IMG/VR virus record: IMGVR_UViG_3300032294_002612
Coordinates: 1 to 64,000 of that record
Reading direction: 5' to 3' (one strand)
DNA: 64,000 nt
Origin: a virus
Part shown: positions 1-64,000 of the stretch, piece by piece
Position numbering within the stretch: the first letter of the stretch is position 1
Layout of the letters: every line of letters starts with the position of its first letter
Made by a program: the position numbers and the translations under genes
The notes under the pieces: generated by a model
The model's input: only the letters and a program-made list of their open reading frames with translations
What the model was told of the DNA's origin: nothing
The model's database searches: none

Positions 1-1467
1 ATCTCCAGTGGTAAAAACAATGTTTTGCAAAGACGCGCCAGCAGCTTCTCCCTGTAATAAAACGCCAGTTCCATTTACGGACGGGCGAAGCGCAAAACTT
101 TTCGTACCGCTAATCGTTTGATCGCCAGTATTATAAACCAAATTTGGAGATTCAATAAATGGTGATAAATAAATTCCATTAGCAAAATCGGCTACAAAAG
201 CATTATTTCTATATCTTAATTTATTTCTTCCTGTTATGTTATCTGTCAGAATAATACCAGTTAAATCACCAGAAAAAATACCAAAATTAGTAAGTTCTAA
301 GTTTTTAATGACCCTATCTCCAGAAACTATTTGATAATCAAAATAATATTTTTCCTCCGAGGGCGTAGAAGAGCTGATTCTAGTATTTTTTATAATACGA
401 TTTGTATTAAATACATTCGTAGTGGGAAAAGAAGTCGTTAATTCACTATCTATTAATCTTATTGTTCTATTACTAGTATTTGATTGAATATTTATGGTAT
501 TCATTTTAGAACTAATAATTGTTTGTGTAGATGTGTTAATTTTTAATGGGCTTGGAGTACCATTGACTAAGTCAATAGTATTGCCTACACAATTTTCTAA
601 ATAAATTGATCCATATGTTCCAGCCAGAAATGCACTCGATGAAGACTGGCCACCACGACTTGAGATTGTTGAAAATCTACAATTATATAAAGTAATATCG
701 CCACCATTTCCACCATTTTGTGGTAGGCCGCCTGCCCAAAAACCACCTTGGCTTGTAATAGAGAGATTTACACTTTGATATCCCCAGTCTTTTATATCGA
801 AATTGTAACCATCGCCTTGTGAAGCAAAAAGGCTTGTATGTGTTACATTTAATGTAATATCGCCAGGACCAAGCCCTCGAATACCTACTCTTGATGGCCA
901 ATTATTTGTAGTTATAATTGAGTACGATCCTTCATAAAAATTCAATATGTAAGATCTATTATTTGAATAAAGACCGTCAGTAACAATAGCATTCCATGCA
1001 TCTTGAGCCGTTTTAAACGGGCGATTTATATTACCTATTTGTGCATTAAAAGCCTGATTTCCAATAGTATCGGAGATGTAAACATTTCTAAACGACTGTG
1101 CCAAATCTGGTCGTGTCAATACATTTCTTCCACTAAATTGTAAAAGTGCGCCACTGGTTACATCTGCAATAATTCCACTTCCCGTAATATTAAAATTATC
1201 AACAAAAGTTTTTACGCCGTTTATATTTTGATTGCCAGTTGTATAAACAACATTATTTAGATTTTGAGAAGAGCCAAATTCTACCCAGGAATTATTAATA
1301 TCATAATAATAATATTTATTTTCTCCAGTTACATATACAGTAAGTCCTGCATAAGCTTTATTATTTATTGCTAATGAGTTCCTTTCACCAGTAGTAGCAA
1401 CAATCGCCCTTGAATCCAAGGGGATTTGTGATGCTAAGTCAAAATTTGTGGATAATTGTATTCCCAT
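1..1467 (-). CDS. Tail-fibre/adhesin-like structural protein (C-terminal part outside window)
   Basis: An open frame runs from an ATG at 1465-1467 off the left edge (489 codons seen). The product is rich in Asn, Thr, Ser and Gly and contains two copies of a module of the form TTGNQ-I-G-K-F followed by NGTG (near residues 85-100 and close to the edge). The same module occurs in the two neighbouring fibre-like proteins. The middle has beta-helix-like, repetitive Asn/Ile/Leu-rich sequence. Family assignment is by composition and context only, and receptor binding is inferred. It lies 3 nt downstream of the next fibre gene, so both are probably co-transcribed. Confidence 0.7.
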   Translation of the reverse strand, partial: MGIQLSTNFDLASQIPLDSRAIVATTGERNSLAINNKAYAGLTVYVTGENKYYYYDINNSWVEFGSSQNLNNVVYTTGNQNINGVKTFVDNFNITGSGIIADVTSGALLQFSGRNVLTRPDLAQSFRNVYISDTIGNQAFNAQIGNINRPFKTAQDAWNAIVTDGLYSNNRSYILNFYEGSYSIITTNNWPSRVGIRGLGPGDITLNVTHTSLFASQGDGYNFDIKDWGYQSVNLSITSQGGFWAGGLPQNGGNGGDITLYNCRFSTISSRGGQSSSSAFLAGTYGSIYLENCVGNTIDLVNGTPSPLKINTSTQTIISSKMNTINIQSNTSNRTIRLIDSELTTSFPTTNVFNTNRIIKNTRISSSTPSEEKYYFDYQIVSGDRVIKNLELTNFGIFSGDLTGIILTDNITGRNKLRYRNNAFVADFANGIYLSPFIESPNLVYNTGDQTISGTKSFALRPSVNGTGVLLQGEAAGASLQNIVFTTGD

Positions 1468-1470
1468 AGG

Positions 1471-2460
1471 TTAAAAATTAAATCTAATTTGAAAATTAGA
1501 ATTTGTTGAATTGACTAAAGATTTATATACTAAATATGGATGCGTAGACCCATTTACCAAATTTAACAACATGCCCGAACCAGTGAAACTTGATGTTATG
1601 TTAAAATTATTCGGATCTATTATAGAAGTTAAAGCCCCCCATCCAGAAGGATATACCAACCAAAAACGACTATTAACTGTATTATATGTTAATGTAATGG
1701 GATTAGGACGACTTGAAACAACTTTAGTTCTCGGCACTCCAGTAATTTGGGTGGGCGTTAAATTATCTTGCCCAGACCCCCAATAGTAAGGGGCTTCAAA
1801 TGTAATACTCTGTGTGTTACTTTGAATTTGTATTGGAGTGTTATTTTGATTTAGACCGGTTGCTTTTATATAAACATTATTCGATGTTGAATTTAAATTA
1901 ATCCCAACAGACCAATTAAAATTTTGCACAACTGGAAGAAGTAATGGAAGACGACCCACATTATTTACATAACCTTCTACATTTGTAAATTGATTTAAAT
2001 TTAAACTTCCAGTATTTATAGTTCCAATAAAAGGAATAGAAATTGTTGTTGTACCAAGCTCTTGAATGGCGAAGCCATTTAAAGAAATAGACCCAGGGAT
2101 AAATGGATAAAAAACATTATTAAGAAAAGATGCTACATCATTTCCACCAGGATTTACCCCTAGAAAACCCTGAACATTTGCAGTAATTTGTCTATTTCCA
2201 TTAAATACTGTTGATCCACCTAATTCGCCAGTTGTTGCTAAACCAGATCCATTTAAAGTGGGTCTTGTCGTAAAATTTTTAATTCCGCTAATATTTTGAT
2301 TACCGCTAACTAGAACCGCGCCTTGAGTAATTATTTGTTGAGAAACATCTATAGCCTCATTTAATTGTTGCGGAGTAACAAAAAATCCAGTTCCATATCC
2401 GCTAACTAAATCGGATATATCTGGATGTAATTGATTTTTTCTTATTAAACTCCTGCTCAT
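1471..2460 (-). CDS. Tail-fibre/adhesin-like structural protein
   Basis: 329 aa. A short charged N-terminus is followed at about residues 52-75 by the SGNQNISGIKNF...RPTLNGSG module that also occurs in the fibre-like proteins on either side. The rest is Asn/Gly/Thr-rich beta sequence without a recognised catalytic motif. It starts 2 nt after the portal gene stop. Function (virion appendage, adhesion) is inferred from composition and position between portal and another fibre gene. Confidence 0.7.
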   Translation of the reverse strand: MSRSLIRKNQLHPDISDLVSGYGTGFFVTPQQLNEAIDVSQQIITQGAVLVSGNQNISGIKNFTTRPTLNGSGLATTGELGGSTVFNGNRQITANVQGFLGVNPGGNDVASFLNNVFYPFIPGSISLNGFAIQELGTTTISIPFIGTINTGSLNLNQFTNVEGYVNNVGRLPLLLPVVQNFNWSVGINLNSTSNNVYIKATGLNQNNTPIQIQSNTQSITFEAPYYWGSGQDNLTPTQITGVPRTKVVSSRPNPITLTYNTVNSRFWLVYPSGWGALTSIIDPNNFNITSSFTGSGMLLNLVNGSTHPYLVYKSLVNSTNSNFQIRFNF

Positions 2461-2461
2461 A

Positions 2462-4363
2462 TTAATTTAATTTACTATGATATAATAAAATTGCTGTTTT
2501 ATAATCTAGCCCGTATTCAGCGGCAATTTCATTAATTTTTTCCATATTTACATTTATTTGTACGGGTTTATTAATATAGTCATTGATTTTATTCACCCAG
2601 TCTTTCGGAGATTCATTTGTTGCAATTGTTTCCGCGATTGTTTGAATAATTTCTTTTTGTTCTTTGGTTAATCTTTTACGATCATACTTTTCTTTTAAAG
2701 TTGTTTCAACCGCTTCAACTAAATTATCAAATTTTACTAGATTTTTGGCTACAAGATCTGCGTTAATTTTAGGTTTTACTTCCGATGCTTGAACAGTTGG
2801 CGCCGTTCTAGGCGCTTTTGTTGTTTGGGGGGTTCCGGTTCCAGTAGGGCGACCAGTTTGTTGTTGAGGTTTATTTAAAAGTGGTTGGTACAAACCGTCT
2901 TCTTGAAGTTTTCGAAATTCCTGTTGAGATTCAACACTTTCTTCGGGTAGGGGTAATCTTCCAGTATCTATAGCCGTAATCCCCTCTTCTGGAGTAAGAA
3001 CGCCTAATTCTATAAGTCTCGAATAAACGCGCGTTAAATTTGCGTCACTCTTAAAGTCAGAGTCTTTAAAACGTGCGACTGGTAAATTTTTAAAACCAAG
3101 ATTTTTACCAATTTTTTTCATTTCTGGTAAAATGAACTCATTCATAAATGTTTCACGCGCATGCTTTAATCTTGATAAAAATACTTCTATTTTAGTATTA
3201 GTATTGGCATATTTTTCTTCGCCAAAAAGAACGTTATTTAAACCATAACGAATATCACGATCTACAACTTCATATTTTTTAGGATCAAGAATATTACTGA
3301 TTTCTGGAATAATAAATTTAATATTGGTTGTATAGTCAGTTACCAGAATACGGCCCACGCTTTCATTTTCGAAAATTTTTCTTAACGTTCCGATTTGTTC
3401 TTTAGTTGGCATACCGACTTCATCATTTCCCATTGTAACCAATAAGACCGCTTGCTGTATTGTACGACTGATTGCCATATCCATGTTTTTAAGTTCTTGC
3501 TTCCAGTTAATATCTTCGAGAACTGGGAAACCCATTGGTACACTGAATGGTTCATAGTCTTGTTTTTTATAAAATACTGGAATAAATCTTTCTGGATCTA
3601 ATTCAAATATCATGTATTGATTTGATTGGGTAATATTGCTAGTAGTTTTTAAATCTTTTACATTTTTAACTCTTTGAGCAAGTTCTCTATCTTGTTCATT
3701 ATCTGGATTCGTTAAAACTTGCATTTCAAAATCGTTTAAAACTTTAATATATTGAGGAGTAATAAATGAAGCTGATCCAATAGCTTGAATATCAGCAGGA
3801 TTTAAAATAATATATCTAACAGGAATTTCTCCGGTGCGAGCTTCTGTCGTGATTAAATCCGTAAGAACGCGCATGTCTTGTTTTGTAAATTGTGCGTTTA
3901 ATTTATATAAAAATACATTTCCACTACGGAAAAATTCACGGAAAAACATATCTTGTAATTTCCATAAATTGACACGATCCCCCCATGCTTGGAAAAATTT
4001 ACGGGATTGTTCGTTACCACCAGTAAAATAAATAGGCGAGCAACTAAACTCGGTCATTAAATCAATAGTATTTCTAAAAATAGAAAAATTATAATAAGCC
4101 TTTTGACATAAAATAATAGTGTCCTTAATACTTATATTAGAAGTATATTTACCATAGCCGCCACCATAAATAAAAGGAATTACCCCACCTTCAATATTTG
4201 CATATTTATCAGTCCTAGAGATTGTGGATGACCTATTTCTTCTTACGGAAGTATTCACTTCCCCACGACTAGCTTTGACTTCTATAGTATCTTTTGATTT
4301 TATAGATCCTTCAATTACCTGTGGTTCTGGGAACTTAATATTTTTATTAGTATCACGCGCCAT
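2462..4363 (-). CDS. Portal protein
   Basis: 633 aa, a usual size for portal proteins. The N-terminal third carries the portal-like stretch around FSIFRNTIDLMTEF and a helix-rich core with FREFFRSGNVFLYKL; a Pro/Thr/Gln-rich linker (about residues 505-545) precedes a charged helical tail. Portals form the dodecameric DNA channel at the head vertex and dock the terminase, and the terminase large subunit gene lies directly upstream in the same orientation, the usual order. An AGTGTAATA promoter-like element sits 17 nt before the ATG. Confidence 0.85.
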   Translation of the reverse strand: MARDTNKNIKFPEPQVIEGSIKSKDTIEVKASRGEVNTSVRRNRSSTISRTDKYANIEGGVIPFIYGGGYGKYTSNISIKDTIILCQKAYYNFSIFRNTIDLMTEFSCSPIYFTGGNEQSRKFFQAWGDRVNLWKLQDMFFREFFRSGNVFLYKLNAQFTKQDMRVLTDLITTEARTGEIPVRYIILNPADIQAIGSASFITPQYIKVLNDFEMQVLTNPDNEQDRELAQRVKNVKDLKTTSNITQSNQYMIFELDPERFIPVFYKKQDYEPFSVPMGFPVLEDINWKQELKNMDMAISRTIQQAVLLVTMGNDEVGMPTKEQIGTLRKIFENESVGRILVTDYTTNIKFIIPEISNILDPKKYEVVDRDIRYGLNNVLFGEEKYANTNTKIEVFLSRLKHARETFMNEFILPEMKKIGKNLGFKNLPVARFKDSDFKSDANLTRVYSRLIELGVLTPEEGITAIDTGRLPLPEESVESQQEFRKLQEDGLYQPLLNKPQQQTGRPTGTGTPQTTKAPRTAPTVQASEVKPKINADLVAKNLVKFDNLVEAVETTLKEKYDRKRLTKEQKEIIQTIAETIATNESPKDWVNKINDYINKPVQINVNMEKINEIAAEYGLDYKTAILLYHSKLN

Positions 4364-4380
4364 AACTTATTATAATAGTC

Positions 4381-4389
4381 TATTACACT
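4381..4389 (-). promoter_or_regulatory. Candidate late promoter element, AGTGTAATA type
   Basis: The minus strand reads AGTGTAATA in the gap between terminase and portal genes. It matches the element found before other virion genes in this window. The distance to the portal ATG (17 nt) is longer than at most other sites. Confidence 0.5.
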
Positions 4390-4405
4390 AAAATCTGATA
4401 TTTTA

Positions 4406-6310
4406 TTAGATTAATTCTGCGACAAAAGTTGTATTCTTTTTCGCAAAGTTCTCTGGGGCCATTATATCAAAATAGGCTTTAACACCCCAATTGCCAAGCA
4501 TAAGAGTTGTATAATTATCTTTTCTAGCTCTATTTATACTTGTAGATTTTCTTAAATGAGATGGCAAATCAAAACTTTGGGTACCCCTAGATGTTGTGGT
4601 GACCTCAACATTGGCACACTGATCTTTCGTATCTTGAACAATGAAATCCTGCTCTTCTATAAATTCGCGGACGGTCAATTTCTTTGTTTCGTATTCATTA
4701 TCCGCCTTTTCCCCAATTCCTCTAGGATATATATACTCCATCGGAAGATTCATTGTAAAAATATTTTCTAAAATATCAGGATGGTTGCTCGCGCGCGAGG
4801 CAAACCATATTTTTTTATGATCAATGCAAGTTTGTAAATAAGAGTTTGCGCGACCCAAAAAGAAGCTTGTAAAATATTGTTTAATACATATATTACCGAA
4901 ATCTTTGTTATATTGACGGGCGCAATCTTTTAACATTTTAGTATAATCCTCATTTTCTTTATCTGAATCAAAATCCACAAAACCAATCTTACGATTCATA
5001 TCTTTGAAAAACTGAGAGTTATTTACCGCATCTATAAAAGTATCTGCACCCGCATGGTCAATAATAATCAAGGCAATATTAAAGTTTTTATATAAATAAT
5101 AAAAATATTTTATATGATCTTGCAAAGATGATCCTGCGGCTTGGTATCCATGAACCAATACGCCTTGTTTTTTTTCTTCGTCCAGCTCAATAACACTCAT
5201 GGCAAAATAGTCAGCAACTTTAGAAGATGAAAAGTTCGGGTCAATTGCTAAAATATATTTTTTATCACTATCGCCAATTACCTTAGTAGTTGGATATTCC
5301 CCATCTGAAATCGTACACTCATGCATTTTTTTAGGTGAAAAATAACTATCTCCACCATCAATAAAACGGGCACAATATTCACGTAAGAAGGAATGGTGTG
5401 AACTCCCACCACTTTTAGCAACTTGAATCGCGCCTTGATCTACCATGTGTTGAGGCAAGGCTTCATAACTTAATTGGGAAATAAAATATGTCCCAGGAAG
5501 CTCGCCCTCTTTAGACTCTTGCTCGTCTGGATGTTCTACTAAATGTGACCATTGTTGATAAACGCGAAATAAATGTTCAAAGGTATAACTTGCAGAACTT
5601 AAACATAACATTTGAGAAGTATTCTCAAAGATATGCCTATTATCTGGATGTAGCAAGCCCTTTTTTATTAATTCTTCTTCTAATTTTCTAATACGAATAC
5701 GTTCACCCACATCTCTTGGAGAACTTAAGAATGGAATAAGAACATTATCAATAATATCAGGAGGTAAAAGTAAAAACTCATCCAAAATAAGTACGTTAGC
5801 ACGAATACCACGAATTTTTTCTCCAGTGAGCGGAATAGCTGTGATACTACCGCCATTAATTTGCCATTCGTATTGGTCATTTCGCTTACTTTTTAAACCA
5901 AAACATTGTCGGGCTAAGGCCGCCCCTGGAGACATTAAAAATTTTTCAATTTCATTAAAAACGCGGCGACTAGTACGAAAGTTAATAGATGCAATAAGTA
6001 TTTTAGTCCCAGGCTCTAACATACATTTAAGAATACAATAGATCGCAGCGCAAAAACTTTTAGCGCCACCACGACCCCAAACTAACATACAATAATTTCT
6101 GTTAAAAAAAGAATTGAGTGTTAATTCTTGATAGGCTTCTAATGTCAAGCCCATTGATAATTCCGTAGTAAAACCAAGATTATATCTTAGAAATTTAGCA
6201 AGACTAACCCGCGCTTCTTCGTCAGTTAAATCGCCCTTTAAATTAAGTAACTCTTTATTAACGTTAGCTAATGGTTTAGATTTTTTTTGATTTCCTACGA
6301 TGAGTGCCAT
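4406..6310 (-). CDS. terL: Terminase large subunit (packaging ATPase-nuclease)
   Basis: 634 aa. The Walker A-type motif WGRGGAKS is at residues 78-85, the Walker B motif LILDE at 174-178, and the RNase H-like nuclease acidic residues in ILAIDP (about 353-358) and LIIIDHAG (about 414-421). It drives DNA translocation into the prohead and cuts the genome. The ATG overlaps the 3' end of the ERCC4-type nuclease gene by 16 nt, so translation is probably coupled. Portal follows downstream. The call rests on visible motifs and is firm. Confidence 0.95.
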   Translation of the reverse strand: MALIVGNQKKSKPLANVNKELLNLKGDLTDEEARVSLAKFLRYNLGFTTELSMGLTLEAYQELTLNSFFNRNYCMLVWGRGGAKSFCAAIYCILKCMLEPGTKILIASINFRTSRRVFNEIEKFLMSPGAALARQCFGLKSKRNDQYEWQINGGSITAIPLTGEKIRGIRANVLILDEFLLLPPDIIDNVLIPFLSSPRDVGERIRIRKLEEELIKKGLLHPDNRHIFENTSQMLCLSSASYTFEHLFRVYQQWSHLVEHPDEQESKEGELPGTYFISQLSYEALPQHMVDQGAIQVAKSGGSSHHSFLREYCARFIDGGDSYFSPKKMHECTISDGEYPTTKVIGDSDKKYILAIDPNFSSSKVADYFAMSVIELDEEKKQGVLVHGYQAAGSSLQDHIKYFYYLYKNFNIALIIIDHAGADTFIDAVNNSQFFKDMNRKIGFVDFDSDKENEDYTKMLKDCARQYNKDFGNICIKQYFTSFFLGRANSYLQTCIDHKKIWFASRASNHPDILENIFTMNLPMEYIYPRGIGEKADNEYETKKLTVREFIEEQDFIVQDTKDQCANVEVTTTSRGTQSFDLPSHLRKSTSINRARKDNYTTLMLGNWGVKAYFDIMAPENFAKKNTTFVAELI

Positions 6311-7230
6311 TTTGTATCAAAGTAATATTGTAAATCTATTTTACAAGCCTCTTCATTCATACCTAAAATATGAAGTGTTTTATTTCTGGCTTCTTCGCGC
6401 CCATCACAAAAAACAAATTGTAAATTATCATATTGACGTAATAATTTTCTCATGTTATGAGCAATAAACTCGCCAGAAGCTTTACCAAATTTTTGTTTTT
6501 GATACATCATATTATTGAGAGTCGATTCTACAACTACGACAATATAACCTTCCATTTTTTTAGCCTTTTGAATTTCGCGTTCAAATCTTTCGCGGCCACC
6601 ACTCAAAGTTCCATATAAATCAGATAAACTTTTTCTCTCTACTGCTAATTTATTGTTAGGGTGAAGAGAGTAATCGCCATATTCTAATTTAGATTCAATT
6701 AAAGTATGCTCTTCAAAATGAAATGGTTTTTGTTCACGACTATCTACAATAATTTGTGGAATAGGAGCAAAAGGAATTTCGTCAGGAATTTGATAATTAA
6801 ATCTGGAATGCAGTCCAATCTTTTGGCATAAATCATTATAACACATTCCAGAAAAAGCTTCTATTGTACTGATCGGTAATAAGCAATTTATACTTTGAGC
6901 TTCTATTTGACTAGGAGCAATTTCTAAGTTTTTTAAATCACAATATTGCCCCAATTTACTTTTAAAATAATCAGTGTACTCTTCTTGAGAAAGAGTCTTT
7001 AACCAGTTTTTATAGTTTTTCTTATCGACAAAATCGCAAGTAATATATTGGTCAAAAGATTTATATTCTAATTTTGTCCCATTAAAACGATCAATGCGTT
7101 TCCAATAAGTTTCAAAATAAGTTTTACAGGAAAGCTTATGGTAATATCTTAAATGTTTTTGAAGTTCGGCAAAATAATTAAATTCTTCTCCACAAACTTT
7201 ACATTTTAAATACATTTTATTTTTATCCAT
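6295..7230 (-). CDS. Zinc-finger ERCC4-type nuclease
   Basis: 311 aa. An N-terminal C2H2-like finger (CKVCGEEF then HLRYYH, residues 10-30) is followed by a linker and a C-terminal ERCC4/XPF-type nuclease domain: IVDSREQKPF (about 161-170), GDYSL, and the catalytic signature VERKSLSD (about 198-205). Such domains cut branched or flap DNA. Its place between sigma-like and terminase genes suggests a role in resolving DNA before packaging, which is inference. Confidence 0.8.
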   Translation of the reverse strand: MDKNKMYLKCKVCGEEFNYFAELQKHLRYYHKLSCKTYFETYWKRIDRFNGTKLEYKSFDQYITCDFVDKKNYKNWLKTLSQEEYTDYFKSKLGQYCDLKNLEIAPSQIEAQSINCLLPISTIEAFSGMCYNDLCQKIGLHSRFNYQIPDEIPFAPIPQIIVDSREQKPFHFEEHTLIESKLEYGDYSLHPNNKLAVERKSLSDLYGTLSGGRERFEREIQKAKKMEGYIVVVVESTLNNMMYQKQKFGKASGEFIAHNMRKLLRQYDNLQFVFCDGREEARNKTLHILGMNEEACKIDLQYYFDTKWHSS

Positions 7231-7241
7231 AATATATTATA

Positions 7242-8354
7242 TTAACTATGAACCATTTCATCTATATCAATTCCACGAATTATTGCCTTTAGTTCGTCCA
7301 TGGATGATAAACGTTTTGCTTCGTCTTCTAAATTTTGTTTTTGAGCTTCTGCTAGATGAATAATACTTTTGCGACGTTCCTCATCTTTCCACGCCTGCAC
7401 TAAATTAAGAATACTAGCGTTTTCCTGTTTTCGCTCCTGTATTTTTTTGGATCGATCATCAACAAGCGATTTATATAATTTATTTTGCCTATTACGACAT
7501 TGGTTATATTCAGTTTGTAAGCTACTAATGGCCTCATTAAGACTCATTTTAATATTGCGCCCCTCGTCCTCTTCAGATGCTTGACGTAATAATTGACGCA
7601 AATCTTCAACTTGTTGTAAAATTGTAGAAGCCGTAACAACTTCTGTACATAAGGTAATAAATTGATCTAATTCTTCTTGTGTTAAATCTTCCTTATCATA
7701 AGTATAACGAATAAAAGCATCTTCAAATAATTTACGGTCATCGTCACGACGATAAGTATTAATTTGATAACAAAAACTAAAAGTATTCAAATATCTTTGC
7801 AACATTTCTACCTGTTTAATTTGAACGGCTTTTAATTTTTTTTCTTCCCATCCTAAATTAAGATATTTATTAATTCGATATAATGTTTGATCCATGCGGC
7901 GCGGTGGAAAATATTCGCTAATAGGGCTTGGGGCAGAAGTTTCGGAATCTTTTGGAACATAAGTAGTCATATCTAAATATGTAGGATCGGCCTTTTGTAA
8001 TTTATTAACGTATTTGTTAACTTCGCGCGATTCGAGACTGAGATGGGTCAAATTATTATTTTTAAATAAAATTTTTGCCATATCTAAGTAATGCTGATTT
8101 TTATAATTATTTTTTATAAATTCTTCGTGATCTGTTGTTAATGAAATTCGATCTCTTTGAAAGACAGAACGATTTTTGTATTCAATATTATTATCTAATA
8201 AATACTGTTTTAAAATCCGCCCTTCTTTACTACGACTATCAATATTTTCATTATTATAAGTGTAAACAGTAATCTCCGTAAGTGTGGCTTCGGGATTTTT
8301 TTGCAAAAATTCTTTTAATCTATTTTGCTGTTCTAATGTAAGAATTTCTTCCAT
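7242..8354 (-). CDS. Unrecognised helical protein upstream of terminase (small-terminase candidate)
   Basis: 370 aa, highly charged, predicted mostly helical. The N-terminal 130 residues look like one or two small helical DNA-binding units; the C-terminal third is a long Glu/Gln/Arg-rich coiled coil. I do not recognise the family. The position two genes upstream of terL in the same operon makes a small-terminase or packaging-accessory role possible, but no motif proves it. The start codon overlaps the sigma-like gene stop by one base. Confidence 0.7.
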   Translation of the reverse strand: MEEILTLEQQNRLKEFLQKNPEATLTEITVYTYNNENIDSRSKEGRILKQYLLDNNIEYKNRSVFQRDRISLTTDHEEFIKNNYKNQHYLDMAKILFKNNNLTHLSLESREVNKYVNKLQKADPTYLDMTTYVPKDSETSAPSPISEYFPPRRMDQTLYRINKYLNLGWEEKKLKAVQIKQVEMLQRYLNTFSFCYQINTYRRDDDRKLFEDAFIRYTYDKEDLTQEELDQFITLCTEVVTASTILQQVEDLRQLLRQASEEDEGRNIKMSLNEAISSLQTEYNQCRNRQNKLYKSLVDDRSKKIQERKQENASILNLVQAWKDEERRKSIIHLAEAQKQNLEDEAKRLSSMDELKAIIRGIDIDEMVHS

Positions 8355-9064
8355 TATAATACCTCCCTTACTACTTCGCGCGCTTTTTGTAAAATTTTTG
8401 ATTTGATTTTACTAATTTGTCTATATGCTGGCCGACCTTCTTTTAAACTTAATTTATAACCCATTTTTTTTGCTACTTCCGCCTCGTCTAAATGCTGTAA
8501 AAACATATAGTCATAAACCTTCCACTCAATGATACTTAGATTCTTCTTCATGATTTCATGGAAAAGTGGCATTAAATTTTCTATATCTATCATGTTCTCC
8601 GTATCATGTAAAACATTTTCTAAAGTTGTTTCAGGATTGTCATGGTTTGGACTATGAATACTTAATGGAAATTTTACATCATAAGCAGATTTTTTACTCT
8701 TCTCCCACTTAGCGTAATCTTTACAAGAATTGTTTTGTGTTCCATATATAGAACAACCATAATCACCAGTATTAAATGGACATTTTAAACATGGGCGCGA
8801 GAAATTAGAATAATGATTTCTAAGCATATTAGTCATTTGGTGGTTAATAACTTGATTAAGCCATGGCCTCATAGGGCGCAGTGGATCCCATTTCTCCCAT
8901 TTCTTATAAATATGTATTCTTAATCTTTGAGCAACATCTTCGAAATCCATCCATGCGATGGCAGTTAAATGCCAACGATGTTTGCGTTTTTGAATTTCAG
9001 AATTAATAATATCTATCGAGTCTTCGAAAGATGGCCTAACAACGCCTTTTTTCTTACGTGGCAT
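8354..9064 (-). CDS. Phage sigma-like transcription factor
   Basis: 236 aa. Residues about 38-85 (DFEDVAQRLR...WLNQVINHQMTNMLRNHY) resemble sigma70 region 2, and the C-terminal part (LSIIEWKVYDYM...EAEVAKKMGY) resembles a region 4 helix-turn-helix. Between them is a four-cysteine cluster (CLKC, C, C) that may bind zinc. Late sigma factors such as T4 gp55 redirect host polymerase to late genes. This is the natural candidate for recognising the AGTGTAA elements in this window, which is inference. Confidence 0.65.
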   Translation of the reverse strand: MPRKKKGVVRPSFEDSIDIINSEIQKRKHRWHLTAIAWMDFEDVAQRLRIHIYKKWEKWDPLRPMRPWLNQVINHQMTNMLRNHYSNFSRPCLKCPFNTGDYGCSIYGTQNNSCKDYAKWEKSKKSAYDVKFPLSIHSPNHDNPETTLENVLHDTENMIDIENLMPLFHEIMKKNLSIIEWKVYDYMFLQHLDEAEVAKKMGYKLSLKEGRPAYRQISKIKSKILQKAREVVREVL

Positions 9065-9065
9065 A

Positions 9066-9470
9066 TTATTTAGATCTTAACGAGCCAGCTTCTTTTTGAA
9101 ATTCTGATAAAATTTCTTCTTTAGTTTTTGTTTGAATATTATTTTGATTATTTACCTCGATAGGAGAAGATGGATTATCAATTAAACTTCCAAAAGATTC
9201 CCCTTTAGGTTGGTAAACATCTACTTTAAAAGATGGTTTAATTTTTTTAAAGTCAATATTACTATCTATTGTATCATAACTCTCATCATTAATTTCTACG
9301 GAGTTTATATTTTTCTTTAATTTTAATTCATTTAAAAATTTATTCCTGTTATCTTCTGGTCGCGCGGAAGCTGGTTTACTAGCAAACGATTGCCCGCAAA
9401 AAGCGCAAAATTTTGGTAGTTCAAAATTATATTGAGTGGTCTTCCCACATTTTGAGCAAAAATATTTCAT
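9066..9470 (-). CDS. Zinc-ribbon protein of unknown function
   Basis: 134 aa. The N-terminus holds a clear zinc ribbon (CSKCGK at 5-10 and CAFCGQ at about 22-27). The rest is a low-complexity, Asn/Lys/Glu-rich tail, probably unstructured. It heads the sigma-terminase-portal operon. A promoter-like TGTGTAAAC element lies 17 nt upstream of the ATG. Confidence 0.65.
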   Translation of the reverse strand: MKYFCSKCGKTTQYNFELPKFCAFCGQSFASKPASARPEDNRNKFLNELKLKKNINSVEINDESYDTIDSNIDFKKIKPSFKVDVYQPKGESFGSLIDNPSSPIEVNNQNNIQTKTKEEILSEFQKEAGSLRSK

Positions 9471-9487
9471 ACACTAGTATTTTATAG

Positions 9488-9496
9488 GTTTACACA
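9488..9496 (-). promoter_or_regulatory. Candidate late promoter element, TGTGTAAAC type
   Basis: The minus strand reads TGTGTAAAC followed by CTATAAAA, upstream of the zinc-ribbon gene that opens the packaging operon. It is a variant of the AGTGTAA element. The divergent plus-strand element at 9541 lies 45 nt away. Confidence 0.4.
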
Positions 9497-9540
9497 AAAA
9501 AATTCCAAAATCTCTTCTATAAACATTTTATAAAAATCAT

Positions 9541-9550
9541 AGTGTAAATA
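9541..9550 (+). promoter_or_regulatory. Candidate late promoter element, AGTGTAAATA
   Basis: AGTGTAAATA ends 7 nt before the ATG at 9558. No Shine-Dalgarno can fit in the gap, so the transcript would be leaderless or nearly so. Confidence 0.5.
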
Positions 9551-9557
9551 ACTATTG

Positions 9558-10145
9558 ATGTCGTCTTTAATTAATTCACGGGTGTTCGATATCATCAAAG
9601 AAGATGTCGAATCTCTTGATGGTCGTATTGTTTTATTAAAAGGAAATTATTGCGGTGGTAAGAGCAAATGCTCTGGCCTTTTTTATATGGATTCTAATGA
9701 TGATCCAGTTATCAAAGTAGCTAAAGGAAACCTAGAAGAAGAAGAGTGGTTTGGCGTTCTTATTCATGAGTATTGCCACTTTATACAGTGGAGAGATGAT
9801 TCAAAATTATGGAATCGTTTTTGTGATTATGATATATCATATTCTCAAATTATATCAAAACCACAAAAATATAAAAAAGAATTACAAGCATTAATGGAAC
9901 TAGAAATAGATTGTGAAAAATGTGCCACAAGTATTATAAAAAATAATAAGCTATTCGATTATAAGAATTATGCCCAAACCGCAAATGCAATTCTATATAA
10001 ATATGCAATGTTATATAAATATGGAAAATGGCCGAATGACAATAGAAAATATCAAAAAGTACAAGAATTTTGCCCAAAAAGAATTCTAAAATCTTATAAA
10101 GAATATCTGGAAATACCAGAACGTGTTATTCAATATTATAAATAG
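9558..10145 (+). CDS. Putative zinc metalloprotease (HExxH protein)
   Basis: 195 aa from the ATG at 9558; a TTG one codon upstream is less likely. The zincin motif HEYCH is at about residues 75-79 (LIHEYCHFIQW), with a further Glu-rich helix (LMELEID) that could give the third zinc ligand. The family is not recognised beyond this gluzincin-like core. No signal peptide is seen, so it should act inside the cell or be packaged. An AGTGTAAATA element precedes it. Confidence 0.65.
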   Translation: MSSLINSRVFDIIKEDVESLDGRIVLLKGNYCGGKSKCSGLFYMDSNDDPVIKVAKGNLEEEEWFGVLIHEYCHFIQWRDDSKLWNRFCDYDISYSQIISKPQKYKKELQALMELEIDCEKCATSIIKNNKLFDYKNYAQTANAILYKYAMLYKYGKWPNDNRKYQKVQEFCPKRILKSYKEYLEIPERVIQYYK

Positions 10146-10389
10146 AGTCAGATTCGTCAAGGGGAATAATTAGCCCATTTTCTATAATAAATTGATTTAA
10201 TTCTTCTTTGCTATCTGCGATAACCATTGTGTATGGACTTGAAGCTCCGCCAGCGCATTGTAGTGGGGATATAATTACTTTATTAGTAACTGCATCATAA
10301 ATCATCCACCATTCAGTTTCGTTTACTAATATTCCGTCTACCACCGGAATGACATCTGGACGTTCTTGATTTGAATATATTCTAATCAT
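10126..10389 (-). CDS. Unrecognised protein downstream of the LRR gene
   Basis: 87 aa from an ATG that overlaps the LRR stop codon (ATGA), which favours this start over one 10 codons upstream. The sequence (WWMIYDAVTNKVIISP and a Ser/Glu-rich C-terminus) resembles short beta-rich virion-associated proteins. It converges on the metalloprotease gene, sharing 20 nt at the 3' ends. Confidence 0.6.
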   Translation of the reverse strand: MIRIYSNQERPDVIPVVDGILVNETEWWMIYDAVTNKVIISPLQCAGGASSPYTMVIADSKEELNQFIIENGLIIPLDESDSIYNIE

Positions 10390-11489
10390 AATAAATTTAT
10401 TCCCGTAAATACTGTCCAACCACGACCTGTTAGAATCGCAACATTTGTTATGCCTTGACCGGTTGGGCGTGAATTAGTTCCACCTAAATTTAATATGCAT
10501 GCTCCATTTAATATTGGAGTTCCCGTTGTTCTTCCGGCAGCAACAAAAGATGCAAGAATCGAATTGACCGCACTAGCTCTTAATTGATTTGTTTGTGCTT
10601 GAAAGTTGCCCAATCTATTAGAAACAGAACCGCCAGCAAATCCAGTTAATTGATTTATAAAACAAACAAAAGTTTGCAAACCAGTCAGTCCACTCAGACT
10701 TGGAATAGAATCTGTGAGTTGGTTTGATTCGCAACGAAAAGTTTGCAAATTGCTCAATCCACTTAGACTTGGAATAGAACCTGTGAGTTGGTTGTCAGCG
10801 CAGCGAAAATCTCGCAAATTATTCAACCCACTTACACTTGGAATAGAACCTGTCAGTTGGTTTGATTGACAGTGAAACTCTCGCAAATTATTCAACCCGA
10901 TAAGACTCGCGATCGGACCTGTTAATTTACTTACTCCCTGTTGACTATTACAATAAAAGTTTTCCAAACTACTCAGCCCACTCAGACTTGGAATCTGCCC
11001 TGTGAGCTGGTTTTGATGGCAAGAGAAACGTCGCAAATTACTCAGCCCACTCAGACTTGGAATCTGCCCTGTGAGCTGGTTTTGATGGCAATAAAAAGTA
11101 TGTAAATTGCTCAACCCACTTAAAATTGGAATAGAGCCTGTAAGTTGGTTTATGGCGCAATGAAACAGTTGCAAATTCTCCAACCCACTTAGACTTGGAA
11201 TAGAACCTGTGTGTAAATTTATGGCGCAATTAAAAACTTCCAAACTTGTCATTCCACTTAAGGATGGAAGCGTTCCTGACACTTTATTGTCAAGATATAT
11301 TAACTCTTTGAGGTTTACATTATTTGCGTATCCGCTAATTGCTGTAATGTCATTATTATTACATGTAAATAATGTTAAATTAGGAAAAGCAGAAATATTA
11401 ACAGTTCCACCCAGTCTTGGAGAGCTTGTTCCACAGTTAATTTGTGTAACCGTTGGATTATTTTGTAAAATTAAATTAATTCCAGCCAT
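10386..11489 (-). CDS. Leucine-rich-repeat virion protein
   Basis: 367 aa made of about a dozen 22-24-residue leucine-rich repeats of the plant-like type, with the pattern LSGLxNLxxFxCxxNQLTGSIP (about residues 60-300). Each repeat has a Cys in the consensus where Leu is usual in other LRRs. LRRs form a curved solenoid that binds other proteins. The gene lies among fibre-like genes and follows a short structural gene, so a tail-tip receptor-binding role is inferred. The DNA repeats are also visible and could support repeat-number variation. Confidence 0.8.
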   Translation of the reverse strand: MAGINLILQNNPTVTQINCGTSSPRLGGTVNISAFPNLTLFTCNNNDITAISGYANNVNLKELIYLDNKVSGTLPSLSGMTSLEVFNCAINLHTGSIPSLSGLENLQLFHCAINQLTGSIPILSGLSNLHTFYCHQNQLTGQIPSLSGLSNLRRFSCHQNQLTGQIPSLSGLSSLENFYCNSQQGVSKLTGPIASLIGLNNLREFHCQSNQLTGSIPSVSGLNNLRDFRCADNQLTGSIPSLSGLSNLQTFRCESNQLTDSIPSLSGLTGLQTFVCFINQLTGFAGGSVSNRLGNFQAQTNQLRASAVNSILASFVAAGRTTGTPILNGACILNLGGTNSRPTGQGITNVAILTGRGWTVFTGINLL

Positions 11490-11490
11490 A

Positions 11491-11745
11491 TTAAGAGAAT
11501 GTTTTGTTATAGTTTACACTAGAAGTTAAGATTTGTGAACTTCCATCACCCCAATTGGCGGTGACTTGACCATTTCCAAAATGAACGTTAAAAGCGGTCA
11601 ATGTTTTACCAGATGGGTTAACAATAAAATCCCAAAATAAGCCACTAACAATAGACGTTTGTGGCCAAATTAATTTATTATTATAATAAACCTGTCTGGC
11701 TGATAATCCATTATATTTAATATCAGTGGCTTGGTCAAGTCTCAT
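11491..11745 (-). CDS. Small beta-rich structural protein
   Basis: 84 aa. It contains NGLSARQVYYNNKLIWP and a C-terminal PKD-like strand pair around NWGDGSSQ, both common in phage tail proteins. The ATG overlaps the preceding fibre stop (TAATG). The LRR protein starts just after this stop in another frame. An in-frame stop just upstream of the LRR ATG argues for two separate genes rather than a frameshifted fusion. Confidence 0.6.
   Translation of the reverse strand: MRLDQATDIKYNGLSARQVYYNNKLIWPQTSIVSGLFWDFIVNPSGKTLTAFNVHFGNGQVTANWGDGSSQILTSSVNYNKTFS
11511..11520 (-). promoter_or_regulatory. Candidate late promoter element, AGTGTAAACT
   Basis: The minus strand reads AGTGTAAACTAT at the 3' end of the small structural gene, 21 nt before the LRR gene ATG. 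It could give the LRR gene its own transcript. Confidence 0.4.
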
Positions 11746-12635
11746 TATGTTAAGATATATACCACCCCGCTAATCGGAGTAATAGCATTATACTGTCCAG
11801 TAGTCATTGCACGAATTCCACTTACGTTTCCGAAGTTTTGAGTGTAACGATTATCTAATTCACCAGTTGGGGTTCGGCTAACTTCTGTGTATCCAACCCC
11901 GTTCCATACATAAATTCTTCCGTCATTATTTGTAACATAAACTCTTTGGAAATTTCCACTGGTCCCCGTAAGTGTTTCAAAATTCGTAACTGTGGAAAAA
12001 ATATCCAATGCCGTTCTTTGTGCTTGAACAGTAGCCGCAGTTAAAAGAGTTCTTCCAAATGAAGTAGAATCAGAGATTTGATTTGCGTCAATTCCTTCTC
12101 CGTTTAATATAACCCCAGTCCCATTAACTGTTGGGCGCGTATTAAAACTTGCCCCACTAGCTTTTATATTCCCAGCTACTTCTAATTTTTCAGATGGGGA
12201 ATGCGTATCAATTCCAATTTTGCCATCGTTTTTAATTATTAACCTCTCAGTTCCATCACCAGGATTTTTAGAAGTAAAAAATCTTATATCTCCACCTTGC
12301 CAATTATATTGTTCAAAATCATTATCTTGTATTCCAAAAAATACCCCTCGATCAACCCCGCTATTATTTAAAATTTCTAGCCATGTGGCGGGGCTATTTG
12401 TTTGAAGACTTAATGTATATTGAGAATTTGGATCTACGATACTATTTGCATCATTTCCAATTATTAAACGACCACTTTTTATTTGGTTTCCGGTAGTAAA
12501 AACAATATTACTAGCTGTCGAGTTAATATATCCGCTTAAAAGATTTAAATCCGCACCAGCTATTGGATCCACCTCTTGTTTTAAAGAGGGTGGGTATTCC
12601 TGCTCTGCTTTTCTAATTATGTTTTGAATGGCCAT
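11745..12635 (-). CDS. Tail-fibre-like protein with TTGNQ module
   Basis: 296 aa. Residues about 44-55 carry FTTGNQIKSG, and about 160-172 RPTVNGTGV, the module shared with the fibre genes at the left edge. The central stretch IKNDGKIGIDTHSPSEKLEVAGNI (seen as short blocks) is the classic region just before many phage fibre tips. An AGTGTAATTA element ends 5 nt before the ATG. Role in host attachment is inferred. Confidence 0.7.
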   Translation of the reverse strand: MAIQNIIRKAEQEYPPSLKQEVDPIAGADLNLLSGYINSTASNIVFTTGNQIKSGRLIIGNDANSIVDPNSQYTLSLQTNSPATWLEILNNSGVDRGVFFGIQDNDFEQYNWQGGDIRFFTSKNPGDGTERLIIKNDGKIGIDTHSPSEKLEVAGNIKASGASFNTRPTVNGTGVILNGEGIDANQISDSTSFGRTLLTAATVQAQRTALDIFSTVTNFETLTGTSGNFQRVYVTNNDGRIYVWNGVGYTEVSRTPTGELDNRYTQNFGNVSGIRAMTTGQYNAITPISGVVYILT

Positions 12636-12640
12636 TTAAT

Positions 12641-12650
12641 TAATTACACT
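12641..12650 (-). promoter_or_regulatory. Candidate late promoter element, AGTGTAATTA
   Basis: The minus strand reads AGTGTAATTA, then 5 nt, then the ATG of the fibre-like gene. The same 5-nt geometry recurs before the genes at 39465, 53173 and 60095. Confidence 0.55.
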
Positions 12651-13376
12651 TTATTTTTTTAAATTTTCGAAAGATTCTATTATATAAGATAAAATTTCTG
12701 ATCTTACGATATCCTCCCGGCCAAATTCAAAAGTATGGATACCCCGTTCTTTGGCGCAATCTTTATCGAATAGTTCAAATACTTTATTAAACCCACTCTG
12801 TTTGATGTCTGATTGTTGGGCGTCTCCACAAATAAACAATGTGGAAAAATTAGCCATACGTGTCATTACTAGTAAAAAGTCCTCAACGCGACAATTTTGT
12901 GCCTCATCCATTATAAAACTGGCATTTGAAATATTTAAACCTCTCAAGAAACCCAGCGGAACGCCAACAATTCTTTCGTCCGCCATTAAAGCTTTAACAT
13001 GAGGAATGGGAAGTAATTCATTTAATTTATCAACCAATGGTTGTGTATAAGGTGACATTTTTTCTTCAGATGTGCCTTTAATATACCCAATTCCATGAAC
13101 AGAAGCTTCTACCGGAACGCGGCTGTAATATATTTCACTAGATTTTTTGTCTTTTATTTTTCTTAGCGCGCAGTAAACGGCCAAAATTGTTTTGGCGGTT
13201 CCTGCAACACCTTTAACAATAATTACTTTCGTGTTTTTATCTAGGGCTAGGTTTATAAACTCTTTTTGTTTATTTGTCCATGGTAATTCACGAATGTTTA
13301 AATCTATGGTTGTTTTTGTTTTTTTCTTCTCCGTATACGGAGAAACGTCACGAGGTTTTTCTTTTTTTGACTTCAT
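12651..13376 (-). CDS. phoH: PhoH-like ATPase
   Basis: 241 aa. The Walker A motif GVAGTAKT is at about residues 56-63 and the Walker B motif FIMDEAQN at about 153-160, with PLGFLRG and the GDAQQ sensor-like motif of the PhoH family. PhoH proteins are common in phages and are predicted RNA-linked ATPases, with uncertain role during infection. An AGTGTAAATA element lies 13 nt before the ATG. Confidence 0.85.
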   Translation of the reverse strand: MKSKKEKPRDVSPYTEKKKTKTTIDLNIRELPWTNKQKEFINLALDKNTKVIIVKGVAGTAKTILAVYCALRKIKDKKSSEIYYSRVPVEASVHGIGYIKGTSEEKMSPYTQPLVDKLNELLPIPHVKALMADERIVGVPLGFLRGLNISNASFIMDEAQNCRVEDFLLVMTRMANFSTLFICGDAQQSDIKQSGFNKVFELFDKDCAKERGIHTFEFGREDIVRSEILSYIIESFENLKK

Positions 13377-13389
13377 GAAAGAACACCTA

Positions 13390-13399
13390 TATTTACACT
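13390..13399 (-). promoter_or_regulatory. Candidate late promoter element, AGTGTAAATA
   Basis: The minus strand reads AGTGTAAATATAGG, 13 nt before the phoH ATG. Confidence 0.45.
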
Positions 13400-13465
13400 G
13401 TATATAATCTGGACACTTTTATTTCATTCTTATTAAAAATTTTTTGAACATTTTTAAAAACCGTG

Positions 13466-13475
13466 AGTCTAATTT
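13466..13475 (+). promoter_or_regulatory. Candidate late promoter element, AGTCTAATTT
   Basis: A one-base variant of AGTGTAAT-type elements ending 6 nt before the hsp20 ATG, the common geometry in this window. Confidence 0.4.
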
Positions 13476-13481
13476 TTCACT

Positions 13482-13895
13482 ATGAATATTAATGCAACTC
13501 TTGTACCAAAAACAAATTCTTATAGTGGAACCAATTATACATGGGATCTTGTTGATACTGTAACTCGTGCATGGCCAGCTTGGGATAGCATGTTTGATAT
13601 AGTGGCAAGTCCCAAATATAGTTTTACCCAAACTATTGGCTTTAAAGATAATAAAGATTCTTTTAGTTTAGAAATTGAACTTCCACGTTTTCGTAAAGAA
13701 AATATTAAACTCTCTGCTGAAAATAATATTTTACATATTAGTGCCGAACAGGATAATCTTAAATTTTATCATTCTGTAAGTATTCCTTCAACTTTAGATA
13801 CTAATACAATTGAAGCTAAACTCGATCATGGTGTACTCACGGTTTTAGCTCAAAAAGCTGAGCAAGCTAAACAAAAAACAATTCAAATTAAATAA
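13482..13895 (+). CDS. hsp20: Small heat-shock protein (Hsp20/alpha-crystallin)
   Basis: 137 aa. The alpha-crystallin domain spans about residues 45-137, with ELPRFRKENIKLS and the C-terminal LDHGVLTVLA strand typical of the family. These ATP-independent chaperones keep unfolding proteins soluble; phage versions are proposed to help virion assembly. No Shine-Dalgarno is visible, and an AGTCTAATTT element sits 6 nt before the ATG. Confidence 0.9.
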   Translation: MNINATLVPKTNSYSGTNYTWDLVDTVTRAWPAWDSMFDIVASPKYSFTQTIGFKDNKDSFSLEIELPRFRKENIKLSAENNILHISAEQDNLKFYHSVSIPSTLDTNTIEAKLDHGVLTVLAQKAEQAKQKTIQIK

Positions 13896-13900
13896 ATTAA

Positions 13901-13910
13901 GATGTAAATA
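13901..13910 (+). promoter_or_regulatory. Candidate late promoter element, GATGTAAATA
   Basis: A variant of AGTGTAAATA ending 5 nt before a GTG start, which helps choose that start. Confidence 0.35.
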
Positions 13911-13915
13911 AATGG

Positions 13916-14314
13916 GTGCGGAATATTTTATACGCTTGCTTATCTTTAATAATAATTTTAGGTATTTTACCTAATTATTCTACTAAACCAATAGAAGAAG
14001 ATATTATATTAAATAATGGTTGTTTAATATATTCTATACAATATCAACACGCCTTAATAGCTAAAAAAATATTAGGAGATTCAGATGTTTGGGCAAAAAT
14101 ACTTTTATATAGATTGAAAGGCGCAAAATCGGGACATGCTGTTACTCTTTATGTTTATAAAAATAAAACATATGTGTACGATCCAGCCTTTGCCAGTTAT
14201 CAACTAAGTGAATTTCCAATTTATAATCCTTATAAAATAGTGCAATTGATGCACCCTTTAAGTAAAGTACTCTGGGCAGAATATGCTGAGAATGTATTAT
14301 TATATAATCCTTAA
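13916..14314 (+). CDS. Exported transglutaminase-like/cysteine-peptidase-like protein
   Basis: 132 aa from a GTG. Residues 1-20 form a signal peptide or membrane anchor (hydrophobic ACLSLIIILGILP). The remainder shows an ordered Cys-His-Asp pattern: NNGCLIYS (about residue 36), GHAVTLYVY (about 73) and YVYDPAF (about 85). This is the arrangement of transglutaminase-like cysteine enzymes. It could modify or cut cell-envelope proteins. Catalysis is inferred from the residue pattern only. Confidence 0.55.
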   Translation: MRNILYACLSLIIILGILPNYSTKPIEEDIILNNGCLIYSIQYQHALIAKKILGDSDVWAKILLYRLKGAKSGHAVTLYVYKNKTYVYDPAFASYQLSEFPIYNPYKIVQLMHPLSKVLWAEYAENVLLYNP

Positions 14315-14339
14315 GTAGAAAACTTATTCAAAATTATTG

Positions 14340-14370
14340 CCTAGCCACATTCATTAACGAGTGCGGCTGG
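14340..14370. terminator. Hairpin between convergent genes (possible bidirectional terminator)
   Basis: A 12-bp stem with one mismatch (CTAGCCACATTC with GAGTGCGGCTGG) and a 6-nt loop, lying between a plus-strand and minus-strand genes. It is followed by an A-run on the plus strand, and the T-run for termination is weak. It overlaps the end of the 33-aa minus-strand ORF. Confidence 0.4.
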
Positions 14371-14455
14371 GAAAAAACTCTGTAAGCATTGCTCCATACC
14401 CAAGAAATATAAAACTTAAATTGACCATAGTCATTATAGTAACAAATAACATCAT
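14354..14455 (-). CDS. Micro-membrane protein (33 aa)
   Basis: 33 aa, MMLFVTIMTMVNLSFIFLGY then a short polar tail: one membrane segment and little else. It has one of the best Shine-Dalgarno sequences in the window (AAAGGAGGT, about 7 nt before the ATG), which supports it as a real gene despite its size. Function unknown. It lies downstream of the 500-aa structural gene. Confidence 0.6.
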   Translation of the reverse strand: MMLFVTIMTMVNLSFIFLGYGAMLTEFFPSRTR

Positions 14456-14519
14456 TAATAACACCTCCTTTCATACTATATATTACAGCAGAAATGGTGC
14501 CAATCAAGTTACAATATTG

Positions 14520-16022
14520 TTACCTAGTTTCGCGCCACTGTAAACTAGCAAAAGTATTACTTGCATTAGTGCCAATTCCAGATCCAATTATAACAAAAAC
14601 ATTACTATTCGTACTATCGAAATTTTGACTAATATATCCTCTTTTTGCGCTTGATAAAGCTGCTATTTGAGATTGTGCGCTAAATTTTCCAGCACCCTGA
14701 CCGCCAGCAATGCAATATCCTGCGTCTACTAGCATTCCACTTGTAAAATTAACGCTTGTTGCACTAATATTATATTGAACAACACTTTCATCATTTGCGC
14801 TCACCCAAGTACCGCCAACTATTTGCCCTGTGCTTGGAAGTCTCCAAACCTCATAAGTTATTGCATCTGTTAAAGTGTAAATATTGGCCATGTTTGCTCT
14901 GACAACACTACGGTTTGGTTTTCCGTAATATCCAGTTTTTAATGCTATTGCGACTAAAGGAAGACGACTGGTTGTAGTTACAGATCTTGCCACTGTATTT
15001 CTTGCTGAAAAATCTACCCCTGCTTCATTGTAGCCGCCCTCACTAATAACCGTTGCACAAATTTGATCCATCGTATCTGTACCAACTGCGCTGCTATAAT
15101 TTCTAATTTCACATCTGACTGGAAGATTTGGGTTACTCCAATAAACAGTTGGTTTATTATTACTATTATAAAATTCGTGAGCAATCACACTTTCGCCATT
15201 ATGAACAAACCCAGCGCGCACTCTTCCAACCCCAAGCCATTGAAAATCTGATGTAAATAATTGAGTTTTAGTAGGGTCTAAATTAAAACTGGACGCACCA
15301 CTTCCATTACATTTATCAATGTTCCAATTGTTTTGGGCGATTCTTTCTTCCGATACAAATCCAGAAACATCACCTCTTAAAACAAGTGATAAAGTCCCAT
15401 CGCCGCTTTGTTCAAAAAAGATTCCATTATGGTCATCAAAAAGACCAATTCTTTTATTTGTGCCATTACGATATCCTGTAAAATTAAAACTTTGGAAAGT
15501 TAGTTCACTTTTACCTGGCATGTAGTGATGATACATGCGGCTTTGGTGAATGGTAAAATCATTTGCGCCAGTCCCAACTTGCAATATTGCTTTTGCTTGA
15601 TTAACATTGAATGATACAGAAGAATTCACCCCACTAGTTTTAGTTAATAGTTCTGTTTCTTCTCCATAAACATGGGAATAGTCAGCGAGGGTAAATGGAT
15701 TAGATATTCTTTGGCGACCAAATGCATCTATTTGTGCTGATTGACTTGAAAAATTAGTTACATTAACATTAACTGGATTGGTTACAGATACGCTACCAGT
15801 TACGTTTTGAACCGCTGGAAAATTCGCAACAGTGACGTTGCCCGTAACGTTACCAGTTACGTTTTGAACCGCTGGAAAATTCGCAACAGTGACGTTGCCC
15901 GTAACGTTACCAGTTACGTTTTGAACCGCTGGGAAATTGTTTACTAAAACTCCACCAATAACCGAAACTTCTACGGGTGTATTTTGGCCTTCTTGTTCGG
16001 CTTTATGTATTGTTCGGATCAC
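14520..16022 (-). CDS. Virion structural protein with N-terminal 19-residue repeats
   Basis: 500 aa from a GTG. Residues about 28-85 contain near-identical 19-residue repeats (NFPAVQNVTGNVTGNVTVA type). DAFGRQRISNPFTLADY (about 101-117) and the beta-rich remainder resemble a family of phage capsid- or tail-decorating proteins. The exact virion location is unknown. A TGTGTAATGG element ends 7 nt before the GTG. Confidence 0.7.
   Translation of the reverse strand: MIRTIHKAEQEGQNTPVEVSVIGGVLVNNFPAVQNVTGNVTGNVTVANFPAVQNVTGNVTGNVTVANFPAVQNVTGSVSVTNPVNVNVTNFSSQSAQIDAFGRQRISNPFTLADYSHVYGEETELLTKTSGVNSSVSFNVNQAKAILQVGTGANDFTIHQSRMYHHYMPGKSELTFQSFNFTGYRNGTNKRIGLFDDHNGIFFEQSGDGTLSLVLRGDVSGFVSEERIAQNNWNIDKCNGSGASSFNLDPTKTQLFTSDFQWLGVGRVRAGFVHNGESVIAHEFYNSNNKPTVYWSNPNLPVRCEIRNYSSAVGTDTMDQICATVISEGGYNEAGVDFSARNTVARSVTTTSRLPLVAIALKTGYYGKPNRSVVRANMANIYTLTDAITYEVWRLPSTGQIVGGTWVSANDESVVQYNISATSVNFTSGMLVDAGYCIAGGQGAGKFSAQSQIAALSSAKRGYISQNFDSTNSNVFVIIGSGIGTNASNTFASLQWRETR
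15794..15936. repeat. 57-bp in-frame tandem repeat
   Basis: Two near-identical 57-bp units plus a partial third, starting with ACCAGTTACGTTTTGAACCG. They encode the 19-residue repeats of the 500-aa structural protein. The near identity at DNA level suggests recent duplication. Confidence 0.8.
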
Positions 16023-16029
16023 TTATATA

Positions 16030-16039
16030 CCATTACACA
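16030..16039 (-). promoter_or_regulatory. Candidate late promoter element, TGTGTAATGG
   Basis: The minus strand reads TGTGTAATGG, ending 7 nt before the GTG of the 500-aa structural gene. Confidence 0.45.
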
Positions 16040-16079
16040 TTTTTTTATTCTTTTTTTTAATTATTAATATAATGTTTAT

Positions 16080-16238
16080 ATGAAACAGTGTCAAATGCAC
16101 ATATCCCCAGCGCCCGAATGTCTTGTTCCATGCCCAGAAGAAGCTACCGAAATACTAACATTAGGTAATCATACAGATATGTTCCTTTGTAAAGAACACT
16201 ACAAGTCTTTTAATAATCTTCATAAACAAGAAGATTAA
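16080..16238 (+). CDS. Small cysteine-rich (zinc-binding?) protein
   Basis: 52 aa. Cys4, Cys14, Cys18, Cys37 and His40 could form a small zinc site. No family is recognised. The stretch after it (16239-16598) has no convincing gene: it is very AT-rich with TATATA tracts and marks the border between the AT-rich left part and the GC-richer cluster. Confidence 0.5.
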   Translation: MKQCQMHISPAPECLVPCPEEATEILTLGNHTDMFLCKEHYKSFNNLHKQED

Positions 16239-16564
16239 ATTAAAATCTAGAAAAATAAAAACCCCGCCGAATTTTTAGATTTGATTATTATTATTTAGGC
16301 TATTTTACTCTTAAAGTTTTAAAAAAGGGTAGGGGGTGGTATATATAAAGAAATATCCACTTCTCTATATATAAGAATAAGGATATATATAGATTATAAT
16401 AGAATTATAAGATAGACTAGTTAAATTAAATTAATTAAAATAAATGATGAGGAGATTGAAATTTCACCCCCCCGGCTCTAAAAATTAAAACGCCTGTTCG
16501 AATTTTTTCAAAAATGGGGAGGGGGTATCAACAAAAATAATTTGCAGAATCGCAAAAAAATCCC

Positions 16565-16592
16565 TTGCGTTTTGCGTGATCCGTGGTAGAGT
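16565..16592 (+). promoter_or_regulatory. Sigma70-type promoter, leaderless geometry
   Basis: TTGCGT, 16 nt, TAGAGT, then 6 nt to ATG 16599. The upstream block AAAAAAATCCCTTGC recurs at 18071 and 19330. Confidence 0.6.
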
Positions 16593-16598
16593 GTATAC

Positions 16599-16781
16599 AT
16601 GAAGAAGAAATACTACACCAGCACAGAGATCATCGAATACGCCGAACAGGTCGGCGCAGTCTGCACCTTCGCCTCGCTCGGTCTGCGAGTGTTCAAAGGA
16701 TGGACGGCCAAGGGTTCTTATGAGGTCAAGTTCCATAGGGTCGAGCCTTGCGTGTGGCAGAAAAGAATCGTCAGAAAATAA
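16599..16781 (+). CDS. Small unrecognised early-type protein
   Basis: 60 aa, basic (MKKKYYTSTEIIEYAEQVG...). No family recognised. The ATG lies 6 nt after a -10 box, so translation should begin on a leaderless mRNA. First gene of the GC-richer cluster. Confidence 0.6.
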   Translation: MKKKYYTSTEIIEYAEQVGAVCTFASLGLRVFKGWTAKGSYEVKFHRVEPCVWQKRIVRK

Positions 16782-16785
16782 TCCC

Positions 16786-16813
16786 TTGACTTTTCGCACC
16801 ACTCTGATAGATT
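16786..16813 (+). promoter_or_regulatory. Sigma70-type promoter, leaderless geometry
   Basis: TTGACT, 16 nt, TAGATT, then 6 nt to ATG 16820. Confidence 0.65.
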
Positions 16814-16819
16814 AAATAC

Positions 16820-16999
16820 ATGAAAGAAAACACACCACAAAAAGGCCAGCTCTGGGTGAGCGGCGCAACAGTCTACCGCGTCATCCGTAACGAAGGCGAT
16901 AAGACCCACGCTCATCATCATGGTAAAATGAGCCTGTTCTACACGCGCAATCTGAAGATTGCGACCCCTTCCCAAGTCGCGGAATACTTGGGAAAATAG
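16820..16999 (+). CDS. Small unrecognised protein
   Basis: 59 aa (MKENTPQKGQLWVSGATVYRV...). The His cluster HAHHHGK and a short beta pattern (QLWVSGATVYRVI) are visible; no family recognised. It has its own promoter with a 6-nt gap. Confidence 0.6.
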   Translation: MKENTPQKGQLWVSGATVYRVIRNEGDKTHAHHHGKMSLFYTRNLKIATPSQVAEYLGK

Positions 17000-17000
17000 T

Positions 17001-17029
17001 TTGACAATCACCACAAAAACAAACAGAAT
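17001..17029 (+). promoter_or_regulatory. Sigma70-type promoter, leaderless geometry
   Basis: TTGACA, 17 nt, CAGAAT, then 6 nt to ATG 17036. The -35 box begins 1 nt after the preceding stop codon. Confidence 0.6.
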
Positions 17030-17035
17030 AACAAC

Positions 17036-17251
17036 ATGACAAAAAAACAATTCACCGCCATCGCTCACATCTTGGGCAAGCGTCTCGCTGAAAAACAACA
17101 CGCTCCCATCGGAGAATACGAAGCTGTCGAAGTCCTCGCTTTTGACTTGGCGAAATACTTTGCCGAACAAAATCCTCGTTTCGACGAAAGTCGCTTTTTG
17201 GAAGCTGTCTCTAATCACACCCCTAACATTCCCGTGGGATCATATAAATAA
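17036..17251 (+). CDS. Small unrecognised protein
   Basis: 71 aa, helical (MTKKQFTAIAHILGKRLAEK...). No family recognised. It heads a run of at least five small overlapping or adjacent genes ending at 17906. Confidence 0.6.
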   Translation: MTKKQFTAIAHILGKRLAEKQHAPIGEYEAVEVLAFDLAKYFAEQNPRFDESRFLEAVSNHTPNIPVGSYK

Positions 17252-17254
17252 ACT

Positions 17255-17344
17255 ATGTCAATCTGGGTTCCACTCTTCTACCTGTGCATCATGCCAGCCG
17301 CTTGCGGATTCTTAATCCTCTGGGCCGATTCCAGAAAAAAATAA
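17255..17344 (+). CDS. Micro-membrane protein (29 aa)
   Basis: MSIWVPLFYLCIMPAACGF then LILWADSRKK: a single membrane helix with a basic C-terminus. It starts 3 nt after the previous stop, too close for its own promoter, so it is translated from the same mRNA. Function unknown. Confidence 0.5.
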   Translation: MSIWVPLFYLCIMPAACGFLILWADSRKK

Positions 17345-17348
17345 TCAC

Positions 17349-17528
17349 ATGAAAAAATACATCACATTCGACAAGATTGCCTACGCAATGTCCCTCTCCA
17401 CATTCATCTTCATCGCCGTGACGCTTTGCGCTGCTTGCGTTGACTTGCAAGACAGAACGAACAAAAACCAAAAACAAATGCACGACGAAGTTCGCGCAAT
17501 GTTTGAGAACATCGAGAAACCTCTATGA
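17349..17528 (+). CDS. Small membrane-anchored protein
   Basis: 59 aa. One membrane segment at about residues 14-32 (MSLSTFIFIAVTLCAACV), then a charged helical tail. It overlaps the next start by ATGA. Spanin-like anatomy is possible but not shown. Confidence 0.5.
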   Translation: MKKYITFDKIAYAMSLSTFIFIAVTLCAACVDLQDRTNKNQKQMHDEVRAMFENIEKPL

Positions 17529-17725
17529 TTACCCCCAACATCCAAAAGGCTCTTGAGTCAAACGGAGTCCGTTTCTTTGCAAAAGACTTTCTCATGGAAG
17601 GTATGCGGAAAGACTGCGTTGACGCCGTGCATGATGCAAAGCTCGTTTATGACTTACTGCGCGAACGCATGGAAGTCATTCTCTCACTCACTCCAACTTA
17701 TCCAGAAACAGAAACAAATGAGTAA
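17525..17725 (+). CDS. Small unrecognised protein
   Basis: 66 aa, helical and charged (MITPNIQKALESNGVRFF...). ATGA overlap with the previous gene and an ATGAGTAA overlap with the next indicate translational coupling. Confidence 0.55.
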   Translation: MITPNIQKALESNGVRFFAKDFLMEGMRKDCVDAVHDAKLVYDLLRERMEVILSLTPTYPETETNE

Positions 17726-17906
17726 AGACCAAGTCAAAGCCGTGTGCGACTTCTCGCACGATGTCATAAAAAAAGTCAAACAGTTGTTTGACATAAAGCC
17801 CCGCAAAGCCTCGCTTCTTTGTCATAGTCTCGCGCACCTGAACACCGCGACATGGCTCGAGCGCGCCGTCTGCAACGGCACAATCATGGACTACAAGCCG
17901 CGATAA
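17718..17906 (+). CDS. Small unrecognised protein
   Basis: 62 aa (MSKDQVKAVCDFSHDVIKKV...). This start, inside the previous gene (ATGAGTAA), is preferred to a longer frame that would read through two other genes. Last gene before the first palindromic element. Confidence 0.55.
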   Translation: MSKDQVKAVCDFSHDVIKKVKQLFDIKPRKASLLCHSLAHLNTATWLERAVCNGTIMDYKPR

Positions 17907-17907
17907 T

Positions 17908-17982
17908 GTAAAGTGCTAATAATCAAGCACTTACAGCGGCGCGCCCCGCCGCGCAGCGTAAGTCGTTGAAAATGAGGCACTT
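17908..17982. repeat. Composite palindromic element, copy 1
   Basis: Left arm pair GTAAAGTGCT/AAGCACTTAC, then core GCGGCGCGCCCCGCCGCGC, then right unit GTAAGTCGTTGAAAATGAGGC...CACTT. Arms differ from copy 2 (GTGCT with AGCAC) while still able to pair. Confidence 0.8.
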
Positions 17983-18081
17983 AGACAATCTGCTACGCAG
18001 ATGTCATGCCAACTTGCAGAATAAAATGCTCGTTTGAAAAAACATCAACAAAAATAATTCACACAATCGTAAAAAAATCCC

Positions 18082-18109
18082 TTGCTTTTTCCATGATCTG
18101 TGATAGATT
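18082..18109 (+). promoter_or_regulatory. Sigma70-type promoter, leaderless geometry
   Basis: TTGCTT, 16 nt, TAGATT, then 6 nt to ATG 18116. The sequence upstream (ATCAACAAAAATAATT...) repeats the one before 16565. Confidence 0.65.
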
Positions 18110-18115
18110 GTATGT

Positions 18116-18463
18116 ATGAAAGATAAAGAAAACACCACGTTCAACGTCAACGGAACCTTCTGCACGCTCGTCGTCTCGGAAGATCGGGAGGATGATTGCA
18201 CGAAGCTTTGGCATGACCTCGTCAGCGTTGACACTGGCAAGGTCGTTGCGACCCTCGACTGGTCGCCCTACTCTTGCCCCTCTAATGAGGAGGTGCAGCA
18301 GATCATCGACCTCGGCTTGCCTAATGGCTTGCGTTGGGCTAACTCTCACCCTTCTTCTCGCTTCAACTTTGACAGCGAGATGCTCTCGCGCTACCTGTCT
18401 GGTTACGAACACGCCGAAGGCGGCAAGATCGAACTGGTCTTTCGCGTTCGCTTGGCCGCATAA
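18116..18463 (+). CDS. Unrecognised protein
   Basis: 115 aa, acidic in the middle (SEDREDDCTKLWHDLVSVDTG), with strands and helices typical of a small alpha/beta fold. No family recognised. Leaderless-type promoter. Confidence 0.65.
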   Translation: MKDKENTTFNVNGTFCTLVVSEDREDDCTKLWHDLVSVDTGKVVATLDWSPYSCPSNEEVQQIIDLGLPNGLRWANSHPSSRFNFDSEMLSRYLSGYEHAEGGKIELVFRVRLAA

Positions 18464-18471
18464 AAAAACTC

Positions 18472-18500
18472 TTGCGTTTAACCTCAACATCACATATCCT
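18472..18500 (+). promoter_or_regulatory. Sigma70-type promoter, leaderless geometry
   Basis: TTGCGT, 17 nt, TATCCT, then 6 nt to ATG 18507. This decides the start of the next gene. Confidence 0.6.
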
Positions 18501-18506
18501 AACAAT

Positions 18507-18797
18507 ATGAACAGCATCCACGACGACTACAACACGCAACCGCAATCCGACGAATACGCGACCGAGCACGAGGAAGTGCGCGGCACGTTCGCGGCTGAAC
18601 CCGCCAACGAGGACAACCTCACACCCGCGCAGGAGTTTGACATCCTGTTCGGCTACGCCGAGGAGCGTCACCGCAACGATCCGTGCGCGCATCCTGCGCC
18701 GGAACCCTATGATGGGTGCGAAGGCCAATGGCCTGGGGATGGGTCGGGTCTGGATGACCTCGCGGACTTGGGCGAACAGGAAGGCTGGGACAACTAA
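18507..18797 (+). CDS. Acidic small protein with DDYNTQ motif
   Basis: 96 aa, very acidic. The promoter position fixes this start; a longer open frame upstream would run through another gene. The N-terminus (DDYNTQPQSDEYATEHEE) is clearly related to the gene at 20948 (DDFNTQIQSDEFASEYEA). The rest is unlike it and Asp/Glu/Gly-rich. Function unknown; an acidic DNA-mimic role is only a thought. Confidence 0.6.
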   Translation: MNSIHDDYNTQPQSDEYATEHEEVRGTFAAEPANEDNLTPAQEFDILFGYAEERHRNDPCAHPAPEPYDGCEGQWPGDGSGLDDLADLGEQEGWDN

Positions 18798-18801
18798 GAT
18801 T

Positions 18802-19032
18802 ATGACACAACAAGACGGCATCATCAAGTCGCTGGAAACTCTCATCAAGCATGAGAAGACTATGCAGGCGCAGGAGTGCGACATCATCCAACTCAAAAAC
18901 CTTTTAGCGCAAGCCTTGCACACGATCACCATGCACGAGCACAAAATGAATATGCTTTGCGGCATGAACATCACGATGGCAAGCGAACTGGAAAAACTAC
19001 GCGACAAAAAGTTTTCTTTCGGAGTCAACTAA
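18802..19032 (+). CDS. Coiled-coil protein
   Basis: 76 aa, heptad-like helix throughout (IIKSLETLIKHEKTMQAQE...). It begins 4 nt after the previous stop, in the same transcript. Function unknown. Confidence 0.55.
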   Translation: MTQQDGIIKSLETLIKHEKTMQAQECDIIQLKNLLAQALHTITMHEHKMNMLCGMNITMASELEKLRDKKFSFGVN

Positions 19033-19033
19033 C

Positions 19034-19189
19034 ATGAGCAGAATCATTATGACAATCGACACGCGCCCACTCGCGCGCGCGATTGAGCGAAGCGTTCGCA
19101 GGACAACTTGTAAGCCCTCCTTCGCCATGCGTGTCAAGAAAAAATTCGCACGTAAAGCAAAGTTTTTTTCTGGTTGGCGAGACGAGTAA
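19034..19189 (+). CDS. Small strongly basic protein
   Basis: 51 aa with many Arg/Lys (RPLARAIERSVRRTTCK..., VKKKFARKAKFF). Nucleic-acid binding is plausible from charge. It begins 1 nt after the previous stop, and its own stop lies at the edge of element copy 2. Confidence 0.5.
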   Translation: MSRIIMTIDTRPLARAIERSVRRTTCKPSFAMRVKKKFARKAKFFSGWRDE

Positions 19190-19262
19190 AGCGTTGAATA
19201 TCAACGACTTACGGCGGCGCGCCCCGCCGCGCGGCGTAACCCCTTGCAAATTAAGCACTTAC
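19187..19262. repeat. Composite palindromic element, copy 2
   Basis: Left unit GCGTTGA-ATA-TCAACGACTTAC, core GGCGGCGCGCCCCGCCGCGC, right unit beginning GCGTAACCCCTTG and ending AAGCACTTAC. It overlaps the stop codon of the basic-protein gene. Confidence 0.85.
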
Positions 19263-19339
19263 AGAATATACTGTTCAGATGCCGTGCCAAGTGTCTTGTC
19301 AAGCACAAAAAAAATATTTTTTAATTGCAAAAAAATCCC

Positions 19340-19367
19340 TTGCATTTTTGCGCGGCTGTGCTATTCT
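19340..19367 (+). promoter_or_regulatory. Sigma70-type promoter, leaderless geometry
   Basis: TTGCAT, 16 nt, TATTCT, then 6 nt to ATG 19374. Confidence 0.65.
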
Positions 19368-19373
19368 TTAAGC

Positions 19374-19529
19374 ATGACAGAGAAAGAAAAAGAAATCCAA
19401 GCCCTCGAGGAAAAACTCGAACAAATCGCAAACGACTTGATTGACCCCATGCTGGACGATCAAACGACCGTTTTACTGCGTGCAATGAGAAAAGTGCGCG
19501 AAAAAATAAACGCTCTCGTCGCAGAATAA
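19374..19529 (+). CDS. Small coiled-coil protein
   Basis: 51 aa, one long charged helix (MTEKEKEIQALEEKLEQIAN...). The start is set by the promoter; an upstream in-frame extension crosses element copy 2 and is rejected. Confidence 0.55.
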   Translation: MTEKEKEIQALEEKLEQIANDLIDPMLDDQTTVLLRAMRKVREKINALVAE

Positions 19530-19532
19530 TCC

Positions 19533-19561
19533 TTGCAACCGAACGCAAAATCACAGAAAAT
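19533..19561 (+). promoter_or_regulatory. Sigma70-type promoter, leaderless geometry
   Basis: TTGCAA, 17 nt, GAAAAT (weak -10), then 6 nt to ATG 19568. Confidence 0.5.
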
Positions 19562-19567
19562 AAAAAT

Positions 19568-19807
19568 ATGAACATCACCAAAGTTGACCTCTACGAAGCC
19601 CTCATCCAAGCGCGTGTCGCCTTGTCGAAAGACATCCGCGAAACCTTGCGCGGTCGCCACCTCTCCTACGTTCAAGACTTCTCGCGGAAATCCATCCGCG
19701 AAAAAATCGCGGCCTACCGGCTACTCTCTAACCTCTCCACGATCAACGCGGAAAGCTACTCGGACAAACGCTCCCTGCGTCACGTTAAAAAAGCTCTTGC
19801 CAAGTAA
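19568..19807 (+). CDS. Small unrecognised helical protein
   Basis: 79 aa, basic and helical (VDLYEALIQARVALSKDIRE..., SKRSLRHVKKALAK-like C-terminus). No family recognised. Confidence 0.6.
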   Translation: MNITKVDLYEALIQARVALSKDIRETLRGRHLSYVQDFSRKSIREKIAAYRLLSNLSTINAESYSDKRSLRHVKKALAK

Positions 19808-19825
19808 CGCAATCTCTGACAAAAT
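19797..19825 (+). promoter_or_regulatory. Sigma70-type promoter (weak -10), near-leaderless
   Basis: TTGCCA, 17 nt, CAAAAT, then 7 nt to ATG 19833. The -35 overlaps the end of the previous gene. Confidence 0.45.
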
Positions 19826-19832
19826 CACCACC

Positions 19833-20516
19833 ATGAAACTACTAAGCACCAATAATACCAAAATCAAAAAAGGCGAAAAGCTCGGCTGGCGCACTTACGG
19901 CCTTTCACTTTCACCCGCTGGCAAAAGTGGAAAACAATTCTGTCCGCATCGCTCGGCTGGCTGTGAGTTTGCTTGTCTCGACACTTCGGGCATGGGTATC
20001 TTCTCAAACGTGCAAGACGCACGCCTTGCAAAGTCGCGTTTCTTCATCGACAACCGCAACGAGTTTCTTTCTCAGTTGCATAAAGAATTGCACAATGCAG
20101 AAAAGTGGAGCGCAAAAAATAATACGCCCGTTGCTGTTCGTCCGAACGTGCTTTCTGATCTGCCTTTCCATAAGCTGATCGACATGGCGCGCTTTCCGTC
20201 AATTCAGTTTTACGATTACACGCCGAACCTTCAACGCATGATGCAGTTTCTAAACGGCGAGTTGCCTAAAAATTATCATCTGACCTTCTCGCGCAAAGAG
20301 GACAATCAACATCGTGTCCACGCTGTTGTTGCTGCTGGCGGTAACGTGGCGGCTGTCTTTAGTGAGTTGCCCGAAACCTATCTCGGCAAGCCTGTCATAA
20401 ACGGCGACGAAAGCGATTTGCGTTTTCTCGACGCGCAAGGCGTGATCGTCGGATTGAAAGCAAAGGGCAAAGCTCTCAAAGACAAGTCTGGATTCGTGGT
20501 GCAAGTTGGCGTATAA
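19833..20516 (+). CDS. GP88-like phage protein
   Basis: 227 aa from the ATG set by the promoter. The N-terminal half has the Cys-rich signature FCPHRSAGCEFACL (about residues 37-50) and the later pattern VAVRPNVLSDLPFH...IQFYDYTPN, which I recognise as the phage gene product 88 domain. Its biochemical role is unknown; the Cys cluster suggests a metal or Fe-S site. No in-frame fusion to the upstream gene is needed. Confidence 0.65.
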   Translation: MKLLSTNNTKIKKGEKLGWRTYGLSLSPAGKSGKQFCPHRSAGCEFACLDTSGMGIFSNVQDARLAKSRFFIDNRNEFLSQLHKELHNAEKWSAKNNTPVAVRPNVLSDLPFHKLIDMARFPSIQFYDYTPNLQRMMQFLNGELPKNYHLTFSRKEDNQHRVHAVVAAGGNVAAVFSELPETYLGKPVINGDESDLRFLDAQGVIVGLKAKGKALKDKSGFVVQVGV

Positions 20517-20525
20517 TGAACACCT

Positions 20526-20597
20526 ATGGAAATCATTTGCTTGCTTGTAGTAGTAGCGGCTTGCGCTTGTGCAATTCATCAAAATCAAAAACTATGA
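20526..20597 (+). CDS. Micro-membrane peptide (23 aa)
   Basis: MEIICLLVVVAACACAIHQN then QKL: one short hydrophobic helix with three cysteines. The stop overlaps the next start (ATGA), supporting translation. Function unknown. Confidence 0.4.
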   Translation: MEIICLLVVVAACACAIHQNQKL

Positions 20598-20752
20598 CAC
20601 TAAATCTAATCGCACGAAAAAATCTGTTCCGCTTGTCGCAATTTTTCAAACGCCGCGCTGATGCTGCATCACGCCGTGGCCGCGATGCGCGCGCAAAAAT
20701 TCTTCTGGCTGCATGGGAAAAAATGCTTGACATCCGCGACAAACTGCGATAA
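20594..20752 (+). CDS. Small strongly basic protein
   Basis: 52 aa, Arg/Ala-rich (FKRRADAASRRGRDARAK). Charge suggests nucleic-acid binding. Coupled by ATGA to the micro-peptide before it; element copy 3 begins right after its stop. Confidence 0.5.
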   Translation: MTLNLIARKNLFRLSQFFKRRADAASRRGRDARAKILLAAWEKMLDIRDKLR

Positions 20753-20830
20753 CGTAAAGCGTTGTAAATCAACGAGTTACGGCGGCGCGCCCCGCCGCGC
20801 GGCGTAAGTGCTTGAAAACCAACGACTTAT
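20753..20830. repeat. Composite palindromic element, copy 3
   Basis: Left unit GTAAAGCGTTGTAAATC then AACGAGTTAC, core GGCGGCGCGCCCCGCCGCGC, right unit GTAAGTGCTTGAAAAC then CAACGACTT. Confidence 0.85.
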
Positions 20831-20913
20831 GCAGAACCACATTCAGGAAGCGTGCCAACTCAGAAAACTTTTTTTCGTAAACAAAAATACTTTTTAAAAA
20901 TGCAAAAAAAATC

Positions 20914-20941
20914 GTGCATCATGCGCGCATGGTGCTATTCT
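20914..20941 (+). promoter_or_regulatory. Sigma70-type promoter (weak -35), leaderless geometry
   Basis: GTGCAT, 16 nt, TATTCT, then 6 nt to ATG 20948. Confidence 0.5.
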
Positions 20942-20947
20942 TTACCC

Positions 20948-21079
20948 ATGCAAGCGAACACCATCACCGACGACTTCAACACGCAAATCCAAAGCGACGA
21001 GTTTGCCTCGGAATACGAGGCTTACATCGACGAGCAGGAAAAAAATTATTGGCGTCAAATCGACGCTCGCGGAAATTAA
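20948..21079 (+). CDS. Acidic small protein with DDFNTQ motif
   Basis: 43 aa. Residues 8-25 are related to the N-terminus of the 96-aa protein at 18507, so the two are paralogues or share a domain. Here the protein ends soon after this motif. Function unknown. Confidence 0.55.
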   Translation: MQANTITDDFNTQIQSDEFASEYEAYIDEQEKNYWRQIDARGN

Positions 21080-21083
21080 TCCG

Positions 21084-21112
21084 TTGACACTCTTAACCCT
21101 AACACCTAACAT
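21084..21112 (+). promoter_or_regulatory. Sigma70-type promoter
   Basis: TTGACA, 17 nt, TAACAT, then 9 nt to ATG 21122, leaving no room for a Shine-Dalgarno. Confidence 0.6.
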
Positions 21113-21121
21113 CATCAATCT

Positions 21122-21568
21122 ATGAACCAAGCAAACATCATCATTAGCGCATACGGAAACGGCATCGCCGTTGGTCTTCACGGCACACGCGAAGAGATCG
21201 AAAAAAACTTCAACCGCTTCTTCAACTGGGGCGCAACTGGTCAAGGAGAACTCGGTAGCTACTTGCACGAACTCTCTGATAACTTCTCTTACTTTCTATC
21301 CACGGAAGCTGATATGCTTCGCGCTATGACATACGAAACTATGACACGCTGGCAAGACTCTCCAGTGAGCGATCAATACAAAGCGCGTCCGCGCTTCCAC
21401 AAGAAACCGAATGGCGAAAAGTTTCGTCGTGATGCTGTCGCCGCTGCGACTGCCGAATACGAATCTTTCCCGCGTGAAAGTTTCATGCTCCAAATGAAAT
21501 CGCCCTCACACATCTACCAGCAACTCGACGGCGGTGCGCCTTCGTGGAGGAGCGAAACGGAGGACTAA
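21122..21568 (+). CDS. Unrecognised protein
   Basis: 148 aa, mixed alpha/beta, with no membrane segment. No family recognised. It heads a three-gene unit that ends at an intrinsic terminator. Confidence 0.65.
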   Translation: MNQANIIISAYGNGIAVGLHGTREEIEKNFNRFFNWGATGQGELGSYLHELSDNFSYFLSTEADMLRAMTYETMTRWQDSPVSDQYKARPRFHKKPNGEKFRRDAVAAATAEYESFPRESFMLQMKSPSHIYQQLDGGAPSWRSETED

Positions 21569-21572
21569 TATA

Positions 21573-21746
21573 ATGAAAATATCTTACAAAGAAGCACAAG
21601 ACATGGGATTTGTAGAAAGGTCTTATCGTCCTTGGATGATGGATGCAGAATTTTTCACCCAACTTTTTTCCAAAAAATATCTTGACCTTTTTCAAAGAAG
21701 AGGCCAAGATCTACTTTACTTAACAACCCTTATCCAAAAATTATGA
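21573..21746 (+). CDS. Small unrecognised protein
   Basis: 57 aa (MKISYKEAQDMGFVERSYRP...), more AT-rich than its neighbours. A GGAGGACT Shine-Dalgarno-like sequence lies about 11 nt upstream, as expected for a non-first gene. Confidence 0.55.
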   Translation: MKISYKEAQDMGFVERSYRPWMMDAEFFTQLFSKKYLDLFQRRGQDLLYLTTLIQKL

Positions 21747-21934
21747 CGACTAACAAACACGCACAGAACGACCAACCGACACCGGAAACGGATGCATTTT
21801 TCTACCGCCACGGCTACCCAATCGAAGTGGACACGCAAAAAGCAATCTCCTTATGCGAAAGACTTGAGCAAGAGCGGGACGAAGCGCGCAGGCTCTTGAA
21901 GGAGGAACGAAACAGAGGACTCGCTCTGTCATAG
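21743..21934 (+). CDS. Small unrecognised protein
   Basis: 63 aa; N-terminus polar (TPETDAFFYRHG), C-terminal charged helix (CERLEQERDEARRLLKEE). This layout is common in phage proteins of unknown role. ATGA overlap with the previous gene. Confidence 0.6.
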   Translation: MTTNKHAQNDQPTPETDAFFYRHGYPIEVDTQKAISLCERLEQERDEARRLLKEERNRGLALS

Positions 21935-21955
21935 TCGTGTCATAGTCGTGTCATA

Positions 21956-21989
21956 GTCAACGCCCCTTCAAACGGGCGTTTGACTTTTT
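21956..21989 (+). terminator. Intrinsic terminator
   Basis: GTCAACGCCC, 8-nt loop, GGGCGTTTGAC, then TTTTT. A short tandem repeat (GTCGTGTCATA) lies just before it. Confidence 0.8.
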
Positions 21990-22006
21990 GCCCAAATCAA
22001 AAGTTG

Positions 22007-22080
22007 TGTAACTCGTTGAACATCAAGCACTTACGGCGGCGCGCCCCGCGAATCGTCGTAAGTCATTGAGCCACAGGACT
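22007..22080. repeat. Composite palindromic element, copy 4 (altered core)
   Basis: Left unit GTAACTCGTTGAACATC then AAGCACTTAC; core GGCGGCGCGCCCCGCGAATC differs from the others after CCCCGC; right unit GTAAGTCATTGAGCC. It overlaps the end of the minus-strand 83-aa gene. Confidence 0.75.
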
Positions 22081-22314
22081 TTGTGGATTATGCTTTAGGG
22101 TGCTCATCATTGAAGCCAATTTGACAATTGATTCTGCAAATGCTTTATTCTTACCCTTCATCTTACTGATAAGCTGTTCCCTGTTCTCAAGATCCCGCTC
22201 CCTACCTATTTTGTCACATATGAGATGTAATTCTCCACTATCTATCATGAATCTGTCCAAATCACGAATTGCATTTTTATTATTAATTATTAATTCTAGA
22301 GTTTCTTTATCCAT
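22063..22314 (-). CDS. Unrecognised helical protein on the opposite strand
   Basis: 83 aa, helical (MDKETLELIINNKNAIRDLD...). It is one of only two minus-strand genes in this cluster and sits in an AT-rich patch. Its stop codon lies inside element copy 4 and its start faces an array of ACTATTT repeats, so it may be a small regulator acting there; that is speculation. Confidence 0.55.
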   Translation of the reverse strand: MDKETLELIINNKNAIRDLDRFMIDSGELHLICDKIGRERDLENREQLISKMKGKNKAFAESIVKLASMMSTLKHNPQSPVAQ

Positions 22315-22320
22315 ATTATT

Positions 22321-22475
22321 ACTATTTAGCCTATTACTATTTCACTATTTAGTCAAGACTATTTGTGTATTTATTATTTTACTATTTAGCAATTTGATAT
22401 TTCACTATTTGTCGAAAAATCTGGATAATTTCGACACGACAAAAAAACGTGTCGATGGCTTCGACATTACTATTT
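22321..22475. repeat. ACTATTT repeat array with a TCGACACG palindrome
   Basis: ACTATTT occurs at 22321, 22336, 22344, 22358, 22381, 22404 and 22469. Between the last two is an inverted repeat, TCGACACG (22431) and CGTGTCGA (22448), with a 9-nt A-rich loop. It lies between the divergent 83-aa gene and the tRNA-Lys-like gene. An operator or iteron-like function is possible. Confidence 0.6.
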
Positions 22476-22478
22476 ACC

Positions 22479-22506
22479 TTGATTCTTTTGTATTTTGTGC
22501 TATTCT
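22479..22506 (+). promoter_or_regulatory. Sigma70-type promoter for the tRNA-Lys-like gene
   Basis: TTGATT, 16 nt, TATTCT, 10 nt before the acceptor stem. Confidence 0.55.
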
Positions 22507-22516
22507 AGATGAATAT

Positions 22517-22587
22517 GGGGGTGAAGCATTAAAGTGATGCAACGGACTTTTAATCCGTAGAAGAGGGCGCGTTACCCTCCATCCCCA
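22517..22587 (+). tRNA. tRNA-Lys(TTT)-like, non-canonical loops
   Basis: A complete cloverleaf folds: acceptor GGGGGTG/CATCCCC, D stem GCAT/ATGC, anticodon stem ACGGA/TCCGT with loop CTTTTAA, T stem GAGGG/CCCTC. However, the D loop TAAAGTG lacks the GG pair and the T loop is CGCGTTA instead of TTCRANY. Both halves of the usual D-T contact are therefore missing. No CCA is encoded. It may be a divergent tRNA or a tRNA mimic. Confidence 0.65.
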
Positions 22588-23071
22588 CCCCATTATCAAA
22601 TTCCCAATGATGATTAGGACAAAGCAACATTAGATTATCTATATTATTAATCTCTGATAATTTGCAATCATCTGCAAAATCTGCAATAGATTTTTTATGA
22701 GCGACTTCAACATGATTCGAATAGCCACAGAATTGACAAATTTTTGGCATATCTTTCATTACAACTTTGCGTGAATGCCATCTAATGTAAGCATACGCTG
22801 CTCCATGAGTATGCTTTTCATAGATCATTTCTTTTTTAGTCGGATTTCTATTATATAATAAATTATTCTTGTTTTTTGTTTTGCAATCAAGACAGTAACA
22901 ATTTATAGCAAGATCTTTTTTAAGAAATAATTTTTTACAACTTTTGCAAGCTCTATATCCAGCTTTCCTTTTTGGGGTTATCCTATTATTAAAAGATGCG
23001 GCACAACTTTGTGAACAAAATTTTTTCTGTTCTCTACCCAAGAGTTCTTTATCACAATTAAAACATTTCAT
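22550..23071 (-). CDS. HNH homing endonuclease with zinc ribbons
   Basis: 173 aa. N-terminal treble-clef-like Cys motifs (CFNCDKE, CSQSC, CKSCKK, CLDC) precede an HNH domain: CQFCGY, VEVAHKKS, LCPNHHWEFD (about residues 110-160). Free-standing HNH enzymes spread by cutting alleles that lack them. The last residues (GMEGNAPSSTD) and the stop codon are read from the antisense strand of the tRNA-Lys-like gene. A TGTGTAAGTATATG element stands before the ATG. Confidence 0.8.
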   Translation of the reverse strand: MKCFNCDKELLGREQKKFCSQSCAASFNNRITPKRKAGYRACKSCKKLFLKKDLAINCYCLDCKTKNKNNLLYNRNPTKKEMIYEKHTHGAAYAYIRWHSRKVVMKDMPKICQFCGYSNHVEVAHKKSIADFADDCKLSEINNIDNLMLLCPNHHWEFDNGVGMEGNAPSSTD

Positions 23072-23086
23072 ACATATACTTACACA
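23072..23086 (-). promoter_or_regulatory. Candidate late-type promoter, TGTGTAAGTATATG
   Basis: Directly before the HNH gene. An identical block, TGTGTAAGTATATG, precedes the unrelated-position HNH gene at 47403. Confidence 0.5.
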
Positions 23087-23179
23087 TATTCGAAAAGAAG
23101 AAGCCTAAAAAATATATTTGTTAATGTTTCAAGACCCTCCCATCCCACAAAACTTTCTGAAAAAATTTCAAAAAACCCG

Positions 23180-23208
23180 TTGACAAAATCCTCAAAAAGA
23201 TTTATTCT
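23180..23208 (+). promoter_or_regulatory. Sigma70-type promoter, leaderless geometry
   Basis: TTGACA, 17 nt, TATTCT, then 6 nt to ATG 23215: one of the best matches in the window. Confidence 0.75.
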
Positions 23209-23214
23209 TAAAAC

Positions 23215-23478
23215 ATGAAAGCACTACTAAACAAAGTCAAACTGGCAATCGCAGACTCTAAACTTGGAGTTCTGACCAACCCTGTGTATCGTCTGAAATA
23301 TCGTCCTTACACGGATCACGGAAATGATGAGGTTCACACCTACTACGTTTCCCGACCCTTCGATGGGTTTGCCAATGGTATCACCGCCTACTGCTTCGGC
23401 AAAGGTGTTCGTAGGTTCCGCTTCGACGAAATCGTTGAGCGTGAAGTCGTATCGCTCTTTGGAAAATCTGTGGCGTAA
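23215..23478 (+). CDS. Small unrecognised protein upstream of the large RNA
   Basis: 87 aa, beta-rich (RPYTDHGNDEVHTYYVSRPF). No family recognised. The structured-RNA region begins directly after its stop, so this promoter may also transcribe the RNA. Confidence 0.6.
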   Translation: MKALLNKVKLAIADSKLGVLTNPVYRLKYRPYTDHGNDEVHTYYVSRPFDGFANGITAYCFGKGVRRFRFDEIVEREVVSLFGKSVA

Positions 23479-24321
23479 AGCCACGAATAACAATCTGCCC
23501 GACAATCAATATCGGAAATAAAAGAAGCAAAGTTAACCGGATCTTTGCGGTGGCGCGAAAGCGAAAATAAAACATCCGCCGAGGCAGATAAACATTTACA
23601 AGTAGCCCGAAAAAATATCGGAAACAAAAGCAGGACAGAATAGCGTCTGTCATCATATACAAAACGCACCGAGGCTTGACTTTAAATATCTACGAGGTAA
23701 ATGCCAGAGGGAACTGGCGCCCACGCGTAGAGAATAAACTCCCACAATTTTAGTTCTTTTACATCTTGAGGGCTGACTCCTCCCAGAAGGGGGAGAGCGC
23801 GCAGAAGAAAACCAGAGGAATTAACCTCCAGCCCACAACTTTGAGACGTTTGAATGGATTGATGGACGCATCAGACTTTCAGAACCGAGTTGCCCGAATG
23901 GGTGAAGGTGCAGTGCTTCGGGTAGCTGGTTACGGTGCTAAGCATATAGCTTAGAGTGCCACAGCACACGGCCTTCCGTCTCATAATACTCTCCCAAGCT
24001 CTGGCGGATACATCTCCGTTTACCTTGTGAGCTAGTCGTCGAAAGGCGATTCGATGTCGGTGCCGCCAGAAGGCACGGAGTCATAGGCAGGGAGTTCTGG
24101 CCTCCCTGTCAACACTTTCTTTGAAAAAAATCGCCGTGGAGTAACGGTCCACTAGTCAGAACCTACTGATGAATAAGAGTAAGCTGTTCGTGACAGCAAT
24201 AAAGGGGATGGTCACCGCCGACCCGCAAGCGGCTTGCGTTAGCTGGTTAGTGCTGCAAAGTATTAGCCCCCATTTGATCCGCAAGGAGACGATGATGGGA
24301 AGCATGGCAGCCGACACTTTC
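23479..24321 (+). ncRNA. Candidate large ornate structured RNA (GOLLD/ROOL-like)
   Basis: About 840 nt without a convincing gene, but full of strong hairpins. GGCTG (23771) pairs with CAGCC (23829) around two inner hairpins, one of them GAGG-AATTAA-CCTC. CGTC-GAAA-GGCG is a GNRA tetraloop at 24037. GTGCC pairs with GGCAC at 24060-24076, and CAGGGAG with CTCCCTG at 24088-24108. Length, phage setting and a tRNA gene directly downstream match what is known for GOLLD and ROOL RNAs, phage-borne RNAs of unknown role. I see no marks of rRNA, tmRNA, RNase P or a group I intron. The family assignment is inference; exact ends are unknown. Confidence 0.6.
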
Positions 24322-24393
24322 GCACCTTTCGCCAAGTGGTAAGGCCAGAGTCTGCAAAACTCTTATACGCTGGTTCGAATCCAGCAAGGTGCT
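24322..24393 (+). tRNA. tRNA-Cys(GCA)
   Basis: Acceptor GCACCTT/AAGGTGC, anticodon stem AGAGT/ACTCT with loop CTGCAAA, T arm GCTGG-TTCGAAT-CCAGC. No encoded CCA. Lies directly after the large RNA and directly before element copy 5. Confidence 0.92.
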
Positions 24394-24460
24394 CATTATC
24401 AACGAGTTACAGTGGCGCGCCCCGCCGCGCGCCGCAAGTCGTTGAAGACTAAGAACTTAT
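24393..24460. repeat. Composite palindromic element, copy 5
   Basis: Left half-unit ATTATCAACGAGTTAC, core GTGGCGCGCCCCGCCGCGCG, right unit GCAAGTCGTTGAAGAC then TAAGAACTTA. The left arm is truncated by the tRNA-Cys end. Confidence 0.75.
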
Positions 24461-24477
24461 AAATAATAAAAAGACTA

Positions 24478-24505
24478 TTGACAATCTTTTAAGATGTGAT
24501 AAAAT
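24478..24505 (+). promoter_or_regulatory. Sigma70-type promoter, near-leaderless
   Basis: TTGACA, 16 nt, TAAAAT, then 7 nt to ATG 24513. Confidence 0.7.
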
Positions 24506-24512
24506 ATAAAAA

Positions 24513-24965
24513 ATGGAAACACCACTCATTAAACTATTTGATGTTATTCTGCATCCAATTCTAAAGAAGTCATGGATTCATTTCCAAATTGAAGCTACCG
24601 ACGAAACAGGTAAAAAATACTATGACAATTCATCTAGTTATGGATGTTATGATCCTCCCTACCCTGCTTTCCCATGTTATGCTGGAGAAAATCATTTTAC
24701 AAATAAACATCCTTATGGTTATACATTAGAGCAATTTGATGTTAATAAAATAATGAGAAGGCTTGATACTTATCAATGGGTTGCTGGCATTAGGTCTGTT
24801 AAGTTTAGTAATCAAGTTTATGTTTGTCCTAAAACCTATGCTGTTTGGGAATTTATTAATAAGGAAATAGAAGGAACTTCTCACTTTGAAATAAAAGAGT
24901 TGCCCAAAAATACAAAAAATGTTCGCGTGTGCGACGAACAAAAAAGTATCCTATATGATTACTAA
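24513..24965 (+). CDS. Unrecognised protein
   Basis: 150 aa, rich in aromatic residues, Pro and Cys (GCYDPPYPAFPCYAGENHF). It is more AT-rich than its neighbours, so possibly from a different source. No family recognised. Enclosed by element copies 5 and 6. Confidence 0.65.
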   Translation: METPLIKLFDVILHPILKKSWIHFQIEATDETGKKYYDNSSSYGCYDPPYPAFPCYAGENHFTNKHPYGYTLEQFDVNKIMRRLDTYQWVAGIRSVKFSNQVYVCPKTYAVWEFINKEIEGTSHFEIKELPKNTKNVRVCDEQKSILYDY

Positions 24966-25028
24966 TCAATAACTTACAACAACGCGCCCCGCCGCACCGC
25001 CTAAGTGCTTGAATATCAACGGCTTACA
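24963..25028. repeat. Composite palindromic element, copy 6
   Basis: Left half-unit AATCAATAACTTAC, core AACGCGCCCCGCCGCACCGC, right unit TAAGTGCTTGAATATCAACG then GCTTAC. Confidence 0.75.
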
Positions 25029-25167
25029 TTTTCAACATGGAAAAAGCTGTCCAAGGAGTAGAAAACGTGCAATAGTTCACGCCAAATTTCGACAACAAGC
25101 CCCAGAAGATGTATTTGTAACAAAAATCATTTAGAACCATCAACAAAAATATTTATCAAAAAGTCAG

Positions 25168-25196
25168 TTGACAATAAAATCAAATAGGGTTATTCT
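25168..25196 (+). promoter_or_regulatory. Sigma70-type promoter, leaderless geometry
   Basis: TTGACA, 17 nt, TATTCT, then 6 nt to ATG 25203. The 140 nt before it, after copy 6, hold nothing recognisable. Confidence 0.75.
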
Positions 25197-25202
25197 TACA
25201 AC

Positions 25203-25928
25203 ATGATCACCACACAACTACCACTACCCATGCGCTGCTCCTCTGATGCTCTCGTTCAGCCAGAGCTTGAACTCAAACCTACGCGCAATCCTTCCTACTC
25301 TCGCGTCGAACGCTTCTTTGATTCTTTGGATCGTTCGCGTGTTGTGTCATACACCGACTACTGGAACTCTGTTGCCCCTCAAAAAACAGAAGATGCAATG
25401 TTGCGCTGGCTCTTTGCTTTTATGTCAGTCCATACGAGTTGGAAGTCCAACGTCAATGGCTACAATGCAATCAAGACTATGGATTGGTTACAAGACCAGA
25501 TGGTCTTGTTAAACAAGCTCAAGCATAGTGGCGTTGGCTTGCACAACAATCGCACAAAATTTGTCTGGCAATTCCAGAAAAACTTTTGGGGTGATGTCAA
25601 AAAGTATTCTCACGCTCCTACGGATTGGCGCGGTCATCGTGACGAGTTGGTTAGCGAAGTGCTTGGCCTTGGCAAAGCAAAAGTCTCTTTCTCGTTGGAG
25701 ATGATTCATCCCGACAAGTGCGAAGTTGTTTGCATGGACACTCATATGTTCCAAGCCTACTCGCTCGACCAAACCAAAGACGAAAAACATTACGATAACA
25801 TCGAAGCCCATTGGATCACAATGTGCCGTGCCTATGACGTTCCTTGCTACATTGCGCGTTGCCTTTACTGGGACGCAATCCAGAACAAACAGGATTCGCG
25901 CTACTGGTCGTATGTTTTTGAGGCGTAA
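25203..25928 (+). CDS. HhH-GPD (endonuclease III)-like protein
   Basis: 241 aa. The stretch LVSEVLGLGKAKVSF followed by VVCMDTHMF (about residues 150-180) resembles the helix-hairpin-helix plus catalytic Asp loop of DNA glycosylases such as Nth. The usual catalytic Lys position is not clear and no Fe-S cluster is seen. It may recognise modified or damaged bases, or be an inactive relative. Family similarity is by pattern only. Confidence 0.5.
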   Translation: MITTQLPLPMRCSSDALVQPELELKPTRNPSYSRVERFFDSLDRSRVVSYTDYWNSVAPQKTEDAMLRWLFAFMSVHTSWKSNVNGYNAIKTMDWLQDQMVLLNKLKHSGVGLHNNRTKFVWQFQKNFWGDVKKYSHAPTDWRGHRDELVSEVLGLGKAKVSFSLEMIHPDKCEVVCMDTHMFQAYSLDQTKDEKHYDNIEAHWITMCRAYDVPCYIARCLYWDAIQNKQDSRYWSYVFEA

Positions 25929-25936
25929 AATAATCC

Positions 25937-25965
25937 TTGCAATAAATCTCAAAATCCAATACATT
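25937..25965 (+). promoter_or_regulatory. Sigma70-type promoter, leaderless geometry
   Basis: TTGCAA, 17 nt, TACATT, then 6 nt to ATG 25972. Confidence 0.6.
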
Positions 25966-25971
25966 AAGAAC

Positions 25972-26196
25972 ATGAACAAAACCACTACCATCATCACCCG
26001 CCGTTCACCCTTCACCCAAAAAGTTAACAGGATGGAGATTCCTCTCTCCCATTCGGAGTTTGAGAAGAGGGCAATTCTTTGGCAGTCTGGGATGCTCATC
26101 CAAGATGCCTTTCCGATGCTCGACGCTGATCAGCGCGAGTTCATCAAAACTGGTATCACTCCCGAAGAGTGGGAACAGATGTTTGGAGAAGACTAA
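25972..26196 (+). CDS. Small unrecognised protein
   Basis: 74 aa (MNKTTTIITRRSPFTQKVNR...), C-terminal helix GITPEEWEQMFGED. The promoter sets the start; a longer upstream frame runs through the HhH-GPD-like gene and is rejected. Confidence 0.6.
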   Translation: MNKTTTIITRRSPFTQKVNRMEIPLSHSEFEKRAILWQSGMLIQDAFPMLDADQREFIKTGITPEEWEQMFGED

Positions 26197-26217
26197 TATA
26201 GAAAGGAGGGAAATATA

Positions 26218-26388
26218 ATGAAACTAATCGAAGGTGCTATCTATAATTACAAAGGGGAATCCGTTCGATTCCGTAAGGAAGTCGGAGTGGTCTCGCTCTT
26301 GTCGCGTCGTAAAAAGTCTGGTTTCTTGGGTCGCACAGACCTCTTGAAGAAGGCTAACAAGACGCAAGTCGCCAAGTTCCTCAAATAA
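26218..26388 (+). CDS. Small basic protein with SH3-like N-terminus
   Basis: 56 aa (MKLIEGAIYNYKGESVRFRK...). As the second gene of its unit it has a strong Shine-Dalgarno (AAAGGAGGG, about 7 nt before the ATG), in contrast to the leaderless first genes. Function unknown. Confidence 0.6.
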   Translation: MKLIEGAIYNYKGESVRFRKEVGVVSLLSRRKKSGFLGRTDLLKKANKTQVAKFLK

Positions 26389-26389
26389 G

Positions 26390-26467
26390 CGTAAAGCTCT
26401 CGTAATCATGGGGTTACGAGGGCGCGCCCCGCCGCGCTGCGTAAGTCGTTGAATATCAACCACTTGC
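26390..26467. repeat. Composite palindromic element, copy 7
   Basis: Left unit GTAAAGCTCTCGTAATCATG then GGGTTACGAG (arms CTCGTAA/TTACGAG), core GGCGCGCCCCGCCGCGCTGC, right unit GTAAGTCGTTGAATATCAAC then CACTTGC. Confidence 0.8.
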
Positions 26468-26535
26468 GCGTTTATGCTTTCAGGAACCGTGCCAACTCCC
26501 AGAAAAATATTTTCAATCAAATTGCAAAAAAGGGT

Positions 26536-26564
26536 TTGCTCTCCCATACAAAACAACGTATTCT
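26536..26564 (+). promoter_or_regulatory. Sigma70-type promoter, near-leaderless
   Basis: TTGCTC, 17 nt, TATTCT, then 8 nt to ATG 26573. Confidence 0.6.
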
Positions 26565-26572
26565 TATGAAGT

Positions 26573-27352
26573 ATGAGAAACCTAAACCTAACACTGCACT
26601 GCGGCGGTCACGCCGTGGAATCCACCCAAGTTCAGCAAACCCCTACTCCCGCACCCACGGATTCGTGGATGCCCATCCCGCACTTCGCGCTCATCGAGCG
26701 TCTGCGCGAGATCGTCGGTAGTGCTGGCTTGACCATCACGCAGGAGGCTCACGCCCTTGCTCGTAACGGTCTCCGCTACTTCGGACTTTTCCAAGTCGCG
26801 GGAATCCCCAACTTCTCACAGGAGTCCAACATCGGGACTGTGATCGGCTTGCGTAACTCGCACGACAAGTCGTTTCCCGCTGGCATCAATGCTGGTTCTG
26901 CGCCTTTCGTGTGCGATAACCTCGCGTTCCACAACGAGATCAAAATCGCTCGTCGTCACACCAAGTTCATCATGCGCGACCTTCCTTCGCTGCTTTCGGG
27001 CGCGTTCGGAAAGTTGCTCAACACTTGGGGCAACAACGCCAAGCGCATCGAGGCTTACCAGTCTTGCGCGCTCAAGGACGTTCAAGCGCACGACCTCATC
27101 GCCAAGGCTTACCGCTGTGGCGCAGTGAGCAAGACCGCTCTGGCGGACGTTCTCGACCAGTGGCACAACCCCGAACACGCCGAGTGGTCGGAGCAGAAGA
27201 ACCTCTGGGGTCTTCACAACTCCTTCACCAACGTCATGCGCGGAAACGTGCTCGCGTTGCCCAAGCGTAGCGATGCGCTTCACGGACTTCTCGACCCTAT
27301 CGCTGGCGTAGCGCTGGCGAGGGCGGAAGACGCCGAGGCCATCACGGTCTAA
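26573..27352 (+). CDS. DUF932-like phage/plasmid protein
   Basis: 259 aa. The middle shows the DUF932 signature: GLRNSHDKSFPAGINAG, then APFVCDNLAFHNEI and ARRHTKF (about residues 80-130). The family is widespread in phages and plasmids; its activity is not established. Followed by a strong terminator, so it is a single-gene unit. Confidence 0.65.
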   Translation: MRNLNLTLHCGGHAVESTQVQQTPTPAPTDSWMPIPHFALIERLREIVGSAGLTITQEAHALARNGLRYFGLFQVAGIPNFSQESNIGTVIGLRNSHDKSFPAGINAGSAPFVCDNLAFHNEIKIARRHTKFIMRDLPSLLSGAFGKLLNTWGNNAKRIEAYQSCALKDVQAHDLIAKAYRCGAVSKTALADVLDQWHNPEHAEWSEQKNLWGLHNSFTNVMRGNVLALPKRSDALHGLLDPIAGVALARAEDAEAITV

Positions 27353-27372
27353 ATTCTGAGACGCACAAAAGG

Positions 27373-27402
27373 GCTTGACAGGGCAACCTGTCAAGCTTTT
27401 TT
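27373..27402 (+). terminator. Intrinsic terminator
   Basis: Perfect stem GCTTGACAGG/CCTGTCAAGC with GCAA loop, then TTTTTT. Confidence 0.9.
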
Positions 27403-27422
27403 CTTTGTAAAAATTCATTGTT

Positions 27423-27502
27423 ATGTAAGTCGTTCATTTCCAGGCACTTACGCCGCCGCGCCCCGCCGCCGTGCGTAACTCGTTGAGTATCAGCCACTTA
27501 CA
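27423..27502. repeat. Composite palindromic element, copy 8
   Basis: Left unit GTAAGTCGTTCATTTCC then AGGCACTTAC, core GCCGCCGCGCCCCGCCGCCG, right unit GTAACTCGTTGAGTATC then AGCCACTTAC. Confidence 0.8.
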
Positions 27503-27520
27503 TTTTAATGCAAAAATATC

Positions 27521-27549
27521 TTGACGCCGCGCACAAAACAAGTTACCTT
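27521..27549 (+). promoter_or_regulatory. Sigma70-type promoter
   Basis: TTGACG, 17 nt, TACCTT, then 11 nt to ATG 27561. Confidence 0.5.
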
Positions 27550-27560
27550 GAGGCTTCACC

Positions 27561-27887
27561 ATGACACTAAATGAAATCCAAGCCATTGCCAACCTCACCG
27601 CAAAATTTCTCGGACTCTCAATCAAACCCAAGGCCGAAATTACTACCAATAAACGAGGCCGCGCCTACACCACGCAGGGCCGCTTCAACATTCCAGAGTG
27701 GGCCTTCAAGCACGGAGAAAAGTTTGTCATCTACTACGTTGTCCACGAAGTCTGTCACTTCTATGGAGGGACATTAGATCACGGCAAACTATTTTGTCAA
27801 GTCGAAGATCGCGCACTAAAATTTTGGGGGCTTTACATTCAACGCAAAAAAGTTTATCCTGAACCTCACTCAATATTCAAACTATGA
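27561..27887 (+). CDS. Putative zinc metalloprotease (SprT/WLM-like)
   Basis: 108 aa. The zincin motif HEVCH is at about residues 62-66 (YVVHEVCHFYGG), and His71-Gly-type residues follow. Size and pattern resemble minimal SprT-like domains, which often clear DNA-bound proteins. Activity is inferred. ATGA overlap with the next gene. Confidence 0.6.
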   Translation: MTLNEIQAIANLTAKFLGLSIKPKAEITTNKRGRAYTTQGRFNIPEWAFKHGEKFVIYYVVHEVCHFYGGTLDHGKLFCQVEDRALKFWGLYIQRKKVYPEPHSIFKL

Positions 27888-28129
27888 AAACCATCACGCC
27901 ATCAGACACAAGAGGAGAAATGCTCGTCATTGGAGACTATGTTAAATACAATGATATTGTATGGGAGATAGTCGATTTTGAAGATGGAAGCGGAAAATAC
28001 TGGGACGACGACTACGAAGAACACGCGAGCCTGTTATTGAGTCCAAGATCCCAAGAAGGTGAAAATATTTGGATAGAGGATTATGAAGTTGAGCAAACTG
28101 AACATCAACAATTATATTTTGAATTATGA
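27884..28129 (+). CDS. Small acidic protein
   Basis: 81 aa, acidic, beta-rich (GDYVKYNDIVWEIVDFEDGSG). This looks like a small SH3-like or Tudor-like barrel. No family assigned. Coupled by ATGA on both sides. Confidence 0.55.
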   Translation: MKTITPSDTRGEMLVIGDYVKYNDIVWEIVDFEDGSGKYWDDDYEEHASLLLSPRSQEGENIWIEDYEVEQTEHQQLYFEL

Positions 28130-28218
28130 AAGCTATTGTTCTATTTGTCGCCCTACCTGTTACTATTTTGGTTTGGTCGTTTGCTATTTATGGTGTGATT
28201 AATTTTTTGGGGTGGTAG
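28126..28218 (+). CDS. Micro-membrane protein (30 aa) ending inside tRNA-Met
   Basis: MKAIVLFVALPVTILVWSFA then IYGVINFLGW: almost entirely one membrane helix. It starts by ATGA overlap, and its last codons and TAG stop lie in the first 10 nt of the tRNA gene. Function unknown. Confidence 0.5.
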   Translation: MKAIVLFVALPVTILVWSFAIYGVINFLGW

Positions 28219-28281
28219 CTCAATGGTTAGAGCGTGCGGCTCATAATCGCTTGGTTGTCGGTTCGAATCCGACCCGCCCCA
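28209..28281 (+). tRNA. tRNA-Met(CAT) (or Ile2)
   Basis: Acceptor GGGGTGG/CCGCCCC, D arm GCTC/GAGC, anticodon loop CTCATAA, T arm GTCGG-TTCGAAT-CCGAC. The first pair of the anticodon stem is weak. CAT could decode Met or, if modified, AUA Ile. No CCA is encoded. Confidence 0.88.
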
Positions 28282-28358
28282 CATCTATTTGAATATCAAT
28301 GACTTACAGATGCGAGTCGGGCGCGCCGCCGTAACTATTTGGCGATCAAGCACTTACA
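28282..28358. repeat. Composite palindromic element, copy 9 (degenerate)
   Basis: Left unit TATTTGAATATCAATGACTT, core ATGCGAGTCGGGCGCGCCGCC, right unit GTAACTATTTGGCGATC then AAGCACTTAC. The core lacks the GCGCCCCGC block seen in others. Confidence 0.65.
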
Positions 28359-28365
28359 AAAATAC

Positions 28366-28394
28366 TTGACACAGATCACAAAACCCCATAGTAT
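28366..28394 (+). promoter_or_regulatory. Sigma70-type promoter, leaderless geometry
   Basis: TTGACA, 17 nt, TAGTAT, then 6 nt to ATG 28401. Confidence 0.7.
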
Positions 28395-28400
28395 TTAGGT

Positions 28401-28661
28401 ATGCAAGATTACAAATTGCCCAAAGACACCTACTCCTCCGCTCGCTATGACGAGTTGCACTTTGCCGTTGCACACTACGGAACACAGATGCACAGAGGCT
28501 TGTGGGATATGCTCGTTGACGCTGGTATGACCAAACGCCAAATTTTTTCTGAATACATGAAAGTTATTCGCACTACTACGGCTGTCAACAATGACATCCT
28601 GCATTGTGTTGGAGCTTTCAAGACAAAAAAACCTACGGACAATGTAATGTTTTCAAGATAA
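28401..28661 (+). CDS. Small unrecognised protein upstream of rIIB
   Basis: 86 aa, helical (HRGLWDMLVDAGMTKRQIFSE). No family recognised. Own promoter with 6-nt gap. Confidence 0.6.
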   Translation: MQDYKLPKDTYSSARYDELHFAVAHYGTQMHRGLWDMLVDAGMTKRQIFSEYMKVIRTTTAVNNDILHCVGAFKTKKPTDNVMFSR

Positions 28662-28665
28662 CCTA

Positions 28666-28694
28666 TTGACAACCCAACCAAAACCAAGTAAGAT
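28666..28694 (+). promoter_or_regulatory. Sigma70-type promoter, near-leaderless
   Basis: TTGACA, 17 nt, TAAGAT, then 5 nt to ATG 28700 (8 nt to a second ATG). Confidence 0.65.
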
Positions 28695-28699
28695 CATAA

Positions 28700-29575
28700 A
28701 TGATGAAAACGCTAAACGCACTAATCAAAACCGACGAGTCCATCACCGCAGTTCTTGATGGAGTTCCCAAGACGATGAGTTGTAACCATCCGTCTTTCAC
28801 CGAGGCGATCACTTGCCTCGCTACTGGAGACTACGAAACTCTCGACACCTTGTTCGATGTTTCCGAGTCTATCACCCGCAAGTTCAATGCCGATAATGTC
28901 GGCGGTGTGGAGATCACCGATGGTGTGATCTACTACCAAGGCGAACCTGTCCACAACTATGTCGTTGATCGTATCTTCGACTTCATGGACGAGGGCTTGC
29001 CGTTCCAACCGCTTGCGAAGTTCCTTGGCAAACTCATGGAGAATCCTTCTCGCCGTGCGGTTTCGGAGCTTTACACGTTCCTTGAACACAAGCATCTTCC
29101 GATCTGTGAGGATGGCGACTTCCTTGCTTACAAGAGTGTTCGCCAAGACTATATGGATCACCATAGCGGCAAGTTCTTCAATGGTGTTGGTGAGGTCTTG
29201 GAAATGCCTCGCAACGCTGTCTGCGACGATGCCGATGTGGGTTGCTCTTACGGCTTCCATGCTGGTAGTCATGCGTATGCCAGCACTTTCGGTGGCGGCG
29301 ACTCGCGCCTTGTGATCGTCAAGATCAATCCTGCCGATGTTGTGTCGGTTCCGAAAGATTGCAACTGTCAGAAGTTGCGGACTTCACGCTACGAGGTTGT
29401 CAAGGACTTTGAGCGTGTGTATCGTAGTCCACTCAATACGGAGTTCACTCCAGACTGGCATCGTAGCGAATACGATGACGAGGACTACGAGGATGAGGAT
29501 TCTGGTTGCACGGACAAAAACTGCAACTACCATAATGTGAGGGATAGCAAAGGCCGCTTCATGCGGAAGCGGTAG
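28700..29575 (+). CDS. rIIB: rIIB-like protein
   Basis: 291 aa. The conserved rIIB block is present: NPSRRAVSELYTFLEH, LPICEDGDFLAYKSV, DHHSGKFFNGVGEVLEMPR, CSYGFHAGSHAYA and VIVKINPADVVSVPKDC (about residues 110-230). An acidic stretch and a Cys/His-containing tail follow. In T4, rIIB acts with rIIA at the membrane in lysis timing and exclusion by prophages. The rIIA-like gene is next. Role here is inferred by homology. Confidence 0.85.
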   Translation: MMKTLNALIKTDESITAVLDGVPKTMSCNHPSFTEAITCLATGDYETLDTLFDVSESITRKFNADNVGGVEITDGVIYYQGEPVHNYVVDRIFDFMDEGLPFQPLAKFLGKLMENPSRRAVSELYTFLEHKHLPICEDGDFLAYKSVRQDYMDHHSGKFFNGVGEVLEMPRNAVCDDADVGCSYGFHAGSHAYASTFGGGDSRLVIVKINPADVVSVPKDCNCQKLRTSRYEVVKDFERVYRSPLNTEFTPDWHRSEYDDEDYEDEDSGCTDKNCNYHNVRDSKGRFMRKR

Positions 29576-29592
29576 TCGGTGGTGCGACAAAA

Positions 29593-29631
29593 GGGGGTGA
29601 GGCTTGTGGTGGGCCTCACCCCCAACTTTTT
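29593..29631 (+). terminator. Intrinsic terminator after rIIB
   Basis: GGGGGTGAGGC, loop, GCCTCACCCCC, then AACTTTTT. Confidence 0.85.
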
Positions 29632-29647
29632 GTAGGCATTGTGTTTG

Positions 29648-29726
29648 TTGTAAGTTGTTCTTATTCAACTACTTGCATCGCCGCGCCCCGCCGCGCCGCG
29701 TAAGTCGTTGGTATTCAACGTGTTAA
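29648..29726. repeat. Composite palindromic element, copy 10
   Basis: Left unit GTAAGTTGTTCTTATTC then AACTACTTGC, core TCGCCGCGCCCCGCCGCGCC, right unit GTAAGTCGTTGGTATTC then AACGTGTTA. It separates rIIB from rIIA. Confidence 0.8.
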
Positions 29727-29745
29727 ATTTTTTTGCAAAAACTGC

Positions 29746-29774
29746 TTGCCATATCACTCAAATACCGCTATTCT
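29746..29774 (+). promoter_or_regulatory. Sigma70-type promoter for rIIA
   Basis: TTGCCA, 17 nt, TATTCT. An upstream ATG overlaps the -35 box, so the start must be the ATG at 29797, leaving a leader of about 16 nt without Shine-Dalgarno. Confidence 0.6.
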
Positions 29775-29796
29775 AAAAACTCAACCTACTACTACA

Positions 29797-32043
29797 ATGA
29801 TCGTTACACAAACCAAAGCTAATGTCGTCACGCAAGGTGTTCAAGGTGCTGTTTCTTTCGGCATCAAACAAGAAGGTCTTGCCCACATCTTCAACGTCCT
29901 CCGCAACCAGTTGTATTCGGACAAGATTCTTGCAGTCTTGCGCGAGTATTCCTGTAACGCTGTTGACGCTCACACGGAAGCAGGACACAATCGCCCGATT
30001 GAGGTCACGCTTCCTTCTCGTCTGTCTCTGGAACTCAAGATTCGTGACTATGGCACGGGCCTTTCCGAAACTGACATTCAAGAGATTTATGCTTTCTATG
30101 GTGAATCAACGAAGCGTAAGAGCAACTCCCTCATCGGGCAGTTAGGTCTTGGCAGTAAGTCCGCTTTTGCCTATGGTGACAACTTTGTCATCAATAGCTA
30201 CTACAACGGCGTCAAGACTATCTACAACGCTTACATTGATCCCTCGCAGATCGGTCAAATCGCTAAACTCGCATCTGCTTCGACTAACGAAGCGAATGGT
30301 GTTGAAATTGTGATTCCGGTCAAACCCGCCGACTGCGAAAATTTCGTCAATACTGCTCGTAGCTTGTTCACCTTCTTCAAGGTCAAGCCTATCGTGCGCG
30401 GTGCTGCTAACTTCACTTACGAAGAAAAGCCTTCCATTTATAGTGGCGCGGATTGGCGCATCTTCAAGGCAGATCGTAACTCCTATGGTCGTAACTGCGT
30501 TGCTGTCATGGGCAATATCGGCTACACCATTTCCTCGTCTGCTCTCAAACTCGATGAGAACAATGATGCCGAGGCAACTATCGAACGCTTGCTGTCTAAC
30601 TGCGACATTCAACTCGACGTTCCGATTGGCGAACTCGACATCGCGGCCTCGCGTGAAGGTTTGCAATACACGGATCGCACCATTGACAATATCAAAAAGC
30701 GCATCCTTGTCATTCGTGACTTCCTCGTTGCTGACATTACCAAGCAACTCAAAGGCGCACAAAGTCTGTGGTCGTTCAAGCGTATGCTTGGTGAAATGCA
30801 CAACTTCAATAGTCCCTACTATGTTGTGTGTAACGCTATGCGCGGCAAAAATGGTTACGATTACAACGGCAAATCTGTCAAAGACTATACCATCAACTTC
30901 AATAACTCTCGCGGTTTCAAACTTTACACTCCGCGCAAAGGTTACATGAATGGTTCTTACATTGTGAAAGGCAGTAAGAACGAGGACTTGACTCACCTTG
31001 TTACGCTCGACAGCGGCATGGTCATCGTGGAGAACACGAAGAAGATCAAGACGCAGATCGTCAACCACATCTTCCCCATGCTTCAGAATGATGGTAAGGT
31101 GATCGTGTTTGAGCCGCTTAATGCTGCTGATCGTAAGAAACAGATGGACGCTCTTGGCCTTGCTGACTCTGACATCGTTGACATGGCAACCTTGCCCAAG
31201 GTGTTGCTGCCTCGCGCAACTCGTCGTGCGAGCAACAATGCCCTCATGGTTAATCGCAGCAAACACACCAGCAAAGTGTTTTCGATTGATCCTAACTCCA
31301 AAAGTCTCTCGTCCTATCACAAGGTCAAGAGTGACTACTGGATGGAAGATGATCTCGACCTGTCCTCGCTCGATCCCAAGAAATACTGCTACGTTGAGAT
31401 TGAGCGATTCATGGGTAAGATCGACGGACATGAAATCAACCCGACAAGTCTAATGTCTTGCTGTGCCAAGATTGAAACTCTTGCCAAACTTACCAAAGCT
31501 AAAGGTATCGTTGCTCCTATCATCGTCGGTATCAAAGGTGGCGGCACTACGCTTAACAAAGCCAAGATGAGCAAACTCATGGACTTCAAAACTTTCTTCA
31601 CCAATGCGTTGAAGGAGATCGAAGCTCAAGCCAATGTCGGTGAGGTTCTCTACTCCGACGAAATCTACAACAAGTTTGCCAGCAAGAACCAATGCTTGCG
31701 CGGAGAACTCCGCAAACTGGTCAACGCCAACAATGCGCCGAACACGCATCGCATCTTGGAAGAAGTTGTTACCCTGCAAGCGCAATCTAATGACCTTACG
31801 ATCAAGTCTTGCATCGAAAGCATCTGCGGATACATCGGGGTTCCTTCAAAGAATGTCCGTTCCAAACGTAGTGCCAAGCTCGACGCTATGGAAGTCAAGG
31901 CGACCAAACTTGCTCACTCCATGCGCTTGCTGCAAGCGATTGACTCCTACAATCTCCAGACCTATCGTGAAGGTCACAAAGAGCATCGTGAGGCTTGTCT
32001 GGATTATATTCAGACCCGCGACCATCTGCTCGCAGGAGTATAA
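29797..32043 (+). CDS. rIIA: rIIA-like GHKL ATPase
   Basis: 748 aa from the start allowed by the promoter. The N-terminal GHKL ATP-binding fold is clear: N-box REYSCNAVDAH (about residues 46-56), G1 box RDYGTGL (about 80-86) and G2 box LGLGSKSAF (about 111-119), as in T4 rIIA. The C-terminal 400 residues are helical and divergent. With rIIB it probably acts in lysis control or in resisting host or prophage exclusion. A strong terminator follows. Confidence 0.85.
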   Translation: MIVTQTKANVVTQGVQGAVSFGIKQEGLAHIFNVLRNQLYSDKILAVLREYSCNAVDAHTEAGHNRPIEVTLPSRLSLELKIRDYGTGLSETDIQEIYAFYGESTKRKSNSLIGQLGLGSKSAFAYGDNFVINSYYNGVKTIYNAYIDPSQIGQIAKLASASTNEANGVEIVIPVKPADCENFVNTARSLFTFFKVKPIVRGAANFTYEEKPSIYSGADWRIFKADRNSYGRNCVAVMGNIGYTISSSALKLDENNDAEATIERLLSNCDIQLDVPIGELDIAASREGLQYTDRTIDNIKKRILVIRDFLVADITKQLKGAQSLWSFKRMLGEMHNFNSPYYVVCNAMRGKNGYDYNGKSVKDYTINFNNSRGFKLYTPRKGYMNGSYIVKGSKNEDLTHLVTLDSGMVIVENTKKIKTQIVNHIFPMLQNDGKVIVFEPLNAADRKKQMDALGLADSDIVDMATLPKVLLPRATRRASNNALMVNRSKHTSKVFSIDPNSKSLSSYHKVKSDYWMEDDLDLSSLDPKKYCYVEIERFMGKIDGHEINPTSLMSCCAKIETLAKLTKAKGIVAPIIVGIKGGGTTLNKAKMSKLMDFKTFFTNALKEIEAQANVGEVLYSDEIYNKFASKNQCLRGELRKLVNANNAPNTHRILEEVVTLQAQSNDLTIKSCIESICGYIGVPSKNVRSKRSAKLDAMEVKATKLAHSMRLLQAIDSYNLQTYREGHKEHREACLDYIQTRDHLLAGV

Positions 32044-32065
32044 TTGTTAGTGGTGTAGTGGTGGG

Positions 32066-32102
32066 TGCGGGGCGTGCCGTGTGGTGCGCCCCGCATTTTT
32101 TT
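32066..32102 (+). terminator. Intrinsic terminator after rIIA
   Basis: TGCGGGGCG, loop, CGCCCCGCA, then TTTTTTT. Confidence 0.9.
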
Positions 32103-32110
32103 GCATTAAA

Positions 32111-32191
32111 TTGTAGCACGTTGAAAATCAACCACTTACAACCGCGCGCCCGGCCGCGCGGCGTAAGTCCTTCATAATCAACAACTTACAT
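32111..32191. repeat. Composite palindromic element, copy 11
   Basis: Left unit GTAGCACGTTGAAAATC then AACCACTTAC, core AACCGCGCGCCCGGCCGCGC, right unit GTAAGTCCTTCATAATC then AACAACTTAC. Last copy; it marks the end of the GC-richer cluster. Confidence 0.8.
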
Positions 32192-32207
32192 AAAATCAAT
32201 TATTCTC

Positions 32208-32235
32208 TTGATCTATAGGTATAATGGTGTATAAT
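32208..32235 (+). promoter_or_regulatory. Sigma70-type promoter of the tRNA cluster
   Basis: TTGATC, 16 nt, TATAAT, 11 nt before tRNA-Glu. Confidence 0.65.
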
Positions 32236-32246
32236 ATAGGGAGAAA

Positions 32247-32318
32247 GTCGCCATCGTCTAACGGTTAGGACACTTGGTTTTCATCCAAGTAATCGGAGTT
32301 CGATTCTCCGTGGCGATG
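32247..32318 (+). tRNA. tRNA-Glu(TTC)
   Basis: Acceptor GTCGCCA/TGGCGAT, anticodon stem CTTGG/CCAAG with loop TTTTCAT, T arm CGGAG-TTCGATT-CTCCG. No CCA encoded. Confidence 0.95.
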
Positions 32319-32324
32319 CTTCAC

Positions 32325-32401
32325 GGAATGGTAGCTCAATTGGTTAGAGCGCTGCCCTGTCACGGCAGAGGTTGCGGGTTCAAGTCCCGTCCGTTCCGCC
32401 A
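32325..32401 (+). tRNA. tRNA-Asp(GTC)
   Basis: Acceptor GGAATGG/CCGTTCC, anticodon loop CTGTCAC, T arm GCGGG-TTCAAGT-CCCGT. The only tRNA here with an encoded CCA (32399-32401). Confidence 0.95.
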
Positions 32402-32405
32402 TTAC

Positions 32406-32479
32406 AGAGGTATAGCTCAACTGGTCAGAGCACCGCTTTGATAAGGCGGGGGTTGTAGGTTCAAGTCCTACTACCTCTA
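32406..32479 (+). tRNA. tRNA-Ile(GAT)
   Basis: Acceptor AGAGGTA/TACCTCT, anticodon stem CCGCT/GGCGG with loop TTGATAA, T arm GTAGG-TTCAAGT-CCTAC. No CCA encoded. Confidence 0.94.
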
Positions 32480-32490
32480 TTTGGCTTCAC

Positions 32491-32519
32491 CCTATTTCGC
32501 AAATATGGGGTTCACAATT
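32491..32519. repeat. TATTTCGCAAA...TTCACAA repeat, isolated copy
   Basis: CTATTTCGCAAATATG then GGGTTCACAATT between tRNA-Ile and tRNA-Ser. It matches copies near 35.2-35.9 kb. Confidence 0.55.
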
Positions 32520-32521
32520 AT

Positions 32522-32607
32522 GGGTAGATGGCTGAGCTGGTCTAAGGCGCTCGACTTGAAATCGAGAGAGGTGAAAGCCTCCGTGGGTTCGAATCCTACT
32601 CTACCCG
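32522..32607 (+). tRNA. tRNA-Ser(TGA)
   Basis: Acceptor GGGTAGA/TCTACCC, anticodon stem CTCGA/TCGAG with loop CTTGAAA, a long variable arm, T arm GTGGG-TTCGAAT-CCTAC. 86 nt, class II size. Confidence 0.94.
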
Positions 32608-32616
32608 CCCCTGTAT

Positions 32617-32649
32617 AAAAAAACTGGCGGCCCCTTTCGAGACCGCCAG
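32617..32649 (-). terminator. Intrinsic terminator (minus strand)
   Basis: On the minus strand: CTGGCGG, loop, CCGCCAG, then TTTTTTT. Near-copy of the hairpin at 32754-32786. Confidence 0.8.
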
Positions 32650-32716
32650 CTAAACATAGATAAATGAATAATCTAACAATACAGTCGGAGTTAACCCTGG
32701 CAGGCATTCTGACTAT
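32617..32716 (-). ncRNA. Candidate small RNA of about 100 nt
   Basis: A good promoter (TTGACA, 17 nt, TAATAT) on the minus strand is followed after about 100 nt by an intrinsic terminator. The only frame in between runs on through the terminator and antisense to tRNA-Ser, so a coding role is unlikely. Start inferred as 7 nt after the -10 box. Confidence 0.45.
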
Positions 32717-32722
32717 GTATTT

Positions 32723-32751
32723 ATATTATTACTATTTGCGTTCACTGTCAA
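32723..32751 (-). promoter_or_regulatory. Sigma70-type promoter for the candidate small RNA
   Basis: TTGACA, 17 nt, TAATAT on the minus strand, just after the upstream terminator. Confidence 0.6.
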
Positions 32752-32753
32752 AT

Positions 32754-32786
32754 AAAAAAACTGGCGACCCGTTTCCAGATCGCCAG
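32754..32786 (-). terminator. Intrinsic terminator (minus strand)
   Basis: On the minus strand: CTGGCGA, loop, TCGCCAG, then TTTTTTT. It ends the small-gene unit that begins near 33.25 kb. Confidence 0.8.
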
Positions 32787-32812
32787 CTTCTCACGAGCCC
32801 TCCCAAGATTAA

Positions 32813-32905
32813 TTATAAAAATAATCCCATACCAATCATAAATAACAATCCTGCTATTATTATTAGAGGGGCTATATGTTCATCCTCTATAGGGTTTCTA
32901 TTCAT
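32813..32905 (-). CDS. Micro-membrane protein (30 aa)
   Basis: MNRNPIEDEHIAP then LIIIAGLLFMIGMGLFL: an acidic head and one membrane helix. Last gene before the terminator. Function unknown. Confidence 0.45.
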   Translation of the reverse strand: MNRNPIEDEHIAPLIIIAGLLFMIGMGLFL

Positions 32906-32954
32906 GTGTGATTCCTGGGGCAACCGAGTGCCTTTTGGAATATTATTATTTACA

Positions 32955-33140
32955 CTATTTGTCGGCAAACTGGAGCAGTTCCTTTCTTATTTGGTTGCGC
33001 CTCATAGCGCCGCTTGGAGACTCATCCCTCTGCACATCATCAGAGAAATATACCTTGATCAATAATTTAATATTATTAATGTTATCGATTTGTTTGATGA
33101 TCTTCTGTTGAGCGTAACGTATTGGATCGTCTTGGTTCAT
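32955..33140 (-). CDS. Small unrecognised protein
   Basis: 61 aa (MNQDDPIRYAQQKIIKQIDN...), charged helical. No family recognised. Starts just after the 30-aa membrane protein gene upstream. Confidence 0.55.
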   Translation of the reverse strand: MNQDDPIRYAQQKIIKQIDNINNIKLLIKVYFSDDVQRDESPSGAMRRNQIRKELLQFADK

Positions 33141-33141
33141 A

Positions 33142-33234
33142 TTAATGTCCCCCCAGAAGAGCTAGTAGTAGCATGGCTACACTTGCAATGCATACATAAA
33201 ATTTGATATCGTCTTTTGGATCTTGAAGTTTCAC
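33142..33234 (-). CDS. Micro-membrane protein (30 aa, GTG start)
   Basis: MKLQDPKDDIKFYVCIASVA then MLLLALLGGH: charged head and one membrane helix. A second frame here starts with ATG directly after the -10 box, but its product is not membrane-like, so the GTG frame is preferred. Confidence 0.4.
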   Translation of the reverse strand: MKLQDPKDDIKFYVCIASVAMLLLALLGGH

Positions 33235-33253
33235 TGTATTTAAATGGGTTCAT

Positions 33254-33282
33254 ATGTTAGCAGTTGTGTGGGTAGTTGTCAA
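33254..33282 (-). promoter_or_regulatory. Sigma70-type promoter
   Basis: TTGACA, 17 nt, TAACAT on the minus strand, upstream of the micro-membrane gene run. Confidence 0.6.
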
Positions 33283-33291
33283 GTTATGGGT

Positions 33292-33504
33292 TTAGAGATC
33301 TTCCTCTTCCAGAAGGAATTCAGGAATGTCCGCCTCTGCAGCGTCAGGAGCGTCTACGATATCGATGGCATCGAAAAGCTCATTATACTTTGCCATGTTC
33401 ATGATGTCTTCGTAGAAGCATTCTTTTGCGCGTTGTTCCATCTGGTCATCTCCAGAACGGACAACATATCCTAGATCTATAATTAAACGTTTATATTTAT
33501 TCAT
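33292..33504 (-). CDS. Small acidic protein
   Basis: 70 aa, acidic C-terminus (DAPDAAEADIPEFLLEEEDL). No family recognised. Confidence 0.55.
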   Translation of the reverse strand: MNKYKRLIIDLGYVVRSGDDQMEQRAKECFYEDIMNMAKYNELFDAIDIVDAPDAAEADIPEFLLEEEDL

Positions 33505-33535
33505 TTGGGTATTGTTTTACTTTGATTTTATTACC

Positions 33536-33685
33536 TTAGAATTTATTTATGATCTTGACGAACTCTTCATACTCCATGTCGAGGTCTTCTTGTATAAAGG
33601 TATTTTCATGCTGACACCACGCCGCATGCAAATAGCACAAGGCGTAATCGATCACAAAATTTAGTTTTTTATCAGAGAGTTTCAT
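33536..33685 (-). CDS. Small unrecognised protein
   Basis: 49 aa (MKLSDKKLNFVIDYALCYLH...). The start overlapping the previous stop (ATGA) is preferred over one 25 codons upstream inside the neighbouring gene. Confidence 0.55.
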   Translation of the reverse strand: MKLSDKKLNFVIDYALCYLHAAWCQHENTFIQEDLDMEYEEFVKIINKF

Positions 33686-34140
33686 CCTAGTTCCTCCTCT
33701 TCGTCGATCATGAGATCGTCCTTTAGATACTGAGGCGCATCGCTGCGTGGGGAATAACACTTATCGCAATGTTTGCCCGTGGCATCAACGCTGAGTTCGC
33801 CACAGAAGTCCATCCCCGGCTCATCATAGATTAACCGTAAACTTTTTCCAATACGTTTAGCTAGCGCAACGATAGCACCTACAGGAGGACTCCAAGCAGT
33901 ATTGAAACTAATACCCTCATCCTGAGCCTGACCCTCGTAAGAGTTTGAGCGCGTTCCCCAATTCTCATTCCGCCAACCATACCAGTCCTCAATCTCCGGT
34001 GGCATGGGAGCGATCTTTTCGAAATCAAGAAAAGTATCGGGAAGCGAACTCCACTCTACCTTCTGGGTAGAGATATAGTCCGCGATCAGTGACAGGTCTC
34101 CATCAGGAGCCTCCAAGTAGTTGTAACAGTCATTAGGCAT
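33682..34140 (-). CDS. YubB/DUF1281-like ferredoxin-fold protein
   Basis: 152 aa from MPNDCYNYLEA, the ATG placed 8 nt after a -10 box (six codons inside the longest frame). The signature NENWGTRSNSY...ISFNTAWSPPVGAIVALA...YDEPGMDFCG matches the YubB/DUF1281 family common on plasmids and phages. Function of the family is not established. Confidence 0.65.
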   Translation of the reverse strand: MPNDCYNYLEAPDGDLSLIADYISTQKVEWSSLPDTFLDFEKIAPMPPEIEDWYGWRNENWGTRSNSYEGQAQDEGISFNTAWSPPVGAIVALAKRIGKSLRLIYDEPGMDFCGELSVDATGKHCDKCYSPRSDAPQYLKDDLMIDEEEELG

Positions 34141-34148
34141 AGTCCCAA

Positions 34149-34177
34149 AATATACCACTACTTCAGGAAAGTGTCAA
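34149..34177 (-). promoter_or_regulatory. Sigma70-type promoter, near-leaderless
   Basis: TTGACA, 17 nt, TATATT on the minus strand, 8 nt before ATG 34140. Confidence 0.65.
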
Positions 34178-34183
34178 GCCCCT

Positions 34184-35095
34184 TTAATATAAAATTCCCT
34201 CAATCTTTTGATTCCTATCGAATACAAAATCTTTTATTGCTAAGTCTTTCTGCTTTGCTTCTACCTCGATGTCGAATTGACTTTGTGGTAAAATCCGTAT
34301 ATAGTCGCTGTGCGCTGGATCGTCGGGATTGTCGCGTCCTTCGCTGTAGTGCTGGACTGGGTCATTATTTGACCAACTCTCGCTGGTAATTCTGATTGCT
34401 TCATCCAGAGTGATCCCACCATCATTAAGCCTAAAATGATGGTAGTCAAATGTAATGGGTATTTGAGGAAACAGCTTACGCAGATTTTGAGGGTTCCAGC
34501 AGCCATGTTGTTCGTTTTCGAATACTAATCTACTAATTACACTATTTGAAAGTAAACGGATACTATTTTTTATATTATTAGCAGTCTCATTACAATCTTT
34601 ACTTCCATTACTCACATGAATATTAATAGGGCAATTGTGATTCTGTGGTAGACCCAGCAAATCCAGGAGCTGACCATGATACTCCAGGTTCTTAATAGAG
34701 TTATTTCGAACCTCTTCTTTCGCAGATCCAATAGAGACAAACTGTCCAGGGTGTATCGTTAGGCGCCCACCCAACGAAATATAACGTTTGATTATTTCGC
34801 GCAATGGGCCTACCAAACCGTGGTTGGCAATCGTGTTGCGCCAATCCTCCCAGAGATATCCCCACTTCTCATGATCAGCAAAGGGAACCAGATCACTGCT
34901 AATACGGTAAAGAAAAATATTATTTGTAATATTCCAATTAATAATTTTATAAAACAATTCAAAATTATGTTTTATTATACTATTCCATTTAGCTTCTACA
35001 TCTTCTTTGCTATTCCTATTGGCCCATGCCAGTGTCATGGTTCTAAATCTTTCCTCAAGGGAAAGATTAATGCAGCAATATCCTGTTCTATACAT
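34184..35095 (-). CDS. uvsE: UV damage endonuclease (UVDE/UvsE family)
   Basis: 303 aa, the usual length. The family pattern is clear: GYCCINLSL at the N-terminus, LYRISSDLVPF, RLTIHPGQFV, LEYHG, INIHVSNG.., LVFENEQHG, TFDYHHF and a late HYSEGR. These give the His/Glu/Asp metal ligands of the TIM-barrel nuclease. It nicks DNA 5' of UV lesions and abasic sites. A phage copy would protect its genome from sunlight or help repair. Promoter places the ATG exactly 6 nt after the -10. Confidence 0.9.
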   Translation of the reverse strand: MYRTGYCCINLSLEERFRTMTLAWANRNSKEDVEAKWNSIIKHNFELFYKIINWNITNNIFLYRISSDLVPFADHEKWGYLWEDWRNTIANHGLVGPLREIIKRYISLGGRLTIHPGQFVSIGSAKEEVRNNSIKNLEYHGQLLDLLGLPQNHNCPINIHVSNGSKDCNETANNIKNSIRLLSNSVISRLVFENEQHGCWNPQNLRKLFPQIPITFDYHHFRLNDGGITLDEAIRITSESWSNNDPVQHYSEGRDNPDDPAHSDYIRILPQSQFDIEVEAKQKDLAIKDFVFDRNQKIEGILY

Positions 35096-35101
35096 TTGCC
35101 T

Positions 35102-35130
35102 ATGTTATCAATTGTTGGGCGATGTGTCAA
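35102..35130 (-). promoter_or_regulatory. Sigma70-type promoter, leaderless geometry
   Basis: TTGACA, 17 nt, TAACAT on the minus strand, 6 nt before the UVDE ATG. Confidence 0.7.
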
Positions 35131-35217
35131 GCCACCTTTACGTAGTAAAGGACCGTGTTTAAATGTGATAAAATGTTATCAATTGTACCAGGGTACTTAT
35201 TTGATTATTTCGGATTC

Positions 35218-35352
35218 CTTATTTCGCAATTTCGCTTTCGCAAATTGATTATCAATTATCATTTACTTATTTCGCAAAATATCATTCACAAATACAATTA
35301 AAATTAATTTTTATTTGCAATTATTTATTTCGCAAATATTAGTTCACAAATT
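35218..35352. repeat. TTATTTCGCAAA...TTCACAAAT repeats (three copies)
   Basis: Copies begin at about 35218 (degenerate), 35267 and 35325. Each has TTATTTCGCAAA followed about 5 nt later by TTCACAAAT. The last abuts the stop of the next minus gene. No gene is seen from 35131 to 35350. Confidence 0.6.
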
Positions 35353-35602
35353 AAGGAGTAATAATCCTAGGAGTATCTTCTTCCATCTTTTCTTTAAAAG
35401 ACTTCACCATTTCTTGGAAATCTTCTTCAGTAATCACATTCCAATGTTCGGGCGGTACGGTAGTTTCATAACCAGGGTTACCTTGAAAATCATCCGCCTG
35501 AATCAATTCAACTACTTTTTGCTTTGCTTCTTCTTTATTTTCGGCTTCAACGTCAATAATTTCAGAGAAGAAGTGCGTTACTTTTACTTTATATTTATTC
35601 AT
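35351..35602 (-). CDS. Small unrecognised protein (DpnD/PcfM-like pattern)
   Basis: 83 aa. The N-terminal YKVKVTHFFSEIIDVEAENKEEAKQKV pattern (read in blocks) resembles a small strand-helix domain seen in phage and plasmid proteins. Acidic C-terminus. Function unknown. Confidence 0.55.
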   Translation of the reverse strand: MNKYKVKVTHFFSEIIDVEAENKEEAKQKVVELIQADDFQGNPGYETTVPPEHWNVITEEDFQEMVKSFKEKMEEDTPRIITP

Positions 35603-35643
35603 AATCTTTTATTATATATTATTATTTGGCCATTTCCAATTAA

Positions 35644-35811
35644 TTAATCAATTGAAAAAATTACTTCTGTATTACCATCTTTATCCTCACTAGAGTAAAC
35701 TGACCAAATATTAATGTTTTCATCGCCATAACCGTTATCAATACTAATGGGGGTGTTGTCTGGCAAATCCTTTATAAACTTTCTAAGATCTCCAACATTT
35801 AATTTTCTCAT
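35644..35811 (-). CDS. Small unrecognised protein
   Basis: 55 aa (MRKLNVGDLRKFIKDLPDNT...). The pattern LRKFIKDLPDNTPISIDN is common in short phage proteins of unknown role. Leaderless promoter: ATG 6 nt after the -10. Confidence 0.6.
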   Translation of the reverse strand: MRKLNVGDLRKFIKDLPDNTPISIDNGYGDENINIWSVYSSEDKDGNTEVIFSID

Positions 35812-35817
35812 AAAGCT

Positions 35818-35846
35818 ATACTATTACTTATTTCGCAAAAAGTCAA
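35818..35846 (-). promoter_or_regulatory. Sigma70-type promoter, leaderless geometry
   Basis: TTGACT, 17 nt, TAGTAT on the minus strand. A TTATTTCGCAAA repeat copy (35828-35856) overlaps the promoter. Confidence 0.65.
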
Positions 35847-35856
35847 TCACAAATTT
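35828..35856. repeat. TTATTTCGCAAA...TCACAAAT repeat overlapping a promoter
   Basis: It spans the spacer and -35 box of the promoter for the 55-aa gene, a position expected for an operator. Confidence 0.55.
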
Positions 35857-35858
35857 AA

Positions 35859-36038
35859 TTATTTGGTTAGATTTGGTTCCTTTTTCATTACTGTTCCATC
35901 GACAAGACAAGGTGATTTCCAGTACTCATTTTCATTTATTTGGGGAGAGCTGATTCGCAATTCGCATTCCATCATGACCGCGCACCCGGCCAAAAAATTA
36001 ATTGCAATTAAATTAATTAAAATAAATAAATATTTCAT
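35859..36038 (-). CDS. Small lipoprotein
   Basis: 59 aa. Signal peptide MKYLFILINLIAINF with lipobox LAGC at residues 16-19, then a short polar tail with two more Cys. It starts 1 nt after the previous stop. Surface or inner-envelope location is predicted; superinfection exclusion is a common role of phage lipoproteins but is not shown here. Confidence 0.6.
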   Translation of the reverse strand: MKYLFILINLIAINFLAGCAVMMECELRISSPQINENEYWKSPCLVDGTVMKKEPNLTK

Positions 36039-36039
36039 T

Positions 36040-36204
36040 TTACTTTACTCCAAACCAAACTATATTATGTATCAAACTATTTATTTGATTCGTTACGCTT
36101 TTGGGGTAAGTTGTCTCAAACACCATACAGATAACAATAAACAATACTATAAAGATAATAGTACTAATTGCTTTAACGATTATTGATTTATATTTAGGAT
36201 TCAT
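36040..36204 (-). CDS. Small membrane protein
   Basis: 54 aa; one membrane helix (STIIFIVLFIVICMVF) and a polar tail. Between two lipoprotein genes in one operon. Confidence 0.55.
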   Translation of the reverse strand: MNPKYKSIIVKAISTIIFIVLFIVICMVFETTYPKSVTNQINSLIHNIVWFGVK

Positions 36205-36208
36205 ATAT

Positions 36209-36445
36209 TTATCTCATTAAAAAATTCCACCAATTTTGATATAGATATTCATAACAATCTTTTCTCATACTCTGTCTATACCAGAAACGATCTGAACGCT
36301 GTTCGATGTGCCTGATATCCCGTTGCAGCGGGTAATCAGGAACGTAATAAAACGCCTCCTTGTATCCACCATCACTACCACAACCATATAGGAAAATACT
36401 GGAGAGTAATACAAAGAATTTATTTTTATAATTTATTTTAGTCAT
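36209..36445 (-). CDS. Small lipoprotein
   Basis: 78 aa. Signal peptide with lipobox LYGC (about residues 19-22), then a Tyr/Trp/Arg-rich tail (DRFWYRQSMRKDCYEYLYQN). First gene of a three-gene envelope operon. Function unknown. Confidence 0.6.
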   Translation of the reverse strand: MTKINYKNKFFVLLSSIFLYGCGSDGGYKEAFYYVPDYPLQRDIRHIEQRSDRFWYRQSMRKDCYEYLYQNWWNFLMR

Positions 36446-36548
36446 ATGAAAATTTTTTTATTTATATAAATCGGATAGTTCTTTTTTTATATTAATTAAT
36501 TTTTATTCATCTAATGTAATTTTTATTACATTGTGTATTTCTACCTGT

Positions 36549-36659
36549 CTATTTCCTATATTTTACTCTGTAGAGCGCCTCGTTCGCAACTATGAATATC
36601 ATACCAATAGTTGCAAGACATTGCAACAATTTTTCTTCCCAAGGCTTTAAAATAATCAT
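36549..36659 (-). CDS. Micro-protein (36 aa), possibly membrane-bound
   Basis: MIILKPWEEKLLQCLATIGM then IFIVANEALYRVKYRK: a mildly hydrophobic helix with charged ends. A weak promoter (TTGATT, 19 nt, TAGTCT) stands 4 nt before the ATG. The surrounding 36446-36760 has no other gene. Confidence 0.4.
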   Translation of the reverse strand: MIILKPWEEKLLQCLATIGMIFIVANEALYRVKYRK

Positions 36660-36760
36660 ATAAAGACTATCCACTACCCTATATCTGTAATCAAGGTATT
36701 TTTATGGTTAATTGTGGGTAAGAGTGGGGCGTTGTGGGGATTAAATTAAACCTTAATAAT

Positions 36761-37276
36761 TTAATTTAACTTTTGGCGACCTTTGAAATAATTTTGCCCA
36801 TAAGTTACAAATATTTCCTGACCTTTTTTAATTGGTTTAGTTGCAATCACATCTCCAATTAAATTTCTAAAATTGAATTGCCATTTGGTATTTGGTTGGT
36901 CTTGATGATTATACAACATTCCATAACCAAGAACCATGAACATAGAATTTCCATGTCGCGCGCAATCTTCGCATTTACAATTACTATTGCTATATAAATA
37001 ATTAAAAATTTGAGGATCTCTTAAATAATTAGATTTCCATGCCATTTGAATCATTGGGCATCTTTCGATTAACTCGCCTTCTTTGATATCTCTTGTGGCG
37101 AAAACTCCCAACCCCATCTCAGCACTAGCAAGTTTAACAATAACATTTTTAGGTTGATAATAAGTATTTTCTAATACCCTTTCAAAAGGGCCGAGATCTT
37201 TAGGGGTTTCCTGTTTAATCTCAATTTCTTTTTGAACCTCGGCGTCTTGTTTTATTTCCACTGCTTCTTCTTTCAT
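36761..37276 (-). CDS. SET-domain protein (putative lysine methyltransferase)
   Basis: 171 aa. A charged 45-residue head precedes a SET domain: GLGVFATRDIKEGELIE (about 55-71), a CKCEDCARHG Cys cluster, LGYGMLYNHQDQPNTKW (about 115-131, the NH-type S-adenosylmethionine-binding block), and KKGQEIFVTYGQNYF (about 150-164, catalytic Tyr region). SET enzymes methylate protein lysines. The target could be host nucleoid, ribosomal or phage proteins; unknown. Unusual in phage. Confidence 0.75.
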   Translation of the reverse strand: MKEEAVEIKQDAEVQKEIEIKQETPKDLGPFERVLENTYYQPKNVIVKLASAEMGLGVFATRDIKEGELIERCPMIQMAWKSNYLRDPQIFNYLYSNSNCKCEDCARHGNSMFMVLGYGMLYNHQDQPNTKWQFNFRNLIGDVIATKPIKKGQEIFVTYGQNYFKGRQKLN

Positions 37277-37323
37277 ATGCTAATTATAAATTCTAAATTT
37301 AGAAAAATCGAAATATTTTAATT

Positions 37324-37396
37324 TCGGGATGGCGGGGCTCGAACTCGCAATCTCCTGCTCCCAAAGCAGGCGCCTTAACCATTGGGCTACATCCCG
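37324..37396 (-). tRNA. tRNA-Pro(TGG)
   Basis: Acceptor CGGGATG/CATCCCG, anticodon stem CCTGC/GCAGG with loop TTTGGGA; T arm GCGAG-TTCGAGC-CCCGC has one mismatch. No CCA. Confidence 0.92.
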
Positions 37397-37404
37397 TATA
37401 TTAA

Positions 37405-37686
37405 TCAAATTTTAAACACACTATCCTCAAAATAAAACCTGTAACTACCAAGAAATATTACCTGTGCTCCATTGATATTCTTGATGTCTGCAAACTCAAA
37501 ATCATTAGTAGTGAAAGACTTATTATTGGAAAGCCCAAAAATCTCTTCCCCATCTTGTTCTGGATAAAGGTTACTTACTTCGATTTCAAGTTTATGGTAT
37601 GAATCATATTGTGATTCAACACATTTAATATTACGATAGTTCTCCCTAAATAGGGCCAATACTTCTTCTACGTGTTTACTAATCAT
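37405..37686 (-). CDS. Small unrecognised protein between two tRNAs
   Basis: 93 aa, acidic alpha/beta (MISKHVEEVLALFRENYRNI...). No family recognised. Flanked by tRNA-Thr and tRNA-Pro on the same strand, so probably co-transcribed. Confidence 0.6.
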   Translation of the reverse strand: MISKHVEEVLALFRENYRNIKCVESQYDSYHKLEIEVSNLYPEQDGEEIFGLSNNKSFTTNDFEFADIKNINGAQVIFLGSYRFYFEDSVFKI

Positions 37687-37704
37687 TTTTTATTTATAAA
37701 ATTA

Positions 37705-37776
37705 ATCCAGTCCAGGGACTTGAACCCTGCTCTCAGGTTTACAAAACCCGTGCATCGCCGTCTATGCTTGACTGGA
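37705..37776 (-). tRNA. tRNA-Thr(TGT)
   Basis: Acceptor TCCAGTC/GACTGGA, D stem GCAT/ATGC, anticodon stem CGGGT/ACCTG with loop TTTGTAA, T arm CAGGG-TTCAAGT-CCCTG. No CCA. Confidence 0.92.
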
Positions 37777-37794
37777 ATTAATTATTTTTACACC

Positions 37795-38316
37795 TTACGC
37801 AAGGCGATAGACCTTGCGCGGCTTACCACGCCCACCAACAAGCTCCTTCACCACATTCACCTTACCGCTCTGAACGGCACTGCGAATCAAGTTGTGAACT
37901 TCATACTCCCGAATGTCGTTCTTCTCGACGACATCCTTGACCGTGAACTCGCCATCAACACCCTTGAGTTGATTGAAGGCCAGCTTTGCTTTAGAAGGAC
38001 GACCACGGCGCTTAGGCGCAGCGGAAGCCTCGTTTTGCCCTGCACTAGCAGTAGCGTTTTGTTTGTTCTCTTCCATAAGATCTTTCTCAAATTCGTCAAC
38101 CACTTCAACCATGACGCCATTAGAAACGTGCATACGAAATGGACGCCAAGCATCGTTAATAGAATCGCGCTTATGCCCCTCAATAAGGGAGCTAGTTTCG
38201 GTTGAAGAAATAAACTTCATATCACGCATCGTATCACGGACAGAAGGAATCTGAAACTTATCTCCGCGTTGAAGATTATTGATATGAACCAGCTTTTTGT
38301 TTGTATCAGTTTTCAT
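37795..38316 (-). CDS. AT-hook and winged-helix DNA-binding protein
   Basis: 173 aa. An AT-hook (KRRGRPSKAK, about residues 102-111) follows an Ala/Asn/Gln-rich linker and precedes a winged-helix-like C-terminus (FTVKDVVEKNDIREYEVHNL). It could bind AT-rich DNA as a regulator or nucleoid protein. The gene is less AT-rich than its neighbours. Confidence 0.65.
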   Translation of the reverse strand: MKTDTNKKLVHINNLQRGDKFQIPSVRDTMRDMKFISSTETSSLIEGHKRDSINDAWRPFRMHVSNGVMVEVVDEFEKDLMEENKQNATASAGQNEASAAPKRRGRPSKAKLAFNQLKGVDGEFTVKDVVEKNDIREYEVHNLIRSAVQSGKVNVVKELVGGRGKPRKVYRLA

Positions 38317-38325
38317 GATTTATAT

Positions 38326-38354
38326 AGTTTATTAGAATTTTTATAATTTGTCAA
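38326..38354 (-). promoter_or_regulatory. Sigma70-type promoter
   Basis: TTGACA, 17 nt, TAAACT on the minus strand, 9 nt before the ATG. Confidence 0.6.
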
Positions 38355-38422
38355 GCATTTGATTGTTTATCTATAGCCTTGTAGATAAGGTACATAGCTA
38401 TTGCCACAAGAATTAATTCCAC
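38351..38422 (-). CDS. Micro-membrane peptide (23 aa, GTG start)
   Basis: MELILVAIAMYLIYKAIDKQ then SNA. A GGAGAG Shine-Dalgarno lies about 6 nt upstream, overlapping the end of the RuvB-like gene. Function unknown. Confidence 0.4.
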   Translation of the reverse strand: MELILVAIAMYLIYKAIDKQSNA

Positions 38423-38425
38423 AAA

Positions 38426-39364
38426 TTACTCTCCAATGGCCTCAAGATATTCACGACCTTGCTTGGTCAAACGACGACCGCCTTGGGCAATCTCCATGAG
38501 ATTGTGTTTGAGCGGGTAAAGTTCAAACTCTGCGCGCAGAGCTTGACTTGACAAGCCAGTAACCGCACTGATATTTGTAAGAGAGCAAATGTTACGCTCT
38601 TTAAGAACTTTAAGAATTTGGAGTTCGGTATTTTCCAACCCAAGAGGGAGAATACCCAAGACACTTTTGATTCGACCCCAAATATTCATATCAATGTATG
38701 AAACATTGTGCCTACGCGCAAATTGCATAATATTATCTTTGGCCATGAGAGTAGCGTTACGAGCATTACCGCGACAAACGCTGGCAATATCCCGCAAAGT
38801 TTCTTCATCAAATTCCAGATCTTCACTGTTATTCTTGACAATCTGACCCAATTCATCGTATTGATATTCTTCCATGTGAATCATACGGCAACGATCTTTG
38901 AGAGGAGTAATGACCCTTTGCGGATCAGTAGTTGCAAAAATAAAACTCACCTTAGTAAAATCAAACTCAATATTATAATCTTCAAAACGAAGAGTATTCA
39001 TGTTGTGTTTGTTAGGATTGAGAACCGTAAGCAAACACGTTTGAATTGGGGCTGGCATTTCATGAACCTCGTCAAAGAAGAGGGTAATATGCTGGTCACG
39101 AACATATTGAAGAACAATGTCCTCAATAAACTGTCGCACGTTCTTGAGTGTCGAACAGTTGATAGTCAACATAGGCTTAACGCGGCCAAGAGTTTTGCTA
39201 CGCAAATTCTTGGCAACTTGAGTGGCAAGCATGGTCTTACCTTGGCCTCTCATGCCAACGATGAACATATGAGGCAAGATTTCTGTTTTCTCAAAAGCGT
39301 CGATATAAAAGCCGAGAACGCTTTTAGTTTTCTTTTGTCCAATCATCTCGTCGAAGTAATTCAT
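38426..39364 (-). CDS. RuvB-like AAA+ ATPase
   Basis: 312 aa. Walker A GMRGQGKT (37-44), Walker B LFFDEVHEMP (about 95-104), sensor 1 FIFATTDPQRVI (about 138-149), arginine-finger region LKDRCRM, and a C-terminal winged helix ending LTKQGREYLE. This is the architecture of RuvB, the motor that moves Holliday junctions. No RuvA or RuvC is seen here; it could work with the ERCC4-type nuclease or act as another clamp-loader-like ATPase. Confidence 0.75.
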   Translation of the reverse strand: MNYFDEMIGQKKTKSVLGFYIDAFEKTEILPHMFIVGMRGQGKTMLATQVAKNLRSKTLGRVKPMLTINCSTLKNVRQFIEDIVLQYVRDQHITLFFDEVHEMPAPIQTCLLTVLNPNKHNMNTLRFEDYNIEFDFTKVSFIFATTDPQRVITPLKDRCRMIHMEEYQYDELGQIVKNNSEDLEFDEETLRDIASVCRGNARNATLMAKDNIMQFARRHNVSYIDMNIWGRIKSVLGILPLGLENTELQILKVLKERNICSLTNISAVTGLSSQALRAEFELYPLKHNLMEIAQGGRRLTKQGREYLEAIGE

Positions 39365-39372
39365 AAGCCCTA

Positions 39373-39401
39373 TTTATATGATTCTTTGTGGTCTTGGTCA
39401 A
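39373..39401 (-). promoter_or_regulatory. Sigma70-type promoter, near-leaderless
   Basis: TTGACC, 17 nt, TATAAA on the minus strand, 8 nt before the RuvB-like ATG. Confidence 0.6.
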
Positions 39402-39449
39402 TCTTTTTTATCAAAATACCCAATTTATTTGTAGTTAAAACATTTTTCT

Positions 39450-39459
39450 AGTGTAATTA
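39450..39459 (+). promoter_or_regulatory. Candidate late promoter element, AGTGTAATTA
   Basis: Ends 5 nt before the GTG start of the homing endonuclease gene. Confidence 0.5.
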
Positions 39460-39464
39460 AGTTT

Positions 39465-40154
39465 GTGAAAATAATTACATCCGAAATCGATTATCAAAAT
39501 GCTCATCGGTTTGATTTAATAGAATTACAGTGTAAAATATGCAAAAAGTCTTTTTTTAAAGAAAAAAGGAGAATTAATGATGTGTTATTATATAATTTAC
39601 GTCCAAAAAGCCTTAAATTTTTGTATTGTTCTAGGCAATGCTCTGCAATAGGTCGGACAACAAGTTTCAAAACAAATTGTGCCCATTGTGGAAAAGAAAT
39701 AGTAAAATCAAATTATAAAAAAGCAAAAAACAAAAATTATTTTTGTAGTCGATCATGTAATTCAAGTTACCAAAATACTCATAAAAAATATGGAACAAAA
39801 AGATCAAAATTAGAATATTGGATTGAAGATCAATTAATTAAACTATACCCAAATCTTAAATTTAAGTTTAACTCTAAACAAGAAATTAATTCTGAACTAG
39901 ATATTTACATTCCATCATTAAAATTAGCTTTTGAATTGAATGGGCCTTTTCATTATGAACCTATTTACGGTAAAGAACGTTTGAAGAGAAGTCAACATAA
40001 TGATCAACAAAAATTTTTAGCATGTCATACGAAAGGCATTTCTCTTTGTGTTATCTCTACAGGTTTTTATAGTCATAGTAAGCCAGAAAAATCACAAAAA
40101 TATTTGAATATTATTACTGAAATAATAAATAATAATATATCAAAAAACTTCTAA
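39465..40154 (+). CDS. Homing endonuclease, zinc ribbons plus VSR-like PD-(D/E)XK domain
   Basis: 229 aa from a GTG. Three Cys-pair motifs (CKICKK; CSRQC; CAHCGK with CSRSC) precede a VSR-like nuclease domain: SELDIYIPSLKLAFELNGPFHYEPIY (about residues 140-165, read as blocks) and QHNDQQKFLACHTKGISLCVI. These endonucleases are typical free-standing mobile genes of large phages. It is a plus-strand gene inserted in a minus-strand block and shares 15 nt with the convergent neighbour. Confidence 0.75.
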   Translation: MKIITSEIDYQNAHRFDLIELQCKICKKSFFKEKRRINDVLLYNLRPKSLKFLYCSRQCSAIGRTTSFKTNCAHCGKEIVKSNYKKAKNKNYFCSRSCNSSYQNTHKKYGTKRSKLEYWIEDQLIKLYPNLKFKFNSKQEINSELDIYIPSLKLAFELNGPFHYEPIYGKERLKRSQHNDQQKFLACHTKGISLCVISTGFYSHSKPEKSQKYLNIITEIINNNISKNF

Positions 40155-40436
40155 GCTAATTTGAGGTTTTGGAACCAAATCTTCTTGATGCTCCACCTTC
40201 TTATTTTCAGGTTTCGCGTTCCCAAATGTCTCAAGCTCTACATCACTCGTTCCACCATTAACAGCAGCAACGAGAGTATCATGCTTTGCCTCGACTTTTT
40301 TGCCATCAAGCCCAAGCATTTGAGCGTAACGACCCCAAACAATGACTCGCGCATTTGGTTTAAGAACACGATTGAGTTCTTCCAAAGATACTTGTGCAAA
40401 ACTACCACTACCAGCTTTTCTACCACGTTTTTTCAT
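40140..40436 (-). CDS. Small AT-hook protein
   Basis: 98 aa. N-terminal KKRGRKAGSG is AT-hook-like, followed by LEELNRVLKPNARVIVWGRY and an acidic tail. DNA binding inferred. ATG 7 nt after a TAATAT box. Confidence 0.55.
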   Translation of the reverse strand: MKKRGRKAGSGSFAQVSLEELNRVLKPNARVIVWGRYAQMLGLDGKKVEAKHDTLVAAVNGGTSDVELETFGNAKPENKKVEHQEDLVPKPQISLEVF

Positions 40437-40443
40437 ATTTTGA

Positions 40444-40472
40444 ATATTAATGAATTTTTATAATAATGTCAA
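40444..40472 (-). promoter_or_regulatory. Sigma70-type promoter, near-leaderless
   Basis: TTGACA, 17 nt, TAATAT on the minus strand, 7 nt before ATG 40436. Confidence 0.65.
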
Positions 40473-40756
40473 CCATTTTCATCCATTGTCTCCAAATCTT
40501 TTTCTACAATTTTAATCATCTCTTTTATTTTATTCAGTAAAAACATAGCAGCTTCATTGTATGTTTCAAATTCTTCTTCAATATCACGGAAGATGTACCC
40601 ATAATGCTCAACACGATACTTTTGTTTTTGTCCGTAACTCCAAACAGTATTGATATAGAAGTGGCAATCACGATCTTTATGATGATCTTTGCCTATTAAA
40701 AAATACCATTTTTCTGTTAGTTCTGTAATTTGGTTTGGGACATTTTCGGTTGACAT
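40469..40756 (-). CDS. Small unrecognised protein
   Basis: 95 aa, aromatic and charged (TEKWYFLIGKDHHKDRDCHF). No family recognised. Its 3' end overlaps the -35 box of the next gene. Confidence 0.6.
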   Translation of the reverse strand: MSTENVPNQITELTEKWYFLIGKDHHKDRDCHFYINTVWSYGQKQKYRVEHYGYIFRDIEEEFETYNEAAMFLLNKIKEMIKIVEKDLETMDENG

Positions 40757-40765
40757 ATATTTAAA

Positions 40766-40793
40766 TATATAACAATTTTTAAATTAAAGTCAA
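40766..40793 (-). promoter_or_regulatory. Sigma70-type promoter
   Basis: TTGACT, 16 nt, TATATA on the minus strand, 9 nt before ATG 40756; 14 nt from the divergent AGTGTAATAT element. Confidence 0.5.
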
Positions 40794-40807
40794 TTTTTTT
40801 AAAAAAT

Positions 40808-40817
40808 AGTGTAATAT
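40808..40817 (+). promoter_or_regulatory. Candidate late promoter element, AGTGTAATAT
   Basis: Ends 6 nt before the ATG of the 724-aa gene. No TTGACA-like box 17 nt upstream. Confidence 0.55.
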
Positions 40818-40823
40818 CTATAA

Positions 40824-42998
40824 ATGTCAAATCCCAATTCCGAACTTCCTGAATTATTAACTTGTGGGTGTTGCTTTGCAGATATCCAAACTATTTCCGC
40901 TTCACTTTTTCATGTGGGATATGCAGCCTTTGATTGTGGCGGTGGTAATTCTAATACAGATACTAAATATTTACAATTAAAAAAACAAGGTATTGGTACT
41001 GTCAATGCGTGTGGAAATTGGAACGCAAACAAGAAAAATCTCACACAAACATGGACAGTAGATCCTTTTACCAAAACCACTTGTTATAATGGAGACAAGG
41101 GAACAATATCTTATCTTTGTAACGCTCTTAGTAACTGTACTGCCACACAAAAAACATATAATTGTGGTCCCGTAACCGAACAAGAAAAAGAAAATTTTTG
41201 TACAGAAGAAAATTTTCAAAAAACTTTGACAGAATCTTTAACTAACCCATATACTTTAGATGATGTTGCCGATAATGTAGATTCAGCATTATCTCAATTT
41301 AATTTTAATAATCCAAAAGCAACTTTTGGAACTGTAAATTTTGGAACTGGTGGTAATAAAGTTTTAAAATGGTCGGCAAATAGTGGCACTCCAGAATCAA
41401 AATTTACTTATTTTTTAAATGATCAAGGAGTTCGTGATGGCGTTTATAAACAAAAAGCTAAAATTAAAATTTTAAAAGATGGTGTTCTGACAAAGATTAC
41501 TGAATCAGAGAATGGTGATATTATAGAAAAAAAAGCAATTACAGTAACCAAAGATCAAATCATTATCCTTGACCCTCCAGACGAACCTGGCAGAATATAT
41601 TTTATTCCATATTGTTCAACTAAGTCTATATTTACAAATATTAAGACCTCTTGTTCTGGTACTATAACCACTAAAACCAATACAAACGAAAATAACTGCA
41701 CGTATTTTATTGGGCCAGATTGCAAGCAATATGACACAAAAACCAGAACAACCACAGCAGGCTCTTCCAACACTTCTACAAACAACTATAATTATCTTCT
41801 CGAGGGATGTAGTAAGGCGATAGGCGACGAAGGCGACGAATGCATAATAAAAAGCACAGTCACAACAGAAGAATCAAGCCAATATACAGAAACAATATCC
41901 GAATCATTAGGCAAACAAAATCAAGAAGACCAATCTTGTTATAAAAAAATAACATCAACAATCGGTAGTGCTACATCCTCTCAAAATATAAACGGCACTA
42001 CTGCAAATGCACAATTTACCGAGGAAAATTCATCCACGGTTTCTTCGTCTACTAATTTAACACAAATTGATAATTCTTGTTCTGGGAACGCGAAAACAAC
42101 AACAAATTCTACATCATTATTTAATTCGTCCTACAATAATACTTATGAAACAGTTATAGAAGAAAACTCTGCATCACAAGTAATAACTGATAATACACAA
42201 TATAACTCCGACTGCTCTACAATCCAAACACAAGAACAAAGCGGAAGCGTCAATAACTTTTCTCAGTTTAGTGACATAGGCGGGCTTGTTGATTCAAGAA
42301 CTTGTAAATCAAGTCTAACTAATGAAGGATGGTCTGGAACTGTAAATCGTCGCATAGAACTAAACGGCGAAGTAGTTACCGAGGATTCGGAACCAGCAGT
42401 GCCAGCAAGCTGTTACGAGTTTGACTATGGCCCTCCCACGATATGGACTGGCGGTAAATGTGGAGCGTGCGATGAAATAGATGGAGAGTGTACTACGACC
42501 ACGAGTATCTCTATTCAAAGCACTGGTGTCACATGCTCTTATAGCAAATCTTGCTCGACGGAAACATCCTCATTACAACAGTCTTCAACATATATTGAAG
42601 AATTTTCTAATACTGCGGAGACAGAAGATTGGCTAATTTCTTCGTCACCAAATGAAAGTAATTGTGCCTCATGGTATGTAACATATAATCAAGATATTAA
42701 GAGAACAGCTACAGTTTCTATAGAAGCTTCTTTCCAAGCCCCAGATGTTGGAAAAAATAATCAAGGACAACCAAATCCTCCTAAAAATTATATTACTTAT
42801 GTACAAACCGTAAGAAGAAAAGACAATACAAGTAATCCCGACTGTCCTAATATACAGTTTACACAGAATTTGTTAACTTATAATAATACAAGTTCTGGAG
42901 GAGAAGTCAAGATTCCCGTTCCATCAATAACTTTAAATTCAGAAAAAGATGTATCGGATTGTTTAGTACACGTTAGCGCAGTTACTTTTGAAGTTTAA
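40824..42998 (+). CDS. Large Cys/Ser/Thr-rich virion-type protein
   Basis: 724 aa, very rich in Thr, Ser, Asn and Gln with more than 30 Cys, often in CG, SC or C-x-S settings (LTCGCCFAD at the start; CGACDEIDGEC near 540). No signal peptide. The low-complexity, repeat-like texture and a late-type promoter point to a structural or adhesive surface protein. Such high Cys content suggests disulphides formed after lysis. Family unknown. Confidence 0.55.
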   Translation: MSNPNSELPELLTCGCCFADIQTISASLFHVGYAAFDCGGGNSNTDTKYLQLKKQGIGTVNACGNWNANKKNLTQTWTVDPFTKTTCYNGDKGTISYLCNALSNCTATQKTYNCGPVTEQEKENFCTEENFQKTLTESLTNPYTLDDVADNVDSALSQFNFNNPKATFGTVNFGTGGNKVLKWSANSGTPESKFTYFLNDQGVRDGVYKQKAKIKILKDGVLTKITESENGDIIEKKAITVTKDQIIILDPPDEPGRIYFIPYCSTKSIFTNIKTSCSGTITTKTNTNENNCTYFIGPDCKQYDTKTRTTTAGSSNTSTNNYNYLLEGCSKAIGDEGDECIIKSTVTTEESSQYTETISESLGKQNQEDQSCYKKITSTIGSATSSQNINGTTANAQFTEENSSTVSSSTNLTQIDNSCSGNAKTTTNSTSLFNSSYNNTYETVIEENSASQVITDNTQYNSDCSTIQTQEQSGSVNNFSQFSDIGGLVDSRTCKSSLTNEGWSGTVNRRIELNGEVVTEDSEPAVPASCYEFDYGPPTIWTGGKCGACDEIDGECTTTTSISIQSTGVTCSYSKSCSTETSSLQQSSTYIEEFSNTAETEDWLISSSPNESNCASWYVTYNQDIKRTATVSIEASFQAPDVGKNNQGQPNPPKNYITYVQTVRRKDNTSNPDCPNIQFTQNLLTYNNTSSGGEVKIPVPSITLNSEKDVSDCLVHVSAVTFEV

Positions 42999-43004
42999 TA
43001 TAAA

Positions 43005-43403
43005 TTAAATCTTATTAAAAAATTGTGCCATTAAATTTGTATCCTCTTGCCCCCAATCTACAAGAAGAACTTCAATTCCCGCCATCGTTAGGAGCGTACA
43101 GGTTTCAATATGATCATCAATATGTAAAGAACTATTTAATTGTTTAATAAATTCTGTTTTTGTTTTTCCTTCTGTACAGACAACATCTTTTATATCAATA
43201 CGGTGTTTCTTACAAAAGTCAATGACTTCTTTTTTATTCTCCCAATTACGAAATGTAACAATGTAAACGTGGAATCCAGAATCAATTTTTGATTTTACAA
43301 AATTCACGATACGTTCAATGGGCACGAGCGTAGTGCCACCCCAAGCTGTTGAAGAAGTAACAGCTAAAGTTTCGTCAAAATCAACTGTGATTACTTTACT
43401 CAC
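43005..43403 (-). CDS. HAD-like phosphatase
   Basis: 132 aa from a GTG that overlaps the previous stop (GTGAGTAA); a longer start six codons upstream is possible. Motif I ITVDFDETLA at the N-terminus, motif II YIVTFRNW, and a late acidic motif HIDDH fit small HAD phosphatases (cof-like/deoxynucleotidase type). Substrate unknown. Confidence 0.7.
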   Translation of the reverse strand: MSKVITVDFDETLAVTSSTAWGGTTLVPIERIVNFVKSKIDSGFHVYIVTFRNWENKKEVIDFCKKHRIDIKDVVCTEGKTKTEFIKQLNSSLHIDDHIETCTLLTMAGIEVLLVDWGQEDTNLMAQFFNKI

Positions 43404-43599
43404 TCTTATATTTTTTCTCAATAATATCTTTTAGTTTCGATAGGATTATTAAAATCTCATTATTAGTTTTTTTGTCATCTTTATATCTATCAAGACACTC
43501 ATCAATTAGTTTATTGATATTTCCTATTTTTTCATTCATCCAAACAGAGTAAGGAATATAATCTTTAACTTTTTTATCGTGTTTTTTTTCTGCTGTCAT
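43396..43599 (-). CDS. Small charged helical protein
   Basis: 67 aa, Lys/Asp-rich. First of a dense stack of small minus-strand genes with overlaps on both sides. No family recognised. Confidence 0.55.
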   Translation of the reverse strand: MTAEKKHDKKVKDYIPYSVWMNEKIGNINKLIDECLDRYKDDKKTNNEILIILSKLKDIIEKKYKSE

Positions 43600-43602
43600 A
43601 AG

Positions 43603-43818
43603 TTATTTTAATTGATCGACTAGTGTATCAAAATGTTCGAGACTTCGCAAGTGTTTTAAATACAATTCTTTCATTTCTCGTAGATTTAATCGGCGCAATT
43701 TTTCGTAACGATCATGTCCGATTTTATACTTATTACATTCCAACAATTCTTCTTCTAATTGTTTTATATATGAGCTTTTATATTGCTCATCAATCATCGC
43801 TAACATTTTACTTTTCAT
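43603..43818 (-). CDS. Small helical protein
   Basis: 71 aa, charged coiled-coil character (IKQLEEELLECNKYKIGHDR). No family recognised. Confidence 0.55.
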   Translation of the reverse strand: MKSKMLAMIDEQYKSSYIKQLEEELLECNKYKIGHDRYEKLRRLNLREMKELYLKHLRSLEHFDTLVDQLK

Positions 43819-44023
43819 AAGGAATATTTTCTATTTTAGGGTTACATTTGTCAACATAATCATCAAGAAATTTTTGCGCTTTTATTCTAGAAGAAAAAGA
43901 TTGAGTGGGCCGATAAGCGCCACCAAAATCATTCCAGAACCAAAGAAATTTATATTGAGGATAGTATCTGGATTCTTTTTTATAATGATATGCTTTAATT
44001 CTATATTTCATTTTATTTTTCAA
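43808..44023 (-). CDS. Small aromatic basic protein
   Basis: 71 aa (67 if it starts at MKYRIKAYHYK). YYPQYKFLWFWNDFGG...FSSRIKAQKFLDDYV resembles the protein at 52928 (YQVSYWSTLFKLWIPHDF...LQAAQKTVSSY), so these may be paralogues. Function unknown. Confidence 0.55.
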   Translation of the reverse strand: MKNKMKYRIKAYHYKKESRYYPQYKFLWFWNDFGGAYRPTQSFSSRIKAQKFLDDYVDKCNPKIENIPYEK

Positions 44024-44225
44024 ATTGTAATCCTAATTTTTTTGCTTTTTCTTTAGTAATAGGTTTACTAGAAGCTAATTCATATAAGTTAACATATTCT
44101 CCATAGTATTTGATATTTTTGATTTCACTCTTTCCTATCAATCTATATGTAGAAGATCCTCCCATACTAGAACTTGGAATAACTGCAAGGTATAATTTTT
44201 GTGTTTTCATTTTATTCTTTTCCAT
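44013..44225 (-). CDS. Small unrecognised protein
   Basis: 70 aa (65 from MKTQKLYL). Basic, with SSSMGGSSTYRL. No family recognised. Overlaps both neighbours. Confidence 0.5.
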   Translation of the reverse strand: MEKNKMKTQKLYLAVIPSSSMGGSSTYRLIGKSEIKNIKYYGEYVNLYELASSKPITKEKAKKLGLQFEK

Positions 44226-44467
44226 CTAAAACCAAAGAACAAAGTCATCATCCATCTATAGAAGATATTAGGTGCTTTAGGTAACCTTATAGTAAGATAA
44301 CTGTCATTACAGAAAGGATAAAGCTCCCAAGATATAGGAGGGTATTCTGTTATTTTTAGATTTCCTTCATAATGATACTCTTTTACACCCTGACAAATAT
44401 CACACACTTGATTGCGACCTATAACATCGGCACAATCACATTTTTGCTTTTTAGATTTCTTTTTCAT
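44207..44467 (-). CDS. Small zinc-binding protein
   Basis: 86 aa. CDCADVIGRNQVCDICQG near the N-terminus is a likely zinc site; a C-terminal aromatic/basic stretch (WMMTLFFGFRWKRIK) could touch the membrane. Confidence 0.55.
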   Translation of the reverse strand: MKKKSKKQKCDCADVIGRNQVCDICQGVKEYHYEGNLKITEYPPISWELYPFCNDSYLTIRLPKAPNIFYRWMMTLFFGFRWKRIK

Positions 44468-44600
44468 CTTTTATTGTCCATTTAAGATCTTGTCTAAGGT
44501 TTAGTTCTTCATCTGTATAATGCATGTCGATGAAGTGACAGGCGTGTTCTGCTCTCATGTCAATATACTTGAGTAATAGTTCTAGTTGTTCTTTAGTCAT
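44451..44600 (-). CDS. Small unrecognised protein (49 aa)
   Basis: MTKEQLELLLKYIDMRAEHA then CHFIDMHYTDEEL..: acidic and helical. ATGA overlap with the previous gene and 17-nt overlap with the next support it. Confidence 0.5.
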   Translation of the reverse strand: MTKEQLELLLKYIDMRAEHACHFIDMHYTDEELNLRQDLKWTIKDEKEI

Positions 44601-44848
44601 AGTTTCGCTACGGAAATATTTTCCCTTTTTACTCCTGCTTTAGCCATAATATTACTAAGCATTTCTATTTCATTTTGTTCTTTTATCGCGTCAATATCAT
44701 TTTTAAGCTTTCGGTAAACCTCTCCAATGGCAAATTTATTATCTTTCAGCATTAACAGTTCATCTTCAGACATTCTATGACAAGCCCAAAGATCTGTTTG
44801 CTTGATTGTGCAATAATCCCAAACTCTTATTTCAACCATTGGACTCAT
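44597..44848 (-). CDS. Small unrecognised protein
   Basis: 83 aa (80 if it starts at the second Met). N-terminal VEIRVWDYCTIKQTDLW, then a helical tail. No family recognised. Confidence 0.55.
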   Translation of the reverse strand: MSPMVEIRVWDYCTIKQTDLWACHRMSEDELLMLKDNKFAIGEVYRKLKNDIDAIKEQNEIEMLSNIMAKAGVKRENISVAKL

Positions 44849-45048
44849 TATTTTAAATATCCTTTCCTTTTTGCTATAGCAATCAATCTATTAGCATTTC
44901 TCTCATACCAATAAAAGTTAAACTCTGAAGGTTTTTTAGCAAAGAATTTTTGATCAAGCCTAGAACTCAGACCAAGCCATCTTTGAGGGAAGGCAAAGCT
45001 TTTTTCTAGTCTTGTTTTAAAAGATTTGATTCTGTTAAATATTTTCAT
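44848..45048 (-). CDS. Small basic protein
   Basis: 66 aa, strongly basic and aromatic (MKIFNRIKSFKTRLEKSFAF...). Overlaps its neighbours by 1-4 nt. Function unknown. Confidence 0.5.
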   Translation of the reverse strand: MKIFNRIKSFKTRLEKSFAFPQRWLGLSSRLDQKFFAKKPSEFNFYWYERNANRLIAIAKRKGYLK

Positions 45049-45239
45049 GATAAAAAGTATAGCACACTAAAGTAAATTGTCCAAGTTAAAATCATTCCTA
45101 GAAATGATATAAAGCTTACAAGAATAAGACCATAAGGGAAAGTATAATTTTTGTTTGCCTCTCTTAAAAAATAACCAGAAAGAATTAGAAATCCTAAAGA
45201 TATAGCAGCAATAATAGCAATTACAGGTATTGTGATCAT
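45045..45239 (-). CDS. Small two-helix membrane protein
   Basis: 64 aa with two membrane segments (about 4-24 and 38-62) joined by a short polar turn (REANKNYTFPYG). Holin-like anatomy, but a holin role is not supported by any neighbour. The gap 45240-45328 holds no gene. Confidence 0.55.
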   Translation of the reverse strand: MITIPVIAIIAAISLGFLILSGYFLREANKNYTFPYGLILVSFISFLGMILTWTIYFSVLYFLS

Positions 45240-45328
45240 AATTTTAAAAGTGTGCAGTCCCTCCTGCTGTAGCGTATTGAACTGTTTTGTAGCTAATTCT
45301 GGTCGTCCGTTACGCCGTTACCATAACA

Positions 45329-45616
45329 TTATTTATTAATAAATTTCTTTTCTTTTTTTGCTTTCTTGTAAGCTTGTTGAATCTTGATCAAAATTTGCTC
45401 TGCGTTATCGTAAATTTTTTTCTTTTTACGAATGTCTTGAATCCAATGATTAATACGACCATCATCTTCAGCAATTTCATATCCATTTTTATTTCGGAAC
45501 ACTATAAATTCTCCAGATCCATCAGAAAAAACTTCTGCCACAAAATTCAGCTGTCGGGTTTTACCAGAACACTTAATAAAAGACATTCCGTGTTTGTTTT
45601 TGATTTGGGTTTTCAT
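45329..45616 (-). CDS. Small basic protein
   Basis: 95 aa, Lys-rich tail (YKKAKKEKKFINK). ATGA overlap with the previous gene. No family recognised. Confidence 0.55.
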   Translation of the reverse strand: MKTQIKNKHGMSFIKCSGKTRQLNFVAEVFSDGSGEFIVFRNKNGYEIAEDDGRINHWIQDIRKKKKIYDNAEQILIKIQQAYKKAKKEKKFINK

Positions 45617-45756
45617 TTTTTGGTTTTCTTTTCAGTAATTTTAACATTTGCTAATTGTTTGGCAAAGTCTCCATTCTTTTTAGTCATTTGTCGGAACGCA
45701 AGAAAAACTTTGCAGATTTGAACATTGGTATTATGTGCCATGCATGTTTTCATCAT
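45613..45756 (-). CDS. Small basic protein (47 aa)
   Basis: MMKTCMAHNTNVQICKVFLA then FRQMTKKNGDFAKQL...: basic. The promoter puts the first ATG 6 nt after the -10 box. Function unknown. Confidence 0.55.
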   Translation of the reverse strand: MMKTCMAHNTNVQICKVFLAFRQMTKKNGDFAKQLANVKITEKKTKK

Positions 45757-45762
45757 GTTTAT

Positions 45763-45791
45763 AGGTTATATGTTTTTGTTGTTTGAGTCAA
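45763..45791 (-). promoter_or_regulatory. Sigma70-type promoter, leaderless geometry
   Basis: TTGACT, 17 nt, TAACCT on the minus strand, 6 nt before ATG 45756. Confidence 0.65.
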
Positions 45792-45804
45792 TAGATTTTG
45801 TTCA

Positions 45805-46128
45805 TTAAACTGTTTCATATTTTTGCTTGAGTTTTTTATACAAGGCAAGTTCTTTTTCTTCTTGCTCTTTTTCTTGTGCTGTTTTTAATTTCTTCTTGAG
45901 CTTCTTGTTTATTTCAAGTTTTTTCTTGCGCTTCTCAAACTCTTCGTCGGTTTCTTCACGATAACAAGAGACTACAATCCAAGGTCGATCCTCATAATCA
46001 TGTTCAATATCAATTTTTTCCCATCCTTGATGTTTTAATTGGTCAAGCCATATGATAGTTGCTGTCAACTCTCCAGATAGTTCATAAATGCCAAAAGAAT
46101 CTTCTTCTTTGATTTTAATTCTTTTCAT
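45805..46128 (-). CDS. Charged protein with coiled-coil tail
   Basis: 107 aa. N-terminal half alpha/beta (IIWLDQLKHQGWEKIDIEHD), C-terminal half a Lys/Glu coiled coil. Unknown. Confidence 0.55.
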   Translation of the reverse strand: MKRIKIKEEDSFGIYELSGELTATIIWLDQLKHQGWEKIDIEHDYEDRPWIVVSCYREETDEEFEKRKKKLEINKKLKKKLKTAQEKEQEEKELALYKKLKQKYETV

Positions 46129-46149
46129 ACTTTTTATGAGTTAAATGTT

Positions 46150-46374
46150 TTAATTGGAAATTCCAAGCAGTTTGCGAATTTCCTTAAGGCGACTATCAAC
46201 GGCGATTTGAGCCTTGTTATCGGCATACTCTTCAATAGCATCGCTCATCCACTTGGGAAGTTGAATGTGCTCGTCAATTTCATTTTCGTAGTTCTTCTCA
46301 GATGTAGAAAATTCAAAAGTACCATACTCATAGGTAGGGTATACTGCTTTTTTTGGTAATTTAATGGTTTTCAT
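46150..46374 (-). CDS. Small acidic protein
   Basis: 74 aa (MKTIKLPKKAVYPTYEYGTF...). Unknown. Leaderless promoter geometry. Confidence 0.55.
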   Translation of the reverse strand: MKTIKLPKKAVYPTYEYGTFEFSTSEKNYENEIDEHIQLPKWMSDAIEEYADNKAQIAVDSRLKEIRKLLGISN

Positions 46375-46380
46375 TCCTGA

Positions 46381-46409
46381 ATATTAATCAATTTTAAATC
46401 AAAAGTCAA
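46381..46409 (-). promoter_or_regulatory. Sigma70-type promoter, leaderless geometry
   Basis: TTGACT, 17 nt, TAATAT on the minus strand, 6 nt before ATG 46374. Confidence 0.7.
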
Positions 46410-46412
46410 CAG

Positions 46413-46589
46413 CTATTTTGTCTTAAATTGAAATTTAGCATTACCATCTTTATCAGCAACCCATTCAGCAACTCCAGCCTTTATAGCTTCTTTTTGCCAT
46501 TGAGATCCATTAATAGCACCACCAAAGATGAATGTTGCTATTAGGACAAAGATAAACATCAGAATATATACTGGACCATTCTCATTCAT
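46413..46589 (-). CDS. Small membrane protein
   Basis: 58 aa from ATG (a TTG four codons upstream is less likely). One membrane segment (VYILMFIFVLIATFIFGGAI), then a soluble tail. Unknown. Confidence 0.5.
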   Translation of the reverse strand: MNENGPVYILMFIFVLIATFIFGGAINGSQWQKEAIKAGVAEWVADKDGNAKFQFKTK

Positions 46590-46590
46590 A

Positions 46591-46890
46591 TTAGATTTCA
46601 ATATCTTCTAGTATTTCATTAACAACTTCAGAAACATATCCAACTGAGTTACTCATATTTTGGATTTGTTTACCTAAAGATGATAAGCAAATTTCTCTGG
46701 GGGTAGCTGTTTCATTTAAAGTTTTATCAACTTGTTTCATAACAGGTTTGAGTCTTTTTGCAAGCAGATCTGTAACAAGATGATTAAGCACTTTAATTTC
46801 TTCTTCAAGCTTGTTAAGCTCCCTAGTGACTTCTGGTTCTCTTACTGGATTTTCTGCTTCTGATGTATTATAGTTTGTTTTCATATTCAT
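46591..46890 (-). CDS. Small helical protein
   Basis: About 99 aa from the first ATG after the previous stop; the longer frame begins with TTG. Coiled-coil stretch LNKLEEEIKVLNHLVTDLLA. Unknown. Confidence 0.55.
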   Translation of the reverse strand: MNMKTNYNTSEAENPVREPEVTRELNKLEEEIKVLNHLVTDLLAKRLKPVMKQVDKTLNETATPREICLSSLGKQIQNMSNSVGYVSEVVNEILEDIEI

Positions 46891-46897
46891 AAATATA

Positions 46898-47107
46898 TTA
46901 TTCCTTATACCATTTCTGTTCAATTAATTTTTTCAATTCTTCGTTACGATCTTTCATTTTCTGATATTCTTCAAAATACCAATCGCGCTGATCAGCAATA
47001 TCATGCAGATCATTCATATTTAATTCTATTAATTTCTCAAGCATTTTATGCTGGCGCTTGCACTCATTAAGCAAATCAATATGTGTTTGTAATAATGTTT
47101 TATTCAT
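46898..47107 (-). CDS. Small helical protein
   Basis: 69 aa; the start that overlaps the previous stop (ATGA) is chosen. Charged helix (YFEEYQKMKDRNEELKKLIE). Unknown. Confidence 0.55.
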   Translation of the reverse strand: MNKTLLQTHIDLLNECKRQHKMLEKLIELNMNDLHDIADQRDWYFEEYQKMKDRNEELKKLIEQKWYKE

Positions 47108-47331
47108 GAATGACATCCTATTCTAACTTTGTAGTCTATATGAAGAGGGTGGTCATATTCATTGACGCAGAAGCATCCAAATGTTGAACCTGTTTCCATC
47201 CAAGGTAGCCACTCATCTTTAAGATAATCAGGAACAACAGCAATCCAGTCCTCATCGCCACCATTATCGCTGAGTTCTTGCAATTCTTTAGGGGCATCAT
47301 AAAAGCTCCAAATTTTAATAGGTTCTTTCAT
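47104..47331 (-). CDS. Small unrecognised protein
   Basis: 75 aa, Trp/Asp-rich (MKEPIKIWSFYDAPKELQEL..., DEDWIAVVPDYLKDEWLPWM). Similar texture to phage proteins that precede YubB-like genes. Unknown. Confidence 0.55.
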   Translation of the reverse strand: MKEPIKIWSFYDAPKELQELSDNGGDEDWIAVVPDYLKDEWLPWMETGSTFGCFCVNEYDHPLHIDYKVRIGCHS

Positions 47332-47340
47332 GTATTAAAA

Positions 47341-47369
47341 AGGATACTTTAATTTATTTTTTTTGTCAA
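47341..47369 (-). promoter_or_regulatory. Sigma70-type promoter
   Basis: TTGACA, 17 nt, TATCCT on the minus strand, 9 nt before ATG 47331. Confidence 0.6.
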
Positions 47370-47387
47370 GGGAAAAAGCGTATTCCA

Positions 47388-47400
47388 TGTGTAAGTATAT
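47388..47400 (+). promoter_or_regulatory. Candidate late-type promoter, TGTGTAAGTATAT
   Basis: Just before the HNH gene. The same block stands before the HNH gene at 23071. Confidence 0.5.
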
Positions 47401-47402
47401 GC

Positions 47403-48011
47403 ATGATGCTAAAACACGCAAAAACAGATGGTAGCAAAGAGTTATACATAAATAAAAAATTTAATAAATTAACAGTTTTAAAGTATACCTCTCCCCCAAA
47501 AGATACTAAAGATAAATTGGCTAAATATCATAAATGGGTTTTATGTAAATGTGATTGTGGTAATCGTGTAGTACATAGACTTTCTGGTTTAAAATCGGGC
47601 AAAACTAAATCTTGTGGATGTTTAAAATATTTAAAAGGTGAGTCCTCTCCATTTTTTACTGGATGTGGAGAAATTTCTGGCAAATTTTTTTCCCATATCA
47701 AGCGAACGGCCAATGGAGGAACAAATAAAAGAAAAAGACTTTCTAAAGAATTTAAAATCACTGTAGAGTTTTTATGGGATTTATTCTTAAAGCAAGATAG
47801 AAAATGTGCTATAACAAATATTCCTATAAATTTTAATACAAATTTTGGCAAAATTTTTGATGGTTCCGCATCTTTGGACAGGATAGATTCTAACAAAGGC
47901 TACGCTAAAGATAACGTCCAATGGGTTCATAAGACAATTAATATGATGAAAAATAAATTATCTATGGATGAATTTACTGAATGGTGCAAGCTAGTTGCTA
48001 AAAATAATTAA
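47403..48011 (+). CDS. HNH-type homing endonuclease
   Basis: 202 aa. N-terminal Cys motif (CKCDCGN then KSCGCLK, about residues 48-80) as in AP2/HNH mobile proteins; C-terminal HNH-like core CAITNIPIN and ASLDRIDSNKGYAKDNVQWV (about 140-180) with a final DNA-contact helix. A plus-strand insert in a minus-strand block, typical of free-standing endonucleases. Two ATGs at 47403 and 47406 are possible starts. Confidence 0.75.
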   Translation: MMLKHAKTDGSKELYINKKFNKLTVLKYTSPPKDTKDKLAKYHKWVLCKCDCGNRVVHRLSGLKSGKTKSCGCLKYLKGESSPFFTGCGEISGKFFSHIKRTANGGTNKRKRLSKEFKITVEFLWDLFLKQDRKCAITNIPINFNTNFGKIFDGSASLDRIDSNKGYAKDNVQWVHKTINMMKNKLSMDEFTEWCKLVAKNN

Positions 48012-48691
48012 AATGGATTTTTAGTTTCTGATGTATGATGGTCAGTTTTAAATTTTGATTTATCTTTCATAATAGTAAAAATTTCTCCATACGTCAATGG
48101 AGAATTATTCATTTCAACAGAGACTTCTAGATTAGATCCGCCATTATTAAGATACATTGCGCCTAGATCGCTATTACCAAGTGATCCATGAACATGACTA
48201 AAAAGCATCCAAGAGCCTTTTGCAGCACCGTTCCACGAAAGGACAGGGTAGTGGCAGCACACGATAGCCTGTCCATTAACCATTGCCTCAAGATAGTTCG
48301 GCACAAAAATTACTTCTTTGCTATAGTTGCCATCAACGTAAAGAGTATTATACTTGACTGATTCAAACGCCTGTTTCCAACCACTCTGATGATTTCCACT
48401 CATAACAAATACACGACTAAAATTAAGGCGGCTCATCAGCTTTTTAAACTTCTCTTCGCCACCATATCCAAACATAATGTCACCAAGGAGGAAACCAATA
48501 GTTTTATCTGTGGCTTTACTGTTCCAATTGCGAATGATACCTTCGTCGTGCTCCTCAGAAGAATTAAAGCCCCTACGCTTCCAGATGGGAACTTCCCACT
48601 TTGGATCGTGGCCATAGTGTAGGCAGCCCCAAAAAAGAACATCATGGTTCTTGGCTTCAACACGCACTGGCAGATAGAATAGACCTTTCAT
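48008..48691 (-). CDS. Calcineurin-like metallophosphoesterase
   Basis: 227 aa. The metal-binding motifs appear in order: LFWGCLHYGHD, LLGDIMFG, VMSGNHQ, CCHYPVLSW and FSHVHG. The family cleaves phosphodiesters or phosphomonoesters (nucleotides, RNA caps, NAD-linked signals); the substrate here is unknown. Removal of host signal nucleotides is one possible role. ATG 6 nt after the -10. Confidence 0.8.
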   Translation of the reverse strand: MKGLFYLPVRVEAKNHDVLFWGCLHYGHDPKWEVPIWKRRGFNSSEEHDEGIIRNWNSKATDKTIGFLLGDIMFGYGGEEKFKKLMSRLNFSRVFVMSGNHQSGWKQAFESVKYNTLYVDGNYSKEVIFVPNYLEAMVNGQAIVCCHYPVLSWNGAAKGSWMLFSHVHGSLGNSDLGAMYLNNGGSNLEVSVEMNNSPLTYGEIFTIMKDKSKFKTDHHTSETKNPF

Positions 48692-48697
48692 CCCATC

Positions 48698-48726
48698 ATA
48701 TTAAATGATTTTTATAAGGAAGTCAA
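48698..48726 (-). promoter_or_regulatory. Sigma70-type promoter, leaderless geometry
   Basis: TTGACT, 17 nt, TAATAT on the minus strand, 6 nt before ATG 48691. The -35 overlaps the end of the next gene. Confidence 0.7.
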
Positions 48727-49100
48727 TAAAGATTGTGTTCCTGGGCTATCTTTGCTAGTTCATCCAGCGCACTTTTCTGTTCAAAAATATTACCAACCAC
48801 TTCAACAGATTCCCAATAATCAAGAAGTTCTTCCATTATTACGAAAGCGTTATCAACTGTAACCCCAAACGATGCTCGGTCGTTAAACCATCTTACATGA
48901 CCAGTGAAAGTTGTTTTTGGGGTATAGGCGAAATTGATAAAGTCGCCCTCGTAAATCTCTTTTCCGTCTTTGTCTTTAAGCCCTATGTATTGTTGGGGGT
49001 GAGAAACCCCACCATAGATACCAGATGGATAATCATAAATATCAAAATATATAAAACTTTTATTAAGATTATCCCAAACTCTAAATTTAATATCTCTCAT
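48723..49100 (-). CDS. YopX-like protein (copy 1)
   Basis: 125 aa. MRDIKFRVWDNLNKSF and QQYIGLKDKDGKEIYEGDFI then a late VEVVGNIFEQ are the YopX-family landmarks (a multimeric beta-barrel protein of unknown role, common in phages). Confidence 0.75.
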   Translation of the reverse strand: MRDIKFRVWDNLNKSFIYFDIYDYPSGIYGGVSHPQQYIGLKDKDGKEIYEGDFINFAYTPKTTFTGHVRWFNDRASFGVTVDNAFVIMEELLDYWESVEVVGNIFEQKSALDELAKIAQEHNLY

Positions 49101-49117
49101 TGTGAATGTCTCCTACT

Positions 49118-49402
49118 TCAATTTTTTAAGATTTCGTAAGCATAATTGCCACCCTCAATTTGTGAAGCTGATTTATTTTTCCAAGAGTCACAAGTCCAAT
49201 CATAACGCACCACAAAACTGTTCACATCTTCACTCCATTCTACTCGCCCACGCGCCATTGGAACATCAGCTACAGGATAGGGTTCATCTTGATAGACTTC
49301 ATAAATGTTTTCTCCGACTAGTGTGCGTGAATACTTTTGGACATAGACCAAAACTCTATCACCAACGCGGATAGGCTGATTATGAATATCTTTAAAATGC
49401 AT
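49118..49402 (-). CDS. Small beta-rich protein
   Basis: 94 aa. PIRVGDRVLVYVQKYSR suggests a Tudor/SH3-like barrel. Its ATG overlaps the lipoprotein stop (TAATG). Unknown. Confidence 0.6.
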   Translation of the reverse strand: MHFKDIHNQPIRVGDRVLVYVQKYSRTLVGENIYEVYQDEPYPVADVPMARGRVEWSEDVNSFVVRYDWTCDSWKNKSASQIEGGNYAYEILKN

Positions 49403-49518
49403 TAATAAACAATCAAATACTTATCGGCTTTTTCTTTGTCGCTCATTGATTTTGAACTATAACAACCGGAAACAAAAACGGTTGCGATTATTAGGATTAT
49501 ATACATTAGTGTTTTCAT
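49402..49518 (-). CDS. Small lipoprotein (38 aa)
   Basis: MKTLMYIILIIATVFVSGC then a 19-residue polar tail. Clean lipobox VSGC at residues 16-19. It starts 1 nt after the previous stop. Predicted to be lipid-anchored. Role unknown. Confidence 0.6.
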   Translation of the reverse strand: MKTLMYIILIIATVFVSGCYSSKSMSDKEKADKYLIVY

Positions 49519-49519
49519 A

Positions 49520-49714
49520 TTAAATATACATTCTCAATTTTCTATATTGATCTTTTAAAGGGTGCTGTTGATGTAATTTCTTTTTTGTAGAGCGATGCCA
49601 ACAAAAGCAGATTTTGCACTTGTATGGCGTAACGTTTTTTTGCCGCGCTTCTCTTGCGGTAAAATATCTACGTTTACTTGCACAAACTAGAATGTCTCTT
49701 TGTGTGAAGTTCAT
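49520..49714 (-). CDS. Small zinc-ribbon-like basic protein
   Basis: 64 aa from MNFTQRDILVCASKRRYFTA. CKICFCWHRSTKK plus an early Cys suggest a small zinc knuckle seen in phage proteins. This start, overlapping the end of the metalloprotease gene by 41 nt, is chosen over one 19 codons earlier. Confidence 0.55.
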   Translation of the reverse strand: MNFTQRDILVCASKRRYFTAREARQKNVTPYKCKICFCWHRSTKKKLHQQHPLKDQYRKLRMYI

Positions 49715-50345
49715 ACGCTTTAGCAGCTTTTTTATAGGCCACATTATATTGGTGTAGTACTGCAATGTCAAGACCTTTCATAAAAGATTCCGTAGCATAT
49801 CCATATTGGAGGTAGGCCTGGATTTCATCATCCACTACTTTTTGAGCATACCCCATTTTTAAGATATTATCTTTAAACGTATTATAATATTTTTTTGGTA
49901 ATCCTTTGGTTAGATTATCCATTTGTTTTTTATAATCTTTATTTAGATGATACATAGCATGACACACTTCGTGTTTGAATGTTTCACCTTCGGTATTACC
50001 ACAACCAATTACATACCCAGTACTTGAAGAAATCTTGTTTACAATTTCCTCCATTACTTTATCATATGGAGTTTCTATTTTATTTAATTTATTAAAACAC
50101 TCACGAATAGTTTTCAATGGAATGTTGAATCCAGACCAATCAGCGCCATAACTAAATCCCCAACCATTCTGTTCGTGATACCACTTCATGTAGTCCCAAA
50201 TTGAAAAGTTCTTTCCGCGAAATTTTGTGCTTGGACTCTCGTAATACTCTTGCGCTCGACAGAAAAGCATGGCACGATCATACTTATCTTTGATGATAAC
50301 CGCAAAGATATTAGGAAGAACTTCTTTAATTTTATACTTTAACAT
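49674..50345 (-). CDS. Putative zinc metalloprotease (HExxH protein)
   Basis: 223 aa. HEVCH at about residues 125-129 in ETFKHEVCHAMYHL; a later Glu in VVDDEIQAYLQYG is a candidate third ligand (gluzincin style). No signal peptide. The third cytoplasmic HExxH protein of the window; target unknown. Confidence 0.65.
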   Translation of the reverse strand: MLKYKIKEVLPNIFAVIIKDKYDRAMLFCRAQEYYESPSTKFRGKNFSIWDYMKWYHEQNGWGFSYGADWSGFNIPLKTIRECFNKLNKIETPYDKVMEEIVNKISSSTGYVIGCGNTEGETFKHEVCHAMYHLNKDYKKQMDNLTKGLPKKYYNTFKDNILKMGYAQKVVDDEIQAYLQYGYATESFMKGLDIAVLHQYNVAYKKAAKAYELHTKRHSSLCK

Positions 50346-50743
50346 TATCTTCTCAACTCTACTTCTTTGATTATATCATTTTTAAGGTTTGTATTACCAA
50401 CTACCTCAATTGTTTCTTCCATTATCTTGTCAAGAATTTGAAAACCATCTTTGCCAAAATAGAATCCAGCAAGACGTTCATCATAATAAACTTCTTGATT
50501 TTTATAGTCAATTACATCTCTGTCACTTAACTCCATAGTATAGTCACAAGAAAAATTAATAATGTCTCCCTCGTAAACTTCCACACCATTCTTGTCAACG
50601 AGTCCTGTAAATTGCTGTGGGATGAGAGTATCAAAATCTTTCTCATCAAACAATTCATCTACAAGACCATTGTATTTATAATCACGGACGAACGATTTTC
50701 CAGCGGGGCACCAGAAACGAAATTTAATTTTTCTCTTTTTCAT
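50345..50743 (-). CDS. YopX-like protein (copy 2)
   Basis: 132 aa from MKKRKIKFRFWCPAGKSF, 30 codons inside the longest frame. QQFTGLVDKNGVEVYEGDII and ETIEVVGNT match the YopX family and the copies at 48723 and 51336. Confidence 0.7.
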   Translation of the reverse strand: MKKRKIKFRFWCPAGKSFVRDYKYNGLVDELFDEKDFDTLIPQQFTGLVDKNGVEVYEGDIINFSCDYTMELSDRDVIDYKNQEVYYDERLAGFYFGKDGFQILDKIMEETIEVVGNTNLKNDIIKEVELRR

Positions 50744-51041
50744 TGTCTTTATATCCAGCGCCGCAAAGCTCCCCACAAGAAATTTTGCCACCGTACTTTT
50801 CCATAATTTGGCGCATTTCATTTTGAATATCAAACATACACCAATTTTCAGTTAGTGTCAGATCATATTCATATTTTGCCCATCCATCATCAAGAGTCAT
50901 CTTGAAAACATGTGGCTCGCCAGATTTTAAATGTTTTTCTTTTTCAAATTCTTTCATAACGTAATCGCTTATTTCTTTTTTTCTTTTACGTAATTCTTTT
51001 ATTTCTTCCTCCGTTAAATCGTAAGGCAATTTTTTATTCAT
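50724..51041 (-). CDS. Small unrecognised protein
   Basis: 105 aa; charged helical N-terminus, then beta-rich KYEYDLTLTENWCMFD and CGELCG. Unknown. Confidence 0.55.
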   Translation of the reverse strand: MNKKLPYDLTEEEIKELRKRKKEISDYVMKEFEKEKHLKSGEPHVFKMTLDDGWAKYEYDLTLTENWCMFDIQNEMRQIMEKYGGKISCGELCGAGYKDNEKEKN

Positions 51042-51315
51042 TGTGATACCAACAAGAGCGAACTGGTGACTTTACAAAATCATTGTACTCAAGGCCAGCC
51101 TCATTCAAGAACTCGTCGAATGAAATAGTCTCGTCGTCACAGTTGTAGATGTAATCAAACAACCAATCTGACCCAGCTTCATCAAGACGCAAGTCTTTTA
51201 CAAGCTTCTCAAACTTACTATTAACAATACTGTTAATTTCACGGATAAACTGGCGCTCCTGATAGATAACATCTTCGGGATGGCGACCATCTTTGGTATA
51301 ATGACTTTTATTCAT
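51034..51315 (-). CDS. Small unrecognised protein
   Basis: 93 aa, acidic helical (RHPEDVIYQERQFIREINSI). One of the clearest leaderless cases (TTGACA, TAATAT, 6 nt). Confidence 0.6.
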   Translation of the reverse strand: MNKSHYTKDGRHPEDVIYQERQFIREINSIVNSKFEKLVKDLRLDEAGSDWLFDYIYNCDDETISFDEFLNEAGLEYNDFVKSPVRSCWYHNE

Positions 51316-51321
51316 AGCCGA

Positions 51322-51350
51322 ATATTAATGGATTTTTAACGATCTGTCAA
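51322..51350 (-). promoter_or_regulatory. Sigma70-type promoter, leaderless geometry
   Basis: TTGACA, 17 nt, TAATAT on the minus strand, 6 nt before ATG 51315. The -35 overlaps the end of the next YopX-like gene. Confidence 0.75.
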
Positions 51351-51737
51351 GCCCATTTCAAACTCATTTTGTTTGTTAAGGCATTCGACTAAATAGGGGG
51401 TATTCTCGAAAGTATTTCCAACCACTTCCATATCTCCGAATTTATCAAAAACGTCATGGAACCACCAAAATTTTAGCGTTGAAATATTTTCAAGTTTCCA
51501 GAGCATATAAGCGCCGTAACGAAAGCGTACAAGATAATTTTGACCATTGTAATTTACGATATCTCCAACGTAAACATCTTTTAAATTTTTATCACAAACC
51601 CCAGTATATTCTTGCGGGGCTGTAGCATTAATTCCTTTAAGCGGATAGCCTTCATACATATCCCATGTATAAAGAGTTTTATCGTCACGATTAAACGCAC
51701 GAAACCGAATTAAATATCTTGTTTTATTTTGATTCAT
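51336..51737 (-). CDS. YopX-like protein (copy 3)
   Basis: 133 aa. RYLIRFRAFNRDDKTLYTWD, PQEYTGVCDKNLKDVYVGDI and MEVVGNTFEN match the YopX pattern. More diverged than the other two. Confidence 0.7.
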   Translation of the reverse strand: MNQNKTRYLIRFRAFNRDDKTLYTWDMYEGYPLKGINATAPQEYTGVCDKNLKDVYVGDIVNYNGQNYLVRFRYGAYMLWKLENISTLKFWWFHDVFDKFGDMEVVGNTFENTPYLVECLNKQNEFEMGLTDR

Positions 51738-51946
51738 TCTTTTGTCGATTTAACATTCGCAAATAACAAATTGCACAAAATATATAATACTGCTCCGTCT
51801 AGCCAGTCAATTCTTGCGAGTCCAAACACTTTTGGGCAAAACAAGTTCCAAAGCCACGAGACGGGAATACCCATCACAAAGGATGTTATAATGACAACCG
51901 CGACTCCGACCAAAAACGTGATACTTAATTCAATAAAATTTTTCAT
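51734..51946 (-). CDS. Small membrane protein
   Basis: 70 aa with two membrane segments (about 7-28 and 46-62). ATGA-type overlap with the next YopX-like gene. Function unknown. Confidence 0.55.
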   Translation of the reverse strand: MKNFIELSITFLVGVAVVIITSFVMGIPVSWLWNLFCPKVFGLARIDWLDGAVLYILCNLLFANVKSTKE

Positions 51947-51950
51947 ATTA

Positions 51951-52202
51951 TTAAATCCATTTATTCAACCCAAGAATTGTATTCTGCAACCAACGATTAC
52001 AAATATCTTGTGCATTTCGTAAACTTTTTGAAGCAAAACCTTCAAACACAAGAGGAATATCTTCTCCAGCCCCATAATAAACAAATGGTTTATAACCATT
52101 AGCGTTTTTTTCGATTGAAAATTGCCACCCGACAGGCTTTACGCTAGCCATCCAGATAGTCAAATCATCATATTGATATTTTTTCCAAGTTAGTTTTTTC
52201 AT
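51951..52202 (-). CDS. Small unrecognised protein
   Basis: 83 aa from MKKLTWKKYQYDDLTIWMAS, 1 nt after the previous stop. Mixed fold, aromatic. Unknown. Confidence 0.55.
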   Translation of the reverse strand: MKKLTWKKYQYDDLTIWMASVKPVGWQFSIEKNANGYKPFVYYGAGEDIPLVFEGFASKSLRNAQDICNRWLQNTILGLNKWI

Positions 52203-52203
52203 A

Positions 52204-52608
52204 TTATCCAATAGTATAAGTATCAAAATCAATTAGTACTGGCTTGCCATTTACTTTACCCACATTGTCACTAAAAAGATCATAGGTAGACCAACCCATT
52301 TTTGCAACATTTTTCCTAATATGTGAAAGTTCTTCACGGTTAACGGTACCTTGCTCTGCATGTTCGGTTACATAATAATAGTAGCCCTTTTTAACTCCTT
52401 TAAAAAGAGCTTTCGGGCCAAAACCTACAAAGTGCGCCGCATTTTGACGAAAAAAACATTCTTCGCAAGCGCGCTTTCTGGTGAAAAATTTAACACCATA
52501 TCGTCCAGTAATTTGGACATAATAACGGACAGTCGCGCTATCTGTTTGTTTATGTTTTCTAAAATTAATTTTATTAATAATAGAACGCAATTTTTGTACA
52601 GTTTTCAT
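52204..52608 (-). CDS. Unrecognised phage protein
   Basis: 134 aa, basic N-terminus. The C-terminal block WSTYDLFSDNVGKVNGKPVL then IDFDTYTIG resembles the end of kinase-like phage proteins (IDFD-type acidic motif), but the kinase core is missing. Unknown. Confidence 0.55.
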   Translation of the reverse strand: MKTVQKLRSIINKINFRKHKQTDSATVRYYVQITGRYGVKFFTRKRACEECFFRQNAAHFVGFGPKALFKGVKKGYYYYVTEHAEQGTVNREELSHIRKNVAKMGWSTYDLFSDNVGKVNGKPVLIDFDTYTIG

Positions 52609-52931
52609 TCTGTAATCAAAAGAACTTTATTATTGCCGCTAAAATATTCTTCAACACTCATTTTGCCATTTTCATTATATTTGTCATCAACCCATTCGCA
52701 TTTACGATCATATGCAGTCGCCTCTTCTAGAGAATCATACTGTTCATAAACAAAATCCTCTCCGCAACATTTGCAAGTAACGTTATCTGGATCACGTTTG
52801 AATAATTCTTTAAAAGTTCGGATGGCTTCCCCAAGTGGCTCATCTATGTAAATATGAGTATATGGAGTCTTCAAATGACCGCCACTATGCATATCCATAA
52901 ATTTTGTGACTATTTTGGTTTTAATATTCAT
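52605..52931 (-). CDS. Small zinc-knuckle protein
   Basis: 108 aa. VTCKCCGEDFVYEQYDSLEE holds a CxxC pair, and a further Cys occurs in DRKCEW. Unknown. Confidence 0.55.
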   Translation of the reverse strand: MNIKTKIVTKFMDMHSGGHLKTPYTHIYIDEPLGEAIRTFKELFKRDPDNVTCKCCGEDFVYEQYDSLEEATAYDRKCEWVDDKYNENGKMSVEEYFSGNNKVLLITE

Positions 52932-53104
52932 TTTATTTTTAGGGTTTCTATTTTTTGGATTCTAAATTTGACTCCTAATTTGTGTTCTTTATAGGAGCTT
53001 ACGGTCTTTTGGGCGGCTTGTAAAGATGAATATTTTTTAAAATCGTGTGGAATCCACAATTTGAATAAAGTACTCCAGTAGGAGACTTGATAATATGGCT
53101 TCAT
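52928..53104 (-). CDS. Small aromatic protein
   Basis: 58 aa from MKPYYQVSYWS, the ATG 8 nt after a TAATAT box (12 codons inside the longest frame). Resembles the product at 43808. First gene of the large minus-strand block. Confidence 0.55.
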   Translation of the reverse strand: MKPYYQVSYWSTLFKLWIPHDFKKYSSLQAAQKTVSSYKEHKLGVKFRIQKIETLKIK

Positions 53105-53112
53105 ATATCTCC

Positions 53113-53140
53113 ATATTAAGATTTTTTTTAAAAAAGTCAA
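53113..53140 (-). promoter_or_regulatory. Sigma70-type promoter, near-leaderless
   Basis: TTGACT, 16 nt, TAATAT on the minus strand, 8 nt before ATG 53104; divergent from the virion module. Confidence 0.6.
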
Positions 53141-53157
53141 ATATTAATATTTAAATT

Positions 53158-53167
53158 AGTGTAATTA
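53158..53167 (+). promoter_or_regulatory. Candidate late promoter element, AGTGTAATTA
   Basis: Ends 5 nt before ATG 53173, the first gene of the plus-strand virion module. Confidence 0.55.
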
Positions 53168-53172
53168 AAAGA

Positions 53173-53430
53173 ATGTTGACGCGAAACGATTTAAGAAAAT
53201 TAGGTATACAGGCAATTGATTTAAGCGAAGAAAGTTTTAAAATTGATACTTTTGCAAATAATTTAAATGATAGAATTTCTAATTTAAATTCAAAACTGCC
53301 TGTTATCGTACCACCCCCAATAGATACTTTAAGTCCAGGCAGTCCCGGTTCAATCGCTATAGATGAAGAATTTTTATACATATGCACAAAAACTAACTTT
53401 TGGAAAAGAATTGATTTAAATGAGCTTTAA
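53173..53430 (+). CDS. Short virion-module protein A1
   Basis: 85 aa: N-terminal charged helix, then PGSPGSIAIDEEFLYICTKT and NFWKRI, a small beta unit typical of phage tail proteins. It is a clear paralogue of the 85-aa protein at 60095 (same length, same ending WKRI-LNE). Next gene overlaps by 11 nt. Confidence 0.65.
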   Translation: MLTRNDLRKLGIQAIDLSEESFKIDTFANNLNDRISNLNSKLPVIVPPPIDTLSPGSPGSIAIDEEFLYICTKTNFWKRIDLNEL

Positions 53431-53635
53431 TAATAGAAAATTAGGAATTGTTATTCAAAATCCTTATTTAAATCCATTAAAGGAAATTAGCGGAATTTTA
53501 TCAAATAATTACAATAATTATGTTTCTGGATCTGGATTTTTAAATTTTACTGGAACTCGTTTTATTAGCGGCGTTGCTTCTAATGTAACTATAGCGATTC
53601 CGATAACCGGACAAGATAATTTATTAATTTATTAA
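53420..53635 (+). CDS. Short virion-module protein B1
   Basis: 71 aa. The start NRKLGIVIQNPYLNPL matches the N-terminus of the 731-aa protein at 60357 (NRKLGIVPVGTPDMNPL), so it looks like a short relative carrying the same assembly or docking tag. Confidence 0.6.
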   Translation: MSFNNRKLGIVIQNPYLNPLKEISGILSNNYNNYVSGSGFLNFTGTRFISGVASNVTIAIPITGQDNLLIY

Positions 53636-53636
53636 T

Positions 53637-54056
53637 ATGGCAAATGTTCCCAAAACTATTAATTTAAACTCACAATGGTCAGAAAATTGTGCATATCTAT
53701 CTAATCCTATCTTGGATGAGCATGTAAACCCATCATTCACCGATAGTGGAATTTATTATTTTAATTTATTGAATTCTTTAAATGGTTTAACCAGTGGTAA
53801 TTTTACTACTGGTTTATTAAATAATAATAATTATAAATTTACATGCAATCTTAAAACTGGTATTAACAATGCATCTGGGACGCGGGGAGTTATAAGTTTT
53901 CCAAATGACAATAACCCCCTTGGCTTGTACGGAACGTTTATTAGTGGTAATTTTTATCGATCAACGTCTTTTTTTGGAACCTATAGCTATTCAATAATGT
54001 CTACTGGAAATCCTCAAGACACAGTCATAACATTTTATAGTAATATTAATCATTAA
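53637..54056 (+). CDS. Beta-rich virion-module protein
   Basis: 139 aa, Asn/Gly/Thr/Ser-rich (NLKTGINNASGTRGVISF). One nucleotide after the previous stop. Likely structural; family unknown. Confidence 0.55.
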   Translation: MANVPKTINLNSQWSENCAYLSNPILDEHVNPSFTDSGIYYFNLLNSLNGLTSGNFTTGLLNNNNYKFTCNLKTGINNASGTRGVISFPNDNNPLGLYGTFISGNFYRSTSFFGTYSYSIMSTGNPQDTVITFYSNINH

Positions 54057-54060
54057 TAAT

Positions 54061-56025
54061 ATGCAAACGAAACCAGGTTCAGAAAACGTATTTTATATAG
54101 AATTTAATGGTGGAAAAATAACATCACCAGTACCATCGCAATTCACTTATTATGGACAAGGGTTTAGCTGGGTTGATGTTGCAAATTTTGTTGACACAAA
54201 TGGGACATATATTGATTTGGTGAGAGATCTTGTGTTAGGTAAATATATTAATGAAATTAATGTACCAGCGTCTATTTCAATGCAGTCCCAGAAAACTTTT
54301 ATTACACAATGGGTCGGAAAATTTTATGAAATATTTGATGTTAATGTAACTGACGAAATAAATATATTTAATGGAGCCAATAAAAAGAAGAGATGGAGAT
54401 GTATTGTAACTCGTCGTCCATCTGCTGAAAATTATAACAATTTATTAAATAATTTTCAAGAAAATACTTCTTATCCGTATTCATGGAGAAGATTTTTGGT
54501 TGGAACGGCTTTCAATACTTATGGTTTATTGATTGCATCTGCCTTGGGTATCCAGCTTTCTGAAATTAACATGAATTGGCATCTAAATGGAGGGTTTACT
54601 GAAGGCGGCGGTAATTTATTGGGGAATAGGGCTTTGCCATGGAGTGACCCAGCAATGAATTATCCATGTTTTGTTTTTGAAAATTCTACATCTAGAAGGT
54701 ATGTATTGCAAACAGCCAACTTTTTCCAAACGCCTCAAATGATACCGTATGGGCAGAGCGCTGATATTGTTAAATATAACACTACTGTAGCCCAGGCCGT
54801 AGCACACGAATTAGGACATAATTGTGGTATTTTAGAACATGAAAGCTATTTTAATGAGGAATATTATATGGGACACACCCCATGGGGACCTCTTATGGGA
54901 TTTCCTTATAAAAGTCGGGCAACACAAGGGCTTGAGACTCTAATTCAATGGTCAAAAGGCGAATATCGTGGAGCAAGAGATAATGTAGATGATATACTAA
55001 AATTACAAGAATATATTCCATTTATAAAAAAACCTAAAAAATCAAAAAATACTGCAAATGCAAATGATGTGAAAACTTTTGAACTGGTACATAATTCTGA
55101 CGTTCCTAAATGGGACCAAAATTTAGGATATAATGTAAGAACTCTTACAAAATCTGATGTTGTTACTGATGATGATGGTAGAAAAAGTATAAAAGGAATG
55201 ATTGGTTTTCAATATGATTTTGATGTTTTCAAAATTTTATTACCAGAAGGGACGTACAATTTTTCGATAGATCCACTTGCTTATGGATTAGGGAATGCCA
55301 ATTCAAGTAGTCCATCAATGTTTGATCCAGATATACTACTATTAAATTGTCACTGTCAGAGATCAAAAGAAGAAGCAAATCCAAGTTGTAATCAAAATGA
55401 CTTACCATCTTTCTACCCAGATAATATAGCACAAAATAAAATGCAATGTGTTGCATTTAATCCAGATATAGGTGGTAATTATACACCAATACAACAATTT
55501 TCTCCAGACAATGGGTTTAGTATGAAAATAGCTACTGCGTCATTAAGTAAAAGAAGCATTGTATATTTAATGATTAGAGGTGATAAAAATTTAACACCTA
55601 GTGATGGTTGGAGTAGGTACGGTTCTGTAGGAAAATACAATTTAAGAATCACTAGAAATTCAAAAAATGGTTTTTCAGATGATCCTTCTACATTTTTATC
55701 TAATAATATTTTGCCGAAAGCTAGATGTGAAGAATATAATGTATGTAATAATAATACTTTTAACCAAGTACTATTATATGTCCAAGATGAAATTGGCTCG
55801 TCTGGAAATCAAAATGAAGAGCATTTTTTAGAAATCGATACTATAAAGAATGGCGAAATCGAAAAGAAAAAATTTCTTGTATATGGACAACCAATTGATT
55901 CAAAAACAAACACAGATACTCCAGAATATAGTGATAGATTTTTCTTAACAATTCCTATAAATGGTGAATGTAAAAAACAAGAATTTGTTGTTGGCAACGA
56001 TTGGGAAAAGAAAAAAGAAGAATAA
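54061..56025 (+). CDS. Virion-module metzincin protease 1
   Basis: 654 aa. The metzincin zinc motif HELGHNCGILEH is at about residues 249-260, with a Met-turn-like WGPLMGF about 20 residues later. A C-terminal half follows with a PPC-like beta domain (GMIGFQYDFDVFKILLPEGTY) and a Cys-containing end module (CEEYNVC ... KFLVYGQP ... CKKQEFVVGN). Two paralogues lie at 58318 and 62560. Likely carried by the virion to cut host surface proteins; this is inference. Confidence 0.75.
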   Translation: MQTKPGSENVFYIEFNGGKITSPVPSQFTYYGQGFSWVDVANFVDTNGTYIDLVRDLVLGKYINEINVPASISMQSQKTFITQWVGKFYEIFDVNVTDEINIFNGANKKKRWRCIVTRRPSAENYNNLLNNFQENTSYPYSWRRFLVGTAFNTYGLLIASALGIQLSEINMNWHLNGGFTEGGGNLLGNRALPWSDPAMNYPCFVFENSTSRRYVLQTANFFQTPQMIPYGQSADIVKYNTTVAQAVAHELGHNCGILEHESYFNEEYYMGHTPWGPLMGFPYKSRATQGLETLIQWSKGEYRGARDNVDDILKLQEYIPFIKKPKKSKNTANANDVKTFELVHNSDVPKWDQNLGYNVRTLTKSDVVTDDDGRKSIKGMIGFQYDFDVFKILLPEGTYNFSIDPLAYGLGNANSSSPSMFDPDILLLNCHCQRSKEEANPSCNQNDLPSFYPDNIAQNKMQCVAFNPDIGGNYTPIQQFSPDNGFSMKIATASLSKRSIVYLMIRGDKNLTPSDGWSRYGSVGKYNLRITRNSKNGFSDDPSTFLSNNILPKARCEEYNVCNNNTFNQVLLYVQDEIGSSGNQNEEHFLEIDTIKNGEIEKKKFLVYGQPIDSKTNTDTPEYSDRFFLTIPINGECKKQEFVVGNDWEKKKEE

Positions 56026-56028
56026 ATT

Positions 56029-58311
56029 ATGAAACCGGCATTTATACAATATAGAAATTTAAATACTGAAAATAATTATGAAATTTATTCAGACAATGGC
56101 AATGCATTTGATTTAAGAGGCGCGCCTGTTACGAATATTAGTCCCGCGCAATTAAAATTTGGCACCACAGTTAATGTAGATGACGATGTAAAGAAAATTT
56201 ATGTTATTCCAAAAGTTTATGATTTTATAATTAGTGGAAATTCTAATCCACAATTATCTGGATTAAAATTTTATAAAACAACGGGGGTTTTTAATTCTAA
56301 CCCAGTTTATTTTGACCAAACAGACTTATATGCTTTATGGAAAGTTTCTACAATCAATACCTGGTTCATCACAACAAAAGATAGAATTGGAACTTTTACT
56401 ACAGGTCCGTCGTTTGGATTTTATCAACCGAATGGTTCTATTAAACCTATTACTGGATCCTATACTGGAGTAAATTGGAGTGGCTCATTTTCAATTTTAA
56501 ATATAGATAATAAACTTCGTGTTTATAACACTCCTGGGTTTAGTGGTTTTGCTGGTGATTATACTACAGGAGTATTTACAGTAGGTTTGCGTTTAGCTGG
56601 TGGCGGCCCTTTTAGTATGGTATCGAAAACAGGTTTTAGAAATAATCAAAATTCGAGATTTTATATACTTAAAGACGATTCACCAAACAGGTGGGTTGGA
56701 TTAGAATGGCCTTTAGGCGCTCTTCCAGCATCAACAACTTGGTATAGCGTAATAAATTCAGATGCATATCCACCAGTAACAGGTTGGCAATTGGGGGATA
56801 ATTCCGCACCATTTTCAGTAATTGTTGGATCTAATGCATTACCAACTCCAGAAATGAATTTTGGAACATGCCCAGGAAATACTTTAATATATCCAGATTA
56901 TATATATAAAGCTTATAGTCAAGATCCAGATATTAATAAAATTTATTTTTATTCTGGTGGCACATTGAGTTCCAGCGGAACAAGTAATCTTTTCCCAAAT
57001 AATGAAAACTTATCTGATATGTTTCCAGATTTGTATAATACATATTTTGACAAACAATTTTTTTATTCTGATCTTCAAAAGAATAATAGATATTTCCTAT
57101 TTAAAACTTATACAAAAAGTATGTATGAAATAGTAGATTTGTGGTATATAGTAAAATCACCATCTAGTTACAATAATAGTGGTTATTATTACTGGGTATC
57201 TCAAGATGATTATATTACTGGTGACAGAAATAATTATTTTAATAGTGCAAGAAAAATTTATAAACCCCATGGAACTCAAATAAATAATTTAAAAGATATT
57301 ACCATAGATATTCAAGAAGATTCTTTAAATAAAGAAAGTCCTTACAAAAAAGATTTTAATTTGCAAAATTTTTCTGGAGAACTATTAATTAAAACTACGG
57401 GGAATAATTATGTAAATGATTTTTATAAATTACAAAAAATCAATAGTGGTAGATTTAACGGGTTAACTGGAATTAGTGGGCAATTTTTTATATTTGCAAA
57501 TCCAAATTTTAATCTTTCTGGGGTGACATGTGGAAATCAAGCTTTTACACTTAATCCATCTGCTAGCGTATTTAATGGTAGCGGAAGACTGCAATTCGTA
57601 AGAGCAACAGAGGGTTTCCAATTTGAAGTACAATTTACGAGAAATTTACAGAGTGGATGGAATCCCACGGGCATTACTTTAGTACCATCTTCAAGTCAAT
57701 CTAATGTGCCATCAGGATTTATAAGGGAAGAATTCTATTTACCATTAAGCCAACTCGGTGGCGGAAATTTATTTTTTAGAATGCGTGGGGTTCCGGCTGT
57801 TTGGAAAATTTTAAATTCTGATTATAGTTTCACTAACTTTAAAAATTGTCAACCAAGTGCTAATATTTTACCATATAATTATTTTTCTACTGGGGTGGTC
57901 AGTGGAGATCCATTTCTTAATCTTAATTATGAAATCGTTCCAGTTTATAAACATAATGAACTTATTGATAATAGGAAAATGCTAAAATTAGATTCCCAAT
58001 ATAATTATAGTCAAGTTAGTGGCATTTTTAATTTAAATACTGGACAATCGTTTGTTTTTCAATTTTTTAACGAACAGCGTCTTACTGGAATTATTTTTGA
58101 AAAATCTGGTAATAATATTTTAGGTCGTTTAAATAGTTATTCAAATTTTAATTCTACTTTTGAGGGTCAGATTAATAGTGAAAATGTAACAAGAATTATT
58201 GTTAATAATGAATCTAAAAATTCAATATATTATATATTTAGGTCTGGCGCATCTTCATCTATTAGTAAACTGGCTTATGATAAATGTTATATATTCTGCG
58301 GTATAGCTTAA
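56029..58311 (+). CDS. Large beta-rich structural protein
   Basis: 760 aa, rich in Asn, Ser, Gly, Tyr and Phe, no signal peptide. Many short SGN/TGVF-like strands suggest repeated beta-sandwich units as in tail spikes or adhesins. Between two protease genes and probably part of the same virion appendage. Family unknown. Confidence 0.6.
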   Translation: MKPAFIQYRNLNTENNYEIYSDNGNAFDLRGAPVTNISPAQLKFGTTVNVDDDVKKIYVIPKVYDFIISGNSNPQLSGLKFYKTTGVFNSNPVYFDQTDLYALWKVSTINTWFITTKDRIGTFTTGPSFGFYQPNGSIKPITGSYTGVNWSGSFSILNIDNKLRVYNTPGFSGFAGDYTTGVFTVGLRLAGGGPFSMVSKTGFRNNQNSRFYILKDDSPNRWVGLEWPLGALPASTTWYSVINSDAYPPVTGWQLGDNSAPFSVIVGSNALPTPEMNFGTCPGNTLIYPDYIYKAYSQDPDINKIYFYSGGTLSSSGTSNLFPNNENLSDMFPDLYNTYFDKQFFYSDLQKNNRYFLFKTYTKSMYEIVDLWYIVKSPSSYNNSGYYYWVSQDDYITGDRNNYFNSARKIYKPHGTQINNLKDITIDIQEDSLNKESPYKKDFNLQNFSGELLIKTTGNNYVNDFYKLQKINSGRFNGLTGISGQFFIFANPNFNLSGVTCGNQAFTLNPSASVFNGSGRLQFVRATEGFQFEVQFTRNLQSGWNPTGITLVPSSSQSNVPSGFIREEFYLPLSQLGGGNLFFRMRGVPAVWKILNSDYSFTNFKNCQPSANILPYNYFSTGVVSGDPFLNLNYEIVPVYKHNELIDNRKMLKLDSQYNYSQVSGIFNLNTGQSFVFQFFNEQRLTGIIFEKSGNNILGRLNSYSNFNSTFEGQINSENVTRIIVNNESKNSIYYIFRSGASSSISKLAYDKCYIFCGIA

Positions 58312-58317
58312 AAATTT

Positions 58318-60057
58318 ATGAAACCAATAATTAAAATTTGTTTTGATCAACTTGCCTATTCAAATCGCCAATATCAAATTATGTTAAGAGATTTTAATCT
58401 TGATTGTACGCCCAGCAGCGAAGTTAATTGGATATTAGGTGGCAGCTTAGAGAATTTAATCGTTTTTCCTAGCGCTGGTAATATTAATAAAACGTTGATT
58501 ATAGATCAAGTCAAACAATATTTCGAAATATTTGATATTACAGTGCAAGAAGCATGTTTCTCATCTGACGAGTTTAATACTGAAACAAATGTTTTGGTAA
58601 AAGTTATGAGTTTAAAAGTTTTTGAAGATTTTTATAGAAGTAAAAATTTTAATGATATACCCGATTTATTTAGAGGTTTTAAAAAATTCTTTTGTGTATG
58701 GCCTGGAGAAGCTATTGGTGTTACATTCGTACCAAAAGCAAATCCTTTTCAAATACCAGCTGATTTGGGCCTCCATTCCCCATGCTGTCTAGTACTTACT
58801 GATTTTTACCGAAATGAAGATGTTTCTACGTATCAACAATTTATTCCAGAACAAATTGCTTCGGCTATTGTCCATGAAGCTGGGCACGTACTGGGGCTAC
58901 AACATCAAGGTGATTTAAGAAATAAATCTAGAGACGGACTTAATTATTACGGAAGAGAATATCAACACGAAAGCGATTGGTGTCCTGTGATGGGCCGTAG
59001 TAGAAGATCAGTTCAAGGACTATCCCAGTGGACTGATGGGTTATATCCATCTGCATGGAGTCCGGTTGGAGAACAAAATGATATAGAAACTATGATGGTT
59101 TCATGGGGATTAAAAAAACGTCCCCCTTATATTAATTATAATATTAAAACAAATTACGGAATACCCCAAAAATTACCAAGATTAGCTAGAATGATTACAA
59201 AAGAAGATATTATATCCGCACCGAATGGAGATAAAGCTATAGAAGGAATGATTGGACATCCGTATGATTATGATATTTTAAAAATCGTATTAGAAGCTGG
59301 ACAATATTCTTTTTCTATAGATAGTTCAATTGCGGCTAATAAAGTTGGCGTGACATTAGATCCGAATATGACTAATTTATACTGTGAATGCGAATTAAAT
59401 AAAGAAAAAGAAAATATTAATATTTCTAATTCAGACGCTTTTCAAGGTGAATGGCCGACAAATGCAGTATTTAAAAAAATAGGATTTGATAGAGACGAAA
59501 CGCATATTCGTTTTGATGGAAGGCTAGATGCTTTTAAATTTAAAACATCAAAATTTGATTTAAATTTAGATAAAACCACACTTGTTTATATTAAAGTTTG
59601 TGGCGATTGGAAAGATCCCGTAGATGGAACAAAAATGGCTACCGAAGTTGGAAAAGGTTATGGTCAATACGGTTCAATGGGTAGATATTATTTAAAATTT
59701 GAAGGTAAAGCTCCGCTAGGATCTAAAAATGATTCGATACCAAATGCGCACTGTGAAATATTTACATATTGTGATAATGGGCAATATAATCAAAAAATTG
59801 CGCTTTTAGTCCAAGATTCTAAAGACGAAGCTATTCAAGGTTCTTTGCAGGGTATTCACACCAAGGAGTATGATATTATTTTAAACGGAGAGACTGAAAA
59901 GCGAAAATTTTTAGTTTATGGGGAGCCAAAACCATTAACTTATAACCCGCCAGCAGGAGTAAACAAGTTTTATCTTACGATTTTAGATCCATCAACCAAT
60001 GAATGTAAAAAACAAGAATTTATAGTTGGCCAAATTTTGCCAGATAAGTTAATTTAA
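58318..60057 (+). CDS. Virion-module metzincin protease 2
   Basis: 579 aa. HEAGHVLGLQHQ at about residues 185-196, Met-turn-like WCPVMGR about 30 residues on, then GMIGHPYDYDILKIVLEAGQ and the end module (CEIFTYC ... KFLVYGEP ... CKKQEFIVGQ) shared with protease 1. The N-terminal pro-like region is different from protease 1. Active-site residues look intact. Confidence 0.75.
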   Translation: MKPIIKICFDQLAYSNRQYQIMLRDFNLDCTPSSEVNWILGGSLENLIVFPSAGNINKTLIIDQVKQYFEIFDITVQEACFSSDEFNTETNVLVKVMSLKVFEDFYRSKNFNDIPDLFRGFKKFFCVWPGEAIGVTFVPKANPFQIPADLGLHSPCCLVLTDFYRNEDVSTYQQFIPEQIASAIVHEAGHVLGLQHQGDLRNKSRDGLNYYGREYQHESDWCPVMGRSRRSVQGLSQWTDGLYPSAWSPVGEQNDIETMMVSWGLKKRPPYINYNIKTNYGIPQKLPRLARMITKEDIISAPNGDKAIEGMIGHPYDYDILKIVLEAGQYSFSIDSSIAANKVGVTLDPNMTNLYCECELNKEKENINISNSDAFQGEWPTNAVFKKIGFDRDETHIRFDGRLDAFKFKTSKFDLNLDKTTLVYIKVCGDWKDPVDGTKMATEVGKGYGQYGSMGRYYLKFEGKAPLGSKNDSIPNAHCEIFTYCDNGQYNQKIALLVQDSKDEAIQGSLQGIHTKEYDIILNGETEKRKFLVYGEPKPLTYNPPAGVNKFYLTILDPSTNECKKQEFIVGQILPDKLI

Positions 60058-60079
60058 AAAATTATTCTTGATATAAAAA

Positions 60080-60089
60080 AGTGTAATAT
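60080..60089 (+). promoter_or_regulatory. Candidate late promoter element, AGTGTAATAT
   Basis: Ends 5 nt before ATG 60095; it starts a second copy of the virion module. Confidence 0.55.
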
Positions 60090-60094
60090 AGCTT

Positions 60095-60352
60095 ATGTTA
60101 TCACGCGCTGATTATAAAAAACTTGGACTTCCTTATATAGATCAATCTGATGAAGCTGCTAGAATTAATTTATATACAAACTCTTTGTATGAAAGATTAA
60201 ATACTTTGCAATCTATTATTCCTTTTGTTACATCTGTACCACAAGACTCGCAATCAACGGGTAAACCTGGGAATATCGCTATAGATAGTGAATATTTTTA
60301 TATCTGTACGGAAACGAATAATTGGAAAAGAATTCCACTAAACGAAATTTAA
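60095..60352 (+). CDS. Short virion-module protein A2
   Basis: 85 aa, paralogue of the protein at 53173: RADYKKLGLPYIDQSDE head, then GKPGNIAIDSEYFYICTETN and NWKRIPLNEI. Same place relative to an AGTGTAAT element and an NRKLGIV gene as the first copy. Confidence 0.65.
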   Translation: MLSRADYKKLGLPYIDQSDEAARINLYTNSLYERLNTLQSIIPFVTSVPQDSQSTGKPGNIAIDSEYFYICTETNNWKRIPLNEI

Positions 60353-60356
60353 ATTA

Positions 60357-62552
60357 ATGTCAGATATTAATAGAAAATTAGGAATTGTTCCTGTCGGTAC
60401 TCCAGACATGAATCCTTTGTATTCTGCTAGTGCGGCGATTGATTCTGAAATCAACACTTTTAAAATTACTTCAATACGAAATACTTCTAATATCTCTGAC
60501 CAGTTCAACATTTTTTCAAAACAAAATATAATAAATTTTAATAGTAGCAATTTACCTAATAATTTTTCTTTAAAGCAATCATTAACTGGTATTGGTCTTG
60601 GTCGATCAATAGCTACAAGTAAAGACGGGACAGTTTTTGTTATTGGTAATTCGCTTTTAAATGGCGCTGAAATTTATACTGGTAATTTAAATAATACATG
60701 GCGATTAAAACAGTCATTAATAAATAATACATTTAGTGGTGTTTTCGGAGAACGTGTTTCTATAAATACTTCCGGAACTGTCATAGTTCTGAATGCCAAT
60801 AGTGGGGTTACGCTTATTTATACGGGTAACGCTCAATCAAATTGGGTGCTAAAACAAACATTAAGTGGTAATAATGTTAATGATTCATTTGCACGCAATC
60901 TTACGATAAATAATTCTGAGAATGTTTTAGCGATAGGTCGTCCGACTTATAATGGTGGCGTCGGTGGCGCATCTATTTATACTGGTAATTCTCAATTAGG
61001 TTGGCGATTAAAACAAGAAATTAATATTAATAGTGGTAGCGGCGCGGCTTACGGCACCAGTATAGCCATGAACGATAATGCCACTGTTTTAATGATGGGT
61101 GGTCCTTCTGATTCATATCCGCCAGAAGGAGGCATTATATTTGGGGGAGCCCTTATTTATACGGGAAATCCTCAATTAGGATGGAACTTTAAACAAAAAT
61201 TGAGTGCTGATAGTTTTGCTGATGAATTCGGAACAAGTGTTGCCATAAATAAAGATGGAACAGTTTTGGCAATGGGTGGTATTTATGACGCCCCAAATGA
61301 TCCCGGTTCAGTAATGGTTTTTACAGGTAATTCTCAAATAGGTTGGGGGCTTAAACAAAAATTAATTGGAGACAGTCTTAATGATAATTTTGGAGCAAGT
61401 GTCTCTATAAATGATCTTGGGTCTGTTATAGTTATGGGCGGGCCTCTTGATGATGATGGCGGAAATAATGCTGGAGCTGCGATTGTTTATTCTGGCACCC
61501 CTGAAAATGGGTGGCAACCCATGCAAAAAATTACGGGTAATAGTGGTGATCGTTTGGGGCGCAGCACTGCAATAAATAGTGATGGAACAATGATATTAAT
61601 AGCTGGGGGTTTTAACAGTTTAATAGGTGGAATTAGTGGCCGGACTGTTGTTTATACAGGTAATTTTTTAGATAATTTATATCAAATTAACCCAAATAAC
61701 GAAAATATTGTTGAAGTCGGAACAGAGCCGTTAATTATTAAAGTATCTGGAGCATGGAGTGGAAATGGAGTTAAATGGGAAGCGAGCAAAGATAAAATTA
61801 ATTGGACAGGATTTAATTTAAGAGAAAATTTTAATCTAACAGGTCAAACTTCTCTCACTAATAGTGGAGTTTTTGTATTCAGTGGTAATATACCAAATGG
61901 TTATCCATATTTAAGATTACAAAATCTTCGAAATAAGATAGATTTAATTACAGATACCCGAAGAGAAGAAAGCGCTCGTACGAGAACATCTTGGACTCCA
62001 CCTAATTATACAAGTAGTGGTACAATATATGGAAATTTAATTTATTATAGTCCAGATAATTCAAATTTTGAGTCTGAATGGCCAAAACCATGTGAATATT
62101 TTAATAACGAAATTTTAGCATCTGAATTTCCGGTAGAATTAAAAGGAATCAATGAATTAGGTATGTCTATACCATATATAATTTCATCAGGTATTTCTGG
62201 ATATAATATAATTCAAAGCCTATTAAATACATCCACAGGTATGTCATCTGTCATTGATGGAAGTTTTTTTGAAAAAAGTAAATACGAATTTGCTGTAAAA
62301 CAAAAAATAGTAACAGGAAATCAAATAGCCATTGTTGGTAATATAATCTCGTTGAATCCTTTAGCTACCTTATCTAGCCTCGCTCCATCGAAACTTATCG
62401 GAACTTTCTTATTAGAAACTTCTGGAGATAGACAAAATTTAATAACATTTTTTAATAACTCTGATAATAACATCTATTATGTAGAATCAAAATCAAATAA
62501 TCAATCAACTACTTATCAAGTTGATAATACAATTCATATTTGCGGGGAATAA
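60357..62552 (+). CDS. FG-GAP/propeller-like repeat adhesin
   Basis: 731 aa. After the NRKLGIV tag, about seven repeats of roughly 50-60 residues (residues about 70-440) follow the pattern SVAINxDGTVLxMGG...IYTGNxQxGWxLKQKL, as in integrin-like FG-GAP beta-propellers. A beta-rich C-terminal third follows. Such propellers bind ligands or metal. A host-adhesion role is inferred. Confidence 0.65.
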   Translation: MSDINRKLGIVPVGTPDMNPLYSASAAIDSEINTFKITSIRNTSNISDQFNIFSKQNIINFNSSNLPNNFSLKQSLTGIGLGRSIATSKDGTVFVIGNSLLNGAEIYTGNLNNTWRLKQSLINNTFSGVFGERVSINTSGTVIVLNANSGVTLIYTGNAQSNWVLKQTLSGNNVNDSFARNLTINNSENVLAIGRPTYNGGVGGASIYTGNSQLGWRLKQEININSGSGAAYGTSIAMNDNATVLMMGGPSDSYPPEGGIIFGGALIYTGNPQLGWNFKQKLSADSFADEFGTSVAINKDGTVLAMGGIYDAPNDPGSVMVFTGNSQIGWGLKQKLIGDSLNDNFGASVSINDLGSVIVMGGPLDDDGGNNAGAAIVYSGTPENGWQPMQKITGNSGDRLGRSTAINSDGTMILIAGGFNSLIGGISGRTVVYTGNFLDNLYQINPNNENIVEVGTEPLIIKVSGAWSGNGVKWEASKDKINWTGFNLRENFNLTGQTSLTNSGVFVFSGNIPNGYPYLRLQNLRNKIDLITDTRREESARTRTSWTPPNYTSSGTIYGNLIYYSPDNSNFESEWPKPCEYFNNEILASEFPVELKGINELGMSIPYIISSGISGYNIIQSLLNTSTGMSSVIDGSFFEKSKYEFAVKQKIVTGNQIAIVGNIISLNPLATLSSLAPSKLIGTFLLETSGDRQNLITFFNNSDNNIYYVESKSNNQSTTYQVDNTIHICGE

Positions 62553-62559
62553 TTTTAAT

Positions 62560-64000
62560 ATGCAATCAAAACCAAATTCAAAAAATGTAATTTATGTAAA
62601 TTTTAATGGTGAAACTATTCAAAATAATGCAATTTTAGGTTCTCAATCATTAACAAATTATATTGGATGGGTGGCTTATGCAAATGAGTGGGATATTGAT
62701 GGTACGATAATTACAGATAATAATAGAATTTCTAGTATAAAAGTGCCCCCCGCATCTGCTACGGGCTTAACAATTGACACTCAAAATATTTTAAAACAAT
62801 TGGCTAATAAATATGATATATTTGACGTAAATGTCACAGATGAAAGAGGGGTTTATGAGAACGCAAGTGGATTCAAATGCATGCTAATCGTTACAGGAAG
62901 ACCTTCTATAAACGAATTTAATCAACTCACTGCGGCAAATAACCGATCAGAAAATACTATATGGCCATATTCTTATAGAAGATTTATTTCCAATCCTTTA
63001 AATGATAGTTTTTCTTTTTGGTCAGCAGCTGGTTTAGCAGGAACAGCTAGTATTTTAGGAACCGTAATCGCTTCAAATTTATCTTTTGATATTTTTAAAC
63101 CAATGATTGCATTTCTTTGGGTTAATGCTCCAAATGCTGTTAGGAAGAAAATAAATGAAAATCAGTATGAAACAAATTTCATTCAAAGTTCCAGTCCAGC
63201 CGTAGTATTCAATACTCAAAAAATATCTCGTACAGCAGCTCATGAGGCTGGTCATCTTTTTGGTTTATGGCATGATAGTCAAATGCCAGATAAAGAATAT
63301 TATAATGGTCATAATGACTGGGCTCCAATAATGGGATGGCCAGGCACACGCCTACTTCAGCAATGGAGTAAAGGCGAGTATTTTGGCCACGTTCAAAGTG
63401 TTGCACCTCTTGGTGGACAAGGAAATATAAACTACAATTTTTTTGGATCTCCCCAAGATGATTTAATAATTATTGGAAGTCAACTCGGTTTTATAAAATC
63501 TCCTAAAAACAGTATATCAAAAACAAATGTTCGCGCGAGTGATTATGAAAAATATGAACTTATAGCAAATCAAGATGCATGTTGGTATAATATGGATAAT
63601 TTAGGTGTTTATAGTCGTGTAATTAGCCAGTCGGATGTTGTTACTTTTAATAATAAAAAAGTGATAGAAGGTATGATTGGTTTTCCAGGAGACTTCGAAA
63701 TAATAAAAATGGTGTTACAACGTGGAACATATAATTTTACAATAGACCCAATTTGGCATAACCCCGAATCAATGCTAGATATTAACATGCAAATTTTTAA
63801 TTGTCATTGTCATAAGGCCAAAGAAGATTCCGCAGTAAATTGTAATAAAGAAGATTTACCGACTACTTATCCAGAGAATATATCATCAGAAAATTTCCAA
63901 TGCATATCTTTTGATAATTGTTTGGATAAGTATAAATATGATAATTTTTTGGTCACTACCCCTCCAGATAATGATTTTAATGGTTTAACTGTAACAGTAA
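62560..64000 (+). CDS. Virion-module metzincin protease 3 (partial, runs off right edge)
   Basis: 480 codons seen. MQSKPNSKNVIYVNFNG at the start matches protease 1 (MQTKPGSENVFYIEFNG). The zinc motif HEAGHLFGLWHD lies at about residues 227-238, with Met-turn-like WAPIMGW, then the GMIGFPGDFEIIKMVLQRGT domain. The C-terminus lies outside the window. Confidence 0.75.
   Translation, partial: MQSKPNSKNVIYVNFNGETIQNNAILGSQSLTNYIGWVAYANEWDIDGTIITDNNRISSIKVPPASATGLTIDTQNILKQLANKYDIFDVNVTDERGVYENASGFKCMLIVTGRPSINEFNQLTAANNRSENTIWPYSYRRFISNPLNDSFSFWSAAGLAGTASILGTVIASNLSFDIFKPMIAFLWVNAPNAVRKKINENQYETNFIQSSSPAVVFNTQKISRTAAHEAGHLFGLWHDSQMPDKEYYNGHNDWAPIMGWPGTRLLQQWSKGEYFGHVQSVAPLGGQGNINYNFFGSPQDDLIIIGSQLGFIKSPKNSISKTNVRASDYEKYELIANQDACWYNMDNLGVYSRVISQSDVVTFNNKKVIEGMIGFPGDFEIIKMVLQRGTYNFTIDPIWHNPESMLDINMQIFNCHCHKAKEDSAVNCNKEDLPTTYPENISSENFQCISFDNCLDKYKYDNFLVTTPPDNDFNGLTVTV

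What the first reader, a model, noticed from the sequence alone, without database searches (positions are those of the whole stretch)
23479..24321. Candidate large ornate noncoding RNA (GOLLD/ROOL-like) before tRNA-Cys
About 840 nt have no credible gene but many strong hairpins, including a GAAA tetraloop (24037-24048), a multi-helix unit closed by GGCTG/CAGCC (23771-23833) and a 7-9 bp stem at 24086-24110. The size, phage location and adjoining tRNA match GOLLD and ROOL RNAs, which are known but poorly understood. It sits between an early-type gene and the tRNA and could be transcribed from the promoter at 23180.
Basis: partly seen in the sequence, partly recalled or inferred. Interest (0 to 1): 0.85.

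Follow-up and report, generated by a model that had tools for sequence, protein, structure and literature searches.

The report
Mosaic array of phage structured RNAs
A bacterial virus carries, between a small gene and a transfer-RNA gene, a string of compact folded RNAs that its relatives keep, drop or swap one by one, which points to an uncharted set of viral RNA tools rather than to one of the known giant RNAs.

Summary
In detail: 23479-24321 has no reading frame kept across relatives and is structured. It is not GOLLD or ROOL by sequence model: Rfam reports only tRNA, even at E<=10, apart from one sub-threshold match on the tRNA complement. Ten further IMG/VR records carry the same upstream 87-aa gene; one ends inside the array. 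They show an array of separable folded modules. The window holds seven (A-F, H) plus tRNA-Cys. Eight distinct arrays use at least 15 module types, gained, lost or exchanged whole. Module F (123 nt) is in all eight, 89-98% identical. Modules are up to 100% identical between phages whose terminase is 56% identical. Compensatory changes support helices in F, D, G, H and, weakly, A and C. Two module types also stand alone in other phages. In more distant relatives a related gene, WYL-like by weak evidence, is followed by other structured RNAs, a plain hairpin or a tRNA. Best reading: a multi-RNA operon of swappable cassettes. Function is unproven; host takeover or counter-defence is my guess.

The parts
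23180..23208 (+). sigma-70-like promoter (TTGACA-17-TATTCT) before the 87-aa gene; best-scoring candidate upstream of the array (another, 9 of 12, at 23090)
   Evidence: both hexamers are also in L003/L004
23215..23478 (+). 87-aa protein gene, WYL-like small beta-barrel (weak assignment), directly upstream of the array
   Evidence: 10 further IMG/VR records; related 88-90 aa family by hhalign 96% over 53 columns; Pfam WYL only below cut-off, in 3 members of that family; fold
23493..23589 (+). module A (closing helix ATCTGCC/GGCAGAT; CCCGA..TATCGGAAAyAAAAG..CCGAGGC)
   Evidence: in 6 of 8 distinct arrays, shortened in L039; one compensatory pair; z -2.2
23604..23676 (+). module B, paralogue of A (closing helix AGCC/GGCT)
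   Evidence: in 7 of 8 distinct arrays; relatives alone in L049; own fold z only -0.9
23689..23763 (+). module C hairpin (23689-23731) with tail; linker AGTTCTTTTACA 23752-23763, found once in each of the 8 distinct arrays
   Evidence: 5 pairs changed on both sides; z -2.8
23842..23983 (+). module E, 142-nt multi-helix domain, present only here and in L039
   Evidence: z -3.7
23989..24111 (+). module F, constant core; GNRA hairpin 24034-24051; 9-bp hairpin 24086-24110; complementary 7-nt loops 24065-24071 and 24095-24101
24127..24316 (+). module H (about 190 nt here; 164-195 nt in the alignment of six)
   Evidence: 9 pairs changed on both sides; z -2.1
24322..24394 (+). tRNA-Cys (GCA), last member of the array; absent in L037 and L040
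24395..24462 (+). palindromic intergenic repeat that ends the array; 8 copies in the record at E<=0.01, all within this window

Best explanation
A phage RNA operon made of swappable cassettes. Shown: the 87-aa gene is followed, on the same strand and with no recognisable terminator, by a chain of compact RNA modules, most closed by their own predicted helix, and in 6 of 8 distinct arrays by tRNA-Cys. Relatives keep the flanking gene and module F and exchange the other modules whole. Two module types (A/B and M) also occur alone in other phages. Inferred: the chain is one transcript from the 23180 promoter, cut at the tRNA 5' end by RNase P and at the A/T-rich linkers by host nucleases, giving several small RNAs that act in trans. 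Module F is the shared functional or anchoring unit, possibly pairing through its complementary 7-nt loops. The shared flanks serve as homology arms for cassette exchange between phages. Guess at function: the variable modules are host-directed RNA effectors or decoys (takeover or counter-defence), with the small WYL-like/Sm-fold protein as RNA-binding partner or regulator.
For: Eight distinct arrays among the 10 records (window included) that carry module F. F once per record in 10 of 12 records searched, the other two being a contig cut inside module A and the L049 record. Covariation: F 5 pairs, 0/500 shuffles; D 5 pairs, 2/500; G 4 pairs, 7/500; H 9 pairs, 7/500, and 14 cells, 0/500. G-U pairs fit the + strand. 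RNA conserved beyond protein: window versus L033 has B 76/76 nt, F 97.6%, D 98.6%, H 96.8% identical, terminase 56% aa, adjacent ORF 84.3% DNA with 32% of third positions changed. A/B-type elements alone, twice, in L049; M alone in L145 and L151. Slot logic in more distant relatives: a WYL-like gene followed by a structured bead (L146; L148 and L150 share one), a hairpin (L147), tRNA-Asp (L153), or beads plus tRNA-Thr (L149).
Against: No expression data. Modules B, C, I, K and M have weak single-sequence fold scores (z -0.75 to -1.70). Helix support in A and C is not significant by shuffling (80/500 and 67/500); in H one of four helices is only 60% paired, and a register slid by 2 still shows 6 changed pairs. 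At most 8 distinct sequences per alignment, and the shuffles ignore relatedness. F was absent from all 20 longer terminase-related records searched, of 80 listed. The WYL assignment rests on sub-threshold hits and a pLDDT-66 model. Nothing shows processing, binding or counter-defence. F in every array could equally mean one integrated RNA.
Confidence: 0.62

Rival explanations
1. One large ornate RNA that works like GOLLD or ROOL: module F is the conserved core and the other modules are variable peripheral domains of a single molecule, perhaps multimeric through kissing loops.
For: Size, phage origin and neighbouring tRNA; GOLLD is described with a universally conserved 3' region, a less conserved 5' region and sometimes tRNAs in its linker (PMC12286853 passages). 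F is in all 8 arrays and carries two perfectly complementary 7-nt loops.
Against: No Rfam match. Modules are clean and freely lost; A/B and M exist alone elsewhere. 178 of 236 pairs of the full-length fold lie within modules, and the module energies sum to -247.5 of -266.9 kcal/mol. The loop pairing never varies, so covariation cannot test it.
Confidence: 0.25
2. A long regulated leader: the modules are cis-acting elements (attenuator, riboswitch-like or RNase-stability elements) that tune expression of tRNA-Cys or stabilise the transcript of the 87-aa gene.
For: Same strand and no plus-strand terminator-like site inside; in L147 the slot holds only a strong hairpin followed by TTTT, which looks like a plain terminator.
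Against: The tRNA is absent in L037 and L040 while modules stay; the number and kind of modules vary too much for one cis function; no transcription-translation link is visible.
Confidence: 0.08
3. The conservation is at DNA level, for example a recombination, replication or packaging site with single-strand secondary structure.
For: Whole-module exchange; palindromic repeats next to it.
Against: G-U pairs at several helix positions (A-C mismatches on the other strand), a GNRA loop alternating GAAA/GCAA, strand-consistent placement between a promoter-like site and a tRNA.
Confidence: 0.04
4. Chance hairpins in degenerate noncoding DNA or an unannotated gene.
For: Full-length fold z only -3.0 from 20 shuffles.
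Against: High conservation across phages, compensatory changes, no frame kept across arrays.
Confidence: 0.01

Closest known systems
GOLLD RNA (RF02032)
   Same: Often over 800 nt, phage, near tRNAs, one conserved part beside a variable part, tRNAs sometimes in its linker (PMC12286853 passages)
   Different: No model match; here the variable part is a chain of mostly unrelated, exchangeable modules
ROOL RNA (RF03087)
   Same: Large structured phage RNA near tRNA islands (PMC12286853 passages)
   Different: No model match; no conserved single architecture
ICP1 ~800-nt noncoding transcript and phage K lncRNAs
   Same: Large phage noncoding RNAs compared by their authors with GOLLD/ROOL (PMC7567579 and PMC9241854 passages)
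   Different: No module swapping in the passages seen; sequences not compared here one by one
Phage tRNA clusters with extra stable RNAs (T4 species 1 and 2; recalled, from no call)
   Same: Small structured RNAs strung with tRNAs
   Different: Many more module types, rapid exchange, a constant core F and a fixed upstream gene
RNA anti-CRISPRs (Racr)
   Same: Phage-encoded small RNA effectors that can be gained singly (PMC10651486 abstract)
   Different: Racrs mimic CRISPR repeats; modules here were not tested against CRISPR repeats and are mostly multi-helix RNAs

Membership tests
GOLLD (RF02032) | match to the Rfam covariance model | tested here: not met
   cmscan at gathering score and at E<=10: only tRNA and a sub-threshold Plastid-ycf2 match on the tRNA complement; 0 of 10 records over cut-off. 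No genome known to hold it served as positive control
GOLLD (RF02032) | universally conserved 3' region with variable 5' region | tested here: inconclusive
   F is constant, but lies inside the array with variable modules on both sides
GOLLD (RF02032) | forms a multimeric RNA cage | not testable with these tools
   needs purified RNA and cryo-EM
ROOL (RF03087) | match to the Rfam covariance model | tested here: not met
   cmscan; the extra search in 10 records found nothing, but its control genomes did not ring either, so that search alone proves nothing
ROOL / GOLLD | phage-encoded, beside tRNA genes | tested here: met
   tRNA-Cys starts 5 nt after module H; terminase, DnaB-like helicase and DNA polymerase genes in the record
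WYL domain (PF13280), for the 87-aa protein | match above the curated cut-off | tested here: not met
   no match for the window protein or for L149; 13.2-14.2 bits against cut-off 21.8 in 3 distant relatives
WYL domain (PF13280), for the 87-aa protein | WYL/Sm-like small beta-barrel fold | tested here: inconclusive
   AlphaFold pLDDT 66; WYL proteins PafBC, DriD and BrxR among the matches at 17-23% identity (Z 5.9-6.5 for PafBC and BrxR), mixed with Hfq, lipoproteins and ribosomal proteins
tRNA | tRNA model match for any module | tested here: not met
   only the tRNA-Cys itself matches in 23180-24520

The most novel reading that the evidence does not exclude
An RNA counterpart of an anti-defence island: a dedicated phage locus in which many unrelated structured RNA effectors, each acting alone on a different host target, are collected, processed from one transcript and traded between phages behind a conserved small WYL/Sm-fold RNA-binding protein and a constant RNA core.
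Probability: 0.28. Interest if true: 0.92.

Novelty: new variant of a known kind. Interest (0 to 1): 0.74.

Why it matters
The functions of large phage noncoding RNAs such as GOLLD and ROOL are still poorly understood (PMC12286853). Here nature supplies a deletion and swap series: the same locus with and without most modules, and two module types standing alone. That makes the question of one big RNA versus many small ones, and the job of each part, directly testable. If the modules are effectors, they add at least 15 structured RNA types that Rfam does not list at gathering score and suggest that phages trade RNA tools as cassettes, as they trade proteins.

Tried and rejected
GOLLD/ROOL membership: rejected. 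BLAST of the region, the core and the 87-aa protein in INPHARED phages, and of the region in PLSDB: no match. Two relative arrays (L040, L037) in INPHARED gave weak hits only: six Prevotella Lak records (90% over 30 nt, E 0.8), of which I read one, where the hit lies inside a 584-aa reading frame, so I take all six as chance; two Acinetobacter phage hits of 22 nt, not examined; and an Acetobacter phage phiAP1 hit to module M (81% over 47 nt, E 0.2) that lies opposite a CDS and, by eye, lacks the closing helix, left open. Ten 18-mer hits in bacterial genomes align over 16-21 nt only and are taken as chance. L001, L002, L047, L048 and L050 are taken as chance pattern hits. F model in 20 of the 80 listed terminase relatives: 0 of 20. 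A/B pattern in 48 of those 80: none; only the L049 record, with two. Of 14 syntenic stretches fetched, 6 held an 87-aa relative by tblastn at E<=0.1 (L146-L150, L153) and 8 did not; whether those 8 reach the locus is not known. Hammerhead- and HDV-like readings of the CTGATGA motif in H and the nested pairings in F were considered by eye only; no such Rfam family appeared. Sequence profiles found no WYL structure in the PDB (one Talin-2 hit at E 0.69, and none). Paper searches for similar arrays, judged from their listings, gave nothing on such a locus; they cover open-licence papers only. T4 species 1 and 2 RNAs are recalled, not looked up.

Full report
The observation. The stretch 23479-24321 lies between an 87-aa gene (23215-23478) and tRNA-Cys (24322-24394). 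I tested 11 ORFs that overlap it, on both strands, against the 7 other distinct arrays: none that lies inside it is intact in all of them. Two ORFs inside module H stay open in L033 only. An antisense ORF that lies mainly in the 87-aa gene is stop-free over its aligned part in 6 of 7 arrays, at 58-72% identity, lower than the 87-aa protein itself. The fold of the whole stretch is somewhat better than chance (z -3.0 against 20 shuffles).

Not GOLLD or ROOL. Rfam 15 scanned over the window at gathering score, and over 23180-24520 at E<=10 with permissive filters, reports tRNA and, in the second scan, one sub-threshold match on the complement of the tRNA. Separate searches with RF02032 and RF03087 in 10 records give nothing over cut-off; GOLLD gave two weak hits at other places (E 0.7 and 1.3). 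No genome known to carry either RNA served as positive control.

Homologues. Pattern scans and scans with the 87-aa protein found 10 IMG/VR records with the same gene. A covariance model of module F hits once in each of 10 of 12 records, the window included. The two misses are a contig cut inside module A and the record L049. L033 and L034 show identical match patterns, and L035 and L036 are identical, by eye, where both exist, so there are eight distinct arrays.

Anatomy. Written 5' to 3' from the 87-aa stop codon, by eye and checked: window A-B-C-D-E-F-H-tRNA; L033 A-B-X-C-D-F-H-tRNA; L038 A-B-C-I-D-F-H-tRNA; L032 A-X-B-D-F-G-H-tRNA; L035 B-K-F-G-H-tRNA; L037 C-B-I-L-F-G-H, no tRNA; L039 A(shortened)-B-C-J-E-F-tRNA; L040 A-J-M-F-G'-N, no tRNA. 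That is 15 module types (A-N and X). Three assignments rest on the eye and, not on a BLAST match over the whole module: X in L033, G' in L040, and the 5' half of H in L032, which is diverged. Most modules are closed by their own predicted helix and separated by A/T-rich linkers. A and B are paralogues sharing CCCGA..TATCGGAAAyAAAAG..CCGAGGC.

Conservation. Between the window and L033 the terminase is 56% identical, the 87-aa gene 84.3% at DNA level with 32% of third positions changed, while module B is 76/76 identical, D 98.6%, F 97.6% and H 96.8%. Across all eight arrays F is 88.6-97.6% identical pairwise.

Covariation (few sequences; the shuffles ignore relatedness; the structures were drawn from these sequences). 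F, 8 sequences: 5 pairs and 8 cells changed on both sides, 99.7% of cells paired, 0/500 shuffles for these; 71/500 for the number of further pair types; slid controls give at most 1 pair. D, 4 sequences: 5 pairs, 2/500. G, 3 sequences: 4 pairs, 7/500. H, 6 sequences: 9 pairs (7/500), 14 cells (0/500), 81.6% paired, but one helix only 60% paired and 6 changed pairs in a register slid by 2. C, 4 sequences: 2 pairs, 67/500, not significant. A, 6 sequences: 1 pair, 80/500, not significant. Seen by eye, the closing helix of the A/B type also changes between A (TCTGCC/GGCAGA), B (AGCC/GGCT) and L049 (TCGCC/GGCGA), and that of M between TTTCC/GGAAA and TCTCC/GGAGA. The two complementary 7-nt loops of F (GCCAGAA, TTCTGGC) never vary, so they are a hypothesis. 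The same GCCAGA can instead pair with the upstream TCTGGC, as the minimum-energy fold of 7 of 8 copies does.

Single-module fold scores: A -2.2, B -0.9, C -1.4, D -2.8, E -3.7, F -2.8, G -2.3, H -2.1, I -0.8, J -2.5, K -1.3, L -4.7, M -1.7, N -4.6, X -3.2. Several are weak.

Modules outside the arrays. A pattern for the A/B motif found a further element that I take as genuine in L049, a record without the 87-aa gene, F or this terminase; of the 10.9 kb held from it, one protein matches the window's record at 57%. A second copy lies 1.4 kb away. Module M occurs alone in L145 and L151, after a small ORF and before a terminator-like hairpin. This is the main reason to prefer independent RNAs over one giant RNA. 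In the full-length fold 178 of 236 pairs are inside modules, and module energies add up to -247.5 of -266.9 kcal/mol.

The slot in more distant relatives. A terminase scan (96 relatives, 80 kept) and synteny led to records in which an 88-90 aa gene, related to the 87-aa gene (hhalign 96%, 53 columns), is followed by a bead that L148 and L150 share, with helix changes CTAGC/GCTAG to CCAGC/GCTGG; by a bead in L146 that resembles one in L149; by a single hairpin in L147; or by tRNA-Asp in L153. In L149 (87-aa relative at 55% identity) other structured stretches and tRNAs follow. Eight of the 14 fetched stretches showed no such gene.

The protein. No Pfam, NCBIfam or useful PHROG match for the window protein. 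Three distant relatives touch Pfam WYL below cut-off, and the model (pLDDT 66) resembles WYL and Hfq/Sm barrels at Z about 6, a level the tool calls common. A WYL accessory protein of Cas13d is described as binding ssRNA (PMC8209922 passages). RNA binding here is therefore a guess.

How it most likely works. One transcript from 23180 carrying the small protein, the modules and tRNA-Cys; RNase P and linker cleavage release small RNAs; F is the constant partner; exchange between phages uses the conserved flanks. Transcription, processing and function are inferred, not shown. Counter-defence or takeover is chosen because fast cassette turnover between close relatives is what such genes show (established knowledge, from no call); I put that function at about 0.3.

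Literature seen. PMC12286853: abstract, sections 4 and 8, passages. PMC7567579, PMC9241854, PMC10383478, PMC8209922: passages. PMC10651486: abstract and outline. Others: search listings only. No paper in the listings describes this locus (open-licence library only).

Noticed in passing
window 24395-24462 and copies starting at 17919, 19199, 20768, 22022, 26405, 29665, 32127: A palindromic G/C-rich intergenic repeat (ATCAACgacTTAC...GTAAGTcgTTGA) occurs 8 times in the record, all between 17.9 and 32.2 kb, and similar copies lie in related loci; possibly a terminator or REP-like element.
   Followed up: partly
window 22517-22587 and 22550-23071: A tRNA model match (47 bits, Rfam only, not ARAGORN) overlaps the 3' end of an HNH endonuclease gene on the other strand, just upstream of the 87-aa gene; in L008 and L013 a tRNA-Lys lies 58-66 nt before that gene. 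It looks like a homing-type insertion.
   Followed up: no
L049 528-640 and 1728-1764: Another repeated motif (gGCyTGACGAGTTTTT...) precedes the A/B-type elements in this record, so it may hold RNA families of its own.
   Followed up: no
L149 15070-15416: Beads between tRNA genes, one inside a terminator-like stem (GCTAGGGGACAA...CCCTAGC, then TTTTTTT) and one that looks tRNA-like by eye but is not called by ARAGORN.
   Followed up: partly
L159 701-745 (Acetobacter phage phiAP1): Weak similarity to module M (81% over 47 nt) opposite a hypothetical CDS, with a changed but, by eye, still pairable inner helix.
   Followed up: partly
window 25203-25928: This gene, which directly follows the array in 5 of the 8 distinct arrays (by eye), resembles an 8-oxoguanine-type HhH DNA glycosylase below cut-off; in the window a 150-aa gene without family match sits between.
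   Followed up: no

What the first reader, a model, noticed from the sequence alone, without database searches (positions are those of the whole stretch)
36761..37276. Phage-encoded SET-domain lysine methyltransferase
GLGVFATRDI, a YNHQ-type block (in place of NH) and a catalytic-Tyr-type VTYG are in order. Few phages carry such enzymes. It could mark host ribosomal or nucleoid proteins, or phage structural proteins.
Basis: partly seen in the sequence, partly recalled or inferred. Interest (0 to 1): 0.6.

Follow-up and report, generated by a model that had tools for sequence, protein, structure and literature searches.

The report
Phage SET-domain protein methyltransferase
The gene encodes an intact SET-domain enzyme, the fold that eukaryotes use to methylate lysines on histones, carried by a bacteria-infecting virus and belonging to a large, unstudied phage branch of that family with an extra metal-binding-like cysteine motif; what it methylates is unknown.

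Summary
In detail: window 36761-37276, MINUS strand, is a 171-aa ORF with a full SET domain (Pfam 5e-16; best solved relative the chlorovirus enzyme vSET by sequence and by predicted fold). The cofactor and catalytic motifs are all present; 'YNHQ' is the normal NH motif, not a replacement. The record (166.5 kb) is a true tailed phage (terminase, rIIA/rIIB, clamp loader, PhoH). The gene is under purifying selection (dN/dS about 0.15) and keeps its place beside tRNA-Pro in the nearest relative. Phage SET genes are not rare in metagenomes: at least 263 IMG/VR loci encode relatives, though only one assembly among ~50,000 deposited phage genomes was hit. The window protein falls in a nearly all-phage clade marked by a CxCxxCxxHG insert in the SET-I region; the insert also occurs in more distant phage SETs and one Bacteroidota gene. 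Several 160-230 kb phages carry two such genes in tandem, next to an IMPDH/GMP-reductase gene. Activity and substrate are untested; a search for histone-like neighbours as substrates was negative. Most likely an early phage lysine methyltransferase acting on a host protein. Known fold, new phage variant.

The parts
36761..37276 (-). SET-domain protein, 171 aa, ATG start at 37276
   Evidence: dN/dS 0.15 against L168
37145..37276 (-). residues 1-44: charged N-terminal extension, mostly low pLDDT (blocks of 56-75), absent from vSET
37097..37114 (-). residues 55-60 GLGVFA: SET motif I (SAM site)
   Evidence: G57 in 48 of 49 D87 rows and 51 of 51 others
36950..36979 (-). residues 100-109 CKCEDCARHG: CxCxxCxxHG insert in SET-I, putative zinc knuckle
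   Evidence: 42 of 100 non-redundant rows, 37 of them with HG at the end; the three Cys are mostly present or absent together. Metal binding is inferred.
36890..36931 (-). residues 116-129 LGYGMLYNHQDQPN: SET motif III (NH, SAM/active site)
36785..36817 (-). residues 154-164 EIFVTYGQNYF: SET motif IV with catalytic-type Tyr159 and aromatic Y163/F164
   Evidence: aligns with vSET Y105/Y109
37324..37396 (-). tRNA-Pro (TGG) directly upstream of the SET gene, conserved in L168
37405..37686 (-). 93-aa protein of unknown function between tRNA-Pro and tRNA-Thr, 80% identical in L168
37705..37776 (-). tRNA-Thr (TGT), conserved in L168
37795..38316 (-). 173-aa protein with an AT-hook-like PKRRGRPSKAK stretch; candidate phage-encoded substrate (weak lead)
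   Evidence: 96% identical in L168; no Pfam hit; AT-hook read by eye
38426..39364 (-). DNA polymerase clamp loader subunit
   Evidence: 95% identical in L168

Best explanation
A phage-encoded, SAM-dependent protein lysine methyltransferase of the minimal vSET type (SET core without pre-SET or post-SET domains). It probably works as a dimer like vSET. Its CxCxxCxxHG insert in the SET-I region (the part that shapes the substrate groove in SET enzymes) probably binds zinc and helps choose the substrate. It is expressed with replication/takeover genes and most likely methylates lysines of a basic host protein of the nucleoid or translation machinery, helping the phage redirect the cell. Shown here: sequence family, predicted fold, retained motifs, purifying selection, phage context, neighbourhoods. 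Inferred: activity, zinc, dimer, timing, substrate.
For: Pfam SET over its full length. Closest solved relative vSET by sequence and by fold (Foldseek E 1e-10, TM 0.87 over vSET; model mean pLDDT 83, block means 88-97 for residues 41-160). Motifs I, III, IV and catalytic-type Tyr kept. dN/dS 0.15 against L168. Gene order clamp loader - AT-hook protein - tRNA-Thr - 93 aa - tRNA-Pro - SET conserved in L168. Across phages SET lies beside nucleotide-metabolism or recombination genes: IMPDH/GMP reductase, RNase H-like and ribonucleotide reductase, SbcD/SbcC-like. SET distances track clamp-loader (rho 0.72) and rIIB (rho 0.55) distances, in line with long residence in the lineage. Precedent: vSET methylates host H3K27 and is implicated in stopping host transcription (PMC7019647); an archaeal SET (Go1-SET) is listed with the DNA-binding protein MC1-alpha as target (PMC3980110).
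Against: No biochemical test. Bacteria lack H3, so the vSET analogy gives mechanism but not substrate. Lys/Arg-rich proteins are not enriched next to SET genes (1.5% of 132 near genes against 3.7% of 903 others), so no partner substrate emerges. One distant lineage (L039/L040/L042/L214/L225) has lost NH and the catalytic Tyr, so not every phage SET is an active enzyme. Zinc binding was not tested.
Confidence: 0.55

Rival explanations
1. Active lysine methyltransferase whose real substrate is a phage protein (for example the AT-hook protein two genes away, a replication/recombination protein or a nucleotide enzyme), so the mark regulates phage proteins rather than host takeover.
For: Conserved linkage with an AT-hook-like protein and clamp loader in window and L168; operon-like overlap with IMPDH/GMP reductase in the tandem-SET phages, and IMPDH present in 17 of 24 SET-phage records including the window's own; in phages L008/L171 and L170 the next gene encodes a small basic protein, with a histone-tail-like stretch (KTQKKRRAPRASGRKTTAQKKT) in L008/L171.
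Against: Neighbours differ between lineages; Lys/Arg-rich neighbours are not enriched; the AT-hook protein was found only in L168. No IMPDH frequency in phages without SET was measured.
Confidence: 0.27
2. Counter-defence factor acting by SET-dependent modification or inactivation of a host immune protein.
For: Accessory-looking position between tRNA genes; faster evolution than neighbours (75% identity with L168 against 95% for the clamp loader).
Against: dN/dS well below 1; distances track core genes, unlike a typical rapidly exchanged counter-defence gene.
Confidence: 0.1
3. Catalytically dead SET fold used as a binding or scaffold protein.
For: A related phage lineage has W for Tyr159 and no NH, so pseudo-enzymes exist in the wider family.
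Against: The window protein and its own clade keep all motifs.
Confidence: 0.06

Closest known systems
vSET (PBCV-1 A612L, PDB 1n3j/3kma), chlorovirus H3K27 methyltransferase
   Same: Minimal SET without pre/post-SET; same motif order and catalytic-type Tyr; 35% identity in alignment; best PDB hit by sequence and fold; virus-encoded.
   Different: PBCV-1 infects eukaryotic algae and vSET has H3 as substrate; it lacks the CxCxxCxxHG insert and the ~40-residue N-terminal extension; it falls outside the phage clade.
Plasmodium PFL0690c SET (4rz0) and S. pombe Set7 (5h6z)
   Same: Next best fold and sequence matches.
   Different: Cellular eukaryotic proteins; 23-32% identity in the fold alignments.
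Small bacterial SET proteins (Bacillaceae chromosomes, Priestia plasmids)
   Same: Single-domain SET, 27-42% identity.
   Different: No Cys insert in the rows examined; separate part of the tree.
Bacteroidota Cys-insert SET gene L248 (G085)
   Same: Carries CKCEECSTHG and scores 163.8 bits with the phage profile.
   Different: Neighbours look cellular (phytanoyl-CoA dioxygenase-like and nucleotidyltransferase-like by eye); outside the window's clade.
'SET domain containing protein' of uncultured Caudovirales phages (BFVD A0A6J5L8Y2, A0A6J5SSB1, A0A6J5P3I3)
   Same: Phage SET proteins already annotated by name; A0A6J5L8Y2 is the top viral fold match.
   Different: 18-29% identity in the fold alignments; only a domain name in the records listed.
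phrog_28741 (unknown function)
   Same: Only PHROG hit, over the NH-to-Tyr half (E 2e-4).
   Different: Short (100 positions), not named as SET.

Membership tests
SET domain (PF00856) | Profile match over the whole domain above the curated cut-off | tested here: met
   59.4 bits against 22.4, positions 1-105/105
SET domain (PF00856) | Motif I GxG, motif III NHxxxPN, motif IV catalytic Tyr | tested here: met
   G55/G57, N123-H124...P128-N129, Y159
SET domain (PF00856) | SET fold | tested here: met
   AF2 model mean pLDDT 83; top Foldseek hits are SET proteins, prob 1.00; predicted, not solved
SET domain (PF00856) | SAM-dependent lysine methyl transfer | not testable with these tools
   needs purified protein
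vSET-type minimal viral SET | No pre-SET and no post-SET Cys cluster | tested here: met
   No second domain passes Pfam's cut-off; the protein ends 7 residues after F164 with no Cys there
vSET-type minimal viral SET | Uninterrupted small SET-I region | tested here: not met
   CxCxxCxxHG insert present here, absent in vSET
vSET-type minimal viral SET | Homodimer | not testable with these tools
   no complex prediction offered
Histone methyltransferase | Histone or histone-like substrate | tested here: inconclusive
   No basic protein enriched beside phage SET genes; host proteins not examined
Zinc-binding SET-I variant | Co-conserved CxCxxCxxH ligand set | tested here: met
   42 of 100 non-redundant rows keep all three Cys; relatives without the motif mostly lose all three (L012 and L026 second copies), L022 keeps two and L027 has one Cys nearby
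Zinc-binding SET-I variant | Bound zinc | not testable with these tools
   needs metal analysis or a structure

The most novel reading that the evidence does not exclude
A bacteriophage protein-methylation takeover system: zinc-knuckle SET enzymes, in some phages a tandem pair that could form a heterodimer, methylate lysines of bacterial nucleoid or translation proteins to redirect the host, a bacterial counterpart of the chlorovirus vSET shut-off.
Probability: 0.15. Interest if true: 0.75.

Novelty: new variant of a known kind. Interest (0 to 1): 0.42.

Why it matters
SET enzymes are the textbook eukaryotic chromatin writers, yet no phage member with a known substrate was found in the literature searched here (open-access library only). 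A conserved phage clade under selection, with a marker motif and tandem pairs, gives a concrete set of proteins to test for phage-driven lysine methylation in bacteria.

Tried and rejected
1) Single-sequence searches of viral and genome contigs found nothing; an alignment query was needed. 2) Histone-like or Lys-rich neighbours as substrates: no enrichment. 3) Shared neighbourhood between the window and the first homologous loci: none around SET; only the later hit L168 is collinear. 4) The Cys insert as a one-time invention of the window's clade: not supported, since it also occurs in separate phage lineages and in one Bacteroidota gene, and needs about 8 changes on a poorly resolved tree (126 columns). 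5) Recent acquisition by the window phage: not favoured, since SET distances follow clamp loader and rIIB. 6) Literature on phage SET enzymes: none found. 8) My first motif filter for SET genes was wrong and was replaced by a BLAST match.

Full report
What is there. Window 36761-37276 on the minus strand is an ATG-started 171-aa ORF. It matches Pfam SET over the entire model at 59.4 bits, and the closest solved protein is vSET of chlorovirus PBCV-1 (E 7e-11). N123-H124 is the canonical NH; the oddity is Q after it.

Is it a phage? Yes. The record is 166,536 bases and the window encodes a terminase large subunit (4406-6310), rIIA (29746-32043), clamp loader (38426-39364), PhoH-like protein and an endonuclease (phrog_8420, UV-endonuclease-like by eye); 28700-29575 is taken as rIIB because its homologues lie beside rIIA in other phages, not from a family search. 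Later stretches hold large tail- and capsid-region-like ORFs (by eye). Genes have few Shine-Dalgarno motifs (15 of 134, about 7 expected by shuffling) and A-rich leaders, as in L168, L169 and L180, while the other SET phages tested show 29-52%. From general knowledge this fits a Bacteroidota host for the window phage; it rests on home-made gene calls.

How common is it? In deposited phages tblastn found one 735-kb uncultured phage assembly, under two accessions. Closest are L168 (75% identity, 178-kb contig), L170 (63%, over a shorter stretch) and L169 (60%). In a sample of 296 Bacteroidota genomes 98 have a match to the profile, nearly all distant.

A phage branch with a cysteine insert. In an alignment of 34 relatives the signature is ERCP - R..Y..D - CxCxxCxxHG - LGYGM.YNHQD.PN - EIFV.YG..YF. 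The CxCxxC motif occurs in 42 of 100 non-redundant rows, followed by HG in 37. In a quick tree built without the motif columns the window protein sits in a starred set of 35 rows, 34 viral and one long-branched cellular row. The motif also occurs in other phage lineages and one Bacteroidota gene (L248), so it is not unique to this clade. Where the motif is lost, the three cysteines mostly go together, as expected for a metal site; zinc itself is inferred.

Structure. AlphaFold2 on that alignment gave mean pLDDT 83, pTM 0.69, with block means of 88-97 for residues 41-160 and low values in the N-terminal extension and the tail. Foldseek ranks vSET first (TM 0.87 over vSET), then PFL0690c and Set7. 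Among viral models the top match is a phage protein already named 'SET domain containing protein', so phage SET proteins are known by annotation.

Selection and context. Window against L168: dN/dS 0.15. The order clamp loader, AT-hook-like protein, tRNA-Thr, 93-aa protein, tRNA-Pro, SET is the same in L168. In about a dozen phages, mostly on contigs of 150-230 kb, the SET gene lies just before an IMPDH/GMP-reductase gene, often with overlapping ends, and in many it is a tandem pair; second copies keep the catalytic motifs. Elsewhere it lies beside RNase H-like and ribonucleotide reductase genes (L016), SbcD/SbcC-like genes (L035), or lysozyme-like and adenylosuccinate synthetase genes (L031). 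IMPDH is found in 17 of 24 SET-phage records, including the window's own at 70,180-71,130; phages without SET were not examined. SET distances correlate with clamp loader and rIIB distances, which suits long residence; related phages share much history, so this is not proof.

Mechanism. Most likely SAM-dependent lysine methylation by a vSET-like dimer. vSET is reported to trimethylate H3K27 and to be implicated in host transcription shut-off (PMC7019647); bacterial SET proteins with histone targets and an archaeal one with MC1-alpha are listed in PMC3980110. Bacteria lack H3, so a nucleoid or translation protein is my best guess for the target, with phage proteins second. A test for basic neighbours as substrates was negative.

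Verdict. Real, conserved, ordinary in fold, new in its phage branch and insert as far as the held literature shows; activity and substrate open.

Noticed in passing
window 16000-33000: GC rises to 0.39-0.51 against 0.30-0.36 in most of the rest, with about ten copies of a 76-105 nt repeat with a palindromic GC-rich core (GGCGCGCCCCGCCGCGC) spaced along it; looks like a repeated regulatory or processing element.
   Followed up: partly
window 35215-35861: Four copies of a 38-nt TTACTTATTTCGCAAA...CACAAAT repeat around and beside small genes next to the endonuclease gene.
   Followed up: no
L039, L040, L042, L214, L225: Phage SET lineage with the Cys insert but with NH lost and Trp in place of the catalytic Tyr (WWGQGYY in L039/L040/L042): a likely pseudo-enzyme branch.
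   Followed up: partly
L010-L012, L014, L018, L020, L021, L026: Tandem SET genes; in L012, L014, L018 and L026 the second copy has lost all three cysteines.
   Followed up: partly
L010 267-3274: SET phages with a Volactin-like actin gene followed by trypsin-like and subtilase genes.
   Followed up: no
L179 18594-19979; L022 10111-11448: Phage contigs encoding DUF1552 and DUF1501 proteins, which I recall as typical of Planctomycetota: possible host clue.
   Followed up: no
L031 8988-9980: Adenylosuccinate synthetase homologue near SET and an IMPDH-like gene; possibly base-modified DNA metabolism.
   Followed up: no
L008 171-3128: Two collagen-like repeat proteins upstream of the SET gene.
   Followed up: no
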